The position numbers and the translations under genes are program-made. Positions 1 to 61,106 of a DNA stretch of 61,106 bases are shown here, piece by piece (position 1 is the stretch's first letter; every line of letters begins with the position of its first letter). The DNA is from an uncultured Aureimonas sp. (GTDB lineage Bacteria; Pseudomonadota; Alphaproteobacteria; Rhizobiales; Rhizobiaceae): contig NZ_CAJYIU010000107.1 of NCBI RefSeq assembly GCF_913775355.1, forward strand, positions 1 through 61,106, read 5' to 3'. The notes beneath the pieces were generated by a model. It ran no database searches and was not told the origin of the DNA. It saw only the letters and a program-made list of their open reading frames with translations.

Positions 1-673
1 GGCAGAAGGAGATGTGGTTCCAGTCGGTCGCGGGATGCCGGAACCCGAGCTGCTCGTTGGCGGCGGCGGTGATCCGAACGCCCATCCGGGCGATGTCGCG
101 CGCCTGATCGGGCGTCAGCTCGAGCCCGAGCGCGGCGGCGTCGACGAGCACGAAGCTGTCACCGCCGTAGGCCGTATCGACGGTGAGCGTGCCGATCCCT
201 TCGACCTCCAGCCTGGCGTCGAGCTTGTCAGCGAAGGAGGCGACGTTGCGCACGCGGATGCGCTCGGCCTTGCCGTTCCGACACTCGGCTTCAACCTCGA
301 CGAGCCCGCCGGGCGGCTCCAGCACCATGCGCGTGATCGGCTCCTCCATCGGGATGATCCCGGTGTCGAGAAGCACGGTCGCCACGCAGATCGAGTTGGA
401 GCCCGACATCGGCGGCGTGTCGGCCGGCTCCATGATGATCCAGCCCATCTGGGCCCGCGGGTCCTTTGGCGGCACCAGGAGGTTCACGTGCCGGAAGACG
501 CCGCCGCGCGGTTCGTTGAGGACGAAGTTGCGAAGCGTCTCGTCGCGCGCGATGAAGCGAGACTGCTCCCAGACCGTCGCCCCCGGCGGCGGGGCGACGC
601 CCCCGACGATCACGTCGCCGACCTCACCCTCGGCGTGGCACGTCACGACATGAATGACTTTGGAGGTGCGCAT
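1..673 (-). CDS. 4-hydroxyproline epimerase / proline racemase family protein (3' end outside window)
   Basis: Minus-strand translation [40 protein letters not shown]..., [15 protein letters not shown]..., [18 protein letters not shown] is typical of the proline racemase family. Confidence 0.85.
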
Positions 674-814
674 CGGTTCGTCCTCGGATGGGGCCGTCGG
701 GCCGTCCGACGGGCGGTCGTCCCTGAAGGCAATCGAGCGGCGGCAGGAATGCCGGGGGCACATTGGGGCCAGCCTCTGCGGTCCGGCGGCGCTCCGCCCG
801 CGCGCCCGGCTGCG

Positions 815-1570
815 TCAGTGCGTCGCCGACAGGAACCGGCGCGTCTCATCCTGCTGCGGGGCGTCGAAGAGCTGGGCGGGCGGCGCGATCTCGGCCATGA
901 CGCCCTGATGGAAGAAGGCAACGCGATCGGAGACCTCGCGCGCGAACTTCATCTCGTGCGTGACGCAGATCATCGTCATGCCTTCCGAGGCGAGCATGCG
1001 GAGCGTGTCGAGAACCTCGCCGACCAGCATCGGATCGAGCGCCGAGGTCACCTCGTCGAACAGCATGTATTCCGGGCTCATGGCGAGCGCGCGGGCGATC
1101 GCCATGCGCTGCTGCTGGCCGCCCGACAGGCGGCTCGGATAGACGTTCAGCTTGTCGCCGAGACCGACATGGGTCAACTGCCTGACCGCCATTTCCTCGG
1201 CCTCGGCCTTGGTCTGGCCGAGCACCTTGCGCGGCGCCAGCATCACGTTCTCGATCACGGTCAGATGCGGGAAGGCGTTCCACTGTTGGAACACGATCCC
1301 GATCTTGCGACGCAGCTTGTCGAGGTTCGTGCCCTTGGCGTGGACTTCGGTGCCGTCGACGACGATCCGACCCGCATTGATCGGCTCGAGGCCGTTGATG
1401 CAGGTGAGGAGCGTCGACTTGCCCGAGCCCGAGCCGCCGATGATGGTGAGAACCTCGCCCTTGGCTACCGTGAGGTCGATCCCCTTGAGGACCTCGAGCG
1501 GGCCGAAGGACTTTCGAACTTGTCTGATCTCAATCATGGGGGGACCAACGTTTTTCGAGGTGGCCGCCAA
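815..1570 (-). CDS. Amino-acid ABC transporter ATP-binding protein (GlnQ-type)
   Basis: Walker A GGSGSGKST, signature LSGGQQQRMAIARAL, Walker B MLFDEVTSALDP. Confidence 0.93.
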   Translation of the reverse strand: MAATSKNVGPPMIEIRQVRKSFGPLEVLKGIDLTVAKGEVLTIIGGSGSGKSTLLTCINGLEPINAGRIVVDGTEVHAKGTNLDKLRRKIGIVFQQWNAFPHLTVIENVMLAPRKVLGQTKAEAEEMAVRQLTHVGLGDKLNVYPSRLSGGQQQRMAIARALAMSPEYMLFDEVTSALDPMLVGEVLDTLRMLASEGMTMICVTHEMKFAREVSDRVAFFHQGVMAEIAPPAQLFDAPQQDETRRFLSATH

Positions 1571-2183
1571 GCCGGGCGATGGGGAAGCTGATGAGGAAGT
1601 AGATCGCGCCGCAGATGATCAGGATGAACAGCGGCTCCTGAAGCCGCGTCACGAGGATCTGCGAGGCGCGCAGAAGCTCGATCAGACCGAGCCAGAGAAC
1701 CAGCGCCGAATCCTTCATCACGCCGAGCGTCAGGCCGATCCAGGACGGAAGCGCGATGCGGGTCGCGAGCGGTGCCACGATTTCGCGCATGTCCTGGCCC
1801 CAGGTCATGCCGAGCGAGCGCGCCGCGCGGCGGGTGGTCGTCGGCACGGCCTCCATCGAGCCGCGCACGATCTCGGTGCAGTAGGCCGCCGTGTAGAGCG
1901 AGAGCACGACACAGGACGTCGTGAACGGCGCCCAGCCGAGCTTTAGGATCGCCTGCAGCGAATTGCCGAGGACGAGCTGGATCAGCAGCGGGACCGAGCG
2001 GAAGACGTCGAGCACGAAGGTGAGCGGCGCCGACCAGTAGGGCCCGAACTGGAAGCGCAGGACGCCGAAGAGGATGCCCATCACGGTGCCGGCGGCGACG
2101 GCGACGGCCGTGACCGCGAGCGTCATGCCTGCGCCCTTCAGGAGGAAGACGAGGTCGGCTCCAGTCATTGCGGTATCGAACAT
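1530..2183 (-). CDS. Amino-acid ABC transporter permease
   Basis: His/Glu/Gln/Arg permease pattern (AYCTEIVRGSMEAVPTTTRRAARSLGMT); overlaps the ATPase gene in an operon. Confidence 0.9.
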   Translation of the reverse strand: MFDTAMTGADLVFLLKGAGMTLAVTAVAVAAGTVMGILFGVLRFQFGPYWSAPLTFVLDVFRSVPLLIQLVLGNSLQAILKLGWAPFTTSCVVLSLYTAAYCTEIVRGSMEAVPTTTRRAARSLGMTWGQDMREIVAPLATRIALPSWIGLTLGVMKDSALVLWLGLIELLRASQILVTRLQEPLFILIICGAIYFLISFPIARLGGHLEKRWSPHD

Positions 2184-2195
2184 CGAGCGCGCCCC

Positions 2196-2861
2196 TCAGT
2201 AACGGAACAGGCGCGAGGCCAGGAGCCGGGCGGCGAGCGTCACGACCTTGGCGATCACGTAGTAGATGACGGCCGCGATCGAGAAGAACTCGAAGGTGCG
2301 GAAGGAGCGGGCGTTGAGCTCCTGCGTGACGCCGGCGAGATCGGTGTTCATGCCGACGGTGACGCCGAGCGAGGTCATGAGGATCGCCCACACCATCTGG
2401 TTGGTCGCCGGCAGGAAGGCGATGCGCAGCATCTGCGGCAAGACGATCAGCCGGAAGGCCTGGAGCGAGGTCATGCCGAGCGACCGGCCGGCGCGGATCT
2501 GCGTATCGGGAATGCCCTTCAATGCGCCGCGGAAGTTCTCGGCGAGATAGCCCGCGTTGTTGAAGGCGATGCCGGCGAGAAGCGAGGTGAAGGGGCTGAG
2601 GTGGATGCCGAAGGCTCCAAGGCCGAAATGGGCCATGTAGATCTGGAAGAGGGCCGGCGTGTTGCGCGCGATCTCGACCCAGGACGTCGCGAAGGCGCGC
2701 AGGATGCGGCTTTCGGAGCGGCGGAAGAGCGTCAGCGCGACGGCCACCGCGACGCCGATCGCCATCGACAGGAGCGCGATCTCCAGCGTGACCAGCGCCC
2801 CGTCGAGCATGCGCGGAAGGGCCTGGAAGGCCTGGTTCCATCGGAAGGTGTAGCCGAACAT
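2196..2861 (-). CDS. Amino-acid ABC transporter permease
   Basis: Permease motif GYLAENFRGALKGIPDTQIRAGRSLGMTSLQAFRLIVLPQ. Confidence 0.9.
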   Translation of the reverse strand: MFGYTFRWNQAFQALPRMLDGALVTLEIALLSMAIGVAVAVALTLFRRSESRILRAFATSWVEIARNTPALFQIYMAHFGLGAFGIHLSPFTSLLAGIAFNNAGYLAENFRGALKGIPDTQIRAGRSLGMTSLQAFRLIVLPQMLRIAFLPATNQMVWAILMTSLGVTVGMNTDLAGVTQELNARSFRTFEFFSIAAVIYYVIAKVVTLAARLLASRLFRY

Positions 2862-2937
2862 CCGAGCCCGTTCGTCGGTTGGGTGAGGGCGGCGCGCGAC
2901 CGCCGGAGGGGCCGCGCGCCGTCGTGTGACGACGAGA

Positions 2938-3753
2938 TTAGCGGTAGACGCCCGGCGCCGTAAGGTTCGGCGCTTCGCCGCCGACCCACTTCTCGAACAG
3001 CTCCTTGTAGCGGCCGCTGCGAACCTGGTGGTTCACGAAGAGGTTGAGGTAGTTGATCAGCCCGTACTCCTCGCGGTTGGTGAACAGCGAGACGTAGTCG
3101 ATGTCGAACGGCGTCGGGCCGACGACCTTGATGCCCGGGAAGTTGCCGGTCTTCACGTTGGCCTGCGCGACCGTCGAGGTCGAGACCGTCGCGTCGATCT
3201 GGCCCTGGCTCAGCGCGAGGAAGACGTCGGCCTGGGTCTGGTAGGGCCGGAACTCGCCCGAGCCCCACTCCTTGACCTGGTTCTCGAGGGCGATCGCCTC
3301 GTAGGTGCCGGCGGTGGCGCCGACCGTCTTGCCCTTCATCGTGTCGTAAGACGTCACGCCCGACTTCTCGTTGGCGGTGACGACGATCTCGAAGGCGAAG
3401 TAGGGGACCGAGAAGCCGACGGTCTTGGCGCGCTCCAGCGTATCGGACGTCGAGGCGACGCCGACGTCGACGCGGCCCGACATCAGGGCCGGAATGCGCT
3501 CGGGGAAGGGGGTCTCGACGATCTCGGCGGTGACGCCGAGCGCCTTGGCGAGGTCGTTGCAGTAGTCGACGTCGAAGCCTTCCGGATTGTTGGAGGCGTC
3601 GCGCGAGCCCATCGGCGGGAAGTCGAGCACGACCGCGCAGCGCAGCGTACCGGACGCGATGATGTCGTCGAGTTTGTCCGCATAGGCCGGCAGAGCGAGG
3701 CTGGCGGCCAGGACGGTACCCGCGAGGAGAGCGGCGATTTTCATGATCGACAT
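2938..3753 (-). CDS. Polar amino-acid ABC transporter substrate-binding protein
   Basis: Signal peptide, then SBP_bac_3 pattern (GFDVDYCNDLAKALGV...FPERIPALMSGRVDV). Confidence 0.9.
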   Translation of the reverse strand: MSIMKIAALLAGTVLAASLALPAYADKLDDIIASGTLRCAVVLDFPPMGSRDASNNPEGFDVDYCNDLAKALGVTAEIVETPFPERIPALMSGRVDVGVASTSDTLERAKTVGFSVPYFAFEIVVTANEKSGVTSYDTMKGKTVGATAGTYEAIALENQVKEWGSGEFRPYQTQADVFLALSQGQIDATVSTSTVAQANVKTGNFPGIKVVGPTPFDIDYVSLFTNREEYGLINYLNLFVNHQVRSGRYKELFEKWVGGEAPNLTAPGVYR

Positions 3754-4632
3754 TCCAAAGTGAGGGACGGGGAAACAATTGCGATCGGCTTGTGGACCGG
3801 GATCGTATACGCCCCTCGAAGGCAGTCAAGCGCGTGCATACAAAAAAAATGCAGATTGCGGCAATGCAATAATTCTGGGCAACCGACGCGCGAAAATGCT
3901 GCGTTGCGATGCCTCAACCCTCAGCGGCGGCTGGCAATCGGGTTCTTGCATTAGGTCGGAAAAAGGTGCCACTGCCATCCATCTAGAGTGTCGGCTGAAT
4001 GCAACCTGCGATCGACCCATCTACCGCTTGCATCGCTTCTTCGTCGACGGCTTTCCGATTCTGAGCAGGGTGCGCCTCGATCGCATGGAAGATCGATCCG
4101 GCTGGTCAAAAGCCGGACACGAACAGCGACGGATGAAGGCGACGACGGATAGCAAGAGAGTTGAGAATCGGGTTGCGACCCGCCGCCCATCCGTCGATTG
4201 CGCGAACACGAAGCCGATGCGGTGGAGGCGTTCATAATCACATTCGCCGTGCGTCGCGAGCGCCACGAGATCCGCGGTACGGAAAACCGAGCTTTTGCCC
4301 TCGTTGAAAGAGCGTTCGGGGACGCACGGGCATGTCAGCCTGGGTCAGCGTGCGCTCGCTGCGGCGCGAGTAGACATCCGGGAACGTTGCTGCCGTGACG
4401 TGGCCCAGGTAGGCGGGACGCCAAGAGGACAGCCCAGCGTGCGGCCGTGCGCATCGGCGACGACCTGACGCCTGCCGTTCGTGCCGCTTTTGATTCGGGA
4501 ACCATTCCTCCGGGCCCCCGGTCTGACCGGCAGGCTCGCGGCCGGCCGGAACGATTGTAGGGAGCGTCCGTCGAAGGGAAACGAGTCTCGACCCGAGCCA
4601 CGGCTTCCCGGGGCTTCGAGCCCCGAGCCAGT

Positions 4633-5886
4633 TCAGTACCCGTGGGCCCGCATACGGTCGACGTACCAGGTGGCGAAGCTGTCGAGCTGTCCTTCCGTGA
4701 AGCGGGAGTAGGGACTTGGCTCGAAGGCCGGATCGCTGACGCCTGCGTGCGAGCGTGCCACGAGGTCGGCATCCTACTCGGTCGTCGCGATCCAGACGCT
4801 CGTCAGCTTCTCGAGATCGTAGTCGAAGCCCTCGACGGCATCCTTGTGGACCAGCCACTTCGTTCGCACCAGCGTGCGTACGGCCGAGAGCGGGATGACG
4901 AGGGCGACGATCGCGTGGTCGCCCATAAAGTGGTTCCAGGCGTTGTGGCCCCAGAGGTGTGTGTCGCCGAGATTCTTGCGGGTCATCGAACCGAGAAGCT
5001 TCTCGCAGGCGGCGGTGGCGTCGGGTGTCTGCGACTCGCCGGCTCCGGCGATGATCAGGCGCTAGGTGCGGAAGTTGGTGGCGCAGTTCGAAATCTGCTC
5101 GACCGTAGCGGACGGGAAGCCGTCGGCTTCCCAGGTCTTCGTGCGGGCCTCGTAGAGGGCGAAGTGCTGTTCCGCTGGCGCGCGGTCCTCGGGCGTGAGG
5201 CTTTGCGGATCGAAGCCGAAGTCGAGGTCGATAAACGAGACGCAGAGCTCGGGATGGTTGGCCGAGCAGTGGTAGCACTCGCGGTTGTTCTCGATGGTCA
5301 GCTTCCAGTTGCCGTCCTCGATGACGTCCTTCTCGAAGGCGATCTTCGCATCCTTGAGGCCGTAGGGCGCGAGGCGTTCGCTCATCACCGCCTCCAGGCG
5401 ATCGACGTCGGCCGGCGGATCGTCGGAGAGGCAGGCGAAGACGAGGCCGCCGATCGACTTGAAGGCCACCGGCTTGATGCTCCGGCACTCCTTCCGGAAG
5501 TCCTGACCCATGTGCGGCGCGTCGATGAGCTCGCCGGTCAGTTCGTAGGTCCACTGGTGGTAGGGGCAGACGAGCTTGGACACGATCGACGGGCCGGGGT
5601 CGAGGAGGCGTGCGCCCCGGTGCCGGCAGACGTTGTGCAGGACGCGGATCTGGCCATCGTCGTCGCGCCGGAGGATGAGGCTGGTGCTGCCGATGTCGAT
5701 CACGGTCGCATCGCCGGGCTCGGGGACGTCGCACTCCACGCCGATCTGGATCCAGTGGCTGCGGAAGAACACGTCGAGATCGGCGGCGAAGACGTCGTCG
5801 CGCGTGTAGAGGCCGGCCGGTAGGCCGTGGCCGTCGGCGCGGGCATCGAGAAGAGACGAGATCGACGATGGGAGGCGGTTCAGCAT
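4633..5886 (-). pseudogene. Rieske aromatic-ring-hydroxylating oxygenase alpha subunit (GbcA / stachydrine demethylase-like), two in-frame amber codons
   Basis: Rieske motif CRHRGARLL...LVCPYHQW and iron site ENNRECYHCSANHPE; one continuous 418-codon frame interrupted by TAG at 5062-5064 and 4774-4776. Confidence 0.8.
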
Positions 5887-6013
5887 GACGTCACCTCATG
5901 GTGGAAGCGCTCCAATCTTCGCCCGATCGCCTGGCCGCTCAACCGCATAAATAGTTGCCGTTCGCATGACCGGATGTAATGTGAAGCCTCCACGGCGATC
6001 GGAGGCGCTGAAT

Positions 6014-6215
6014 TGCATTTCCGCAAGAGCATGCCGTCCCTGACGACCCTCGTTGCGCTGTAGGCCGTCGTGCGCCACCGCAGCGTCACCGTGGCGGCGG
6101 GCGAACTCGGCGTCACGCAGGCGGCGGTGAGCCGGCAGATCGCTCTTCTCGAAGCCGAGTTCGGATTTCCGCTGTTCCCCCGCGGCCATCGGTCGATCGA
6201 GCCGACCGCCTGTCA
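6014..6215 (+). pseudogene. LysR-family regulator, N-terminal HTH remnant
   Basis: LHFRKSMPSLTTLVAL*AVVRHRSVTVAAGELGVTQAAVSRQIALLEAEFGFPLFPRGHRSIEPTA; in-frame stop and truncation at the ISL3 boundary; divergent from the Rieske gene. Confidence 0.75.
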
Positions 6216-6238
6216 AACGGCGTTGGAAAGGGACCCCG

Positions 6239-7915
6239 GATCGGCGCGCAAAAGGGGGTCTGACGCAATCTCGATGACGATCAAGGCACTCCGATGAGCC
6301 GCGCCTCGAGCAGATCAAGATTGGCACGGCCGTATATCTGGCGCTTGACGAGCTTCAGGCGATTGACGTGGCCCTCGGTCTGGCCGTTCGACCAAGGCTG
6401 ATCAACAGCAGCGCGGACGGCGGCAAGATCTTTGGTGATGCCGCGGGCAAAGGAAGCGATGAGACTGGAGCCGGCGTCCTGGAGCCAGGGGTCGAGATCG
6501 GCTTCGGTTTGCGCTGGACGATGGACTGGAAGCGGTCGACCAGGGTCTGCGCTTCCGCCAAGGCTGGGGCGCCTTGCTCGATCGCGGCGACGATGAGGGT
6601 CTCGGCCTTCGTCAGGTGATCGCGCTTCAGCGTCATCATACGGGCAATGGTGCGGGCCGATGGCGGCTTGCGGACTTGGGCGGTCGTCATGCGTTCCGAT
6701 CTGGGTCGTCGCGTCGCCCATTCCGAGACGACACGGGTTGATCCGGCGAAGCCAAGCGCACGCAGGCGACGCCAGAGTTCGGCCCCGTTACGACAGCCTG
6801 CCTCCCACTGCGCGTCGAGAAACGGCAAATGCGGGTCGAGCGAGCCCTGTCGCGTACGGAACATATCCGTGCGCTGGCCTTGCACGATCAGGCGGACCAG
6901 CCTGCAGCTGCGGCCCGTTCGACGGACGATCTCCTTGATTGAGGTGCCGTTGGCTGCCAGCTCGGCGACAATGGCGTTCGTCTCTTCGCGCCGAAGGTAG
7001 CCTTCGTACTGGAGACGTTCGGCACAGGTGAGCAGCTTGGGATCCACGGCCGTCGCGCCGAGGGCAGCCCGGATCGGCTTCATCGACTTCGATACCGCCT
7101 CGAGAAAGCTGCTGCTGGCGTTCTCCATCGAGTGCCAGCGGTCGGCAACCTGGATCGCATCAGGCAATGCCCGTGCAGCCGCTTCTCCGTAGCCGCCGCC
7201 TCGGTCGTGGGAGACGACACGAATGCCGGGATGGGCAGCGAGCCACGCGGCGACGGTCCCGATCTCGCGGTCGGGCAGCAGCTTCACGATTCGGCGCCGT
7301 TCCAGATCGCAGATCATTGTGCCGTAGCGATGGTTGCGGCGGAACGCCCAGTCATCGACGCCGACCACGGTCAAGGGATCAGTCCGACAACCCGCCCGGC
7401 GCCGAACGACGCGCAGCAGCGTGTCGTTGCTGACCGGCAGCATCAGCCGTTCGGCGAAGACGGCACCCGGCCTACCGCCGAGAGCAAGGCCGAGGTGATG
7501 GACGATCCCCTCCATGCGATCGGTACGACGGGCCCGTTCGGACACGCTCGCTCCGAAGCGCTCGGCGAAGATCCGTCGCCGCCAACCTCGCTCGTCACAT
7601 CGGAAGCGCCTCGTCGCCAACCGAAGCTGGACCGCATGTCCGCCCAGGGGCAGGTCGGCGACACGCCGGTGGTAGCGGCTATGAACCCGATGCGAGAGAC
7701 GATCGCAGGACGGGCACGCTGCGGATGACGCTCGCGCCGAGGCGGTGACGATCAGGACGCCGTCCACGAACTCCTGATGATCGACGGCGAATCCGGCTGG
7801 AATGACGGCTGAGAGCGAAAGGCGGCACGACATGGCAGCGATCCCCATCGGAAATCGCCGATCCCAACGCCAAACTGCACCGAAGATGAGTCAGACCCCC
7901 TTTTGGACGCCGATC
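6239..7915 (-). mobile_element. ISL3-family insertion sequence
   Basis: Terminal inverted repeats GATCGGCGCGCAAAAGGGGGTCTGAC (left) and GATCGGCGTCCAAAAGGGGGTCTGAC (reverse complement of right end) flank an ISL3 transposase. Confidence 0.8.
6296..7848 (-). pseudogene. ISL3-family transposase, apparent frameshift near 6510
   Basis: N-terminal part in ORF 6355..7848 (ACPSCDRLSHRVHSRYHRRVADLPLGG...); C-terminal part in another frame (DLDPWLQDAGSSLIASFARGI...PWSNGQTEGHVNRLKLVKRQIYGRANLDLL). Confidence 0.8.
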
Positions 7916-8200
7916 ACCTCAGAAACAGGGGCCTTATTCCACGCCGATTCACATCGGACCGTTCGAAGCGATCGATGAGCCCGGACCGAGTATGCCTAGT
8001 CGATGACGTCCGCTGCTCGTTCAGCCCAAAACGAAGCGGGCGGGAACCGTCGTGGTCCTGACGCGTCGCTATAACTCGCTCACATGCGACGAAAACGTCA
8101 TTCGAAACAATATCTTGCAAATCCGAAATTCATGGCTGCGCATGGGTTAGACGCACGAAGTTCGCTCAGAATCTCGCCCGGAACGACATGCAGCGGCAAC

Positions 8201-8228
8201 AAAAAACCCCCGACCATAAGGGCGGGGG
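8201..8228 (-). terminator. Rho-independent terminator downstream of tniQ-like gene
   Basis: CCCCCG / CGGGGG hairpin followed by T6 on the minus strand. Confidence 0.75.
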
Positions 8229-8256
8229 CGGGAGAAGACGTGATAGGGCAGCTACG

Positions 8257-10083
8257 TCAGGGAATATCTGACCGCCTGTACAGCGTCGCGTCGAGAACGG
8301 AGCGCTCGACGACAGGCTCGACGCCGGCCGCGGCAAGTTCCTTCTTCACGCGGAGGGAGTGGACGCCTCGGCTCGCCGCCAGTCCATGAAGAAGGACATA
8401 CTCCCTCCGGAAACGTGCGAGCTCGTCCCGCGTGACGACCCTCTGCGGGGCGTTCGTCACAGGGTTTGGAACGGTACTAGCTGCCATCAGACCGAGATCG
8501 ATCAGATTGGCGACGACCTTCGTCGACGTCACCAACTCGCGCTCGACCTCGCGCAGGGTCATGCCGCCGTGATCCGGCCGGACGACATGCGGCCTGATCT
8601 CGTCGACGTCGACGAGGACCGACAGGAAGCCGCGCTCGTCGTCGCCAGCCGCGACCCGTTCGAGCCTGCCGTCCAGCAGCAGGCGCAGGATCCGGATCGA
8701 GTCGCAGCAAGCGATGCGGGCCGCCTTCGGAATGGTGGCCATCCGGGTGTCGGGGACGATGCCGCGGTCTGCACGCTCCCGAAGCGAAGCGGAGAAGGCG
8801 TCGAGATCAGTGCGTCGGAAGGCGTGACTTCCCAGCGCGTCTCCTCCGCCCCTGATCATCGGACGAATGTAGCCAGCTGCCACCAGTTCGCGGTCCAGGG
8901 GACGCGGGATCCCGAGGTAGGCGGCGGCCTGCTTCAGCGACATCGTCCCAGCGATGGTCGAGACGAACTCCTCGGCAACCTGCGCGTCGATCATCACCCT
9001 GTCGTCGGAGAGACCGGCATCCGCTTCGATCAGTCCCCTTTCCCGCAGCAGCTTGCGGAGACGCTTCGGATGCAGTCCGGACTCGAGCGAGACCGAATGG
9101 ATCGAATGGAAGCGGCGCGTCGGGAACGCGCGGCCGAACATCTCGTCGTCGGGGCCGACGGGCAGCGTCTCAGCAGCATGCGTCACCATCAGCGAACGCA
9201 TCGGTTCGTATGCCGGGTCGTCGCTCTCGTGCGCCAACCATTCGTACAATCGGCCGTACATCGCCTTCGGACCCCAGGTCGTACGTCCTCGCACGAACTT
9301 CTGCTGCAGGCGTTCCAGCAGGTCCCGCAGTCCCGTCTCGCCGCGGTCGAGGATCGCGAAGCCCGCGGCCTCGCTCTCCCAATAAGCGTCGGCGTCGAGC
9401 GATGTCAGGGCGACACCCGGACCGTGAACGTCGACCGCCCCGACGACCCCGGTCAGGCGGAGTGCCGCATGGAGGGGAAGGGCGTCGAGCCATGGGGAGG
9501 ACGATCGGCCTGCCAGCCGCCCGCGCACGTAGGTCTCGAAGGGTGACGGACCACGACGCGTCGTCGATGCGATCAGCTTGTCGAGGTGGGGCAGTGCGCC
9601 GGCGAGGGCTCGCGACGTGTCGTGCGAACGGGCCGGCAGGGAATCGACGCCGAGGTCGACGAGCGCGAGTTCGTGCGCAGGGCACGTGCGGACGGCGAGG
9701 ACGATCCATTCGCTTCGCCGCCAGGGCCGGGCGGACAAGCGGACCTCGTGTCGGGTCACGTCTTCCGCAAGGCATGCCGGGCAGACGCGCACGCGATCGC
9801 GTGCGAGGTTTCGGCGGACCAGCGTCTCGTCCTTGTGGACGTACCGGTGCGGGACGGTCGTCCTGACGAACGCCTCCGCCTTAAGGCGTGCTGCATCCGC
9901 TCCTGCAAGGTCCGCCAGACGGTCGACAGCAAGAGCGTCGCCATCAACGATGCGCTGATAGTCCAGCGCGAAGTCGCCGCAGAAGTCGCGAAGATCGTCG
10001 CGGCAGCAACGGTGGGCCAGTCTGGAGGCGAAGTCGGACGGCATCTCGCTTTCGCCCTGCCGCAGTTCGAATGCCAGCCTCAT
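8257..10083 (-). CDS. tniQ: TniQ/TnsD-family transposon target-selection protein
   Basis: N-terminal TniQ signature (FELRQGESEMPSDFASRLA; CPACLAEDVTRHEVRLSARPWRRSEWIVLAVRTCPAHELALVD); 4-bp overlap with the upstream TnsC-like gene. Confidence 0.85.
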   Translation of the reverse strand: MRLAFELRQGESEMPSDFASRLAHRCCRDDLRDFCGDFALDYQRIVDGDALAVDRLADLAGADAARLKAEAFVRTTVPHRYVHKDETLVRRNLARDRVRVCPACLAEDVTRHEVRLSARPWRRSEWIVLAVRTCPAHELALVDLGVDSLPARSHDTSRALAGALPHLDKLIASTTRRGPSPFETYVRGRLAGRSSSPWLDALPLHAALRLTGVVGAVDVHGPGVALTSLDADAYWESEAAGFAILDRGETGLRDLLERLQQKFVRGRTTWGPKAMYGRLYEWLAHESDDPAYEPMRSLMVTHAAETLPVGPDDEMFGRAFPTRRFHSIHSVSLESGLHPKRLRKLLRERGLIEADAGLSDDRVMIDAQVAEEFVSTIAGTMSLKQAAAYLGIPRPLDRELVAAGYIRPMIRGGGDALGSHAFRRTDLDAFSASLRERADRGIVPDTRMATIPKAARIACCDSIRILRLLLDGRLERVAAGDDERGFLSVLVDVDEIRPHVVRPDHGGMTLREVERELVTSTKVVANLIDLGLMAASTVPNPVTNAPQRVVTRDELARFRREYVLLHGLAASRGVHSLRVKKELAAAGVEPVVERSVLDATLYRRSDIP

Positions 10084-11192
10084 CGATGCACCCCTCTAGT
10101 ACGGCGGCCCTTCAGCTTGCGGCCGCCGAGGACGCTCCCTTCGTCGTCGACGACCTCTTCGTAGAGCGACGTCTCGACGGAAATCGAGGCCCAGTTCCGG
10201 GACAGGAAGACATTCATGTCGTCATCGAGCTCGCCAGTGCGGAGCGAGTAGACGTCCGCGAAATGGACTGCGGAGAGGGCGCTCTCTCCGGCCGTCAGGC
10301 ATTCACCGATCGCGTCCTGGATGTACTCGACCAGAATCCCGAACTGGCGCATCGCCGCGTGCAGCAGCCTGTTCGCAAATTCGTCCGTCATGACCGTCGT
10401 GCAGTTGACGGACGGACAGGCCTCGCCGATCCGGCGCGCCGTGTCGCGGATCGTCTCCACATGATCGGGAAAGCGCAACGGCTCGAAGCGCAGCACGCGC
10501 ACCCGGCGCTTCATGCTCTTGTCGTCCTGGCAGAACCGGGCCAACTCGGGCAGTCCCGACAAGATCAGCCAGACGAGCCAGTCCTCCTCCTGAAGCATCC
10601 GCTTCAAGGTGTTCTCGACTTCCCGAAACGCGACCTGGTTCACGATCTCGTCGCCGTGCTGGGCCTCGTCGATGTGCAGGATCCTGACGCCACGCTCCTT
10701 CAGCAGTTCGCGGACGACCGGCCAGACCTTGCTGTGCTGAATGTCGCGGCGTCCCTCGTAGCCGGAGCGGCGGACGATCGCGTTGCCCAGAGCCCCGAGC
10801 GTGAACGGCGACGGAGCGACAACCGAGTCGACCGGGCTCCATGCACCCTCGATACCGTAACCGGCGAACTCCGGCCGGTTCCTGAGCGCATGGTCGATCG
10901 CCGCCGACTTGCCGGCGCCCGCCTCGCCGGTCACGACCAGAACACGCCCGCCCCGGATCATTCCCCGGGGCGTCGCCGCTCCGTTGCGGCATTCGAGTTC
11001 CAGGAGCATCGAATCCAACAGCCAGTCGAGCTGATCGTTCAGGTCGGCGTCGTAAGCCGTGGGGAGGTGGACCGACAGGACGTCTCCCATGATCTGAGCG
11101 ACCGAACGGCGCTTCTCGTTCTGGTTGCTCCGGATGCGATCGAGGAACGCCTCGGACTTCCTGGACGGGGTGAGGGGATCGGTTTTGCTCAT
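10080..11192 (-). CDS. TniB/TnsC-family AAA+ transposition regulator
   Basis: Walker A VVTGEAGAGKSAAIDHALRN; Walker B RILHIDEAQHGDE. Confidence 0.88.
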   Translation of the reverse strand: MSKTDPLTPSRKSEAFLDRIRSNQNEKRRSVAQIMGDVLSVHLPTAYDADLNDQLDWLLDSMLLELECRNGAATPRGMIRGGRVLVVTGEAGAGKSAAIDHALRNRPEFAGYGIEGAWSPVDSVVAPSPFTLGALGNAIVRRSGYEGRRDIQHSKVWPVVRELLKERGVRILHIDEAQHGDEIVNQVAFREVENTLKRMLQEEDWLVWLILSGLPELARFCQDDKSMKRRVRVLRFEPLRFPDHVETIRDTARRIGEACPSVNCTTVMTDEFANRLLHAAMRQFGILVEYIQDAIGECLTAGESALSAVHFADVYSLRTGELDDDMNVFLSRNWASISVETSLYEEVVDDEGSVLGGRKLKGRRTRGVHR

Positions 11193-11194
11193 GA

Positions 11195-13564
11195 TCAGTC
11201 CTCCTTCAAAAAATCGGCACCGTGCCGACCGCGACGACGCCTGACGGGTGCGTGCGTCACGCCATCCTCCTCGACGTCCCCGTGCTCCCCAGCATCGTCG
11301 GAAGCGGAAGGATCGTCCTTCGCAGCGGCCGCCTCCGCTGCATCGTCCTCGTCGTCCAGCCCTTCGAACGTTCGACCGCGCCGGTCCGAAACGACGATGT
11401 CGAAGTGCTTGAATTGCTCCTTCTCGATCTGCAGGATCTCATCTCGCGACGTCGTCGACGGGCCGATGCCTGCAGCCCTGGCCGAAGCCTTGCCGGCGAT
11501 GCGGAGATCCCGGAGTGCGGCGAGAACGATCGGCTCGCGCAGCTTGGCCGTCGAAGCGTGGCGGCGCCGCAGATCGGCGGCTGCCCCGAGCCATTCCTCG
11601 ACGCAGACGCCCGTCATGTCGGTTTCGCAGGGGACGGTGAACCACCGCGAGCCCGGCTTGTTCCTGCAGACCGAGATGGCGCCGAGGTCCGAGAGATCGA
11701 CGCGAATCCTGACATCCTCCTGTCCGACATCCATGCGGAGCCTGCCGAGTTCCTTCGAGCGGTAGCGCAACCCGAGGAAGCGGATGCCGCGGTTCTGGAT
11801 GCGGCGGGTGTCTGCGAAACCGAAGACCGCACGCAGGACCTTCGCGGCCGGCGGGGGGATCAGGCCGTAGCGTGCCGTCTTCTCCTCCCATGCATCGTTC
11901 GGTGTCTGACCGCCCAGACCGGCGTGCGGGCTGTTCAGGTAGACGTCGACCAGGTACCGCACGAGAGACTTGCCGAGCACCTCCACGACGACGTTCGCCG
12001 CTGCTCCGGGGTCGTAGTCGCCCTTCTCCCCGACACCCGAGAAGGTGCGCCCCTGAAAGAACTGCGCGAACTGCACGTCCAGGGTCGCGAAGAAGCGCTC
12101 GACCCACGGGCGGGCATCCGGATGCCTGGCCGGGCCGATCACGTTCACGGCGCCGATGTCGCGGATCGCCCAGCGGACGTTCGCTTCGATGTTCTCCGGT
12201 CCGGAGTCGAACGGTACGCTTTCCGGCGTGCATGCATGGTGCCACGTCGATCGGCAGCCGGCCGCTGCGGCGATATCGCTCTTGTCGCGACATACCATCT
12301 CGAGCGTCCGCAGGACCGTGTCCGAGTCCGCGTTGACCGAGAGGCGTACGCCGAGAGGCACCTTCGTCGCCTCGCAGACCGCGACGCAGGCGTTCAGTCG
12401 GAGCGCCGCGAGTCTGCCGATCAGCTCCTTCGGCAACCCGGCCCAGGCCTGCTGCGGCAGTTTCGTCATCATGAGCTGGAAGCGCCATGAGTCGATGGCG
12501 ACCCGTTCGCCGGCAGCCATCGCGGCCTCTCGACGGCCGGCGATCTTGAAACGGCGCCGGGCCTGCTGGATGCCGTATCGGGCCGCGCAGACCTCGAACG
12601 GGTCGAGTCTGCGGACGGCGCGTTCGAAGGTCGATCGTGAAGGGATCGGCAGCGGCGGGAGGCCTTCCGTCCCGCGCCGTGCGTTGACCACCGCGAAGGT
12701 CTCGAGGTCCTCGACGGCAAGCGCCGACCGGCCCTGAGAGTCCCGCCTGGCATTGACGTCTTCCACGTCGACGGCCCCCAGCATCAGCTTGTAGAGCATC
12801 GCCATCGTCGGCCGGGTCCGGTCGAGATAGGCGCGCACCCAACCTCCCATGACGGCGAGCGACAGGGGTTCGGTGATTTTGGGAGCCCGATCGCCGCAAC
12901 GCCCCTTGCGATGGTCGCGAAGCGACAACTCGTCCCAGTCGTGCTCGATCAGGACGGCGATCCAGCTCCGCAAGGTGGACGGCGAGGGGGCGTTGAAGCT
13001 CCTGTGGACCTGTCGGGCGGCCGTGCGGCGGACCTTCGCCTGCACAGGCGGCGACTTGCATCGGCCGCGACCCTTGACGCCCCTGCCACGTTCGGGGAAT
13101 TCCCGCTCCTCCTCGTAGATGCCGAAAACGATCTCCGCCATGACCTTCGGGATCGCCCGCAGGAGCGCCTTGTCCGTCTTCGACGTGAGCCCGGCTTCGT
13201 ACATCTCCTGGATGCGTCGGCAGAGCCTCGCATAGAAGACCAGTGCTTCCCGCTCCTCGTCGGGCAGATCGCGCCCCGTTTCGATGTCGGGGTTGCGGGC
13301 GGCGGTCCGGCGACGGGCGTCTCCCTCCCGGTCCATGCGCGGGTCCACCTTGTCGTCCCCGACCAGGATGCCGAACTCGTTCTGGGTGAAGAACTGCGTC
13401 AGCCCCGGTCGGCCGACGGGCTCCACCTCGAGGAAGTGCTGATCGTGGCCGACATGCTTGTAGAGGATCTCGTCGGGATCGCTGACGGCGAAGACGTGAC
13501 CTGCCGGGAAGCCGTAGGTGGTCCGGGCGGAGCGATGGACGGCGGTTCCGTTGAAGACGGACAT
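11195..13564 (-). CDS. TniA/TnsB-family DDE transposase (Mu/integrase-core type)
   Basis: DDE-type positions ...RVAIDSWRFQL..., ...PFDSGPENIEANVRWA..., ...PWVERFFATLDVQFAQFF...; Mu-transposase C-terminal region. Confidence 0.9.
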   Translation of the reverse strand: MSVFNGTAVHRSARTTYGFPAGHVFAVSDPDEILYKHVGHDQHFLEVEPVGRPGLTQFFTQNEFGILVGDDKVDPRMDREGDARRRTAARNPDIETGRDLPDEEREALVFYARLCRRIQEMYEAGLTSKTDKALLRAIPKVMAEIVFGIYEEEREFPERGRGVKGRGRCKSPPVQAKVRRTAARQVHRSFNAPSPSTLRSWIAVLIEHDWDELSLRDHRKGRCGDRAPKITEPLSLAVMGGWVRAYLDRTRPTMAMLYKLMLGAVDVEDVNARRDSQGRSALAVEDLETFAVVNARRGTEGLPPLPIPSRSTFERAVRRLDPFEVCAARYGIQQARRRFKIAGRREAAMAAGERVAIDSWRFQLMMTKLPQQAWAGLPKELIGRLAALRLNACVAVCEATKVPLGVRLSVNADSDTVLRTLEMVCRDKSDIAAAAGCRSTWHHACTPESVPFDSGPENIEANVRWAIRDIGAVNVIGPARHPDARPWVERFFATLDVQFAQFFQGRTFSGVGEKGDYDPGAAANVVVEVLGKSLVRYLVDVYLNSPHAGLGGQTPNDAWEEKTARYGLIPPPAAKVLRAVFGFADTRRIQNRGIRFLGLRYRSKELGRLRMDVGQEDVRIRVDLSDLGAISVCRNKPGSRWFTVPCETDMTGVCVEEWLGAAADLRRRHASTAKLREPIVLAALRDLRIAGKASARAAGIGPSTTSRDEILQIEKEQFKHFDIVVSDRRGRTFEGLDDEDDAAEAAAAKDDPSASDDAGEHGDVEEDGVTHAPVRRRRGRHGADFLKED

Positions 13565-13601
13565 GGAAGCCTTTCAGATCTGGAAATTGACTGAAGGGAG
13601 G

Positions 13602-14360
13602 TCAGGCGGCGCGCCTGACGAACGCATCGATCGAGATGCGTGCGTCGCCCCGCGCCGACAGGACGCCGGAGCCAAGGGCGCGCACCGCGGCGTTGAAGGC
13701 GGCCGACCCGCCGCCGATCGCGTCGACGAGATCGACAAGCCGGCACCATCCGGCGAGGAACGGCAACGCTTCCGCGATGGCGGCATCGGCCGCCGGATCC
13801 GCGAGGCGGCGGGCGCGCAGGACGAGTCTCGCGTCGGCGACGTCGTCCGGATGGATGTGATCTTCGGTGCGCACGAGATACCGGTCGGCGAACCGTGTTC
13901 CCACCTGCTCGCGAATCCGCCGCTGGATATCGAGAATGCGGCTGCGTCCGATCTTCGAACGGGGCTTCACGTCGATCGCGACGCGTTCGCCGCTTCGAGT
14001 GACGAGAAGCGCGTCGAAGGTGTGCTCGGCGCGTCTGCCGTCGTCGTCGATGAAGGCGACGGCCGGCGGCTGCTCGTGCAGCTCCACGACCTCGGGAGAT
14101 GCGAGAGCGATGTGGATGAAACCCTGCTCCAGATCGCTTTCGAACAGATGCTCGCGGTTCGTCGCCGCGTCGACGATCGAGCCGCGGTAGGAGGCGGTCG
14201 ACCGCAGGGCGATCGCACGGCTGGCGCGACTGGGCTCGGGCGGGAGCCACGACTCGTCTTCCGCGTGCCTGCTGGACACGTCGTGGGACGAGACCTTCTG
14301 CGATGCCGCGTCATGCGACATGGAAATGGAATGCTTCGGGACATTCGGCTTGTTGCGCAT
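13602..14360 (-). CDS. TnsA-like heteromeric transposase endonuclease (an ATG at 14432 is also possible)
   Basis: RGSIVDAATNREHLFESDLEQGFIHIALAS...PPAVAFIDDDG...GERVAIDVKPRSKIGRSRILDIQRRI, PD-(D/E)xK-like DxK; immediately upstream of the tnsB-like gene. Confidence 0.75.
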   Translation of the reverse strand: MRNKPNVPKHSISMSHDAASQKVSSHDVSSRHAEDESWLPPEPSRASRAIALRSTASYRGSIVDAATNREHLFESDLEQGFIHIALASPEVVELHEQPPAVAFIDDDGRRAEHTFDALLVTRSGERVAIDVKPRSKIGRSRILDIQRRIREQVGTRFADRYLVRTEDHIHPDDVADARLVLRARRLADPAADAAIAEALPFLAGWCRLVDLVDAIGGGSAAFNAAVRALGSGVLSARGDARISIDAFVRRAA

Positions 14361-14480
14361 GACGCGGGAGTTTCTCCACGCGAGTGCCGCGACAGACCGA
14401 CTTTCACTTGACCACGCGGGTGCGTTGGGCAAAGGTCGGGTTGCAGCGCGACGAGTCGCGATGTGGTTGAAATCCGCCCG

Positions 14481-14560
14481 CGCGTCGCTTTGTGGAAACG
14501 GAGCGCGTGGACGGTACTGAAAGCGACGCGTCGATCCCGGCCAGGATCGGCGCGTTTTTT
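14481..14560 (+). terminator. Strong plus-strand intrinsic terminator preceded by an overlapping alternative stem
   Basis: CGCGTCGATCC-CGGCCA-GGATCGGCGCG-TTTTTT (14527-14560); its 5' arm can also pair upstream (CGCGTCGCTTT 14481-14491 with AAAGCGACGCG 14520-14530). Confidence 0.7.
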
Positions 14561-15089
14561 CGTTTCCTAGGTGATCGTCATATCCGCCTCCGCCTCATCG
14601 CCGGCCGCACTGATTCTGCGTCCAGAAACGCAGGAATCGACCGGCGATCAACCCGGTGACATTCGACGGGAGAGGCGCTAGCATTTCAAATGCTGACAGC
14701 TAAGTGCCTGTTTCGGTTGATAAATCGCCGAAATCAGATCGATCACGATTCGTTACAACCGTTAATATTCCGTTACTTTGGTGACTTCAGTAGGGTGTCG
14801 ACGCCCGAATCGGGTCGGTCAAGACGAATCGTCGGTCGCGGCCGATTCGGGTGCCCGACCGGATCGGAGAACATTCGGTCTGCAGGTATGGTCCTGTGTT
14901 CCGGGTAAGGCGCTGCCGCAATCACGGACCTGCGGTCCCGGGGGCGCACGATCGCTGCGCCATCATGGGCAGGGACGCGTTGCGAAATCCCTTCGGGTGA
15001 CGGCTCCGAGGAACGTGCGCCGTTCACGTCACCCCGATCGAGGGGGCGGTCCGCGTCGTCGGAGGCGAAAATCCGACCATCGGGGCAAT

Positions 15090-16031
15090 CTAGCGGAAAC
15101 GTTCGCCTGACGGGATCCGGCGGACGACCGGCGCACCGCCGGTGCGATAGATCTCGCGGCGGCAGAAGGACTCCTCGTCCGGGGCGCGGTCCCTTGGAAC
15201 GATCTTGTACCAGGACTTCGCACGTCCTGGCCCGCCGGCATCCCAACGATATCCGGCATTCTTCAGCATGCCCCGGGCGGAGTAGGGAGCGCCTTCGGCC
15301 CGGATCTCGAACATCTCAGTCACGGCGGCGGCGAGAAGCTGCGCGAAGGCGCCTTCCGGACCGTCCCATGCGGGCGCCGCGAGGACTTCGAGAACCGCGT
15401 GGCAATCCGTCAGGGCCCTGTGCGCGCCATGAAAGCGTCCGGCCGAGGCCAGAAGATTTCCGAGCTTGGCGACGGGCTCGCCGAGGCCCTTCCAGTCGAT
15501 GTCCGTTGCTGAACAGACCCACGTCTTGGTCGCGAAGATCGGATCGAGCTTCTCGCAGAAGCCGCGGTCGAAGGCCGAGTTGTGGGCGACGACGATGTCC
15601 GCTGGGCGGACGAGGGCGGCAAGGGCGGCTCGGTCGATGTTGCGTCCGGCCAGCTCCGGATCCGTCAGGCCGGTCAGGCGCGAGATTTCACGCGATAACG
15701 GTCTCGTCGGCTGTTCGAGACCCGAGTACTCGCCCACCACGTCGCGGATGCCGTCGGCCGCGTAGGTGAAGGCCACCGCGCCGACCTCGATCACCTCGGC
15801 GCAATCCTTATCGAGCCCGGTCGTCTCGACGTCGACGACGATCCCAAGTCGCAGTCCGGCGTGGTCCGCGTCCGTCATCCTAGCCCGGACGGGCCTGTGT
15901 TCGAGTTGGCGCAGGATGCGGAAGCGTCCGGTGGACTCGAGACGACGAGCCGCAGCCTCGTCTGAGGAGCCGGCCGGATCCGTATCCGTCGCCGCTTCGT
16001 CGAGGCGTTCGAAGAGGGTCTGCATCGGCAT
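15090..16031 (-). CDS. DnaQ-like 3'-5' exonuclease family protein
   Basis: IVVDVETTGLDKDCAEVIEVGAVAF ... VVAHNSAFDRGFCEKL ... HRALTDCHAVLEVL (DEDDh exonuclease motifs). Confidence 0.85.
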   Translation of the reverse strand: MPMQTLFERLDEAATDTDPAGSSDEAAARRLESTGRFRILRQLEHRPVRARMTDADHAGLRLGIVVDVETTGLDKDCAEVIEVGAVAFTYAADGIRDVVGEYSGLEQPTRPLSREISRLTGLTDPELAGRNIDRAALAALVRPADIVVAHNSAFDRGFCEKLDPIFATKTWVCSATDIDWKGLGEPVAKLGNLLASAGRFHGAHRALTDCHAVLEVLAAPAWDGPEGAFAQLLAAAVTEMFEIRAEGAPYSARGMLKNAGYRWDAGGPGRAKSWYKIVPRDRAPDEESFCRREIYRTGGAPVVRRIPSGERFR

Positions 16032-16243
16032 GAAACGAGATCCTTCAGGTTGTTTGAGAATTCTGGTTCGGTGTCGGTTCGTCGGAGGTCGGTCGGGGCG
16101 GCGGTTCTGGCTGCAGCGGCGGTCGGTAAGGTTTGGGGAATTGTCCCGTTCGAGGCGTAAGGTTCGCCGTTGCATCCTGCCGAGCGAGCGTGAACCACGG
16201 GCATCCCGCCACCGGGACGCTGTTCGGCGAACCGCCGTCCGCC

Positions 16244-16498
16244 TCACCCGTTCGTCGGCGAACCGGGCTTCCGCGTCAGATGATCGAGAACGAGCTTCGC
16301 AGTGGGGTCGCCTTCTGCGGCAAGCTGCCGCAACTTCACGGTGAGCCACCGTCTGCGCGGGCCGCGGATACCGTGCCTTTGGCAGCGGATCGCCGCGCCG
16401 ATGATGGTCGCCGATCCGATGTCGGTAGTGGTGGGTGACACGACGTTGGTTCGGGGACGGCGCAGTACGACGGCGCCTGTGAAGCGAATGACGGCCAC
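16244..16498 (-). CDS. Small hypothetical protein
   Basis: 84-aa ORF between the exonuclease and AAA-protease genes on the same strand; no recognised domain. Confidence 0.4.
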   Translation of the reverse strand: MAVIRFTGAVVLRRPRTNVVSPTTTDIGSATIIGAAIRCQRHGIRGPRRRWLTVKLRQLAAEGDPTAKLVLDHLTRKPGSPTNG

Positions 16499-16615
16499 GT
16501 TCTCACTCCGCGTGCCGAATGGGCCGCGTCGCTGCCGTCATTCGGATTCCTGTCGGGCTGCGTGACGGGTCGACCCAATCTTCGGCCGACCCGCTGACCT
16601 TCCGGACGCAGTCCG

Positions 16616-18763
16616 TCAATCCGAGGAGCAGGACTGCGGCGGAAGCGGCGACGTGCACGGACGGATCTCGAACGGCGGGATCTCTGCGAGCAGCGGGGCG
16701 ATCTCCGCTTCGACGAGGTGGCCTGCATCGAGCAACCGTGTCGCCAGGCGCTCGATCGCGAAGCGTTCGCGGCGGACGAGACGCTCCGCCTCCGCTTCGG
16801 CATGGCGCAGGACCCGATGGACGGCGATCATCGATCCGGGCGGGCTGCCGAGCGCGGACAGGCCGTCGGTCGGATCGCCGTGCCAGAGCGGGCCGACGTG
16901 ACCGAGGCCCCAACTCAGTTCGTACGCCATCGCGATGCCGGTCGCCTTCGCGAGATCCGATGCCTTGGTCCCGCCGGCGCCAGCGGACGGAGAGCCGAGG
17001 AAGACCATCTCGCCGGCCCGACCCGCGAGAACGCTGACGATGTCCCTGATCGCACGGTCTGCCGTTACGATCTGCGTGCGCGGTGTCAACTGGATCGAGC
17101 CTCCGGCATCGCTGAGCGTCAACGATCCAATCGTACCGACACCGAGAGCTGCAGCCGCGCAGGCATGCGCGGCTTCGTGGATCGCGCAGCGATGGAGATC
17201 CTCCTCAGAAAGGTCGCTGCGGCTGCTCCGGACTGCTTCAAGCAGATCCTCCACGAGCAGCTTGCGTCCGGCGCGCCTCGCGGTACCGCGTGCTCTTCGG
17301 CACCACGACGCAGCGTCCGCTCCGCTTCCTCCGGTCCCCGCCCGTGCGACGGGCATCAGATCGGCGCCATTAAGGTCCGATCCCAGGCATGTCCTCAGGA
17401 TGCCCACCATTTCGACAGGATCGGGCAGGTCGATCCAGACTACGCGGTCTATCCGTCCGGGACGAACGATGGCCGGATCGATCATCCGGACGTGGTTCGT
17501 CGCGCCCAGGACGACGACGCCCTCGCGATCGCCGACGCCGTCGAGCTGCTCCAAGAGGCCGTTCACGACCTGGATGGAATAGTCACGGTGGCGGTGTTCG
17601 AACGTCGACCTGTCGCCGAGCGAATCCAGTTCGTCGATGAAGAGGACGCACGGCGCGGCCGCCCGCGCATCCGAGAAGGAGCGACGCATCGACTTCAGGA
17701 GATCGCCGAGGTGGCCGGCGGCCTGCCACTGCGCGAGGGAGGCGGAGACGAGCGGCAGGCCGGCCGAATGTGCGAAGACCCTCGCGAAGAACGACTTGCC
17801 GACGCCCGGCGGGCCGGCGAGGAGCATGCCGCGGTCGATGTCCCGCCAGCCGAGTCGTCCGTCGCGGTATGCCTGAAGATCGGCGATCAGATCGAGCCCG
17901 ATCCCCTTCGCCTCACCGTAGCCGGACAGGTCTTCGAGCCGAGGCAGTCCCGCCGAAGTCGCTAGCCTCTTCTCAACGATCCACCGGAGCCGTTCAAGAG
18001 AGCCGGCCCCGCCGCGACGACGCGAGACGGACGACCTGAGATCGTCCAGCGCAATGCTGCCGATCCACGGACCGTTCGGAACCTCGATCACCGATCCCGT
18101 GACGGCCTCGATCACGAGACTGACGGCTTGTCCGGTCCACCGACCGAACTCGAGGACATGATCGGCCGTGGTACGGATGCGCTTCGGAACGCCTTGCTGC
18201 GGGTCCGTCGAGACGGCGCAGATCGGGACTCCGAGGGACATCGCACGAACGGCCCAGTCATCGAGCTCGTCGCGTTTCCTTACGGCGTCGCACGGCATGA
18301 CGACGGCAGCCCGTCGGTCTGCGCGTAGGCCGGCCAGCTTGTACATCGTCGACCCGTCCTCCACGAGCGGGGTCGTCCGGCCGAAGACGCATACCGAAAG
18401 CACGCTCTTCACCGAGGCCAGAAGGTCTTCGTCGGGCAGACGGACGACGACGACGGGCGCGGCCGTACGGAGCGCACGCAGCACGCCGGGCTCGGCTTCG
18501 AATGCTGCGGCCAGAAGAACAGCCGTCGTCGCGACGTCTACTGACAGGCCGATCTCTTCCGTCACGGGCGCATCGGACGCGTCGACCATCGTACCGAACT
18601 CCGGCAGGTCGTCGAGATCGGGCACGGGATCGCCGCCCGTCATGACCGAGTGGATCCGCGCCGTGTCGGCGAGCAGCAGATCGACGAAGCGTCGCCCGAG
18701 CGTCGGGGACTGTGCAGGATCGGGCGTGGGCTCGTCTCGATTGGGTGCTTTCAAGGCGTGCAT
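16616..18763 (-). CDS. AAA+ ATPase fused to M41 (FtsH-like) zinc peptidase, no evident N-terminal TM segments
   Basis: Walker A LLAGPPGVGKSFFARV, Walker B CVLFIDELDSLGDR, SRH region ATNHVRMIDPAIVRPGRIDR, zinc motif HEAAH, SAGAGGTKASDLAKAT. Confidence 0.85.
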   Translation of the reverse strand: MHALKAPNRDEPTPDPAQSPTLGRRFVDLLLADTARIHSVMTGGDPVPDLDDLPEFGTMVDASDAPVTEEIGLSVDVATTAVLLAAAFEAEPGVLRALRTAAPVVVVRLPDEDLLASVKSVLSVCVFGRTTPLVEDGSTMYKLAGLRADRRAAVVMPCDAVRKRDELDDWAVRAMSLGVPICAVSTDPQQGVPKRIRTTADHVLEFGRWTGQAVSLVIEAVTGSVIEVPNGPWIGSIALDDLRSSVSRRRGGAGSLERLRWIVEKRLATSAGLPRLEDLSGYGEAKGIGLDLIADLQAYRDGRLGWRDIDRGMLLAGPPGVGKSFFARVFAHSAGLPLVSASLAQWQAAGHLGDLLKSMRRSFSDARAAAPCVLFIDELDSLGDRSTFEHRHRDYSIQVVNGLLEQLDGVGDREGVVVLGATNHVRMIDPAIVRPGRIDRVVWIDLPDPVEMVGILRTCLGSDLNGADLMPVARAGTGGSGADAASWCRRARGTARRAGRKLLVEDLLEAVRSSRSDLSEEDLHRCAIHEAAHACAAAALGVGTIGSLTLSDAGGSIQLTPRTQIVTADRAIRDIVSVLAGRAGEMVFLGSPSAGAGGTKASDLAKATGIAMAYELSWGLGHVGPLWHGDPTDGLSALGSPPGSMIAVHRVLRHAEAEAERLVRRERFAIERLATRLLDAGHLVEAEIAPLLAEIPPFEIRPCTSPLPPQSCSSD

Positions 18764-18933
18764 GGGAACTCCTCGTGGGAAGAATGGCGCGGCGAAGCAT
18801 CCCGACGGGTGATACCGGGCGGGATGCGGCGGCTCGGTCGCCGAGCGCGGGATGCGATCGGCGAGCGGGTTTCCATGTCTGGGGAGGTTCGGGTCCGCCG
18901 AACGTCTCGGCCCGGCGGACGTAGCCGACGGAG

Positions 18934-19239
18934 CTAGAGACGGCGCAGGACGATCGTCCGATCGTCGGCGTTCTGGAAGTCGGCGACGAACTTGCCCCGA
19001 TCCAGAAGATAGAGGAGCTCGACGATCGCCGTGGGGCCGTGCCAGTCCAGCACGGCCGCGGCATCCTCGATCGCGATCGTATCTCCCGAGCAGGGAGCAC
19101 GGTCGAGAAGGTCCTGACGGGCCTTCCGGTACCGGCGGGCCTCGGCGGCGTTAACGAGATATGCGGAAAGCGCGTGCGCGCAGTTGCCGTCGCGCTGCGG
19201 CGCGACGATATTGCCGTCAACCATTGCTGAGCTCCACAA
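18934..19239 (-). CDS. Hypothetical protein
   Basis: ORF with plausible start upstream of the AAA-M41 gene. Confidence 0.4.
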   Translation of the reverse strand: MWSSAMVDGNIVAPQRDGNCAHALSAYLVNAAEARRYRKARQDLLDRAPCSGDTIAIEDAAAVLDWHGPTAIVELLYLLDRGKFVADFQNADDRTIVLRRL

Positions 19240-19620
19240 AAGCTACGTGATGGCCAGGCCGTCGATGCAGTTGGCGCTGCTCGGCGGCCGATCAGGGACG
19301 TCAGGGAGGATATGCGAATCGCCCGACCGCCGACGATCTAATCACGATCGGTCTGAAAGCAAGTTCATCGATCGAAGCGAGTCGATCGTGGTTAACGGAC
19401 TCGGTGCGGCTTCGTTATACTGCTGTCCAAATAGCCGTTTTCCACAATCGGTGCGCGTTACTGCACCACCTTGGCGTGTTTCTGCATCCTGATCAATGGG
19501 TCGGGTGCCGAACAAGAGCGAAAATCCGATGTCGCGTCCGTTGCAAGGTGAAATCATCTTGCATTAGCATCCTACATCTTTCGGTCCTCCTGCGGCTAAA
19601 GACCGATCACCGTACTTTAT

Positions 19621-19691
19621 TCACTCGCGACCCAGCCGTCTCCAATTTCGTGAACCGCATCGGTGCCGTTCTGGCCAGCGGAGCGGGCGTG
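19621..19691. repeat. Left imperfect direct repeat (candidate att-derived remnant of a lipoprotein gene 3' end)
   Basis: tcactcgcgacccagccgtc-tccaatttcgtgaaccgcatcggtgccgttctggccagcggagcgggcgtg, roughly 80% identical by eye to 23601-23672, same orientation. Confidence 0.75.
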
Positions 19692-19759
19692 CGGCCGTCG
19701 CAGCTGAGCTTCCGGAGCAGGGGATCTGATCAGCACGCCACGCCAGTCTTCGTTGAATT

Positions 19760-20101
19760 TCAACTCCGATTCAGCAGCTCATCGATGGCGTGGATCGCCC
19801 GAGAAAGAGCGTCTCTCGCAGCAGACATCTCCAGGGTCAGCGACAGCTGCTCCCGACCTGCCATGGACAGGACGGTCCTCAGCACTTCGTCCGAATTTTT
19901 CATCAGCATCACGAGGTGACGTCCGTCGGGTCCACGCGTGCCTTCGATCCAGTACTTGACCGATCGCTCGCTGGCACCGGTCCAGTGCATGACGATCTTC
20001 GTGGCACCGCTTCTCGGTCCCAGCTCGGCCAGCAATGCCTTCGAAACGGCGACCGCGTAGGCAGAACAGGGTGGAACATCCGTGCCCTTTTTCGGCATCA
20101 T
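19760..20101 (-). CDS. Small HTH-like DNA-binding/hypothetical protein divergent from the recombinase
   Basis: GATKIVMHWTGASERSVKYWIEGTRGPDGRHLVMLMKNSDEVL resembles an HTH; divergently placed. Confidence 0.5.
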   Translation of the reverse strand: MMPKKGTDVPPCSAYAVAVSKALLAELGPRSGATKIVMHWTGASERSVKYWIEGTRGPDGRHLVMLMKNSDEVLRTVLSMAGREQLSLTLEMSAARDALSRAIHAIDELLNRS

Positions 20102-20135
20102 CGTCCGTCTCCTTTTAAATTACGCTGCATTCTCC

Positions 20136-21725
20136 ATGGCCGAGTCCGGGGAGCCCTTGCGGACGATGGTGATCGACTGGAACCAGGCAGAACCGGATGG
20201 GACGCTCATTAGAGCCGCTCAATACGTGCGGATGTCCACCGAGCACCAGCGCTACTCGACCGACAACCAGTCCGCGTCGATCCGAAACTATGCCGAAGCC
20301 CGCGGATACGAGATCGTCAGGACCTATGCGGACGAAGGCAAAAGCGGCCTCGACCTGAAAGGACGGACCGCGCTCCGCCGCCTCCTCGACGACGTCGAAA
20401 ACCGCAAATCCGACTTCACGGCAGTCCTGGTCTACGATGTCAGCCGGTGGGGTCGCTTCCAGGATCCCGACGAGGCAGCGGAGATCGAACTACGTTGCCG
20501 GCGCGCCGGTGTCGCGGTGCACTACTGCGCCGAGCAGTTCGAGAACGACGGCAGCATCGGATCGTCGATCGTCAAGACCGTGAAGCGGGTCATGGCGGGG
20601 GAGTATGTCCGGGAACTCTCGGTCAAGGTCTTTGCCGGACAGGCGAACCTGATACGGCAGGGCTTCCGGCAAGGCGGCGCGGCCGGCTTCGGTCTGCGCC
20701 GCATGCTGGTGGACGAAACCGGTGCGTCCAAGGGCGAGTTGCGCTCGGGGCAGCAGAAAAGCATTGCGACGGATCGCGTCGTCCTCGTACCCGGACCCGC
20801 CGACGAGGTCGCCGTGGTGAAGGAACTGTATGCCCTGTTCGTTTCCAACCGGATGTCGGAAACCGAGATTGCGATCGAGTTCAACCGTCGCGGCATTGCG
20901 AACGAAGGCGGACGTGCCTGGACGCGGGGGACCATCCACCAGATCCTGATCAACGAGAAGTACATCGGCCACAACGTGTGGGGCCGCACGTCCTTCAAGC
21001 TCAAGAAGTCGCGGTCGAAGGTGCCGTCGAGCGCGTGGATCCGGTCCGACGGGTCTTTCGAAGCCATCGTGGATCCGGCAGCCTTCCAGGCTGCGCAGGC
21101 GATCATCCGAGCCCGTTCGGAACGGTTGTCCGACGCGACGATGCTGCAGCTGCTGGCCGCCGCGTTCGAACGTCACGGTCAGCTGTCCGGTCTCATCATC
21201 GATGAGACCGAAGGCTGCCCGTCGAGCGGATGCTACGGCCAGAGGTTCGGGTCGCTTCTGCGTGCCTACGCACTGGTCGGCTTCGTCCCCGACCGGGACT
21301 ACCGGTACCTCGAGATTAACAAGGCCATTCGTCGGATGCATCCCGACGTCTTCGAACAGGTGCTGCGGGGCGTCGCGACCGTTGGCGGCAAGGTGGACAG
21401 GGATCCATCCACAGATCTCCTGACGATCAACGACGAGTTCACCGTCTCGTTGGCCCTCGTCAGGTGCTGCACCACGTCCGCCGGCTCCCTCCGGTGGAAG
21501 GTCAGGCTCGACGCCTCCCTGTCGCCGGATCTTACCGTCGTGGTGCGCATGGATCCGCCCAACCGAAAGCCGATGGACTTCTACCTGCTGCCCCGGCTCG
21601 ACATGCATGAAGCCGTTCTCCACCTCTGCGAGTACAACGGCCTGTCGCTGGACGCCTACCGGTTCGACACGCTCGACCGCTTCTTCGCCATGACCGCTCG
21701 CACTTCGATCCAGGAGGTGGCCTGA
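20136..21725 (+). CDS. Large serine recombinase (resolvase/invertase N-terminal + Recombinase domain)
   Basis: AAQYVRMSTEHQRYSTDNQSASIRNYAEARGYEIVRTYADEGKSGLDLKGR...; DVSRWGRFQD; Recombinase domain region IAIEFNRRGIANEGGRAWTRGTIHQILINEKYIGHNVWGR. Confidence 0.93.
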   Translation: MAESGEPLRTMVIDWNQAEPDGTLIRAAQYVRMSTEHQRYSTDNQSASIRNYAEARGYEIVRTYADEGKSGLDLKGRTALRRLLDDVENRKSDFTAVLVYDVSRWGRFQDPDEAAEIELRCRRAGVAVHYCAEQFENDGSIGSSIVKTVKRVMAGEYVRELSVKVFAGQANLIRQGFRQGGAAGFGLRRMLVDETGASKGELRSGQQKSIATDRVVLVPGPADEVAVVKELYALFVSNRMSETEIAIEFNRRGIANEGGRAWTRGTIHQILINEKYIGHNVWGRTSFKLKKSRSKVPSSAWIRSDGSFEAIVDPAAFQAAQAIIRARSERLSDATMLQLLAAAFERHGQLSGLIIDETEGCPSSGCYGQRFGSLLRAYALVGFVPDRDYRYLEINKAIRRMHPDVFEQVLRGVATVGGKVDRDPSTDLLTINDEFTVSLALVRCCTTSAGSLRWKVRLDASLSPDLTVVVRMDPPNRKPMDFYLLPRLDMHEAVLHLCEYNGLSLDAYRFDTLDRFFAMTARTSIQEVA

Positions 21726-22615
21726 TGACGGCCGTACCTGCCCAACGCGTCGAGATGATCGATCTCGACCGCATCGTCGTCGTCAACCCCAGGTCGCGCA
21801 ACAGACGCATCTTCGACGAAATTGTCGACAACATCGCCGAGCTCGGTCTCAAGAGACCCGTCACGGTTTCCCGGCGGATGGAGGCGGACGGACCGTTCTA
21901 CGATCTGGTCTGTGGGCAAGGTCGCCTGGAGGCGTTCCGTGCGCTCGGGCAGAAGGAGGTTCCTGCGCTCGTCGTGAACGCCTCGGAGGAGGACTGCTTC
22001 ATCGCGAGCCTCGTCGAGAACTGTGCCCGACGCAACCACCGGTCGATCGATCTCCTCCAGGACGTCGCCGGCATGAAGGAGCGCGGTTACAACGTGCCCG
22101 AGATCGCCCGCAAGACCGGGCTGTCCGCCGAGTACGTCTACGCCGTCGTCCGCCTCATCGAGAACGGGGAGGAGCGGCTGCTGCGAGCGGTCGAAGCCGG
22201 GCAGATTCCTTTCAGCGTCGCGCTCCAGATCGCCGATACGGACGATGCCGGCGAGCAGGCGGCCCTGCAGGAGATCTACGACCAGAACCTGTTACGCGGT
22301 CGAAAATTCCAGGACGTCAAGAAGCTGGTCGAAATTCGGCGCCAGAAGGGGAAGGGGCTGAAGACGCAGAAGAAGTCCGGCGACGTTCCCGTGTCCTCGG
22401 CCATGCTCGTGAGGGCCTATGAGAAGGAGAGCGCGAGAAAGAGGCTGCTGATCCGCCGGGCGGAAACGGCGAAGAACAGGCTGACCTTCGTCGTAGAAGC
22501 GGTAAGACGCATCTCGTCCGATCGGACCTTTCTGGTGCTTCTGGCCGAGGAGAAGCTCGACACGATGCCGGAGCCGCTCGCGAACAGGCTCGCCAGAGGC
22601 GGATCGACGAGATGA
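21725..22615 (+). CDS. ParB/RepB/Spo0J-family protein
   Basis: IDLDRIVVVNPRSRNRRIFDEIVDNIAELGLKRPVTVSRR...VCGQGRLEAFRALGQKEVPALVV...; start overlaps the recombinase stop. Confidence 0.88.
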   Translation: MTAVPAQRVEMIDLDRIVVVNPRSRNRRIFDEIVDNIAELGLKRPVTVSRRMEADGPFYDLVCGQGRLEAFRALGQKEVPALVVNASEEDCFIASLVENCARRNHRSIDLLQDVAGMKERGYNVPEIARKTGLSAEYVYAVVRLIENGEERLLRAVEAGQIPFSVALQIADTDDAGEQAALQEIYDQNLLRGRKFQDVKKLVEIRRQKGKGLKTQKKSGDVPVSSAMLVRAYEKESARKRLLIRRAETAKNRLTFVVEAVRRISSDRTFLVLLAEEKLDTMPEPLANRLARGGSTR

Positions 22616-23502
22616 ACGCCCGGAGACAGGTCGGCCCGGTGAGGGTGGCGTTCGAGGATACCAGCCTGCGGATGGACCTCACCGACATACTCCCTCTGCG
22701 GATGGTCTCGGCGGATGTCGTCAAGTCCGCGAAGTATGCGCAGATCGCAGCCTCGATCGAGGAGGTCGGCATCATCGAGCCCCCTGTCGTCGTCCGCGAC
22801 AAGAAGAACCACGACAAGTTCCTGCTGCTGGACGGGCATTTGCGGATCGATATCCTGAAACGCAAGGGCGTGACGCATACGGTCTGCCTGATCGCGAAGG
22901 ACGACGAGGCGTACACCTACAACAAGCGCGTCAACCGCATCGCAGTCATCCAGGAACACCTGATGATCCTGAAGGCGATCGAGAAAGGGGTGCCGGAAGA
23001 CCGGCTGGCTCGTGCACTGAACGTGGACGTCTCCAGCATCAGGCAGAAGAGAAATCTCCTGAAGGGCATCTGTCCCGAGGTGGTCGAGATGCTGAAGGAC
23101 AGGCATGTGCCGGTCAACACGATCGGACATCTCCGGAAGCTGAAATCGGTCAGACAGATCGAAGCCGTCGAACTGATGATTGCGATGAACCGCTTCACCA
23201 TCAGCTACGCGGCCTCTCTCGTCGCGGCGACACCTGCAGCGCAGCTCGTCGATCGGCGCAAGCCGACGAAGGGCCTCGGGGAGATCGAGATCGGCATGAT
23301 GGAGCGGGAGTCCGCGGCGCTCGACCGCGAGTTCAAGACCATCGAGCAGGACTACGGATCAGACCATCTCGACCTCGTCCTCGCCGTGGCATACGTCGCC
23401 CATCTGCTGACGAACGCCAGGGTCGTCGGATACCTGGCCCGGCACTTCCCGGACATCCTCGGCGAGTTCCAGAAGATCGCGGACCTCCAGAAGGCTGCCT
23501 GA
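22612..23502 (+). CDS. ParB-like protein with RepB C-terminal-type region
   Basis: ASIEEVGIIEPPVVVRDKKNHDKFLLLDGHLRIDILKRKG...; second ParB-like gene overlapping the first by 4 bp. Confidence 0.85.
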   Translation: MNARRQVGPVRVAFEDTSLRMDLTDILPLRMVSADVVKSAKYAQIAASIEEVGIIEPPVVVRDKKNHDKFLLLDGHLRIDILKRKGVTHTVCLIAKDDEAYTYNKRVNRIAVIQEHLMILKAIEKGVPEDRLARALNVDVSSIRQKRNLLKGICPEVVEMLKDRHVPVNTIGHLRKLKSVRQIEAVELMIAMNRFTISYAASLVAATPAAQLVDRRKPTKGLGEIEIGMMERESAALDREFKTIEQDYGSDHLDLVLAVAYVAHLLTNARVVGYLARHFPDILGEFQKIADLQKAA

Positions 23503-23596
23503 AGCCGCGACTACAGGCAGACCCAGAGGGCGGCATATGCGATCGTGTTGGCTCTTCCTCCAGTTCGATCGCGATCGGCATACTTGCTTTGCCGGA

Positions 23597-23914
23597 CTAC
23601 TCGCTCGCGACCCAACCGCCATCGACCTTCGTGAACCGCATCGGCGCCGTTCTGGTCTGCGGTGCGGGCATGTAGCCGCCAGACGCCGTGACGGTGATGT
23701 CGCAGACATAGGTTGCTCCTTGTTGAAGCGTGCACCCATGCTTCGCTACGTCGGTCGCGACGAGCGGCTGCGGCGCACGCTTCGCGATGACCTTTCCGAG
23801 CTCGACCATGAAGGCCGATACCGATGTCCGTATCTCAGATTCGGACGGCTCTCCCGAACAGCCGGCCAGAAGCAGGGGAGCCATCATCATTCCGAACGCG
23901 AAGCGCTTGTTCAT
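23597..23914 (-). CDS. Putative lipoprotein
   Basis: MNKRFAFGMMMAPLLLAGCSG lipobox; short secreted ORF. Confidence 0.7.
   Translation of the reverse strand: MNKRFAFGMMMAPLLLAGCSGEPSESEIRTSVSAFMVELGKVIAKRAPQPLVATDVAKHGCTLQQGATYVCDITVTASGGYMPAPQTRTAPMRFTKVDGGWVASE
23601..23672. repeat. Right imperfect direct repeat (3' end of intact lipoprotein gene)
   Basis: tcgctcgcgacccaaccgccatcgaccttcgtgaaccgcatcggcgccgttctggtctgcggtgcgggcatg; pair of 19621-19691. Confidence 0.75.
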
Positions 23915-23945
23915 CTTTATAGTACTGTCGATGCTTGAAAGGGGA

Positions 23946-24857
23946 TCAGAAGGTGTCGAGGCGCACGCCGCCCTTGCGGCCGGCTCCCGACGTCAGGGCT
24001 TCGCGCATGTGCGTTCCGACGGCTTCCGCGTCCTGGACGACAGCGCCGGTGTAGGCCAGCTCGACGACGATCCGGCTCGACAGGTCATCCTGACTGCCCG
24101 GGTAAAAGACGACCGTTGCAAGGGCCGTGCAGTCCCTCGGTACCTTCTCGCCGGACGCGAGGGCATTCACGGTGTCGATCAACGGGTCGTTCGAGACATA
24201 GCCTGCAAGAGTGCTGCACGCATCCACGCGGCGTTCGAGGTCTCCGAGTTCGCTCGGCCGAACGCCGGTCGCTTCCATTGTCGCCGATACCGTCGCCTTC
24301 AGGTGCGGAACATCGGCTCCTGCGATCAACCGCCCGTCTAGCCAGACGTAGGACCACTTCGGCGTCGTCTCGTCGTAGCGGCCGGTCGGCTGTCCGAGGG
24401 CCGCGACGATGGCTTCCTGGATCGCAGGGATCGATAGTTCTTCGCCGCCTCGGCCAACGATGCTGCGCTCCAGGGTGAGCAGCTGTGATCCGGTCAACGG
24501 CGAGGAGAAGGTCGCCGTGCGCTCTTCCCGGATCGGCCCGGCGCCGTCCGCCTTTCCCGCCAGCTGAAGCGTGTCGGGAAAGGAGAACTCGACGGTTCCG
24601 TCTCTCGAATTTCCGAACTGCAGTTCGCGGTTCCCGCGCTTCAGTTGGAACTCGTCGCCGACGGCCGCAGCGAACGTCCTTTCCACGTCCTCGTACGAGG
24701 TTCCGAGCGACAAGCCGGCGATGGCTGGCACGGTCCCGTCGAACACCTCAGACGCCGCTGCCGCAGGAGCAGAGAAGGGAAGTTCGGCCGCCGCAGCGTA
24801 GACGCAAGGGAGCAGCAGCGCCGCGGCGAACGCGGCACTCGACAGATGGTTCTTCAT
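23946..24857 (-). CDS. Hypothetical secreted protein
   Basis: Signal peptide MKNHLSSAAFAAALLLPCVYAAAAE; in operon with neighbours. Confidence 0.65.
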   Translation of the reverse strand: MKNHLSSAAFAAALLLPCVYAAAAELPFSAPAAAASEVFDGTVPAIAGLSLGTSYEDVERTFAAAVGDEFQLKRGNRELQFGNSRDGTVEFSFPDTLQLAGKADGAGPIREERTATFSSPLTGSQLLTLERSIVGRGGEELSIPAIQEAIVAALGQPTGRYDETTPKWSYVWLDGRLIAGADVPHLKATVSATMEATGVRPSELGDLERRVDACSTLAGYVSNDPLIDTVNALASGEKVPRDCTALATVVFYPGSQDDLSSRIVVELAYTGAVVQDAEAVGTHMREALTSGAGRKGGVRLDTF

Positions 24858-24879
24858 GTTTCTCTCGGAGGTTTCGAGC

Positions 24880-25773
24880 TCAGAGCTCGGGAGGGGTCTC
24901 GTACTTGAAGATGAGGCGGCTGTTCGGCGAAGAAGTGGAGTATCCGGTGATCGCGCAGCCGGACTCGGCACGGACAGGGGCTCTGCCGCGCAGGGTCAAC
25001 GTCGATGCGTAGCCGTCCGCGAACGCGCCCGTGACGTCGTATGCCGCCGGCTCACAGCCGTACCTGAACGTGAAGGCGGTGCCGTGGACGCGCCTTGGGT
25101 TGCTCATGTCACCCCGAAAGAGGATCGCGCCCTTGGGAACGGAGCGACGGATGGCCGATTTGGGTTCGGCGTAGGCAATGGTTCCGGAGTGGACGTCGAT
25201 GGTCATCATGCTGCCGTTGTGCATGAACGGCTCGCCGAGAACGTCGCCGGCCGCTGCGCTGACCTTTACGGCGCCCTTCGTTGCGGCTGGCACCTTGTCA
25301 CCGCAAAGAAGGAGCCAGTTCGTCGCGAGTTCACGACCTCCGCTCGCGTGGTCGGTCGAAACGATGCTCCCGTCGGCACGTGAGAACTTCGGTGTGCCGA
25401 TCGCGACGCCGGTCGGATCTTCGCGTCCCCAGATTCCGACGATGCGATAGTCCGCATCGTCGACATTCCTGATGCGGCCGGCCGTGCAGTCGGCCGAGGC
25501 GGTGAGGGCGGTCCCCAAATCCGTCTTCCGCGTGTCGGCCAGGCAGGCCAGCAGCCGTGTCGGATCGCCGACCTCGCGTTCGCAGTATTCTGCGACGTCC
25601 GCTTCCCTGACCTCCGACCGGATACGTGCTTTCGCCGTGCCGATGCCGGACGAAGCCGTCAGAGTCGTGCCGATGCATCGGCCACAGGTCAGGAGACCCT
25701 GAGCCGCGAACGAGACGCTCGGCATCAAGGCCAGTATGGTCACTGTGAGAAATGCTGCTGGTATCCGCCGCAT
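24880..25773 (-). CDS. Hypothetical secreted protein
   Basis: Signal peptide MRRIPAAFLTVTILALMPSVSFAA; Cys-rich N-terminal region. Confidence 0.65.
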   Translation of the reverse strand: MRRIPAAFLTVTILALMPSVSFAAQGLLTCGRCIGTTLTASSGIGTAKARIRSEVREADVAEYCEREVGDPTRLLACLADTRKTDLGTALTASADCTAGRIRNVDDADYRIVGIWGREDPTGVAIGTPKFSRADGSIVSTDHASGGRELATNWLLLCGDKVPAATKGAVKVSAAAGDVLGEPFMHNGSMMTIDVHSGTIAYAEPKSAIRRSVPKGAILFRGDMSNPRRVHGTAFTFRYGCEPAAYDVTGAFADGYASTLTLRGRAPVRAESGCAITGYSTSSPNSRLIFKYETPPEL

Positions 25774-26225
25774 TGTCCAACTCTCGTGGGAAGCTTCCGC
25801 GGTGCGCCCCCGCGATATGCTGCCTCGACCCTGATCGGGGAGTTGGAAAACCGGACTACGTACGGTCCCATGGACCTTTAGTTCGTGAGAACCTGGACAT
25901 GCGTCCATGGCTCCCCGACCCAAAGATCAAGGATACGGCGCCGTTCTGGTCGGCGGCCAAACCAACGTAATCCGGGGTTTCCACGCCCCAGGCTGCGCGT
26001 ACAGCCCGGACGAAGGCTACGCGATCACCCTTGCGCAAACCAGTCCGCTGCAGGCGCTAATCGGAGCACGGTTTACGGAGGGTAACTGCCGATCATACCT
26101 CTCCGCAGTCCAGATGGTATCAGGATTGTTGCATGTCTGATGTAAGCGTCGTCCTGACCGCACCTTGCTGACGGCCGTTTAGGTGTCGAGTTTGAGCCCT
26201 TCGCTTTGAAGGAGGGCTTGGAGCC

Positions 26226-26690
26226 ATGTCGATGTCATGTGCTGATGCTGGCACGGAGCCGGTTCGTCGGTTCGAGGTGTTCACGGGGGGGCGTCGGCGC
26301 GAATGGAGCGACGAGGCGAAGGCTGCGATCGTTGCCGAGAGCTACTCGGGCCTGGAGAGCGTGAGCGCGGTAGCTCGTCGCCATGGCCTTGGCCATTCCC
26401 AGCTCTTCACCTGGCGCCGCCAGCTTCGCGGACCGATGAACGATGCCGATGGATCATTGCCGCTTTTGACCTCGCCGTCGTCGGTGACGGAGCAGCACTT
26501 TGTGCCGGTGTTGGTCGCGGCGCAGAGCGTGGAAGGTAAGGATCCGCAGCGCAAGCGCCGCCCGCGCTGTTCGGGCAAGGCGGGCCCGACGATCGAACTG
26601 GAGATCGACTGCGTCTCAGTGCGGATCCCCAAGGGCACCGACCCACGCACGATCACGGCGGTGATACAGGCGCTGAAGGGTTCATCGTGA
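26226..26690 (+). CDS. tnpA: IS66 accessory protein TnpA
   Basis: RRREWSDEAKAAIVAESYSGLESVSAVARRHGLGHSQLFTWRRQLR. Confidence 0.93.
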   Translation: MSMSCADAGTEPVRRFEVFTGGRRREWSDEAKAAIVAESYSGLESVSAVARRHGLGHSQLFTWRRQLRGPMNDADGSLPLLTSPSSVTEQHFVPVLVAAQSVEGKDPQRKRRPRCSGKAGPTIELEIDCVSVRIPKGTDPRTITAVIQALKGSS

Positions 26691-27043
26691 TCGGCCCGTC
26701 GGGCGTGGTCCGGGTGATGGTGGCGACGAAACCGGTAGACTTCCGCAAAGGCGCCGAAGGGCTGGCGGCACTGGTGCGCGAGACGATGGGGGCCGATCCC
26801 TTCTCCAGTGCGGTCTACGTGTTCCGTGCCAAGCGGGCTGACCGTATCAAGCTGGTGTTCTGGGACGGCACGGGAGTCGTGCTCGGGGCCAAACGTCTGG
26901 AGGACGGTGAGTTCCGCTGGCCGAAGGTGCAGGACGCCGTGCTGCACCTGACGGCAGCTCAGCTCTCGGCGCTACTAGAGGGTCTCGACTGGCGTCGCGT
27001 CCATGCCGTGCGTGAGACCCGCGTGCCGGCTTTGCCGGGCTGA
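26687..27043 (+). CDS. tnpB: IS66 family Orf2/TnpB
   Basis: VRVMVATKPVDFRKGAEGLAALVRETMGADPFSSAVYVFRAKRADRIKLVFWDGTGVVL. Confidence 0.95.
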   Translation: MIGPSGVVRVMVATKPVDFRKGAEGLAALVRETMGADPFSSAVYVFRAKRADRIKLVFWDGTGVVLGAKRLEDGEFRWPKVQDAVLHLTAAQLSALLEGLDWRRVHAVRETRVPALPG

Positions 27044-27082
27044 CGAAGGGGCGGTAAAGCCTGTTGCCGCTGGGATTGAGAG

Positions 27083-28672
27083 GTGATTCACTGGCCCATG
27101 ACCCTGGCGGCCGACACGCTTCCCGACGATCCCGGCACGCTCAAGGCGATGCTGATCGCCGAACGGATGCGCGCCGAGCGGCTCGAGCAGATCATCAAGG
27201 AGCTGCAGCGCCATCGCTTCGGTCGCCGCGCCGAGACGCTGCCTGAGGACCAGCTTTTGCTTGGGCTGGAAGACGTCGAACAGGGCGTCGCGGCCGACGA
27301 GGCTGCCGAGGAAAGAAACGCTCCGGCGGCAAAGGTCGAGCGTATCACCAAGCGCCGCGCCAACCGCGGCTCGCTGCCCGCCCACCTGCCTCGGATCGAG
27401 ACCGTCGTCGACATCGAGCACAAGGCCTGCCCCTGCTGCCGGCATCCCTTGCACTTGATCGGCGAGGACGTCGCCGAGCGGCTCGACATCGTGCCCGCCC
27501 AGTTCCGGGTGCTGGTGACGCGGCGTCCGCGCTACGGTTGTCGGGCGTGTGAGGGCGTCGTGGTCCAGGCCCCGGCGCCGACGCGGTTGATCGAGGGCGG
27601 TCTGCCGACCGAGGCCACCGTCGCGCAGGTGCTCGTTTCCAAGTTCGCCGACCACCTGCCGCTCTACCGCCAAGCGCAGATCTACGCCCGGCAGGGTGTC
27701 CATCTCGATCGCTCGACGCTTGCCGACTGGGTCGGGCGCGCCGCCTTCCTCCTGCGTCCCGTCCATGAACGGCTGCTCGGTCATCTAAAGGCCTCTTCCA
27801 AGCCCTTCGCCGATGAGACCACCGCGCCGGTGCTCGATCCTGGCCGCGGTCGCACCAAGACCGGCCAGTTCTTCCCCTATGCCCGCGACGATCGCCCCTG
27901 GCAGGGAGCCGATCCGCCCGCCGTGGTCTTTATCTACGCTCCCGATCGCAAGGCCGAGCGTCCGCTCGACCATCTGCAGGGCTTCACCGGCACGCTGCAG
28001 GTCGATGGTTATGCCGGCTACCGGGCGCTCGCCGAGTAGGGGGATGTCAGGCTCGCCTTCTGCTGGGCGCACGTGCGCCGCAGGTTCTTTGAACTCGCCG
28101 CCGCCGGTCCCGCGCCGATCGCGTCCGAGGCTCTGGAACGCATCGCCGCGCTCTACAGGATCGAGTCCGCGATCCGCGGACGGTCCGCCGAGGCGCGCCG
28201 CCTCGCGCGTCAGTGCCGCACCCGTCCGCTTCTCGACGCACTCGAAGCCCTGCTGCGCGAGAAGCTCACGCTGATCAGCCGGAAGACCACGCTCGCCGAG
28301 GCGATCCGCTACGTGCTCTCACGCTTAGAAGGCCTGTCCCGCTTCCTGGACGACGGCCGCGTCGAGATCGACAGCAACACCGTCGAGCGCACGATCCGTC
28401 CGCTCGCCTTGACGCGCAAGAACGCGCTCTTCGCCGGGTCCGACGCGGTTGCCCAGCACTGGGCCGTCATCGCCTCGCTCGTCGAGACCTGCAAGCTCAA
28501 CAGCGTCGATCCGCAGGCCTACCTCAGCGCCGTCATCACCCATATCGTGAACGGTCATCCCAACCGCGACATCGACGATCTAATGCCTTGGCGGTTCAAC
28601 GCCGCCGAAGCCAACCTCGCCGCCGTGGCCGGAGGACGACGCTTACTGTCTGATGAGGCTGAAGCGCGATGA
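27083..28672 (+). pseudogene. tnpC: IS66 transposase TnpC with in-frame amber codon (TAG 28037-28039)
   Basis: Continuous frame ...GYAGYRALAE*GDVRLAFCWAHVRRRFFELAAAGPAPIASEALERIAALY...; single internal TAG. Confidence 0.88.
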
Positions 28673-29121
28673 TCTGATGATACCCAAGCCTTCGACCATC
28701 GCAGGAACCGACGAGGTGGCGCATGCTTTCGGGGAGGCACGAACCTTGCTCGACCACTTCGAGTTCATCGTTCAGTGCGAGGCCGAAGCCGCTTTTGATC
28801 CCTAATTTTACGACGCTTAGCGCGACTTGGCCGCCTTGTTCGCCTGCGACATCGCTAAGTTCTTAACGCTATGCGCGCTGCAGTTACAGACGGTCTGGTC
28901 GAGCGATCAAACGGAAGGACATATCAACCGTTTGACCCTCGTCGACCGCCGGATATATGGGCAGGAAAAGGTGGACCTTTGCTAAACCTAGGTCTCAGAA
29001 ATATCCTGATTGTCGCCAAAATGCGGTGGATCGACTTTTACACGCAGATCTGGGGCCCCGTTCCAACACCGTTTTACAATGCATGGGACGTTATGTACGC
29101 CACGGGCATGGAGGACCGAAC

Positions 29122-30081
29122 TTAGCTACCGAGTCGGTTTTCTCCAAATATTTCTTCATCAAACGATGAAATCCCGAAAACCATGTAATTGAACTCGGTA
29201 ACTTCCTTTCCAGTTCTTTGATTGTACAACCTCGAGCGCTCATTATCCCAGACGCAACTGGAAAGAGGAATCGTCGACTGATCACCACCTTGTGCGACGA
29301 TGTAAGATCCAAGACGCAACCGTGGCGATGTTTTACTTCCGGTGAAGTCAAAGCCCATCTTGAATTGATGAACTTCTTGGTTCTTGGGCCCGTTGATCAA
29401 AAATTTGATTACACCCCCAGCCGTAAGTGCCAAGGGCGCAAGAGCCGGCTGGGCGGTGCTGAGCAACGATAATCCTTTCTTATAAATTTCACTATCAAAT
29501 ATACCCATAAGAGCGTCGTCTGATGTAGATCCGACGTAAACCGTCCTTCCGGAAAGCTGTATACCGTTCTTACCTACAGTAAGTCCAAGGAATAAGGGGA
29601 GACCAGTGATGCCTGCGCTGTCCTGATTTTGCACTGTAAGTGTGGCAGCGAAATGTATAGGCTCAGAAGAGCCCGCAATTTGGTTCTTTCCTTGAAACTC
29701 GCAAAGTATGCTCTGCTTCCCGCGACCAGGATATTCAGCTGCATAGAAGTGGTCCAAGGTGACCTTGATTCGGGTGCCTGCAAGGCTCGGATCGGCGGCA
29801 ATTCGATTGCCGGTCAAAACGCGGCTTACTGAGCCACTTCGATCGTCGTCTATGAGACCGTAGGCCACACCGGTCGCCGTGTACGGTGAGTTTCCGAAGC
29901 CGAGGAAGCCTTGACCTGTGCCGCCTGCCGCAGCAATGTTGTCAGCCGCTTCATGGTTTCCGATTTCTCGCAGGAAGGCGACGACGACCTCAGGAGCCTG
30001 TTCTCCCAAGCTGGACCCCGGTGGGAAAGGCTCGAATTCCTCGTCCAGATCCAGCTCCTGAACTTTGGTTCTCGAGGTCAT
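29122..30081 (-). CDS. Hypothetical protein translationally coupled to the S8 protease gene (candidate third component)
   Basis: 319-aa ORF whose ATG overlaps the protease stop codon (ATGA at 30078-30081); no recognised domain. Confidence 0.75.
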   Translation of the reverse strand: MTSRTKVQELDLDEEFEPFPPGSSLGEQAPEVVVAFLREIGNHEAADNIAAAGGTGQGFLGFGNSPYTATGVAYGLIDDDRSGSVSRVLTGNRIAADPSLAGTRIKVTLDHFYAAEYPGRGKQSILCEFQGKNQIAGSSEPIHFAATLTVQNQDSAGITGLPLFLGLTVGKNGIQLSGRTVYVGSTSDDALMGIFDSEIYKKGLSLLSTAQPALAPLALTAGGVIKFLINGPKNQEVHQFKMGFDFTGSKTSPRLRLGSYIVAQGGDQSTIPLSSCVWDNERSRLYNQRTGKEVTEFNYMVFGISSFDEEIFGENRLGS

Positions 30082-32717
30082 GGTCTCACTCTCCTGCGCA
30101 CAGGCGTCCTGCTTCTGCCGCGTTCACGCGCCTGTTCACGCAACGCTTCGTTTACCTGCTCGTAGATGTTCTGCGTAACGAGTTCACCAACTTCGATCGT
30201 CGCAACCAGAGCGTACGGAACTTCTGTTTCCTCGAACCCTGATTTAGCCATCGCCTGAACGCCGACCCGCATGGTCTCTTCCGCCGCGATGGACTGAATG
30301 CTGCCGCCTTTCAGCCGAACACGCCGGAGAGTCCCTTTTGCGCTCATCTTCGGCGGTGGCTGGACGACCTGGCCGCTCTCTACGCCGGACCAGAATGAGG
30401 TTTCGGACTTCGTGGCACCGGTCAGCATGAGCTTGACCGCTCTGTGATTGGCGGCCCGAGGACGCAAGGGCGTCATCCATGCCAGCGTCAAGTCGATCTC
30501 TCTCACCTCTTTGATGCCGTGCAACCCCTCAGGCAAAGGTATGTCGTACTCGTGGCGATCATCGTTTCGGATGAGCCCCTCGGCCAGCATCGTTACCCTA
30601 CGTCGAGATCCGTCGATTACCCGCTCGACGGAGCACTCGCCATATCCGATTACTCCGGCTGCATTCCCTCGCCTCTTTTGCCAGTTCGTCCCGAATGGGT
30701 CACGCAGACTCTCGAGAACGCTTCCGGCTTCGCCCCAGCGGGCACCGTGGGCGACGAGAGCCTTGAGGACCGCAGCCCGGGTAGGTTTATCGAACCATTC
30801 GGTCTCATCATCGGGCTCATGCTCGATCGCATCGTCCAGCGACTCTGCGAGCCATCCGAGCATGCGCGTCGTCAATGCGGCTGAATTGCTCGTTCCGCTG
30901 CACCTCCGTCGAGCGTCGCTCAACAGGCCCGTGCCATCGGGTACGGCAGTCAGATGCCCCAGCTGTGGATTTGAAAGACCTCTTGCCAGAAGCTTGCTTC
31001 CATCCTTCCGGGATGCAACCAGTTGCCTTCCGCCCGGCACAACAAAATCTGGTTTGACGCTGCCTCCAAGACCGGGACCGATTGAAGAGTAGACACTGGC
31101 AGCACCCGCCAACTCGAAGGGATCGTGAGGGAAAGAAGTGCTCGCATGATCGAAATGGAGGGCGCCGATCGTCAGGCCGTTGATCGCCTCGGCAGGCGAT
31201 ATGATCCGACGCCTTTCACGCGATCGATGTAGTGCTCCGATGAGATCGGACGAACGTTTGGCTTTATCGCCTCTCTGGAATGCCTGAGGGCTCGGATAGC
31301 CGTCTATTTCAAATTCGGAGCGAATGTTTCCTGCACTCGTCACGAACAACACGTTATGATCGAACATCAGCTGATCGAGTAGGCGAGCCCACGCTGATGG
31401 AAGCCTCGTAAACTGGCGATTCTCGTCGCCAAGGCTATGATTGAATACGATGAGACTAGGAGCTGCCGGCTCTCCGTCGTCAAGTCCGACCAGCATCGCC
31501 TTGACGGCACGCTCTACGATCTTGATCGCGAGACGATCGGGGGGAGTGGTCTCGCGGCCGAGCTTGTCGAGCTTCAGGACCGGAATGCATGCGACGCGTC
31601 TCGGAAGCGTTCGCTGGGTATGGTCCTGAAGATCTCCATGCAGGATGAGCGAGGCCATCTGTGTGCCGTGAACGCGACCATGGAGCGGAACGTCTTCTCC
31701 GAGGATGTCGACGGTATGTACGTCTACACGACCTCGCAGGTAATCGTGGTTGGCGACTGGAAAGCCGTCCAGGATCCCGATGAGAGGGGAGCGCTCGTCC
31801 GCTTCACCAAGACGGCGTGTCATGGGTATCGCGGCGTCGTCGTCATCTTCGCGATCGAAGGAAGCAAGCGACTGAGGTCGGATCGACATGACCTCTTCCG
31901 CTGATGCGAGAGATCCTTGCCGTTCGACCAAGGTGCGAGCCGTAGCTGGCGATAAGGATACCAGGACACCGTGGTACTGGATGGCTTCGATGACGGCTTC
32001 GTCGAGGATCTGCGCATCGTCCTCGGATAGGCTCTCGAAGAACGACTCGCGCCGACTGTTTCGGACCTGTCTTCCCTCTCGAAACCATAGGTCGATCTCG
32101 AGAACGACAGGCTGATCGGGGGCTTCTCGGAGTCGTCGCTCGATGTAGTCGACCGTAGGCGCCTCGATCCTGTCCCGGGCATCCCACGTCCGCAACGACG
32201 CGATCAGCGGGAAAAGCTGCCACCAACCTCCAGCACCTTCCTTGGGAGCGTTCGGTGAACTCTTGAACGCGTCCCACAGCTTCAAAAGTTTACGAAGGGA
32301 CGCCTCGTTTGGCATCGATACGTAGAGATGACCTTCACTGGATGGCTGTCTGGACCCCGGGTCGACTACTGGTGTCTCGTCCTCATCGAGATCGTCCAAA
32401 CTTTCGCCCAAGTATTCGAAACCCACCTCGGCCGCAGATTTTGCGAAATCTGCAAGAGGCCCGAGAACCTTCAGAACGATAGCACGGTCCGGCCCGATTT
32501 CGGATGGATCATCAGAGATGCCGGGGGAGGCGGTGGCGGCGTTAAGTTTCTGGCGGATTTTTCCGAATGGCCCATCCAGCCTCTGAATCTGAGTCAATCG
32601 TGAAAAGCCTGGAGCCGGCGTGACTCTACTGCCCGGTATCCTTTCGGCGACGCCCTTCCTTCTTACGAGGCGTATGATCGGGAAGCTCTGAGGATCCTTC
32701 GCCATCTGAGATCGCAC
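30078..32717 (-). CDS. S8 (subtilisin-like) serine protease, IetS-like
   Basis: Catalytic triad contexts ILDGFPVANHDYL (D), HGRVHGTQMASLI (H), CSGTSNSAALTTRM (S). Confidence 0.88.
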   Translation of the reverse strand: MRSQMAKDPQSFPIIRLVRRKGVAERIPGSRVTPAPGFSRLTQIQRLDGPFGKIRQKLNAATASPGISDDPSEIGPDRAIVLKVLGPLADFAKSAAEVGFEYLGESLDDLDEDETPVVDPGSRQPSSEGHLYVSMPNEASLRKLLKLWDAFKSSPNAPKEGAGGWWQLFPLIASLRTWDARDRIEAPTVDYIERRLREAPDQPVVLEIDLWFREGRQVRNSRRESFFESLSEDDAQILDEAVIEAIQYHGVLVSLSPATARTLVERQGSLASAEEVMSIRPQSLASFDREDDDDAAIPMTRRLGEADERSPLIGILDGFPVANHDYLRGRVDVHTVDILGEDVPLHGRVHGTQMASLILHGDLQDHTQRTLPRRVACIPVLKLDKLGRETTPPDRLAIKIVERAVKAMLVGLDDGEPAAPSLIVFNHSLGDENRQFTRLPSAWARLLDQLMFDHNVLFVTSAGNIRSEFEIDGYPSPQAFQRGDKAKRSSDLIGALHRSRERRRIISPAEAINGLTIGALHFDHASTSFPHDPFELAGAASVYSSIGPGLGGSVKPDFVVPGGRQLVASRKDGSKLLARGLSNPQLGHLTAVPDGTGLLSDARRRCSGTSNSAALTTRMLGWLAESLDDAIEHEPDDETEWFDKPTRAAVLKALVAHGARWGEAGSVLESLRDPFGTNWQKRRGNAAGVIGYGECSVERVIDGSRRRVTMLAEGLIRNDDRHEYDIPLPEGLHGIKEVREIDLTLAWMTPLRPRAANHRAVKLMLTGATKSETSFWSGVESGQVVQPPPKMSAKGTLRRVRLKGGSIQSIAAEETMRVGVQAMAKSGFEETEVPYALVATIEVGELVTQNIYEQVNEALREQARERGRSRTPVRRRVRP

Positions 32718-33696
32718 CTCGACTGTCTGAGGTGCGATCCAGCCAGCGGTGCACGACTCGTTCCACGATAGGTATAATGTCGGACCGATCCTTCGTCAGC
32801 ACAACTCTCCGTCGGATATCGGCCAACATTTTTTCGACTTCCGCGAAGCTGATACCTTCCAGGCCTTCGGCAACCAAGCTGATATCGAAGGAATGGTCTA
32901 CTCCCACCTTCCGCAACATCTTGCCAATCCATCGCTCGATCTGCTTCCGATCGGGCAATGGAAGATCCAAGGTCAGGTCGAAACGACGCCAGACCGCCCT
33001 GTCGAGCATCTCGGAATGATTGGTCGCTGCGATAACGATCGTGGACGACGGCAAGGCATCCATCTGGACCAGGAGTGACGACACGATGCGTCGCATCTCC
33101 CCGCTCTCATGTGAATCGGCTCGCTCTTTTCCGATGGCGTCGAATTCGTCGAAGAATAGGACGCAGGGCAACGAGGCACAGTATTCGAACACGTGTCGCA
33201 GTCTGCCCGCCGTTTCGCCGAGATAGCTGCCCACGAGAGCTTCGTATCGTACGGTCAGGAACGGCACGCCAACCTCTGCAGATACGATCTCCGCCAGGCT
33301 CGTCTTACCCGTTCCCGGTGGCCCGGTCAGCAGCAGCGATCGTCGGGGTTCAAGCGAATGAGATCGCAGGAGATCTGTCTCCCGCTGTTCCTGGAGAAAG
33401 TCCGCGATATCATTCCTGGTCGAAGGGTCGAGGAGTAGGTCGTCCAGCTGCCTCACGGCGGGACGTTCGATAAGAAGGTCGCGGACGTTCTCTGGAAGGA
33501 AAGTCAGAGATCCGACATCGGCCGATGGTCGAGGACCCTTGGACGGATCGAAGACGCTCGCGTATCGACGTGCCAGCGTGTGCTGCTGTTTCGAGCGCGC
33601 ATCCTCGGCCAGGGCCTCCAGCGTTCGCTGCAGGAGGCCTCTGTCGTTCTCGACGCCAGCTTTCGCCAACTTGAGGACCAGATCGCTACGACTCAT
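32626..33696 (-). CDS. AAA+ ATPase, IetA-like
   Basis: Walker A LLLTGPPGTGKTSLAEIVSAE, Walker B CVLFFDEFDAIGKER, sensor IVIAATNHSEMLDRAVWRRFD; overlaps and precedes the S8 protease gene. Confidence 0.88.
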   Translation of the reverse strand: MSRSDLVLKLAKAGVENDRGLLQRTLEALAEDARSKQQHTLARRYASVFDPSKGPRPSADVGSLTFLPENVRDLLIERPAVRQLDDLLLDPSTRNDIADFLQEQRETDLLRSHSLEPRRSLLLTGPPGTGKTSLAEIVSAEVGVPFLTVRYEALVGSYLGETAGRLRHVFEYCASLPCVLFFDEFDAIGKERADSHESGEMRRIVSSLLVQMDALPSSTIVIAATNHSEMLDRAVWRRFDLTLDLPLPDRKQIERWIGKMLRKVGVDHSFDISLVAEGLEGISFAEVEKMLADIRRRVVLTKDRSDIIPIVERVVHRWLDRTSDSRGAISDGEGSSELPDHTPRKKEGRRRKDTGQ

Positions 33697-34012
33697 CGGA
33701 TCGCCTTCTCGGGGCTGTCACTGCATCTGCATCGCGCCGCACCATGTCGGCAAGATGATGCAGGACTTTTAAGAAACCGGCAACGTCGCTCTCGTTTATC
33801 TGTACGTTTTGTTCGTCTTTCGACGCGAGGGTATCGTTTCTAGGTTTCTGGATGCCCGCCCGCAACCGACATGCGATACGCTCAGTCGCCCGCCCGGACT
33901 GGAGAAACGTGTAAACCGTGGAACGATGAAGCCCTGTTCTTCGAGCGAGTTCGGCTCCCCCAATCGCTCTTGCTACCATCAACAGCTCAAGGTGTTCGGG
34001 TGATTTGGGCAT
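33686..34012 (-). CDS. HTH-type DNA-binding protein, predicted operon regulator
   Basis: GGAELARRTGLHRSTVYTFLQSGRATERIACRLRAGI; overlaps the start of the AAA gene. Confidence 0.7.
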   Translation of the reverse strand: MPKSPEHLELLMVARAIGGAELARRTGLHRSTVYTFLQSGRATERIACRLRAGIQKPRNDTLASKDEQNVQINESDVAGFLKVLHHLADMVRRDADAVTAPRRRSDES

Positions 34013-34026
34013 CCCCGTTCATAATA

Positions 34027-34042
34027 CGTACAAACCGTACAA
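34027..34042 (-). promoter_or_regulatory. Candidate operator: direct repeat of TTGTACG overlapping a promoter
   Basis: Minus strand TTGTACGGTTTGTACGTATTATGAACGGGGATG: two TTGTACG units 9 bp apart, TATTAT -10-like, ATG of HTH gene close downstream. Confidence 0.5.
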
Positions 34043-34355
34043 CGCAAGCTACATCCGAGGTACCGTATCCGCATGCGGCATCTTGGAATCTATGTTGAAG
34101 GGCTCAAATCCCGCCCTGATAGCTCGAGGCTGTCGCGGCTCACGTCCCGATGCCATTCCAGCATAGCGGCTTGCGGGCGCAGACGCCCTTCGTCCCGGAA
34201 GACGGCTCGCTCTTGCGGGAATCAAGAACGCTCGACAGATGGTCCGGCATCTTGATGAGAACAGGCTCGGAAACTCGACCGGTTAAATATATGCAGTTTC
34301 AACTCAAAGGTAGCATGAGGGTCACGACAAGAGAGACCATTCCTAAACGACTGCG

Positions 34356-34436
34356 GCGGACCACCCGTTGACCTTCAAGGCGAAGGTGGCCCTCCCAGCT
34401 ATGCGGAACGAGAAGACGATCGACCCGCAGGCGCTC
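34356..34436 (+). pseudogene. IS3-family OrfA fragment
   Basis: Translation HPLTFKAKVALPAMRNEKTIDPQALSA resembles the IS3 OrfA motif (xFKAKVALxAIKGEKTLxELA). Confidence 0.45.
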
Positions 34437-34461
34437 TCAGCCTCCGGACCTCCGTCCGAAT

Positions 34462-36018
34462 TCAGACGTAGAACTTGAACGGCTGGCGTTCCTCGCCCTT
34501 GGCCGATCCCATCGTCAGAACGTCGCCGACCATCCGGGCGAAGCGGACTGTTACCGGTAGCCCGTCGTTAAAATTACACGAATTGTAATTGATCTTCGTC
34601 AGTCCCATTATATCCCGCAGTACGGTGGCGATCTTTGGCCTTGCGTTCTTAGACCGCATTACGGTGATGTGGAGCGGATTGGGCGTTTCAGGCCCGATGT
34701 AGGTGTCCAGCTGCGGCACGTAGCCCGTTGTCCAGAGATAGGCCGACCTGTCATCAAGAAGTAAAGCCGTGCCGCGCAGGACGGGATAGTCGCCGTCCCT
34801 GAAGAGCTTGGTCTCACCACCGGTCGGACGGATCCTTACCCCGACGACGTTTGTCTCCTTTGGCGCTGCGGCGGCGAAAGCTTCCCACTCCTCGTCGTTG
34901 AAGTATGTCTGTCCGTGAATGAACAGTTCTTTCGGTGGTGAACCATGCTGTTCGCCATACGTCTTCAGGACGAGCTCGAGCAGGTTCCGCGCGGCCGGAG
35001 CCTTTAGATGATACTCATGCTCGCCCGTTTTCCAAGGTCCATTGGCGCCGCGGAACACGACGCCGTCGCCCTCGTCGAGAAACATCTGTGCAGCGCAACA
35101 GGCGTGTCCGTCGGGATCGTTCGGCAGGCTCTTGTAGACCATGCCGATGTAGCACACGCCGGGCCGCACGTCCGCCAGCCGCCACGGCGGTTTCGGCTGC
35201 GTCTTGTAGTAGAGGCCGGTCGCGAGGTTCCAGGCGACCGTCGCCGCATCCTGGGTCTTGCGGATGGGATAGTTGGCCTTATTGAGGAAGGCGCCGGGCG
35301 CGAGTGTCGTCTCACGCACCAGCTGGGTCGGCGCGATCCTCAGGAACTCGGCTTTGATCCTGCGATGGAAGTCCGGAACGTCCTCGAAGATCGCCTCGCC
35401 CGACTGATCTATGGCGCCCATCGCAGATAGCAGCGGCAGGTCTTCCTTCATCTTCTGTCGCTTCCTGAACTCACCTTGCTCCATGGGAAGTCCGGAACGC
35501 TTGGACTGCGGCCGGCAGCGTTCGTAGACGATGTCCGGCAGGACCAGGACCCACACGTCGACCGACCGCTCGTCGTTGCGCCGATGCTTCTCCACGCGAT
35601 CGATGTATAGGCGAGCGACCGTGTCGACCGCTTCGTTCAGGTTGAAGATGCGCGTGGCGCGCTCAATGTCCTTCGCCTGGATCGAAAGCGCGCTGAACTC
35701 GTCTGGATCGAACGATATCCCGAAGGCTTCATCGAGGCCGGGGAAGTTCGCCAGGTGCAGGCGATCGACCTTCTCGCCCTTTCCCGGCGGCGGAACCGGG
35801 ATGGAAGACTGTAGATCGCGCGACCATGTGCGGAAGTGCGCGATGCCTTCGTCCGTGCCGACGACGCCGACGCGGATCTCGTGCGTCCGCTTCGCCTTCG
35901 CATGCGGGCCATACAGGAACAGGCCATCCTTTGGGTGGGGGCTGCGCTGTGCGTATGCGAATTCCAGCAGCGGCTCGTCGAAGTGCTCGACCTGGAGCGA
36001 TCTCTCGGGAAACTTCAT
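34462..36018 (-). CDS. Short prokaryotic Argonaute (MID-PIWI)
   Basis: N-terminus [27 protein letters not shown]-terminus [53 protein letters not shown]...[36 protein letters not shown]...FYV, typical of short pAgos. Confidence 0.92.
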
Positions 36019-37937
36019 TCTTCGACTCCGTCGTCGCCGTCGGGTCGGCCAAGGGTGCTGTCGTCGGTTTCCTCCTGCTCAGCATCGAGAAGGTCGGGAA
36101 GTGCCGTGCTTACCGGCGAGGTGAACAGCATCGGCGCTGCCTCGATCACCAGTTCTGCATCCCTCGCGAGACGAAGGCGCAGGCTTGCACCCTCACCGGA
36201 CATTAGTTCAATGAAGGCAAGCATGCGTCCGTGCCACTGCTTGTTGCGCCATCCCTTGCAGATGCTGCGACGCAGCCGATGCAGCTTCTTGGGATCGTCG
36301 ATGTCGAGCCCGCTGGGCGTGCCGTTGTCGACGGAAAACAAAACCCGCGCCTTGAGCCTGAGATGCCAGAAAGGCCTCAAGAAAGGCATCGCGGTAACGC
36401 CGAACTGCCAGATGTGGCCCTTGGCCACGTTGCGCAGCATTGATGACCGATGATCCCCCTGTCTACCCCATGGAACGCGTTGACCGGTGCGGACTTGGTC
36501 GGCCGACGCGTGGAAGCCGACTGCGTGCGAATAGCGATATTCGAGGAAGCCTTTTTCCTTGCCGAACGCGGACCACGCCTGCTTGATCATCGCGACGATA
36601 AGGTTCGAGGCAACCTGTCGCTGGATGCCGAGCTTTGGAAAGCCACCATCGACGAATTCCAGCAGGGGGATCTCGTGCTTCAGCCGGAACCGGCCAGCCG
36701 ATGCGAACGCGACGTCGATCTCGTCCTGATCCGCGAAGGTGATGAAGCCGCTGCGCTGGAGGGCACATGGATATGGGAACTGTTCGATCGCCCGATCCAG
36801 CATTCGGCCTTCGATCGCGCCGACGCCTTCGTAGTATCGGATGACGTCGGGCGCCTCCGAGACGCGCAGCCAGTTCGACGTCAGCCGCTCGGCCTCCTCG
36901 ACGAGTGGGATCGCACCGCGTCGCCGGAAGGCTTCCCAGTTCGGATGGATAGCGGTCGGACCGGCGGATCGCGGCACCTTTTGTCGCCGAAGGGCATCGA
37001 CGAGGCTGGCGACGCCTTCTCCCCAGCCACGGACGAAATCGACGGGCATCGTGTCGCCGAGGCCTTTGACCTTCCTGACCTGCTCGAGACGGAGCGGAAT
37101 GACGAAGCGCGGATCACCGAGCTCCGTCGCCACTTCCAGGGCGATGTCGAGATCGTCCTGCACGTGCCGGTCGGCGAGGGTCGCCTCTCGACAGACAAGC
37201 AGGACCTTCGCCGCACGATGCTGAAGGGCCTGGTTCACCTGCCGTCGCAACCTGTCGCCAGGCTGAAGCGTGAGTATGTCAGAGAAGACGCGGTATCCTT
37301 CCGCCTCGAGCTTGGGACCTAGCCAGAGCGTGAACTCGTCGTCGAGCGGCGTGGCTTTTATCAGAAAGATCATGTCGCGTTCCACGGGCGCGAAACTTGG
37401 GCCAGATGCGGCTCTCTGCGGACGTGGCAGAAGCTCTGCGAGAACTGCGGGTACCGGTGTTCCGTCGGCTTCCTCAATTGCCTCCCTAATCACCGACTTG
37501 AGGATCGCGGTGCTTTGGGCCCATAGCTTCTGGTGAGCCTTCTCGATGTCCGGATGCTTGCGAAGCAGCGCATTGAGATCGCCTGGACCGAATATGTCAC
37601 CCGGTCCATGCAGCGCAGGTCCGATGATTTCCGCTAGCGCCGCCTTGTTCCCTGGCGTGAGAGACACCGACGTGGCGAGGATGTAGCGTGAGCATCCCAT
37701 GGCATCGATGGCCTTGCGCTCGCCCTTCATCTTGGACTTCAGCGCCGAAAGGCCCGACCGGTGATAGTGCTTCGCCTGCAGGACAACATCGCCCTCGGCA
37801 AGGGCGTGTCGCCCGTCCATCCCTTCATCCGGTCCTTCGGGGAAGACCTCAAACCGCTTGCCGATCTCGCGACCGACGAGGTCGCGTGCCAAATCCTCGA
37901 AATCAGTAGGAGATAAACTCGAGAAATCATAAGCCAT
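36015..37937 (-). CDS. Predicted Mrr/PD-(D/E)xK nuclease - TIR - APAZ effector protein
   Basis: N-terminus [37 protein letters not shown]...[11 protein letters not shown]-like [67 protein letters not shown]-like C-terminus [29 protein letters not shown] overlap with the pAgo gene. Confidence 0.88.
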
Positions 37938-38212
37938 TCGTCCAGGTTGAGATGCCTTCCGAAAGCGGTCAAGGATCCCGGGAGACGAATGCGTCACGGA
38001 ACTGCCTTGCCAACAGGAAGAGGATCCGGCGTCCGGTGGCGATGCGACGAAATGTGGCTCCCACGTTCCGCATGCTTCGAGCGGAGTCATGGGTTGAGGT
38101 CGGTCATGGTCCGAAGCGGAACGCCTCTTGTTGCGTCCCGGATTTCCTCGTCCAAGTTCGCCTGAGGATCCGGCCCGGAATTGCTTGCAGAGCGATGAGG
38201 TTGATACTCGCC

Positions 38213-39076
38213 TTAAAGGGTAAGGCCCGGGACGATGCTTTCCGCCTTCGATGGGTCGGCGCCGTAGTGCGCCGTCAGGAGATCGCGGACATATTGCATG
38301 TTCGGGTCGCTCCCGAAGCGAAGCCGGCCGGCCGCGTTCCAGATCGCGGAAGGGAGATCGCCTCCGAACTCGTTCGTGCCGCGTGCATAGTTGTAGAGGA
38401 TGTCCACCATTCCGGACACTATAGCGACACGTGCGCAGACGACCTCGACGTCAAGTGGTGTCGGATGGGTCCGATGACTGCTGTGAACGTCGAAAAGGCT
38501 GCGTAGGTTCGCGTGGAGCACCTGGAGTTCCGAGGCGAGGGAGATCAGGCTGTCTCTCGCTACGTCGTCGTCCTCAAGCTCCACGATGGACTGCAGGGGC
38601 GGCACGATATCCTGCGGCAGCGGCGCGAAGACGAACGGGACGTCCTTGTCCGCCGCGGGATCGCGAAGCCTGCCGTGCAGTGCCCGCAGGTCCGAGGCGA
38701 TCCGCGTCAGGTGTGCCGACGCCGAGGACAGGGCCAGTGGCAGGCCTGCACGGAGGCCGCGCAGCTTCCGCCTTCGCGCCTCCTCGACGTGCTGGTCGAC
38801 CTGCTGGCGTTGCTCCCAAGCGATGCGTTCGGTCTGGCGCATCTGACGACGGATGGCGGAGGCGCCGAGAAGGGCGGCGAGCAATGCCACGAACGACCCG
38901 ACCAGGGCCTCCCAGTCGTCCACCCAGGCTAGCGTCGCGATGTCCCCTATCTTCTGCCAAGCTTCGGACAGGCAAGGGGGTTCGAAAAGTGGTCCGCACT
39001 GCGGTGGCATGCGATCGACAATCGTTGCCACTGCGACCGCGAGCCAGATCACGATGATGACGACGCAGGGCAACAT
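38213..39076 (-). CDS. Hypothetical membrane protein (two N-terminal TM segments)
   Basis: MLPCVVIIVIWLAVAVATIV and LVGSFVALLAALLGASAI hydrophobic segments. Confidence 0.65.
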   Translation of the reverse strand: MLPCVVIIVIWLAVAVATIVDRMPPQCGPLFEPPCLSEAWQKIGDIATLAWVDDWEALVGSFVALLAALLGASAIRRQMRQTERIAWEQRQQVDQHVEEARRRKLRGLRAGLPLALSSASAHLTRIASDLRALHGRLRDPAADKDVPFVFAPLPQDIVPPLQSIVELEDDDVARDSLISLASELQVLHANLRSLFDVHSSHRTHPTPLDVEVVCARVAIVSGMVDILYNYARGTNEFGGDLPSAIWNAAGRLRFGSDPNMQYVRDLLTAHYGADPSKAESIVPGLTL

Positions 39077-39148
39077 CCGGAAGAGAATCCTGTGCTGGCA
39101 TCGCTGCTGTTAACGGCTCGGTCGCCAAAATGTCAGCGGCCAACATCA

Positions 39149-39484
39149 TCATCCAATATTGGCCAGGACGAAGGATGTCCATTCGCCTGCTCCCGCCGGA
39201 AAGCGGCTCGGCTCCCACCCTGTATCGCTGGTGCGCACGCAGACACCCTCCTCGGTGATGCTGAACGACGACGACACGTTACTTTTTAGCGCGGACGCCG
39301 GTCGTCTCCGGGAGGAAAGAGCCGACTTCTGGGTTGGAGACGACGACGGCTTCTTGCGCGCCGGCTTCCTGTTCGTAGTCTTTCCGACCTTTGCCCACAT
39401 GCTGCCGGCGGGATGCGTTGCCGAGTTGGATGCAGAGACGCCGACAAGCCCGCGACCGTTGCCGGAACGGATGCGGCCGGGCAC
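39149..39484 (-). CDS. Small hypothetical protein
   Basis: 111-aa ORF; weak support only. Confidence 0.3.
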   Translation of the reverse strand: MPGRIRSGNGRGLVGVSASNSATHPAGSMWAKVGKTTNRKPARKKPSSSPTQKSALSSRRRPASALKSNVSSSFSITEEGVCVRTSDTGWEPSRFPAGAGEWTSFVLANIG

Positions 39485-39970
39485 GCCGCGCAGGATGAAG
39501 AGGTCGGGCAGCGCATCTATGACGTCCGCAGACTTCAGCGTCCGAACTTAAAGACGGCGGTATGCGTGGCGTCAGCGCTCTGTCGCCGGCTCGATGATCT
39601 GGGGCCTTGTGCGTCGCATCGTTAGTTCGCCCTTCGCCACCTTGCTCGACATCGAACAACGCTGCCCTTGAACCCGGCACGCCAGGCGCTCCGAAATGTC
39701 GAATCTTCCTAGTCCAGGTACAGGTCGGCCTGCCGCTCTGGCTTCGTAGGCGGAAGCCGCCCCATCAAGAAGCCGAGGTGAGCTGCGGCACCGAGTAGCG
39801 GCGGAGATCGGAGAACGTGAAGTCTGAAGTCATAGCCGGCACCATCGCCGGATGTGCCGGGGGCGCGCAATACCGCCGATCGGTGCCATAGCCACAATCT
39901 GTCTGAGATGCACGCACGGCATCATCGGTCGCCACATGTTCCGACTGGTTGGGAACGCCTGCCGATCCCG

Positions 39971-40648
39971 TCAATCGGCGGCCGAGCGTTGGTCCTCCAG
40001 CCTGCGAAGTTCAGACACCACGGTCGGTAGGATACGGTCGACGATGCGCTTCACGCCGGCCGCATTCGGATGGATGCCATCGCCAAGGTTCAGGCTTCTC
40101 TGGCCGGCGACGCCCTTCAGGAAGAACGGATAGAGGGCAGCCGAATGGCGATCCGCCGACCTCCTGTAGATCGGCGCGTGCGCCCGTGCCGCATCGTTGC
40201 CGAGGTTAGGAGGAGCGACCATGCCGGCAAGGACCGTGGCCTTCGACACCGTGCCGACATGGGAAAGGATGGCGTCGAGGTTGCGCTCCGTGGTGCTCGG
40301 CGACACGCCGCGAAAGATGTCGTTCGCGCCGAACTCGACGATGGTGAGATCCGTGCCTGCCGGCACCGCCCGCCTGACCCGCGCCAGGCCCATAGCGGAG
40401 GTGTCGCCTGAGACCCCCGCGTTGGTCACCGTGACATCGTAGCCTTTGGCCCGCAACGTGGCCTGCAACTGCGCCGGGAACGCTTCGGCAGGTCGCAGGC
40501 CGTAACCGGCGACGAGGCTGTCGCCGAAGGCGACGATTCGAAGCGACTTCGATGCGGATTGGGCCGACGCGTCACTGCCGGTCGTTGTGACGGCGGCGAA
40601 GAGGGACAGGGCCAAGGCGGCGGCCCGCAGGAGAATTCCGTCAGGCAT
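39971..40648 (-). CDS. SGNH/GDSL arylesterase (TesA-like)
   Basis: IVAFGDSLVAGYGL, GVSGDTS, FGANDIFRG, GDGIHPNAAG blocks. Confidence 0.92.
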   Translation of the reverse strand: MPDGILLRAAALALSLFAAVTTTGSDASAQSASKSLRIVAFGDSLVAGYGLRPAEAFPAQLQATLRAKGYDVTVTNAGVSGDTSAMGLARVRRAVPAGTDLTIVEFGANDIFRGVSPSTTERNLDAILSHVGTVSKATVLAGMVAPPNLGNDAARAHAPIYRRSADRHSAALYPFFLKGVAGQRSLNLGDGIHPNAAGVKRIVDRILPTVVSELRRLEDQRSAAD

Positions 40649-40825
40649 GGGACATCCTGGAGATGGAGAACAGACAACCGGCCGTCGCGGTGGGCGGCCG
40701 GAAGGTGCGAGGAAGCGTCGGACTGGTCGCTTTCAAGCGGACCGGCCCGGTAACGCGCACGACGCCATCGTCGATCCGGCAAGGGCCTGCTGCGTTCCGA
40801 CAGGCAGCTTCGGCGCGCCGGTGGC

Positions 40826-42241
40826 TCAGTCGCGTACTGCCGGCCATCCGCCCGCCCGGTCGGCGACGCCGCGGATCGAGCGCTCCACGTCGCCGAGGAT
40901 ACGCGGGACGTCGACGCCCAGAAGCTGCCCGTCGCGGTTGCGGATCTCGCCGTCGACCATGACCAGGTCGACGTCGGCCGGCTGCGCGGAATAGACCACC
41001 AGTGCGGCCGGGTCGCCGTCCGGTAGAGGCGCCATGCCGAGGGCCTGGAGATCGATGGCAATGATGTCGGCCCGTTTGCCCGGGGCGAGCGAGCCGATCT
41101 CGTCGTCCATACCGATCGCGCGTGCCGCGTCCCGCGTGGCGAGTTCGAGGATGCGGCGGGGCGACACGGCGCCTTCCTCGCCGCTGGCGCCTGCCTCGTT
41201 CAGGGCGAGAAGGCGGATGTTGGCGAAGAGGTCGGCAGCGCCCGCAAGGCCCGGTCCGTCGATGCCCAGCCCGATGCGCTCCATCGGCTCCAAGTCACGG
41301 AGCGCGATCACGCCGTAGCCGACGCGCTGCTCGGTGACGGGGGTGAGGGCGAGCGAAGCGCCGGCCTCGGCGAAGATGCGGAGTTCTTCCGGCGAGGCGC
41401 CGGTCGCATGGATGATCTGGACGTCCGGCCCGAGGAGACCGCTGGCCGCCAGCGGCGCGACGGTTTCGCCCGACGCATGCACGGCGATGGGAAGCCCCAG
41501 CGTTCGCACCGCTGCCAGTTCCGTCCGGCCGGTCGCCAGAAGCTGCTCCGAACCGGTGCCCGTCCCGCGCCAGCCGAAACCCAGCGTCACACGGCTGTCG
41601 CGCCATTCGGCGGCCAACGTTCCCAAGCGTTCGAGATCGGCTGTCTCGTCCGGCGGCGTGTCGTCATGGGCGCCGAACAGGAGCCGGGCGCGCAGGCCGC
41701 TGTCGACGAGGGCCTGCCGGCTCGCCTCGAAGAACTCGGCGCCCCGGTTGTTGTGGAATAAGTCGACTGTCGTGGTCACGCCCGAGGCGAGCGTTTCGAC
41801 GGCGCCGTAATAGGTGGCGATCCTTACGTCCTCGGGCGTGAAATGCCGCCCGAGATGCGCCTTGACGGCGAAATAGGCGCTCTGCGGCGTGTTCTGGAAC
41901 CGGCCCTTCATGGAACTGGTCCAAAGATGAGTATGGGTGTCGATGAGACCGGGCAGGACGAGCTTGCCGGCAAGGTCGACCCGCGTCGCGCCAGGCGCTT
42001 CGATCCGCGGCGCGATCTCGGCGATCACGCCGCCCCGCACCAGGATGTCGCCCTGCCGGAGATCCCCGACGGCGGGATCGAACGACAGGACATAGCCGCC
42101 GCTGAGGACGACCGCCTCGCGCTCCTGCGCGGCGGACGGCATGGCGCCGACAGCCACAACCCAGGCATAGGCCACGCAGGCGATCGCTCGACGCATCGTG
42201 TCTCCGAGGGCAGTGAGAAGCCGCATCTGAAACTGGAGCAT
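40826..42241 (-). CDS. Amidohydrolase family protein
   Basis: LPGLIDTHTHLWTSSMKGRF, PIAVHASGE, GLGIDGPGLAG, GSLAPGKRADIIAIDL. Confidence 0.9.
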   Translation of the reverse strand: MLQFQMRLLTALGDTMRRAIACVAYAWVVAVGAMPSAAQEREAVVLSGGYVLSFDPAVGDLRQGDILVRGGVIAEIAPRIEAPGATRVDLAGKLVLPGLIDTHTHLWTSSMKGRFQNTPQSAYFAVKAHLGRHFTPEDVRIATYYGAVETLASGVTTTVDLFHNNRGAEFFEASRQALVDSGLRARLLFGAHDDTPPDETADLERLGTLAAEWRDSRVTLGFGWRGTGTGSEQLLATGRTELAAVRTLGLPIAVHASGETVAPLAASGLLGPDVQIIHATGASPEELRIFAEAGASLALTPVTEQRVGYGVIALRDLEPMERIGLGIDGPGLAGAADLFANIRLLALNEAGASGEEGAVSPRRILELATRDAARAIGMDDEIGSLAPGKRADIIAIDLQALGMAPLPDGDPAALVVYSAQPADVDLVMVDGEIRNRDGQLLGVDVPRILGDVERSIRGVADRAGGWPAVRD

Positions 42242-42342
42242 GCATCGAGCCGCGACGACCGTGCGTCACGGCATCGTGCGTAGGCATCCGTCAAATGGGA
42301 ATACGATCAACGTCACTGCTGCCGTCCTTACAGATCACCCGA

Positions 42343-42588
42343 TCATCCCTGATCGAACTCTGCAGGCAGTTCGCCGTAGCGAGCAAGGACGACGGGATTC
42401 TCGACAACCTCACCAGTGTCCGTGTCGATCGTCTGCTGGAGCGCCACGACACCGGCGGTGCGGGCGGCGTCGCGCTCGGCGCGGCCCTGCGCTTCCGCCG
42501 CCGTCTTGAACTCCATCATGCGGCCGGCGACCAGCCGTTTGCCGCTGCGTTCGTACTGCTGGACGATGAACAGCGTCTTTTCGGGCAC
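42343..42588 (-). CDS. Small hypothetical protein (GTG start)
   Basis: VPEKTLFIVQQYERSGKRLVAGRMMEFKTAAEAQGRAERDAARTAGVVALQQTIDTDTGEV. Confidence 0.65.
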   Translation of the reverse strand: MPEKTLFIVQQYERSGKRLVAGRMMEFKTAAEAQGRAERDAARTAGVVALQQTIDTDTGEVVENPVVLARYGELPAEFDQG

Positions 42589-42640
42589 GGGCTTCTCCGT
42601 TGGCTGGCGTCTGGTTCGGCACCCTAACTCGTCCCGGGGT

Positions 42641-43672
42641 CTACCAGTCCCTTCGTCCACTGTCCGGTCGATCCTGTCGGCTCCTGCGCGGTGGCCACCC
42701 CTCGCGCTGGGCATCGCGATGTCCGTCCGCGTCCTCCGTCTGGTCGTGGAACAACATGACCTGCGTGGCATAGGGAATGTCGATTCCCTTCGCGTCGAGC
42801 GCCTGCTTGACGCCCTCCAGCACCTCGCCCTGCACCTTCACGAGGTTGAAGCCCTTGGACGGCGTCCACCAGCGCACGCGCAGGTTCACGCTGGAGGCCG
42901 CAAGGTCGAACACGATCACCTCCGGCGCAGGTTCCGAGACCACGGCCTCGACCTTGCCGATCGCCTCCAGAATAGCAGCGCGGGCTTCGGCGATGTCGTC
43001 GCCGTAGCCGATCCCGATATCGTACTGCGAGCGCCGCAGGGGACGCGCCGTGTTGACGGTGACGGAACTCGAATAGACGCTGGCGTTCGGGATGATGACC
43101 CGGCGCCCGTCGAACAGGATGATGATCGTCGCACGGGTCTCGATCCACTCCACCGTGCCCTCGAACCCGTCGACGATGATCTGATCGCCGACCTCGAACG
43201 GGCGCTGGATCAGGATCAGGAGCCCTGCAAGCCAGTTCTGGAGGATGTCCTTGAAGGCGAAGCCGATCGCCACCGAGCCGATGCCGAGGCCGGCGAGGAG
43301 GTCGCCGGGGTTGAGCGAGGGGATGACGATGGTCAGCGCGAGAAGCGTGCCGAACAGGAGCACCAGCCACTTCAGGAACGAGCCGAGGACGGCGCCGAGG
43401 TTGGCCCGCGCGTGCTTGTCCGCCCAGGCCCGAAACGAGCGCTCGATGGCCCAGCCGATGCCGAAGGCGATGGCGAAGACGACCAGCGCCACCACGATGT
43501 TGGGCAGGAGCTGCTGGAAGCCGACGACCCAGGTCTCGATCTTCGAGAGGACGAAGGCGGGATCGACTCGTACGGCCTGTTCGACGGTCTCTGGCGCGTT
43601 GGCGGCGATGGCATCGGCGGCGGTACCGGGATCGACGGCGGCAGGTGTCGCTTGGGCGAACGCTGGGCTCAT
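42641..43672 (-). CDS. MscS-family mechanosensitive channel
   Basis: LAGLGIGSVAIGFAFKDILQNWLAGLLILIQRPFEVGDQI...GTVEWIETRATII...IIPNASVYSS. Confidence 0.93.
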   Translation of the reverse strand: MSPAFAQATPAAVDPGTAADAIAANAPETVEQAVRVDPAFVLSKIETWVVGFQQLLPNIVVALVVFAIAFGIGWAIERSFRAWADKHARANLGAVLGSFLKWLVLLFGTLLALTIVIPSLNPGDLLAGLGIGSVAIGFAFKDILQNWLAGLLILIQRPFEVGDQIIVDGFEGTVEWIETRATIIILFDGRRVIIPNASVYSSSVTVNTARPLRRSQYDIGIGYGDDIAEARAAILEAIGKVEAVVSEPAPEVIVFDLAASSVNLRVRWWTPSKGFNLVKVQGEVLEGVKQALDAKGIDIPYATQVMLFHDQTEDADGHRDAQREGWPPRRSRQDRPDSGRRDW

Positions 43673-43899
43673 GCAGGACTCGAGTAAAGCAGGACCGGGA
43701 GGGCGGTCACCGTCAGATAGGGGACGTCATCGTTCCTGCATGGGCCAAATCGACGCTTGGGACTGGCGCCGCGAGCCTGACGGCAAGCGCTGGTCATGGA
43801 TTTCCTTCGGTGACCGCTATCCGATATCGAACGCTAGATCCTCGGTCTGTACTGACGACAGGTAGTCGGAAATCTCGAAGCGCGACGGGGCGTCCGATG

Positions 43900-44265
43900 T
43901 CATGTTCTTTCTCCATGTCGTGCATGAAGGTAGTCGGAAAGGTCAGTGCGCCTGCCCTCCCAGTCGTCCGTCATGACCACCTGGATCTGGCGAGCGCGAA
44001 TACGCCAAGTTTCCCGAACGAACGACGCGGGCTCTCGAACTACGACGACATCGACCTCGTTGCGGACGAGTTTGCATCCCAGGACCTCCAGACCGAGGAC
44101 ATAGTCCCCGGCGGACAAGTTCGCAGAAACCGGGTAATTCGCATTGCTGGTTTCACGAACCGGATGCAACATGCCGCCCATTACGATCGGTATGAAGCCA
44201 GGTGAGGTGCGGCAGATCTGGAGAACGACGCGGTTCTCGGCGTCATCGAAGAATGCGTTGCTCAT
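43900..44265 (-). CDS. Hypothetical protein
   Basis: 121-aa ORF; no domain recognised. Confidence 0.5.
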   Translation of the reverse strand: MSNAFFDDAENRVVLQICRTSPGFIPIVMGGMLHPVRETSNANYPVSANLSAGDYVLGLEVLGCKLVRNEVDVVVVREPASFVRETWRIRARQIQVVMTDDWEGRRTDLSDYLHARHGERT

Positions 44266-44290
44266 GCCTATAGCGTCGCCGTCCCCTGCC

Positions 44291-44680
44291 TCAATTGACG
44301 ATCTGCGCCGCGATGCCGTTCAGCGCCTTAATGATCTCGTCCGGCGGATAGGGCTTGGCGAAGAACAGGCCATTCTCGGGCAGGTCTTCCTTGCCCACCT
44401 TCACACGTCCCGACGTCACCATGATGGTGACAGGCGGCCAGCGGTCCCGAACGGCACGGGCGAGTTTCAGCCCGTCCATGGTTCCGGGCATCTCCACATC
44501 GGTGAACAGGACGCGAATGTCGGAGTGGCGCTCGAGATGCCGGATCGCCTGATCCGCGTTCCTCGCCTCGTAGACCGTGAAGCCGGCCTCCTCACAGAGG
44601 TCGACGGCCTCGGCGCGCACCAGCGCATCGTCCTCGACGACCAGGACGGCGTAACGTGCAGGGTTGAACGATTGTGCCAT
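44291..44680 (-). CDS. Response regulator receiver protein
   Basis: VLVVEDDALVRAEAVDL...VLFTDVEMPGTMDGLKLA...MVTSGRV...FFAKPYPPDEI. Confidence 0.92.
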   Translation of the reverse strand: MAQSFNPARYAVLVVEDDALVRAEAVDLCEEAGFTVYEARNADQAIRHLERHSDIRVLFTDVEMPGTMDGLKLARAVRDRWPPVTIMVTSGRVKVGKEDLPENGLFFAKPYPPDEIIKALNGIAAQIVN

Positions 44681-44694
44681 GTTGACGTCCCACC

Positions 44695-46920
44695 TTACGA
44701 CGCGAGATCAAGGCGGTCGGACGCGCCTGTCAGTTTGAAACGGATGCCGGACGGGTCGAAATCGATGCGACCCTCTCCGTCGAAATAGGACGCGACGATC
44801 CGCTCGATCAGGCGAGAGCCGAAGCCGCGTCGTTCCGGTGCGCTAACGGTCGGTCCGCCCGTTTCGATCCAGGTGAACACGAACGCACCGTCCACGATCG
44901 TCCAGGACACGCGCACCGTTCCCGTCGCATTCGACAATGCGCCATACTTTGCGGCGTTGGTTGCCAACTCGTGGATGGCGAGCGAAAGGCCCAGGGCCTG
45001 CTGGGACGTCAGAAGGAGGCGCTCACCGTCTATGTGGATGCGCCCGTCTCCCGTCTGGTGAGGAGCGATCGCCGCAGCCACCACTTCAAGGGCGTCGGCG
45101 TCGGTCGACGCGGCCTGTGTCAGGATATCCTGCGCCCGAGCCAAGGCGCCGAGACGATGCGACAGGGCGTTGCGCGCCTCTTCCATCGAGGTCGCCTGAC
45201 GAAGCGTCTGCGTCGCGATGGCCTGCACCATGGCGAGCGTGTTCTTCATTCGATGCGCGAGTTCCTGAGCCAGAACCGTCCGAACCTCCTCCGCCTCCTT
45301 GAGGGCCGTGATGTCTCGCGAGACGGAGAGGATGCGCTCTGGCCTACCATCCGCGCCGAGGATCGGGGACACCTGAACATCCCAGTATCGCCTGTTCCCC
45401 TTGAGGGTCTCGGCATAGCCCTGGAAGGCCGATGGCACGCCCATCCGCGCAGCCGCGACGGCGTTCTTCGCGGCGACGTTGCCTTCCTCTTGCCAGAAGT
45501 CGGGCCACGGACATCCGGCGATGGCGTTGAAGTCGGACACTTCCATGACGCGCTGGCCGCCCTCGCTCATGAAGACGAGGTTGGCGTCGATATCCAGGAC
45601 CTTGATGCAGTCGTTGGAAGAAGCAAGGACGCTTCGCAGGAACTGCTCGCTGTCGCGCAACATCGCAGCGGCGCGGTCACGCTCGGCTTCGACGGCACGG
45701 CGCTCCTCGATGTCGATCACGACGCCTGGAAAGCTCGTCGGCGTCCCATCGTCCGCGAGATCCACCCGGCCATTCGCCTCGAGCCAGTAGTAGCGACCGT
45801 CCGCACGCCGTGTGCGGTACTGGTGGATATAGGCCCCACCTCGAGCGATGGCCTCGTTGATCGCAGCAGCAAGGGCGTCCTGATCGTCGGGATGCACGGT
45901 CTCGACGATCTGCTCGAGCGGAATGCCGTCGCGCCCCAGGGCCGGATCCAGGCCGAACGCCTTCGCGAAGGGTTCGTCGATCGTGAAGCGGTCTGCCTGG
46001 ATATCCCAGTGCCAGGTACCGATGATCGCACCCGCTCCGAGCGCCAACCGGACCCGCTCGATGTTCTCGCGAGCGATTGCTTCGCTAGCGCGCAGGGCGG
46101 CTTCCGCGTTCTTGCGTGGCGTCACGTCGTTGAAGAAGATGGCGATCTGCCGCTCGGCCGGGTTGCCCACGCGAATGGCACGAACGTCGAACCAACGACC
46201 AAAGGCCTCGGCATAGCTTTCGAAGGTCGCAGGCTCGCCCGTCCATGCGACACGCCCGTAGGTCTCGAACCAAAACTGCTCCAGGTTCGGCGCGAACTCC
46301 GTCACCCACTTGCCGCGAAGATTGACGCCAGCCTGCCGTTCGAAGGCGGGGTTCGCCTCGAGGAAGCGATAGTCCACCGGCCTGTCGTCGGCGTCGAACT
46401 TGACCTCGACCAAGGCGAACGCCGTGTCGATCGTTTCGAGAAGCGTCCTGAACCGCTCCTCCGAGACGCGCAACCGCTCACCCGCGATCCGTTGCGCCGT
46501 ACGGTCACGCAGGATCTTCACGAAGCCTCTATGGGATCCGTCGTCGTCCCGCAGCGGCATCATCTCGCCCGAGGCCCAGAAACGGGATCCATCCTTGCGC
46601 AGATGCCAGCGCTCGTCCGCGGCGCTTCCGTCGCTCAAGGCGATCGACATCTCCGTCTCGATACGGCCGTTGGCGCGGTCTTCCGGCGTGAAGAAGCGGT
46701 TGGCGGTTTCGCCGATCATTTCCCGAGCCGACCAACCCATCGTGCGTTCGGCGCCGCGGTTCCAATCGGTGATGATGCCCGCCGGATCCGTCACCACGAT
46801 CCCGAAATCGACAGCGCTTTCGAAGACGGCTTCACGCAGGCGGGTCCGCTCGGCTTCGTCGACCTGCGCCTGCAGGTGCTCGACCCGAGCCTCCAAATCC
46901 TCGCGTAGAAGCGTTTCCAT
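44695..46920 (-). CDS. Multi-PAS HWE-family sensor histidine kinase
   Basis: PAS repeats; LAHRMKNTLAMVQAIATQTLR; ALSLAIHELATNAAKYGALS-type ATPase motifs. Confidence 0.92.
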   Translation of the reverse strand: METLLREDLEARVEHLQAQVDEAERTRLREAVFESAVDFGIVVTDPAGIITDWNRGAERTMGWSAREMIGETANRFFTPEDRANGRIETEMSIALSDGSAADERWHLRKDGSRFWASGEMMPLRDDDGSHRGFVKILRDRTAQRIAGERLRVSEERFRTLLETIDTAFALVEVKFDADDRPVDYRFLEANPAFERQAGVNLRGKWVTEFAPNLEQFWFETYGRVAWTGEPATFESYAEAFGRWFDVRAIRVGNPAERQIAIFFNDVTPRKNAEAALRASEAIARENIERVRLALGAGAIIGTWHWDIQADRFTIDEPFAKAFGLDPALGRDGIPLEQIVETVHPDDQDALAAAINEAIARGGAYIHQYRTRRADGRYYWLEANGRVDLADDGTPTSFPGVVIDIEERRAVEAERDRAAAMLRDSEQFLRSVLASSNDCIKVLDIDANLVFMSEGGQRVMEVSDFNAIAGCPWPDFWQEEGNVAAKNAVAAARMGVPSAFQGYAETLKGNRRYWDVQVSPILGADGRPERILSVSRDITALKEAEEVRTVLAQELAHRMKNTLAMVQAIATQTLRQATSMEEARNALSHRLGALARAQDILTQAASTDADALEVVAAAIAPHQTGDGRIHIDGERLLLTSQQALGLSLAIHELATNAAKYGALSNATGTVRVSWTIVDGAFVFTWIETGGPTVSAPERRGFGSRLIERIVASYFDGEGRIDFDPSGIRFKLTGASDRLDLAS

Positions 46921-47280
46921 GGTTGCAGTTCACCCAGACGAAGGTTTGCCAGTTGGACAGCTTCTACCCGAAAGCCGACGCATCCGGGCGGGAAAATGCG
47001 ATAATCCGTCGGGCACGACTAGCGTCTTCACGATCGAATTCGCATCCGATCCGAACATGGCCTGAATCGGGATCGCCTTCGGACGGGCGGAAATCCTCTC
47101 GGCCCGCCGGCAGGCTTGGTGCCGAGTGAGCGCCACGACGTTTCGACTGACCGTCGATCACTGTGCATGGCGGCTGTCGAAGGCTCTCCATGCTGCCGAG
47201 GCATCCGTCATCGGCTCAGGCGGGTCGGTCTGCCCTCAATGGGAGGAGCCGACGCGCACCGCACGCCGGCCGTTTGCGTC

Positions 47281-48099
47281 TCAGTTGAGGAAGGCGATGA
47301 GGTCGCTGTTCAACCGCTCGGGAGCGGTCGCGAACAGGCCATGCGGCTCACCCTCGTATTCGATCAGCCGCGCACCGGCGATCCCCTTGGCGGCGGCTCG
47401 CCCGGACGCATCGATCGGCACCGTCTTGTCGCCGGTGCCGTGGATGACAAGCGTCGGGATCGTGAAGCTCTTGAAATCGGGACGGAAGTCGGTGCGACCG
47501 AAGGCATCCACGCACTCGATCGTGGCCTTCGGGCTCGCCATGACGCCAAGCACGAAGCTCCAGTCGAGAACGCCCTGGCTGACCGGGCTCGTCACGAAGC
47601 CGACGCCGTAGAAGGTCTTGGCGAAGCTCTGAAGGAAGGCGAAGCGGTCCTTGCGAATCTGCAGCTTCATGTCCTCGAAGACGCTCGCGTCGACGCCGTC
47701 GGGATTGCTTTCGTCCTTGAGAAGATACCCTGCCACCGAGGCGACCAGTACGGCCTTGGCGACACGCCCGGCGCCGTGACGGCTGAGATACCGGGCGATC
47801 TCGCCCCCACCCATCGAGAAACCGACGAGCGAGACGCTCTGCAGATCCAGCCCCTCGATCACCGCTGCCAGATCGTCGGCGAACGTGTCGTAGTCGTAGC
47901 CGCTTGCCGGGTGGCCGGACTGACCGAAGCCGCGCCGGTCATAGGTGATCACGCGGAAGTTCGCTTCGAGCAGCGCCACGGTCTGGTACTCGAACATGTC
48001 TCCGGTCAGCGGCCAGCCGTGGATCAGAACGACCGGCCGGCCCTGTCCCATGTCCTTGACGTGCAACTGGGTGCCGTCCTTCGCTTCGATGTATGCCAT
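47281..48099 (-). CDS. Alpha/beta hydrolase (non-heme chloroperoxidase type)
   Basis: VVLIHGWPLTGDMFEYQ, ITYDRRGFGQSGHP, LVGFSMGGGEIARYL, VIHGTGDKTVPID. Confidence 0.93.
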   Translation of the reverse strand: MAYIEAKDGTQLHVKDMGQGRPVVLIHGWPLTGDMFEYQTVALLEANFRVITYDRRGFGQSGHPASGYDYDTFADDLAAVIEGLDLQSVSLVGFSMGGGEIARYLSRHGAGRVAKAVLVASVAGYLLKDESNPDGVDASVFEDMKLQIRKDRFAFLQSFAKTFYGVGFVTSPVSQGVLDWSFVLGVMASPKATIECVDAFGRTDFRPDFKSFTIPTLVIHGTGDKTVPIDASGRAAAKGIAGARLIEYEGEPHGLFATAPERLNSDLIAFLN

Positions 48100-48128
48100 G
48101 CGGGAACTCCTTGGGTTCGATCGCAGAC

Positions 48129-48155
48129 AAACCCAGGCGGGACTTCTCCTGTTCC
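48129..48155 (-). promoter_or_regulatory. EcfG/RpoE2-type promoter match upstream of alpha/beta hydrolase
   Basis: Minus strand GGAAC-N18-GTTT, about 30 bp upstream of the ATG at 48099. Confidence 0.5.
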
Positions 48156-48376
48156 GAAGACGAGAGCTGAAGTGTCCGTTTCCACGGATGGCGAAATCGA
48201 CTGGCCTCATGCGGTCATGCCGTAACCCAAGCGAGCATTGTCGGCTCCTTGGACGGACATTCCCCCGACGCCGCACTTTGACCTTGCAACGACCCCTCGA
48301 TTTGGTCATGGCGAATGCCCAAGGATGTTCCTGCCGATCGTCCGTCCCCGCCCGCTGTCAAGCCAGAGATACCGCC

Positions 48377-49501
48377 ATGTTCCGTTACAGCGACCAGCGC
48401 ATGGCCAAGCAGATCGTGGCGCACGACTGGAGCGGGACGGCGATCGGTGCGCCCGACGGCTGGCCGCCCGCGTTGCGGACGATCCTCGATCTCATGATGT
48501 CCTCGAAGTTTCCGATGTTCGCCGCCTGGGGGCCGGATCTCATCTTCCTCTACAACGACGCCTATGCACCGATGCTCGGCGCCAAGGAGCCGACGGCACT
48601 CGGGCGCCCGTTCTCCGAGGTCTGGAGCGACATCTGGGTCGACATCCTGCCGCTCGTCGAGGGCGCGCTCGCGGGCCGTGCGACCTGGATGGAGGACCTG
48701 CCGCTGGTGATGCACCGGAGCGGCTATCCCGAGCAGACCTACTGGACGTTCTCCTATTCCGCCGCCCACGACGACAGCGGCGCGATCGCCGGCATGTTCT
48801 GCGCCTGCCAGGAGACGACGGGCCGCGTCGAGAGCGAGCGGACGCTGAAGCAGCGCGAGGAAACGCTGGCCGAAGCGGTGACGTACCAGCGAACCCTTCT
48901 GGACGAGAAGGACATCCTGCTCGCCGAGGTGAACCACCGCGTCAAGAACAGCCTGCAGCTCGTCGTGAGCGCCCTCAACCTGCAAAGCCGCCGCGTCACG
49001 GACGCGGCCACGAAGGTCGCGTTCGAGCAGGCCATCACGCGTGTGAAGGCGATCACCTCCGTCCACGAAAGGCTCTACAAGTCGGCCAGCCCCCTGGTCG
49101 TGGAGATGCCGAGCTACCTCGACGGCCTGGTCGCCGACCTCGTCGACGGGTCGGAACTTCAGGACCGCATCGCGGTTGAGTGCGACCACATCGAACTGAA
49201 GACCGAGCGCGCGATCCCGATCGCGTTGATTGTGAACGAGTTGATCACGAACGTGCTGAAATACGCGTATCCCCCAGGGCGGCCCGGTCCGGTCACCCTC
49301 AAGCTTAAGGCTTCGGAAGGCGGGCTGATCGTATTGTCGGTATCCGACGAGGGAACCGGCATGTCGAGCACGACGACCACGGGTGGGCTTGGGACCCGGC
49401 TGATCGATACCATGGCCGGCCAGCTCGGCGGCACGATCGACAGGCAGATCGACGAGCGCGGCTACAGCGTGTCCGTCACCTTTCCGAAGGAGGAGGTGTG
49501 A
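48377..49501 (+). CDS. PAS-containing HisKA_2-type sensor histidine kinase
   Basis: LLAEVNHRVKNSLQLVVSALNLQSRRV; LIVNELITNVLKYAYP. Confidence 0.92.
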   Translation: MFRYSDQRMAKQIVAHDWSGTAIGAPDGWPPALRTILDLMMSSKFPMFAAWGPDLIFLYNDAYAPMLGAKEPTALGRPFSEVWSDIWVDILPLVEGALAGRATWMEDLPLVMHRSGYPEQTYWTFSYSAAHDDSGAIAGMFCACQETTGRVESERTLKQREETLAEAVTYQRTLLDEKDILLAEVNHRVKNSLQLVVSALNLQSRRVTDAATKVAFEQAITRVKAITSVHERLYKSASPLVVEMPSYLDGLVADLVDGSELQDRIAVECDHIELKTERAIPIALIVNELITNVLKYAYPPGRPGPVTLKLKASEGGLIVLSVSDEGTGMSSTTTTGGLGTRLIDTMAGQLGGTIDRQIDERGYSVSVTFPKEEV

Positions 49502-49893
49502 TGCCGCTGACCGTGATGATCGTCGAGGACGAGATGCTCCTTGCCATGGACCTCGAAGACATCCTGACCGACGCGGGGTATCGTGTCATCGGCAACGCCG
49601 TGGACATGCACCAGGCCATCGCCCTGTGCGAGAAACATGGGCAGCGCATCGACATCGCCATCATGGACGTCCACCTCGCGCGTGGTACGAGCGGCGTGGA
49701 AACGGCGAAGGTGCTGCGGCAGCGGTGGAACATCCCCTCGCTCTTCGTCAGCGGCAACATCGACGAGAAGATGCAGGCGCTCGCGCTCGAATGGGCGCCG
49801 GTCGGCTTCGTCGGCAAGCCGTTCTCCCAGCGCGCCGTTCTCGCGGCGCTGGCTTCGGTCGTGTCCAGCGGAACGGCGGCGCAGGCGGTCTGA
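49501..49893 (+). CDS. Response regulator
   Basis: VMIVEDEMLLAMDLEDILTDAGY...IAIMDVHLARGTSG...VGFVGKPFSQ. Confidence 0.92.
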   Translation: MPLTVMIVEDEMLLAMDLEDILTDAGYRVIGNAVDMHQAIALCEKHGQRIDIAIMDVHLARGTSGVETAKVLRQRWNIPSLFVSGNIDEKMQALALEWAPVGFVGKPFSQRAVLAALASVVSSGTAAQAV

Positions 49894-49998
49894 GGGGCGC
49901 CTATCGAAAAAAAGCGAGAAGGTGGGACTTTCCATGGCCGTTCTGGTCGAGGATGACCGCTACCAGTCCGTCATTCATGTTCGGAGGGCGATGTCCTC

Positions 49999-52464
49999 TT
50001 GACCACCGACAACCTCGAAGGCCGTCACGCGGCGGAGGTCACTTCTACGGCGTCCGCCTTTCTCGACGGGGGCGGGGAGGCGTCCCGCATGATCCGCGAA
50101 CGCGACTGGACGGGCCATCCGCTGGGTCCCCCGGAGCGGTGGCCGCCGGAACTGCGCTCGGCGATCAGCCTCATGCTGAACTCCCCGGAGTCGATGATCC
50201 TTGCCTGGGGCCCGGACCTCAGCTTCTTCTTCAACGAGACCTACTTTCCGCTCCTGGGGCCGCGGCTTCCTTGGGCGATGGGCGAACGCTTCGATAAGGT
50301 CTGGGCCGACGGCTGGGAGCAGGCCAAGCCGATCATCGACGAGGCGTTTGCCGGACGCAGCCGGCGCTTCGTCGATCTGCCGTGGAAGCTCGACACCGAT
50401 CGCGGGGTCCAGGATACGTGGTGGACGTTCTCCTACTCGCGGGTACTCGATTCGCAGGGCCGCGTCGCGGGTCTCTTCATCTTCACCAACGAGACCACGG
50501 AACGCGTTCGCGGCGACCAGGCCCTGCGCGACAGCGAGGCCCAGTTCCGCGCCTTTGCCCAGGCCGTGCCGAACCAGGTCTGGGCGTCGCGCCCCGACGG
50601 CAACCTGTATTGGTTCAACGAGCAGGTCTACGCCTACACGGGAGATGAAAGGGGAAGCCTCGACGGGACCACGCAATGGGGTCGCATCGTGCATCCCGAC
50701 GATCTTTCGGCAGCAGGGGAGGCATGGTCCCGCTCCCTGGCGACGGGGCAACTCTACGAGATCGAGTTCCGCATCCGGCGAGCCGACGGGACTTACCGTT
50801 GGTTTCTCGTGCGGGCGGAACCGGTGCGGGGCGACGACGGCGCGATCGTCCAGTGGGTCGGCACCAACACCGATATCGACCAGCGCCGCAGGCAGGCCGA
50901 GAAGATCGAGCGGTTCGCGGCGAGCCTCGAGGAACAGGTCCGCGAGCGCACGGCCGACCGCAACGCGCTGTGGCAACTGACGTCCGACCTCATGCTTCGA
51001 GCGACCTTTGAGGGGATCATGACGGCCGTCAACCCGGCCTGGACCGAGGTGCTTGGCTGGAGCGAGGACGAGCTGGTCGGCGCCAGCCTCTTCGACTTCA
51101 TCCATCCCGACGACCTCGCCCATACGCTCACAGGCGCGAGGGAGCTGTCGGAGGGAACCGGTCATGCCCGCTTCCAGAACAGGTACCGCAGGGAGGACGG
51201 CACCTATCGCTGGATCAGTTGGTCGACCCGTCCCGGCGAAGGCGTGATCAACGCCATAGGCCGCGACGTGACCCTCGATATCGAACGCGCCGAGGCCCTG
51301 GCCGCGACCGAGGAGGCGCTTCGGCAGAGCCAGAAGATGGAAGCGGTCGGGCAGTTGACGGGTGGTCTCGCGCACGACTTTAACAATCTCCTGGCCGGCA
51401 TCTCGGGCAGCCTCGACATGATGCAGACGCGGATTCACCAGGGACGGCTCGGCGAGCTCGATCGTTACATGATGGGCGCGCAGGGCGCGGCCAGGCGGGC
51501 GGCGGCCCTGACGCATCGTCTGCTCGCCTTCTCCCGGCGCCAGACGCTGGAGCCCAAGGCGACCGATGTCGACAGGCTGGTGGCGGGAATGGCGGACATG
51601 GTTCGCAGGACCGTCGGTCCCGAGATCGCCGTCGAATTCCACGCGACGCCGGACCTGTGGTCGACGCTCGTGGATCCCAACCAGTTGGAGAACGCGCTCC
51701 TCAACCTGTGCATCAACGCAAGAGATGCGATGCCGGACGGCGGGCGGATCGTTGTGGAAACGGGAAACCGGTCGTTGGACGAGCGCTCGGCCGCCGGACG
51801 CGATCTTCCGCCGGGGGACTACGTATCGCTGTCGGTGTCCGACGATGGGGTCGGCATGTCGTCCGACGTCATGGAGCGCGTGTTCGAGCCGTTCTTCACG
51901 ACCAAGCCGATCGGCGTGGGGACGGGGCTTGGCCTGTCGATGATCTACGGCTTCGCCAAGCAGTCGAACGGACAAGTGCGCATTCATTCCGAAGTCGGCC
52001 GGGGCACGACCGTGACGATGCTTCTTCCCAGACACGGAACAGCGGAAGCCGCCGTGGACCTTACGGCGGCCGAGGATGCCGGACCGCAGGCGGCGGTTGG
52101 CGGCACGGTGCTGGTGATCGACGACGAGCCGCTCGTGCGAATGCTCGTCGTCGATGTTCTGGAAGACCTGGGATACCGGGCGATCGAGGCGGACGACGGC
52201 CCGGCGGGGCTGAAGGTGTTGCGCTCCGATACTCGCATCGACCTCCTCGTCACGGACGTCGGATTGCCGAAGGGGATGAACGGCCGGCAGGTTGCGGACG
52301 CGGCTCGGCAACTGAGGCCAGGCCTGAAGGTACTGTTCATCACGGGCTATGCCGAAACCGCCGTTCTCAACCATGGCCATCTCGATCCCGGCATGCAGGT
52401 CGTCACCAAGCCGTTCGACATGGCCGTTCTCGCCAAACGGATCCAGGAGATCGTTTCGGAATAG
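49999..52464 (+). CDS. Hybrid PAS sensor histidine kinase/response regulator (TTG start)
   Basis: QLTGGLAHDFNNLLAGISGSLDMM; C-terminal receiver VLVIDDEPLVRMLVVDVLEDLGY...LLVTDVGLPKGMNG. Confidence 0.92.
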   Translation: MTTDNLEGRHAAEVTSTASAFLDGGGEASRMIRERDWTGHPLGPPERWPPELRSAISLMLNSPESMILAWGPDLSFFFNETYFPLLGPRLPWAMGERFDKVWADGWEQAKPIIDEAFAGRSRRFVDLPWKLDTDRGVQDTWWTFSYSRVLDSQGRVAGLFIFTNETTERVRGDQALRDSEAQFRAFAQAVPNQVWASRPDGNLYWFNEQVYAYTGDERGSLDGTTQWGRIVHPDDLSAAGEAWSRSLATGQLYEIEFRIRRADGTYRWFLVRAEPVRGDDGAIVQWVGTNTDIDQRRRQAEKIERFAASLEEQVRERTADRNALWQLTSDLMLRATFEGIMTAVNPAWTEVLGWSEDELVGASLFDFIHPDDLAHTLTGARELSEGTGHARFQNRYRREDGTYRWISWSTRPGEGVINAIGRDVTLDIERAEALAATEEALRQSQKMEAVGQLTGGLAHDFNNLLAGISGSLDMMQTRIHQGRLGELDRYMMGAQGAARRAAALTHRLLAFSRRQTLEPKATDVDRLVAGMADMVRRTVGPEIAVEFHATPDLWSTLVDPNQLENALLNLCINARDAMPDGGRIVVETGNRSLDERSAAGRDLPPGDYVSLSVSDDGVGMSSDVMERVFEPFFTTKPIGVGTGLGLSMIYGFAKQSNGQVRIHSEVGRGTTVTMLLPRHGTAEAAVDLTAAEDAGPQAAVGGTVLVIDDEPLVRMLVVDVLEDLGYRAIEADDGPAGLKVLRSDTRIDLLVTDVGLPKGMNGRQVADAARQLRPGLKVLFITGYAETAVLNHGHLDPGMQVVTKPFDMAVLAKRIQEIVSE

Positions 52465-52562
52465 GCGCTCCAACACCGGTAAAACGGCGTCTTTTGTCCG
52501 TTTGCCGGGCCCTTGCACGTGGATTTCCACGCGGCGGCTGAACAATGCGTCGGGCCTGCTGC

Positions 52563-52588
52563 GGAACTCTCCTCGTGCGCGATCCTTT
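52563..52588 (+). promoter_or_regulatory. EcfG/RpoE2-type promoter match upstream of catalase-family gene
   Basis: GGAAC-N18-TT (GGAACTCTCCTCGTGCGCGATCCTTTT). Confidence 0.45.
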
Positions 52589-52636
52589 TGGCTCCACGCC
52601 CACGCCTTTCTAAACCGGGCGCCGAGGGGACCAGTC

Positions 52637-53725
52637 ATGTCACAAGCGCCGCTAGCCTACCGGCCGGACATCGAGCAGCCGAGCGCCGACGAGCAGACGA
52701 CGATCGACGGGATCGTCCAAGGCATGACGGAGCAGAGCCGCACCGTCGAGAAGCGCGAGCATCACGCCGTCCGGGCGAGCCATGCCAAATCCACCGCGCT
52801 CGTCACGGGCACACTCGAGATCCATGACAGCCTGCCGCCCGAACTCGCGCAGGGCCTCTTCGCCAGCCCCGGCACGCATCCCGTCGCCGTGCGCTTCGCG
52901 CAGGGGCCGGGCGAGCGGCTGGGGGACCGGGTGTCGACGCATCGCGGCATGTCGATCAAGGTCTTCGACGTGCCGGGCGAAAGGCTGCCCGGGCACCATA
53001 CCGACACCCAGGACTTCGTCCTGGCGAGCGGCACCACGTTTCCCTCCGGCACGGCGGAAGGGTTCCTGCGCGACGGGAGCGTCATCGGCAAGTCCGCCGG
53101 GCTGCCGGAGGTCGCCAAGAGCGCCGTCGCGTCCGCCGCCCGCAACTTCAACCGGCTGCTCCACGCGTTCGGCACCGAGAGTGCCAAGGCCGACTTCTTC
53201 GGCCATCCGTTCTCGCACCCCCTGGCCGAGCCCTATTACAGCCAAGCTCCCGTCCGCTTCGGCGGCTATGTCGCCAAGATCGGCGCCTTTCCCGCTTCGG
53301 CCGCTCAGGCGGGGCTGAAGGATTGGCGGCTCGACCCGAAGGCGGACGAGGACGGCTTTCGACATGCCGCCGTCGATCTCTTCCGCACGAACGAGATCGT
53401 CTTCGAACTCAAGGCGCAGCTCTGGACCGACGAGCAGACCCAGCCGATCGAGGATGCCTCGGTAGAATGGTCGGAGGAGGAAAGCCCTTACCGGACGATC
53501 GCGACGATCCGGTTTCCGGCACAGGATGCCTACAGCGCCGATCGACAGCGCTTCTTCGACGAGGAGATGACGTTCCGTCCTGCCCACAGCCTTGCCGAGC
53601 ATCGCCCGCTCGGATCGGTCATGCGAGCACGCTTGCAGGTCTACGCCGCGCTGTCCGACTTCCGTCACCGCGAGAACGGCATCCCGGCGGTCGATCCGGC
53701 CGGCATCGGTGACATCCCGCGCTGA
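52637..53725 (+). CDS. Catalase-family (heme-dependent) protein, paralogue 1
   Basis: SLPPELAQGLFASPGTHPVAVRFAQGPGE...HRGMSIKVFDVPGERL...DTQDFVLASG. Confidence 0.85.
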   Translation: MSQAPLAYRPDIEQPSADEQTTIDGIVQGMTEQSRTVEKREHHAVRASHAKSTALVTGTLEIHDSLPPELAQGLFASPGTHPVAVRFAQGPGERLGDRVSTHRGMSIKVFDVPGERLPGHHTDTQDFVLASGTTFPSGTAEGFLRDGSVIGKSAGLPEVAKSAVASAARNFNRLLHAFGTESAKADFFGHPFSHPLAEPYYSQAPVRFGGYVAKIGAFPASAAQAGLKDWRLDPKADEDGFRHAAVDLFRTNEIVFELKAQLWTDEQTQPIEDASVEWSEEESPYRTIATIRFPAQDAYSADRQRFFDEEMTFRPAHSLAEHRPLGSVMRARLQVYAALSDFRHRENGIPAVDPAGIGDIPR

Positions 53726-53766
53726 CGTCCAAGCCGGTGATCCGCAGCTCCCGCGGTGGTCGTCCG

Positions 53767-53791
53767 GGAACTCGATCACCGCGGACCCGTT
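53767..53791 (+). promoter_or_regulatory. EcfG-type promoter, exact GGAAC-N16-CGTT
   Basis: GGAACTCGATCACCGCGGACCCGTT upstream of the PfpI-like gene. Confidence 0.6.
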
Positions 53792-53865
53792 CGCCAAGCC
53801 CAATGACGCCGCGGGCGCGTTCGCCAGCGGCATCGCGTCGATGACCGAGTTTCACAAGGACGTCC

Positions 53866-54435
53866 ATGACACTGACCAACCGTAGGATCGCCATCCTCAT
53901 CTCGCCGCGCGGCACCGAGGACCCCGAGTTCGCCAAGCCGAAGGCAGCCGTCGAGGCGGCCGGGGCGACCGTTACCGTGATCAGCCTGAAGAAGGCGGAC
54001 GCCAAGACCGTCAACAACGACCTCGACCCCGGCTCGACCTATGCCGTCGACAAGGCGATCGACGAAGTGTCGGCGTCCGACTTCGACGGGCTCGTCGTTC
54101 CCGGCGGATGCGTCGGCGCCGATACGCTGCGCTCCGATGCCAGGGTCGTCGCGTTCGTTCGCGATTTCTTCGCCGAAGCCAAGCCCGTCGGCGTGATCTG
54201 CCACGGCCCTTGGGTTCTGGTGGAGGCCGGCGTCGTCAAGGGTCGAACGCTCACAGCCTACCCGACGCTGAAGACCGACATAGAGAACGCTGGCGGCACC
54301 TTCGTCGACCGGGAGGTGGTCACCGACCAGGGCCTCGTCACGAGCCGCAACCCGGACGATCTGCCGGCCTTCTGCGCTACGATCGTCGAGGAGTTCGCCG
54401 AAGGCCGCCATCCGGCCCAGGCGAGGAGGGCGTGA
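53866..54435 (+). CDS. DJ-1/PfpI-family general stress protein
   Basis: RIAILISPRGTEDPEFAKPKAAVEAAGA...DFDGLVVPGGCVGADTLR...GVICHGPWVLVEAGVVKGR. Confidence 0.92.
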   Translation: MTLTNRRIAILISPRGTEDPEFAKPKAAVEAAGATVTVISLKKADAKTVNNDLDPGSTYAVDKAIDEVSASDFDGLVVPGGCVGADTLRSDARVVAFVRDFFAEAKPVGVICHGPWVLVEAGVVKGRTLTAYPTLKTDIENAGGTFVDREVVTDQGLVTSRNPDDLPAFCATIVEEFAEGRHPAQARRA

Positions 54436-55205
54436 TGGCCGCCGTGTCGAGGTTCGAAGGCAAGGTCGTGGTCGTGACGGGCGCCGCGTCCGGCATCGGC
54501 GAGGCCGCGGCCAAGCGCTTCGCCTCCGAGGGTGCGTCCGTCGTGCTCGCCGACAAGGATGCGGAAGGCCTGAAGCGGGTATCCGGCGAGATCGGCGAGC
54601 GGGCTGCCCCCCGCGAGACGGACGTCTCGGACGGCACCGCTCGCGAGGCGCTCGTCGCCTTCGCGGTGGAGCGGTTCGGCCGGATCGATGTCCTCGTCAA
54701 CGATGCCGGCGTCGACCACCTAAGCCGGATCGACGAGGGGCCGTTCACGGACTTCACGAAGGTGATCGAGACGGATCTCTACGGTGTCGTCCACATGAGC
54801 CGGGCCGTCATCGCCGAGCTCCGGAAGACGAAGGGCGCGGTCATCAACGTGTCCTCGGCCTCAGGACTCGGTGGCGACTGGAACCACGCCGCCTACTGCG
54901 CGGCCAAGGGTGCCGTCACCAACTTCACGCGGGCCTTCGCGATGGACGAGGCCAAGAACGGCGTGCGGGTGAACGCGGTGAACCCGTCGCTGACCTACAC
55001 ACCGTTCACCGCAGGCATGAAGGACCAGCCGGCGCTGATCGCGAAGTTCGAGGAGCGCATCCCCATGGGGCGCGGTGCCGAAGTCGACGACATCTCCGGT
55101 GTGATCGCCTTCCTCGCCAGCGAGGACGCCCGTTACGTCACCGGCGTGAACCTGCCAGTTGATGGCGGCCTCTCGGCCTCGAACGGCCAGCCGGCGCTGA
55201 GCTGA
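54435..55205 (+). CDS. SDR-family oxidoreductase
   Basis: VVVTGAASGIGEAAAKRFA, VLVNDAGV, INVSSASGLGG, YCAAKGAV. Confidence 0.95.
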   Translation: MAAVSRFEGKVVVVTGAASGIGEAAAKRFASEGASVVLADKDAEGLKRVSGEIGERAAPRETDVSDGTAREALVAFAVERFGRIDVLVNDAGVDHLSRIDEGPFTDFTKVIETDLYGVVHMSRAVIAELRKTKGAVINVSSASGLGGDWNHAAYCAAKGAVTNFTRAFAMDEAKNGVRVNAVNPSLTYTPFTAGMKDQPALIAKFEERIPMGRGAEVDDISGVIAFLASEDARYVTGVNLPVDGGLSASNGQPALS

Positions 55206-55289
55206 CGCGGGCGGGCAGGGGCCGGCATCCGCCGCTCCTGCCCGAACGTCGGGACCGCTCGGCGGGCACGTAAATCTTAGCGCTGCGTC

Positions 55290-55315
55290 GGAACGCCGCT
55301 GGAGGCCGGGCCTTT
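55290..55315 (+). promoter_or_regulatory. EcfG/RpoE2-type promoter match upstream of second catalase-family gene
   Basis: GGAAC-N18-TT (GGAACGCCGCTGGAGGCCGGGCCTTTA). Confidence 0.45.
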
Positions 55316-55346
55316 AAGCCTTCGGTCTTTTCGAAAGGTTCCAGAA

Positions 55347-56441
55347 ATGACGCTCCCTGTCCCCGTTCGCTTCTCGCCGTCCGTCGAGGAGATCCAGCCC
55401 GATGAAGAGAAGACGATCGCCGAGCTGAACGAGACCTTCGACACGATCCTGGAGACGACGGCCAAGGACTACGGCCACGCCGTGCGGTCCGTCCACGCCA
55501 AGGCGCACGGCATCATCGAGGGGACGCTGCGGGTCGAGGACAACCTGCCGCCAGAACTCGCGCAAGGCCTCTTCGCCAAGCCCGGCGAGCACAAGGTCTA
55601 CATGCGCCTGTCGACCAATGCCGGCGACATCCTGCCCGACGCGATCTCGCTGCCGCGTGGGCTGGCGCTGAAGGTGCTGGATGTCGAGGGCGAGCGCCTG
55701 CCCGGCGCCAAGGGCACGACGCAGGACTTCATCATGGTCAACGGCCCGGTCTTCCAGGCCAAGACCGCCGAGGACTTCCACGGCAGCCTCAAGATGCTGG
55801 CCAAGACCACCGACCGGCTGGAGGGCACGAAGACGGTGATGTCGAGCGTGCTGCGCACCGTCAACACGGCGTTGGAAGCCGTCGGCATCGAGAGCTCGAC
55901 GATTCAGTCCATGGGCGGCGCGCCCAACGTCGATCCGCTCGGCGAGACCTATTTCAGCGTCACCCCGTTCCGCTACGGCGACTACATCGCCAAGTTCAGC
56001 GTCGTCCCCGTGTCTTCCGGCCTGACGGCGCTGACGAGAATCGAGATCGACGCCAGCGGCCGCGAGAACGCCATCCGCGAGACGGTGCAGTCGGAGATGG
56101 AGGCGATCCAGGGCGTCTGGGAACTCCGTGTTCAGCTCTGCCGGGATCTGGAGAAGCAGCCCGTCGAGGATCCGACCGTCGAGTGGAAGGAGGACGAGGC
56201 GCCATTCCGGACGGTGGCCACGATCACCGCGGCGCCGCAGGACACGTGGGCAGCGCCCAAGGTTCAGGCGGTCGACGAGGAGATGCGGTTCAGCATCTGG
56301 ACGGGGCTCGCCGCCCATCAGCCGCTCGGCAACATCAACCGGGCCCGCAAGGCGCCCTACCAGCATTCGGCGGATTTCCGCGAGCGCTTCAATGGCTGCC
56401 CGATGCACGAGCCGTCGGGCGCACCGAAGGCCGGCGCATGA
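55347..56441 (+). CDS. Catalase-family protein, paralogue 2
   Basis: NLPPELAQGLFAKPGEHKVYMRLSTNAGDILPD...PRGLALKVLDVEGERLPG...TQDFIMVNGPVF. Confidence 0.87.
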   Translation: MTLPVPVRFSPSVEEIQPDEEKTIAELNETFDTILETTAKDYGHAVRSVHAKAHGIIEGTLRVEDNLPPELAQGLFAKPGEHKVYMRLSTNAGDILPDAISLPRGLALKVLDVEGERLPGAKGTTQDFIMVNGPVFQAKTAEDFHGSLKMLAKTTDRLEGTKTVMSSVLRTVNTALEAVGIESSTIQSMGGAPNVDPLGETYFSVTPFRYGDYIAKFSVVPVSSGLTALTRIEIDASGRENAIRETVQSEMEAIQGVWELRVQLCRDLEKQPVEDPTVEWKEDEAPFRTVATITAAPQDTWAAPKVQAVDEEMRFSIWTGLAAHQPLGNINRARKAPYQHSADFRERFNGCPMHEPSGAPKAGA

Positions 56442-56950
56442 GTGGCGCACGCCTCTTCGGCGCCGTCGCCGGCGGAGTGGTCGCAGGCCTCGGCATTACG
56501 GCCATACTGGTGTCCGGCGAGAGGAAGAGCGGCCAGCCCTCCGAACTCGCGTCGCTGGAGCGGGCGAGCGCCGCAAGGCTGGGGCTGGACGTACCTGAGG
56601 ACGGCCGTCTCCCCGGCACAGGGGAGCAGGCGGTGATCCAGGGCGGGCATCTGCTCCTGTCGGCCGCGGCCGGCGCCGTCTACGCCGCTGCCACCGACGA
56701 GGATACCGACGTCCTGCGGTCGGGCATCCTGTTCGGCCTGTCCTTCTACGCCGTCATGCACTGGATCGCGGGTCCCCTGCTGGGGGTGAAGAAGCCGGAA
56801 TGGCAGTCCAACGCCGCGACCATCGCCATGCACACAGCGAATCACCTCCTGTTCGGACTGATCACTGCGGGCGCGGCGAAGCTGGCGAGCCGCCGCACGC
56901 ACCACGCCCGGACGCTCCGCAACAGGGTCGCGCGAGGTCTACAGGGATGA
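56438..56950 (+). CDS. Small membrane protein (YagU/DUF1440-like)
   Basis: N-terminal TM (LFGAVAGGVVAGLGITAIL) and further hydrophobic segments; 4-bp overlap with catalase gene. Confidence 0.6.
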   Translation: MSGARLFGAVAGGVVAGLGITAILVSGERKSGQPSELASLERASAARLGLDVPEDGRLPGTGEQAVIQGGHLLLSAAAGAVYAAATDEDTDVLRSGILFGLSFYAVMHWIAGPLLGVKKPEWQSNAATIAMHTANHLLFGLITAGAAKLASRRTHHARTLRNRVARGLQG

Positions 56951-58086
56951 CGCCCTTCCAGATGAATTGGTCCGCCGCCGAGGTGGAGGACGTGCTGGCA
57001 CGCGTGCGAGCCTATCGTTTCCCGCCCGTGCCGAAGGGCGAGGGCTGGCGCTACGGCTGCGACGCCGCCTTCCTCCAGGACTTCTGCCGTACCTGGACGG
57101 AGCGCTACGACTGGCGTGCCGCCGTCGATCGCCTCAACCGCTTTCCGCAGTTCACGGCCGAGGTGGACGGGGTGGACCTCCACTTCGTCCATGTCGTCGG
57201 CGAAGCCGAGGGGCGTCGTCCGCTCCTGATGACGCACGGCTGGCCGGGCTCGCACCGCGAGTTCTGGAAGGTCATCGAGCCGCTGGCCTTCCCCTCCCGC
57301 CACGGCGGCCGGGCGGAGGACGCCTTCGATGTCGTGGTGCCCTCGCTCCCGAACTTCGGCTTCTCCGCCAAGCCGGAGAAGACCGTGGACCAGCGGCAGA
57401 CCGCGCTGCTCTTCGATCGGCTGATGCGGAACGTCCTCGGCTACGCCCGCTACCACGCCCATGGCGGCGACTGGGGCGCGCTGGTGACAGGCCTCCTGGC
57501 CCTGGAGCGACCGGGGAGCCTCCACGCCATCCACCTCACGATGATGTTCCCCGCACCGGCCGCGCCCCCCGAAAGCGCGGAGGAAATGGCCTGGGCGAAG
57601 GCGATGGAGGGGATCGAGCGGGAGAAGGGCGGCTACCGCCACCTTCAGGGCTCGAAGCCGCAGAGCCTGTCCTGGGTGGTCGGCGACGATCCCGTGGCTC
57701 AGGCAGCCTGGATCCTCGAGCGCTACCATGACTGGGCCGACCTGCGGGAGCGTTGCTTCGAGGACGTGTTCGACCGGGACGAACTCCTCGACACGATCAT
57801 GATCTACGTCATGACCGGGGCGTTCCCCTCCTCGATCCGCTTCTACTCCGCCGCCCAGGAGGCGAAGCTTCGGACCTTGCCCGAGGGGCGCCGGATCGAG
57901 GTGCCCACCGCCTTCGCCCGGTTCCCGGACCCGCTCCATCCCTGGCCGCCGCGATCCCAGGCGGAGAAGGGCTATGCCGCGATCACCCGCTGGACCGCGA
58001 TGGCCCATGGCGGGCATTTCTCGGCGCTGGAAGCACCGGAGCTTCTGGTCGGCGATCTCCGGGAGTGGGCTCGCGAGGCTGCCTGA
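56947..58086 (+). CDS. Epoxide hydrolase family protein
   Basis: FQMNWSAAEVEDVLARVRAYRFP...LLMTHGWPGSHREFWKVIEPL...HGGDWGALVTG. Confidence 0.92.
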   Translation: MTPFQMNWSAAEVEDVLARVRAYRFPPVPKGEGWRYGCDAAFLQDFCRTWTERYDWRAAVDRLNRFPQFTAEVDGVDLHFVHVVGEAEGRRPLLMTHGWPGSHREFWKVIEPLAFPSRHGGRAEDAFDVVVPSLPNFGFSAKPEKTVDQRQTALLFDRLMRNVLGYARYHAHGGDWGALVTGLLALERPGSLHAIHLTMMFPAPAAPPESAEEMAWAKAMEGIEREKGGYRHLQGSKPQSLSWVVGDDPVAQAAWILERYHDWADLRERCFEDVFDRDELLDTIMIYVMTGAFPSSIRFYSAAQEAKLRTLPEGRRIEVPTAFARFPDPLHPWPPRSQAEKGYAAITRWTAMAHGGHFSALEAPELLVGDLREWAREAA

Positions 58087-58190
58087 CCGCGAGGCTCGGG
58101 CGAGGCGAAAACCGTGTCTTCCCGTCGGGCAGCCTGCCGGACGAGGGGACGTCGATCTTGGAAAACGAGACGACCCGCGCTTGTCGATCC

Positions 58191-59387
58191 TCACGCGGGT
58201 CCGGCGTCGATGCGCACGCGAAGCACGGCGTAGGGCGGCTTCTGAAGGTCGGCGCCACCGTTGTATTCGGGTCGGCGATTGACCTGTGCCGCTGAGACGT
58301 AGAGCCAGCCGTCCGCCGTGATCACGATCGTATCGGCCCAGATCAGCCGCGGGTCGGAGGCGATCGTCTCCAGGGTGCCGCCGGGATGGCGGCGTCCGAT
58401 GGCGTTCTGCTCCTGAAGCGTCAGGTAGATCCGGTCCTGCGCGTCGGCGCCCAGCCCGCCCGTCAGGCCCTTCTCGCCGAGATCCTCCACCCCTGCCGCG
58501 ATGTCGGCGTCGGATTTCGCGGTGTCGAGGAGGCTTGCTGCGTCCACGGCGTAGAGGCGCCGTCCCATCAGGGGCGCGTAGTAGAGGCGGTGACCGCCGG
58601 GTCCCAGCGCGATGCCATTTGCCCCGCCTTGGACATGCGTCGGCTTGCCCGACCCGCTGGTGCGCATCACCGGGCGATGCTCGACGAACTTGGCGACGCC
58701 CTTCTGCGACCGCGTGCTGGCGTGCTCGCCGAGGCGCCGCACGACACGCCCCGTGTCGAGATCGACGGCCAGGACCGCACCTTGCCCGTCCTGGCCCTGG
58801 TCGGTGACGAAGGCGCGGGCGCGTCCGTCGGCGATGTCGATGCGAAGGTCGTTCAGCGACGAGGTGGGCTCGACGCCTGGATCGAGCGGCACGATCTTGA
58901 GCACCGTGCCGGTCTCGATGTCGATCTGCACGAGCTTCGCGGCGCCGGCGACCGGCGAGCCGGAGCCTTGCGGCAGCCCGGCATCCAGCAGCCACAGCCG
59001 GTCGTCGCGATCGAAGACGCCGTTCGGCACATGGAAGAAGGTCGCCTGCGCCCGCTCGGGGTCCGGTCGGTTCGACGCCGCATCGGGATAGGGCGTCACC
59101 GAGCCGTCCGGCGCGACTTCGCCCAGCGTGTAGGGCTCGTCGCCGGTGAAGCGCGGCATCATGACGAAGACGCGGCCACGAGCGGAGATGGCGAGACCGG
59201 TCGGCGTCGAGGGGGCATCGGCGAGAAGGGCGAGTTCCATCGTGCCGACCTCCCGCGCCGTGTCGGCCGTTTCGCTGGACGAGGCTGCCGGAGCCGGCGA
59301 GGCCTGCGCAGCGGCGGCCCGTGCCGCAAAGGGGAGGGCGGCCAGGGCGGTGAGCGTCGAGGCGAGGAAGCGGCGGCGGGCGAGCAT
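58191..59387 (-). CDS. Major royal jelly/yellow-family (L-dopachrome tautomerase-related) secreted protein
   Basis: FFHVPNGVFDRDDRLWLLDAG..., DLRIDIADGRARAFVTDQG..., GANGIALGPGGHRLYYAPLMGRRLYAV. Confidence 0.82.
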   Translation of the reverse strand: MLARRRFLASTLTALAALPFAARAAAAQASPAPAASSSETADTAREVGTMELALLADAPSTPTGLAISARGRVFVMMPRFTGDEPYTLGEVAPDGSVTPYPDAASNRPDPERAQATFFHVPNGVFDRDDRLWLLDAGLPQGSGSPVAGAAKLVQIDIETGTVLKIVPLDPGVEPTSSLNDLRIDIADGRARAFVTDQGQDGQGAVLAVDLDTGRVVRRLGEHASTRSQKGVAKFVEHRPVMRTSGSGKPTHVQGGANGIALGPGGHRLYYAPLMGRRLYAVDAASLLDTAKSDADIAAGVEDLGEKGLTGGLGADAQDRIYLTLQEQNAIGRRHPGGTLETIASDPRLIWADTIVITADGWLYVSAAQVNRRPEYNGGADLQKPPYAVLRVRIDAGPA

Positions 59388-59418
59388 GGCGAGAGGCCTT
59401 TTCGGGCAGGCGGAGGGA

Positions 59419-60402
59419 TCAGAAGCCGAGGCCGCGGGTTCGCAGGTCTATGGCATGGATGGCCGGGCCGGCGGCGATGAACAGTCGTCGTCCCTCGGGT
59501 CCACCGAAGGCGACGTTGGCTGCGGGGCCGGGCGTGGCGATGCGCCCGAGCCGGGTGCCGTCGGCTTCGTGAATGTGCACGCCGTCCTCGCAGGCGGCGT
59601 AGACGCGGCCTTCGGCATCGACGCAGAGACCATCGGGAACACCGCTCGTCACGGCGGCGAACCGCCGGCCTGTGCCGACCTGTCCGCCGCCTGCGACGGG
59701 GAAGGCAAGGATTTCGGCTGCCCCCTCCGGGTTCAGCGCCGCGCCGGAGTCGGCGACATAGAGCGTCCGGCCATCGGGCGAAAAAGCGAGCCCGTTCGGC
59801 TGGTCCAGCGTAGCGATCATGGCGTCCACGCGCCCCGAAGGATCGATGCGGTAGACCCGCCGAGCATCTTGCTCCGGTTCGGCCATCAGGCCCTCGTCGG
59901 GCTGGCGGATGCCGAACACCGGATCGGTGAACCAGATCGCGCCATCCGGGGCCAAGGCTGCGTCGTTCGGCGAATTGAGCCGCTTGCCCTCGAAGCGGTC
60001 GGCGAGCACGGTGAGGCGTCCGTCCGGCTCCTCGCGCGTGACGCGCCGGGTCCGGTGCTCGCAGGTGACGAGCCGCCCCCCAGCGTCGAGCACGTTGCCG
60101 TTTGCATTGTCGGACGGGTCTCTCAAGGTCGTTACCGATCCGTCGTCGCGCAGGAGAGACAGGCGATTGGACCGCGTATCGCTGAACACCAGCCCGCCTC
60201 GGCTCGGGCTCCAGCAGAGGCCCTCGCACCATCGCCCGCCGTTGTAGAGCGTGCGCAGCGCGGCGTCCGGAGCGACGATGCGCCCGAAGCGCGGATCGAT
60301 GCCCTGCACGGACGAGGCGGCCGCCGCGTGGCGCCCGAGGGACGCCGAGACGAGGATCGAAAGGCCTGCCTTAAGAAGACCGCGCCGGCCACCGTCGTAC
60401 AT
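59419..60402 (-). CDS. SMP-30/gluconolactonase/LRE family protein
   Basis: WCEGLCWSPSRGGLVFSDTRSNRL, LNSPNDAALAPDGAIWFTDPVFG, GLAFSPDGRTLYVADSG. Confidence 0.93.
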   Translation of the reverse strand: MYDGGRRGLLKAGLSILVSASLGRHAAAASSVQGIDPRFGRIVAPDAALRTLYNGGRWCEGLCWSPSRGGLVFSDTRSNRLSLLRDDGSVTTLRDPSDNANGNVLDAGGRLVTCEHRTRRVTREEPDGRLTVLADRFEGKRLNSPNDAALAPDGAIWFTDPVFGIRQPDEGLMAEPEQDARRVYRIDPSGRVDAMIATLDQPNGLAFSPDGRTLYVADSGAALNPEGAAEILAFPVAGGGQVGTGRRFAAVTSGVPDGLCVDAEGRVYAACEDGVHIHEADGTRLGRIATPGPAANVAFGGPEGRRLFIAAGPAIHAIDLRTRGLGF

Positions 60403-60738
60403 CTCTCACCTCGCTGCTTCGTCGATCGGGCAAACGGAGAACGAGGACGTTTCGATCCCCCTTCCGGATCGGGCGACCCGCGCAGCTCTGCAACACGATG
60501 ACCGATGGTGAGAGGGCCGTGACGGGCGAAGACAACGACTCCTTGTCTTCTGGAGAGAAATGAACCTTCGACGCCGTCTGCGCTCAGGCTCTGATCTTCC
60601 TTTGTCCCTCGATACCTCTCGCCTGATATGATGAGGGGTCCACCAGCGCGGACCCTGATAGGACATCCAAGAGCGTCCCGCTTGTTCGCAGCCTATTCGC
60701 CTGCGAACGATGGGCGCCACAACAGACAGCATACGAAG

Positions 60739-60767
60739 AAGCCGGCCCCTCATGAGAGCCGGCTTTT
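60739..60767 (+). terminator. Rho-independent terminator-like hairpin
   Basis: AAGCCGGC-ccctcatgaga-GCCGGCTTTT. Confidence 0.5.
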
Positions 60768-61106
60768 GGCGCCTTCAAGCCCGTTTGCAGGGGCTGTCCG
60801 AACTATCCGCGTAGCTGGACCGAACTACCGCGCCGGAATCCGAGATACCGTGACGCCCCAGGCCTTTGGGCGCCGTGACACTTCCGTTCGGGCGCCGCCG
60901 GAGGTGAGCGAACTTCCGGCGGAATCGAGCGAACCTTTGCGACGCCGAGCGAGATTCGGTGACGCGTCAGGGTGGTCACCCGCCCGCTTTTGACTAACCC
61001 GTTGACGACGCAGGGGTTGGGTTCAGATCATTGGCGCCTATGAACAGAACATAGGAGCGCCCAGCAACAATGACCCGTGTCAGGAGCAGCCGCTGGTCGA
61101 GCCGCA

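Follow-up and report, generated by a model that had tools for sequence, protein, structure and literature searches.

Gene content of the locus

The window, by which we mean the whole analysed stretch of 61,106 nucleotides from an uncultured Aureimonas species, contains a module of four genes (referred to as the unit) lying between two copies of the 3' end of a lipoprotein gene:

19618..19697, minus strand: left repeat, the 3' stub of a lipoprotein-type gene with a frameshift, covering the stop codon and about 27 codons before it
19698..19759, no strand: stretch expected to contain the unit's left end, judging from the copy in comM (L042) and the boundaries of sister copies
19760-20101, minus strand: small divergent HTH-like gene, 113 aa, with a homologue in 88 of the 101 loci that have the recombinase-RepB-RepB trio
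20082-21725, plus strand: serine recombinase with Resolvase and Recombinase domains and a family-specific C-terminal region
21725-22615, plus strand: RepB/ParB-like protein 1 (RepB1), with ParB_N and PF07506
22612-23502, plus strand: RepB/ParB-like protein 2 (RepB2), with PF07506 and a weak ParB_N; its model has a ParB/Noc/KorB-like fold
23503..23596, no strand: stretch most likely to contain the unit's right end; the RNA of about 110 nt found in other copies is absent here
23597-23914, minus strand: intact lipoprotein gene, 105 aa, whose 3' end forms the right repeat (23598-23678)

The HTH-like gene, the serine recombinase and the two overlapping ParB-like genes are all present between the repeats as the original prediction had described them. 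The recombinase gene overlaps the RepB1 gene by 1 bp, which in turn overlaps the RepB2 gene by 4 bp, and the true start of the recombinase is probably located downstream of the GTG at 20082. From the comparisons given below we infer that the unit of the window extends from about 19.70-19.76 kb to 23.50-23.60 kb, with the lipoprotein gene ends outside.

Elsewhere the window encodes tniQ, tniB and tniA-like (Mu/TnsB-type transposase) genes of a Tn7/Tn5053-like transposon (8257-13564, minus strand), an IetS/IetA-like defence pair (30078-33696, minus strand; PADLOC E=1.7e-227 and 2.1e-122), and a short prokaryotic Argonaute beside a TIR/REase-APAZ protein, a SPARTA-like defence pair (34462-38090, minus strand). 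Given these tni genes and the Iet and short-pAgo pairs, the unit resides in an island-like region. To the left of the unit (16616-18763, minus strand) a 715-aa AAA ATPase with an M41 peptidase domain is encoded, which is FtsH-like but scores far below the FtsH cut-off. Individual units, in L038, L040, L036, and L021, adjoin restriction, Dnd/phosphorothioation, or other defence genes.

Protein domains and comparison with known systems

All 37 recombinase members analysed contain the N-terminal resolvase catalytic domain (PF00239; E=1.7e-22 for the window) and the Recombinase or RD domain (PF07508), and none of them has a match to a zinc-ribbon Pfam domain. Their C-terminal region gives weak matches only, to HNH_repeat in two members and to HTH_62 in three. 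The Resolvase and Recombinase domains are shared with the large serine integrases (phiC31, Bxb1, SPbeta YokA, TP901-1, TnpX); PDB sequence and fold matches cover about 325 columns, the length over which the model of the recombinase (pLDDT 75.7, pTM 0.50) aligns with the SPbeta, Bxb1, and phiC31 integrases. A further possible likeness is the clean insertion with a very short common core in the comM case described below. Unlike these integrases, however, the unit's recombinase has no zinc-ribbon match, has its own C-terminal region, and is coupled to two ParB/RepB proteins. The SCCmec-type cassettes (CcrA/B/C) are similar in being inserted into the genome, and the recombinase distantly matches CcrB and CcrC, but it reaches only 59 bits compared to the curated CcrB cut-off of 900. 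In SCC cassettes the target gene retains its 3' end, whereas the resolved insertion of the present family interrupts comM in the middle of the gene without restoring the frame, and the accessory proteins are ParB/RepB-like.

The two RepB proteins contain PF07506 (7.5e-44 and 5.6e-21), and the RepB2 model (pLDDT 78.4, pTM 0.43) resembles KorB, ParB, and Noc, with which the sequence matches agree. They share PF07506, ParB_N, and the Noc/ParB/KorB-like fold of RepB2 with the partition proteins of RepABC and ParABS systems (RepB, ParB, Noc, KorB). In contrast to those systems, the unit has no ParA/RepA or RepC partner, and its two RepB-like genes are arranged in tandem and overlap the recombinase gene. 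Transposons of the Tn402/Tn5053 type (tniABQ and the resolvase tniR) were also compared, because tniABQ genes are found near a few copies, including the window, where they are 6-10 kb away. However, any tni match occurs in only seven of the 101 loci within the fetched flanks, and the unit moves without tni, so that the tni genes were rejected as regular partners.

Conservation and distribution of the family

With its four genes, the module represents a single copy of a self-contained jumping unit that is widespread and about 3.9 kb long. Scanning plasmids with the recombinase resulted in 116 matched records, 60 of which cover at least 80% of the query, and species genomes contain at least 582 relatives, of which 80 were kept. 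Both RepB genes are present in fixed order in 101 of the 106 loci found via the recombinase; the remaining five are truncated at contig ends, or are in one case a degraded copy. The only conserved neighbours within the unit are the recombinase and the divergent HTH gene. Counting metagenome-assembled genomes, members occur in alpha-, beta-, and gammaproteobacteria as well as in a few further phyla. No description of this trio or family was found in the open-access literature searched, whose coverage leaves out most subscription journals.

Mobility and boundaries

That the recombinase-RepB-RepB module is a mobile unit is well supported. A copy of 3,887 bp (L042, 7467-11353) is inserted in comM/yifB of a Sinorhizobium K101 replicon, and the corresponding empty site with an uninterrupted comM/yifB is found in pSymB of S. 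meliloti Ak57 (L154) and in Shinella (L155). The junctions read CAATCTGCT|AACG... on the left and ...CACGTGCT|GATGG on the right, compared to CAATCTGCT|GATGG at the empty site. Both junctions have the 4 bp TGCT in common and no target sequence is lost; the crossover position is ambiguous within TGCT, and this evidence for clean insertion is one junction case at one site. The insertion hits the Walker-A codons in the middle of comM/yifB and restores nothing. Here the unit ends 18 bp past the stop codon of the divergent gene and 34 bp past that of RepB2.

The comparison of sister copies (L020/L052, L055/L058/L059/L063, and L068/L090) results in similar boundaries. Copies on Rhizobium and Aminobacter plasmids are 93% identical with unrelated flanks, and sister copies at different sites have DNA in common only from about the stop codon of the regulator to that of RepB2. 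On the right-hand side, sharing ends 0-8 bp past the RepB2 stop codon in sister pairs without the RNA, and about 110-130 bp past RepB2 in the RNA-bearing branches. Past the stop codon of RepB2, sister units share about 0 bp or, in the RNA-bearing branch, just the RNA of about 110 nt, so that the unit does not normally include a gene tail. Some branches have additional common DNA on the left, which presumably represents cargo or a common target. A tRNA was rejected as target because ARAGORN, applied to the window and to 98 loci, places no tRNA next to most of the units.

A covarying RNA downstream of RepB2

About half of the family contains a previously undescribed, strongly covarying RNA of about 110 nt. 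The sequence of about 106 nt is present in 47 of the 101 loci (e.g. L030:11739-11851 and L022:13361-13473), starts 1-74 nt past the RepB2 stop codon, and is more conserved than the genes. Its structure has 26 pairs, among which pairing reaches 98.2%, and 69 double-change cells were counted, compared to 17.9 +/- 3.1 after shuffling and at most seven when slid. In five loci no Rfam match reached the gathering score, with L030 giving only sub-threshold, chance-like hits. Searching 142 class-wide genomes with a covariance model revealed the RNA in five, and all seven copies in this unbiased set are located directly behind a RepB2 gene, which led us to reject the RNA as an independent target. On the recombinase tree, the members that have the RNA group together (13 changes versus 33.6 when shuffled). 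The window has no copy of it (best score 11 bits unfiltered, none with Rfam), and neither has its clade. Orphan copies without a detectable unit were observed at L156:6001-6103 and L158:6004-6107, and a second copy 5 kb downstream at L062:18490-18592; these may be remnants or may have moved separately.

The lipoprotein gene ends

The two copies bracketing the unit (19618-19697 and 23598-23678) are imperfect direct repeats, as had been noted by eye at about 80% identity; the alignment gives 81.5% over 81 columns with a single 1-bp gap in the left copy. Nowhere else in the 4.2-Mb assembly does the sequence occur. The repeat is not a product of chance, as only about 0.17 of 97 mismatched flank pairs (3-kb flanks) would be expected to reach its score. 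The right copy comprises the final approximately 27 codons and the stop codon of the lipoprotein gene, which encodes a signal peptide with an LLLAGC lipobox as read from the sequence. This gene can be regarded as intact, in line with the original prediction, because the same-genus genome G008 contains a full-length version with 68-69% identity. The left copy is indeed a frameshifted 3' stub; it has a 1-bp deletion, and the upstream part of the gene is absent. We judge it to be flanking DNA outside the unit.

The copies differ by 19%, including seven synonymous codon changes, several replacements, and the frameshift, compared to a difference of 25% between the right copy and G008, which serves as a between-species yardstick. 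A divergence of this extent with seven synonymous changes indicates that the copies were not generated together by a single recombination at a common core, and relative to the yardstick it argues against a recent att-type duplication. By their sequences, the copies look like two long-separated genes, one of which is now a stub. The right-hand three-gene block of the window is shared with G008, in which the other side is unrelated, and G008 has no DNA in common with the window left of 19618. An empty site for the window's own unit was looked for and not found, G008 being a relative for the right-hand block only. Neither was a second full lipoprotein gene found in the window's own lineage, nor a tandem lipoprotein pair in the genus, nor any match to the lipoprotein family in plasmids. 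Because both the empty site and the second gene were missing from these searches, we infer the ends of the window's unit and the origin of the stub.

Flank duplications within 3 kb are present in seven of 97 loci, and within 350/450 bp in two of 90, namely the window and L028. In these two the repeats are at similar distances, 57-63 bp on the left and 93-96 bp on the right, which could hint at something systematic. A protein-level search for more diverged duplications gave no clear excess beyond the window and L028. Some strong flank repeats were rejected as duplications because they are paralogous neighbours, such as the antitoxin-like genes in L107 and the repeat-domain genes in L084. The Roseomonas locus L021 resembles the window and counts in favour of the probable explanation given below: an integrase 3' stub ends 20 bp from the left gene of the unit, and a second 3' end lies 1.2 kb past the right end. 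In addition, a short gene tail (WRA...D..Y.Y(A/S)IAL) was observed beside several serine-recombinase loci (L088:9290-9342, L017:1005-1058); in L028 it is located on both sides of the unit (7994-8046 and 11982-12034).

Origin of the repeats and nature of the unit

The original prediction interpreted the locus as an integrative element that restored the reading frame of the lipoprotein gene with its own copy. Its first half is supported, as the insertion in comM compared to the empty sites and the sister copies in unrelated flanks indicate a mobile, site-specifically inserted unit, whereas the second half, an own copy of the target gene's end, is not supported. Such a unit would have inserted into the lipoprotein gene at its 3' end and put a tail carried at the unit's right end in its place, and the left stub would be the displaced native tail. 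The orientation of the repeats and the intact right-hand gene fit this scenario, as do the left-repeat edges close to the unit in the window, L028, and L021, and flank repeats that are rare yet above chance (7 versus 0.17 expected). However, sister units carry no tail, the comM insertion repaired nothing, the copies are 19% diverged with synonymous changes, and G008 is devoid of window DNA left of 19618. Att repeats had been expected beside homologous trios, but in the trio search most trios have no flanking duplication, which the prediction itself had named as speaking against it. We regard this scenario as decidedly unlikely. Alternatively, diverged lipoprotein genes in tandem might have undergone homologous recombination or a deletion independently of the unit. 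This would agree with a divergence near the between-species level and with the nearest edge of the left copy being up to 63 bp away from the unit's left gene; it is an unlikely explanation, and the lack of any observed tandem pair in the genus counts against it. The module might also not be a mobile unit of its own but serve a larger integrated plasmid or island as its maintenance or partition cassette, combining multimer resolution and RepB partition. Many copies are indeed on plasmids, RepB and ParB domains are present, and Sphingobium plasmids keep the module together with shared flanks, but a 3.9-kb copy sits alone in comM with known empty sites, near-identical copies have unrelated flanks, and the unit contains no ParA or RepC gene, which makes this very improbable.

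The probable explanation is a compact autonomous mobile element of four genes, for which the lipoprotein-end repeats are flanking DNA and the left copy is what decay has left of a second, diverged lipoprotein gene. The duplicated gene end is most likely such a remnant of a neighbouring gene and not a repair patch carried by the unit. In this element, the serine recombinase would cut and join at a short core, as in the comM insertion with its TGCT junctions. The two ParB/RepB-like proteins, by analogy to the ParB family, may act as DNA-bridging or clamp-like accessory factors that join the ends or set the direction, and the divergent HTH protein may repress the shared promoter region. The left copy would be the 3' end of a paralogue or a foreign allele, and either the insertion itself or a rearrangement linked to it could have cut this gene off at the unit's left end or close to it.

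Implications

For the family as a whole, the chances are about even that its members are minimal serine-recombinase transposable units for which the two ParB/RepB proteins are obligatory accessory factors, and that about half of these units also have a structured RNA at the right end, which perhaps functions in end recognition, target choice, or regulation of transposition; the window's branch would then be an RNA-less lineage. With the covarying RNA, the question arises whether an RNA plays a part in a serine-recombinase element. Current annotation pipelines label the genes of these units as plasmid partitioning protein, by which plasmid and island calls are misled. If confirmed, the units would represent a class of small mobile elements that is common in Proteobacteria and apparently has no name, combining a serine recombinase without zinc ribbon with twin ParB-like proteins, and a role of ParB/RepB proteins as transposition or synapsis factors would become directly testable.
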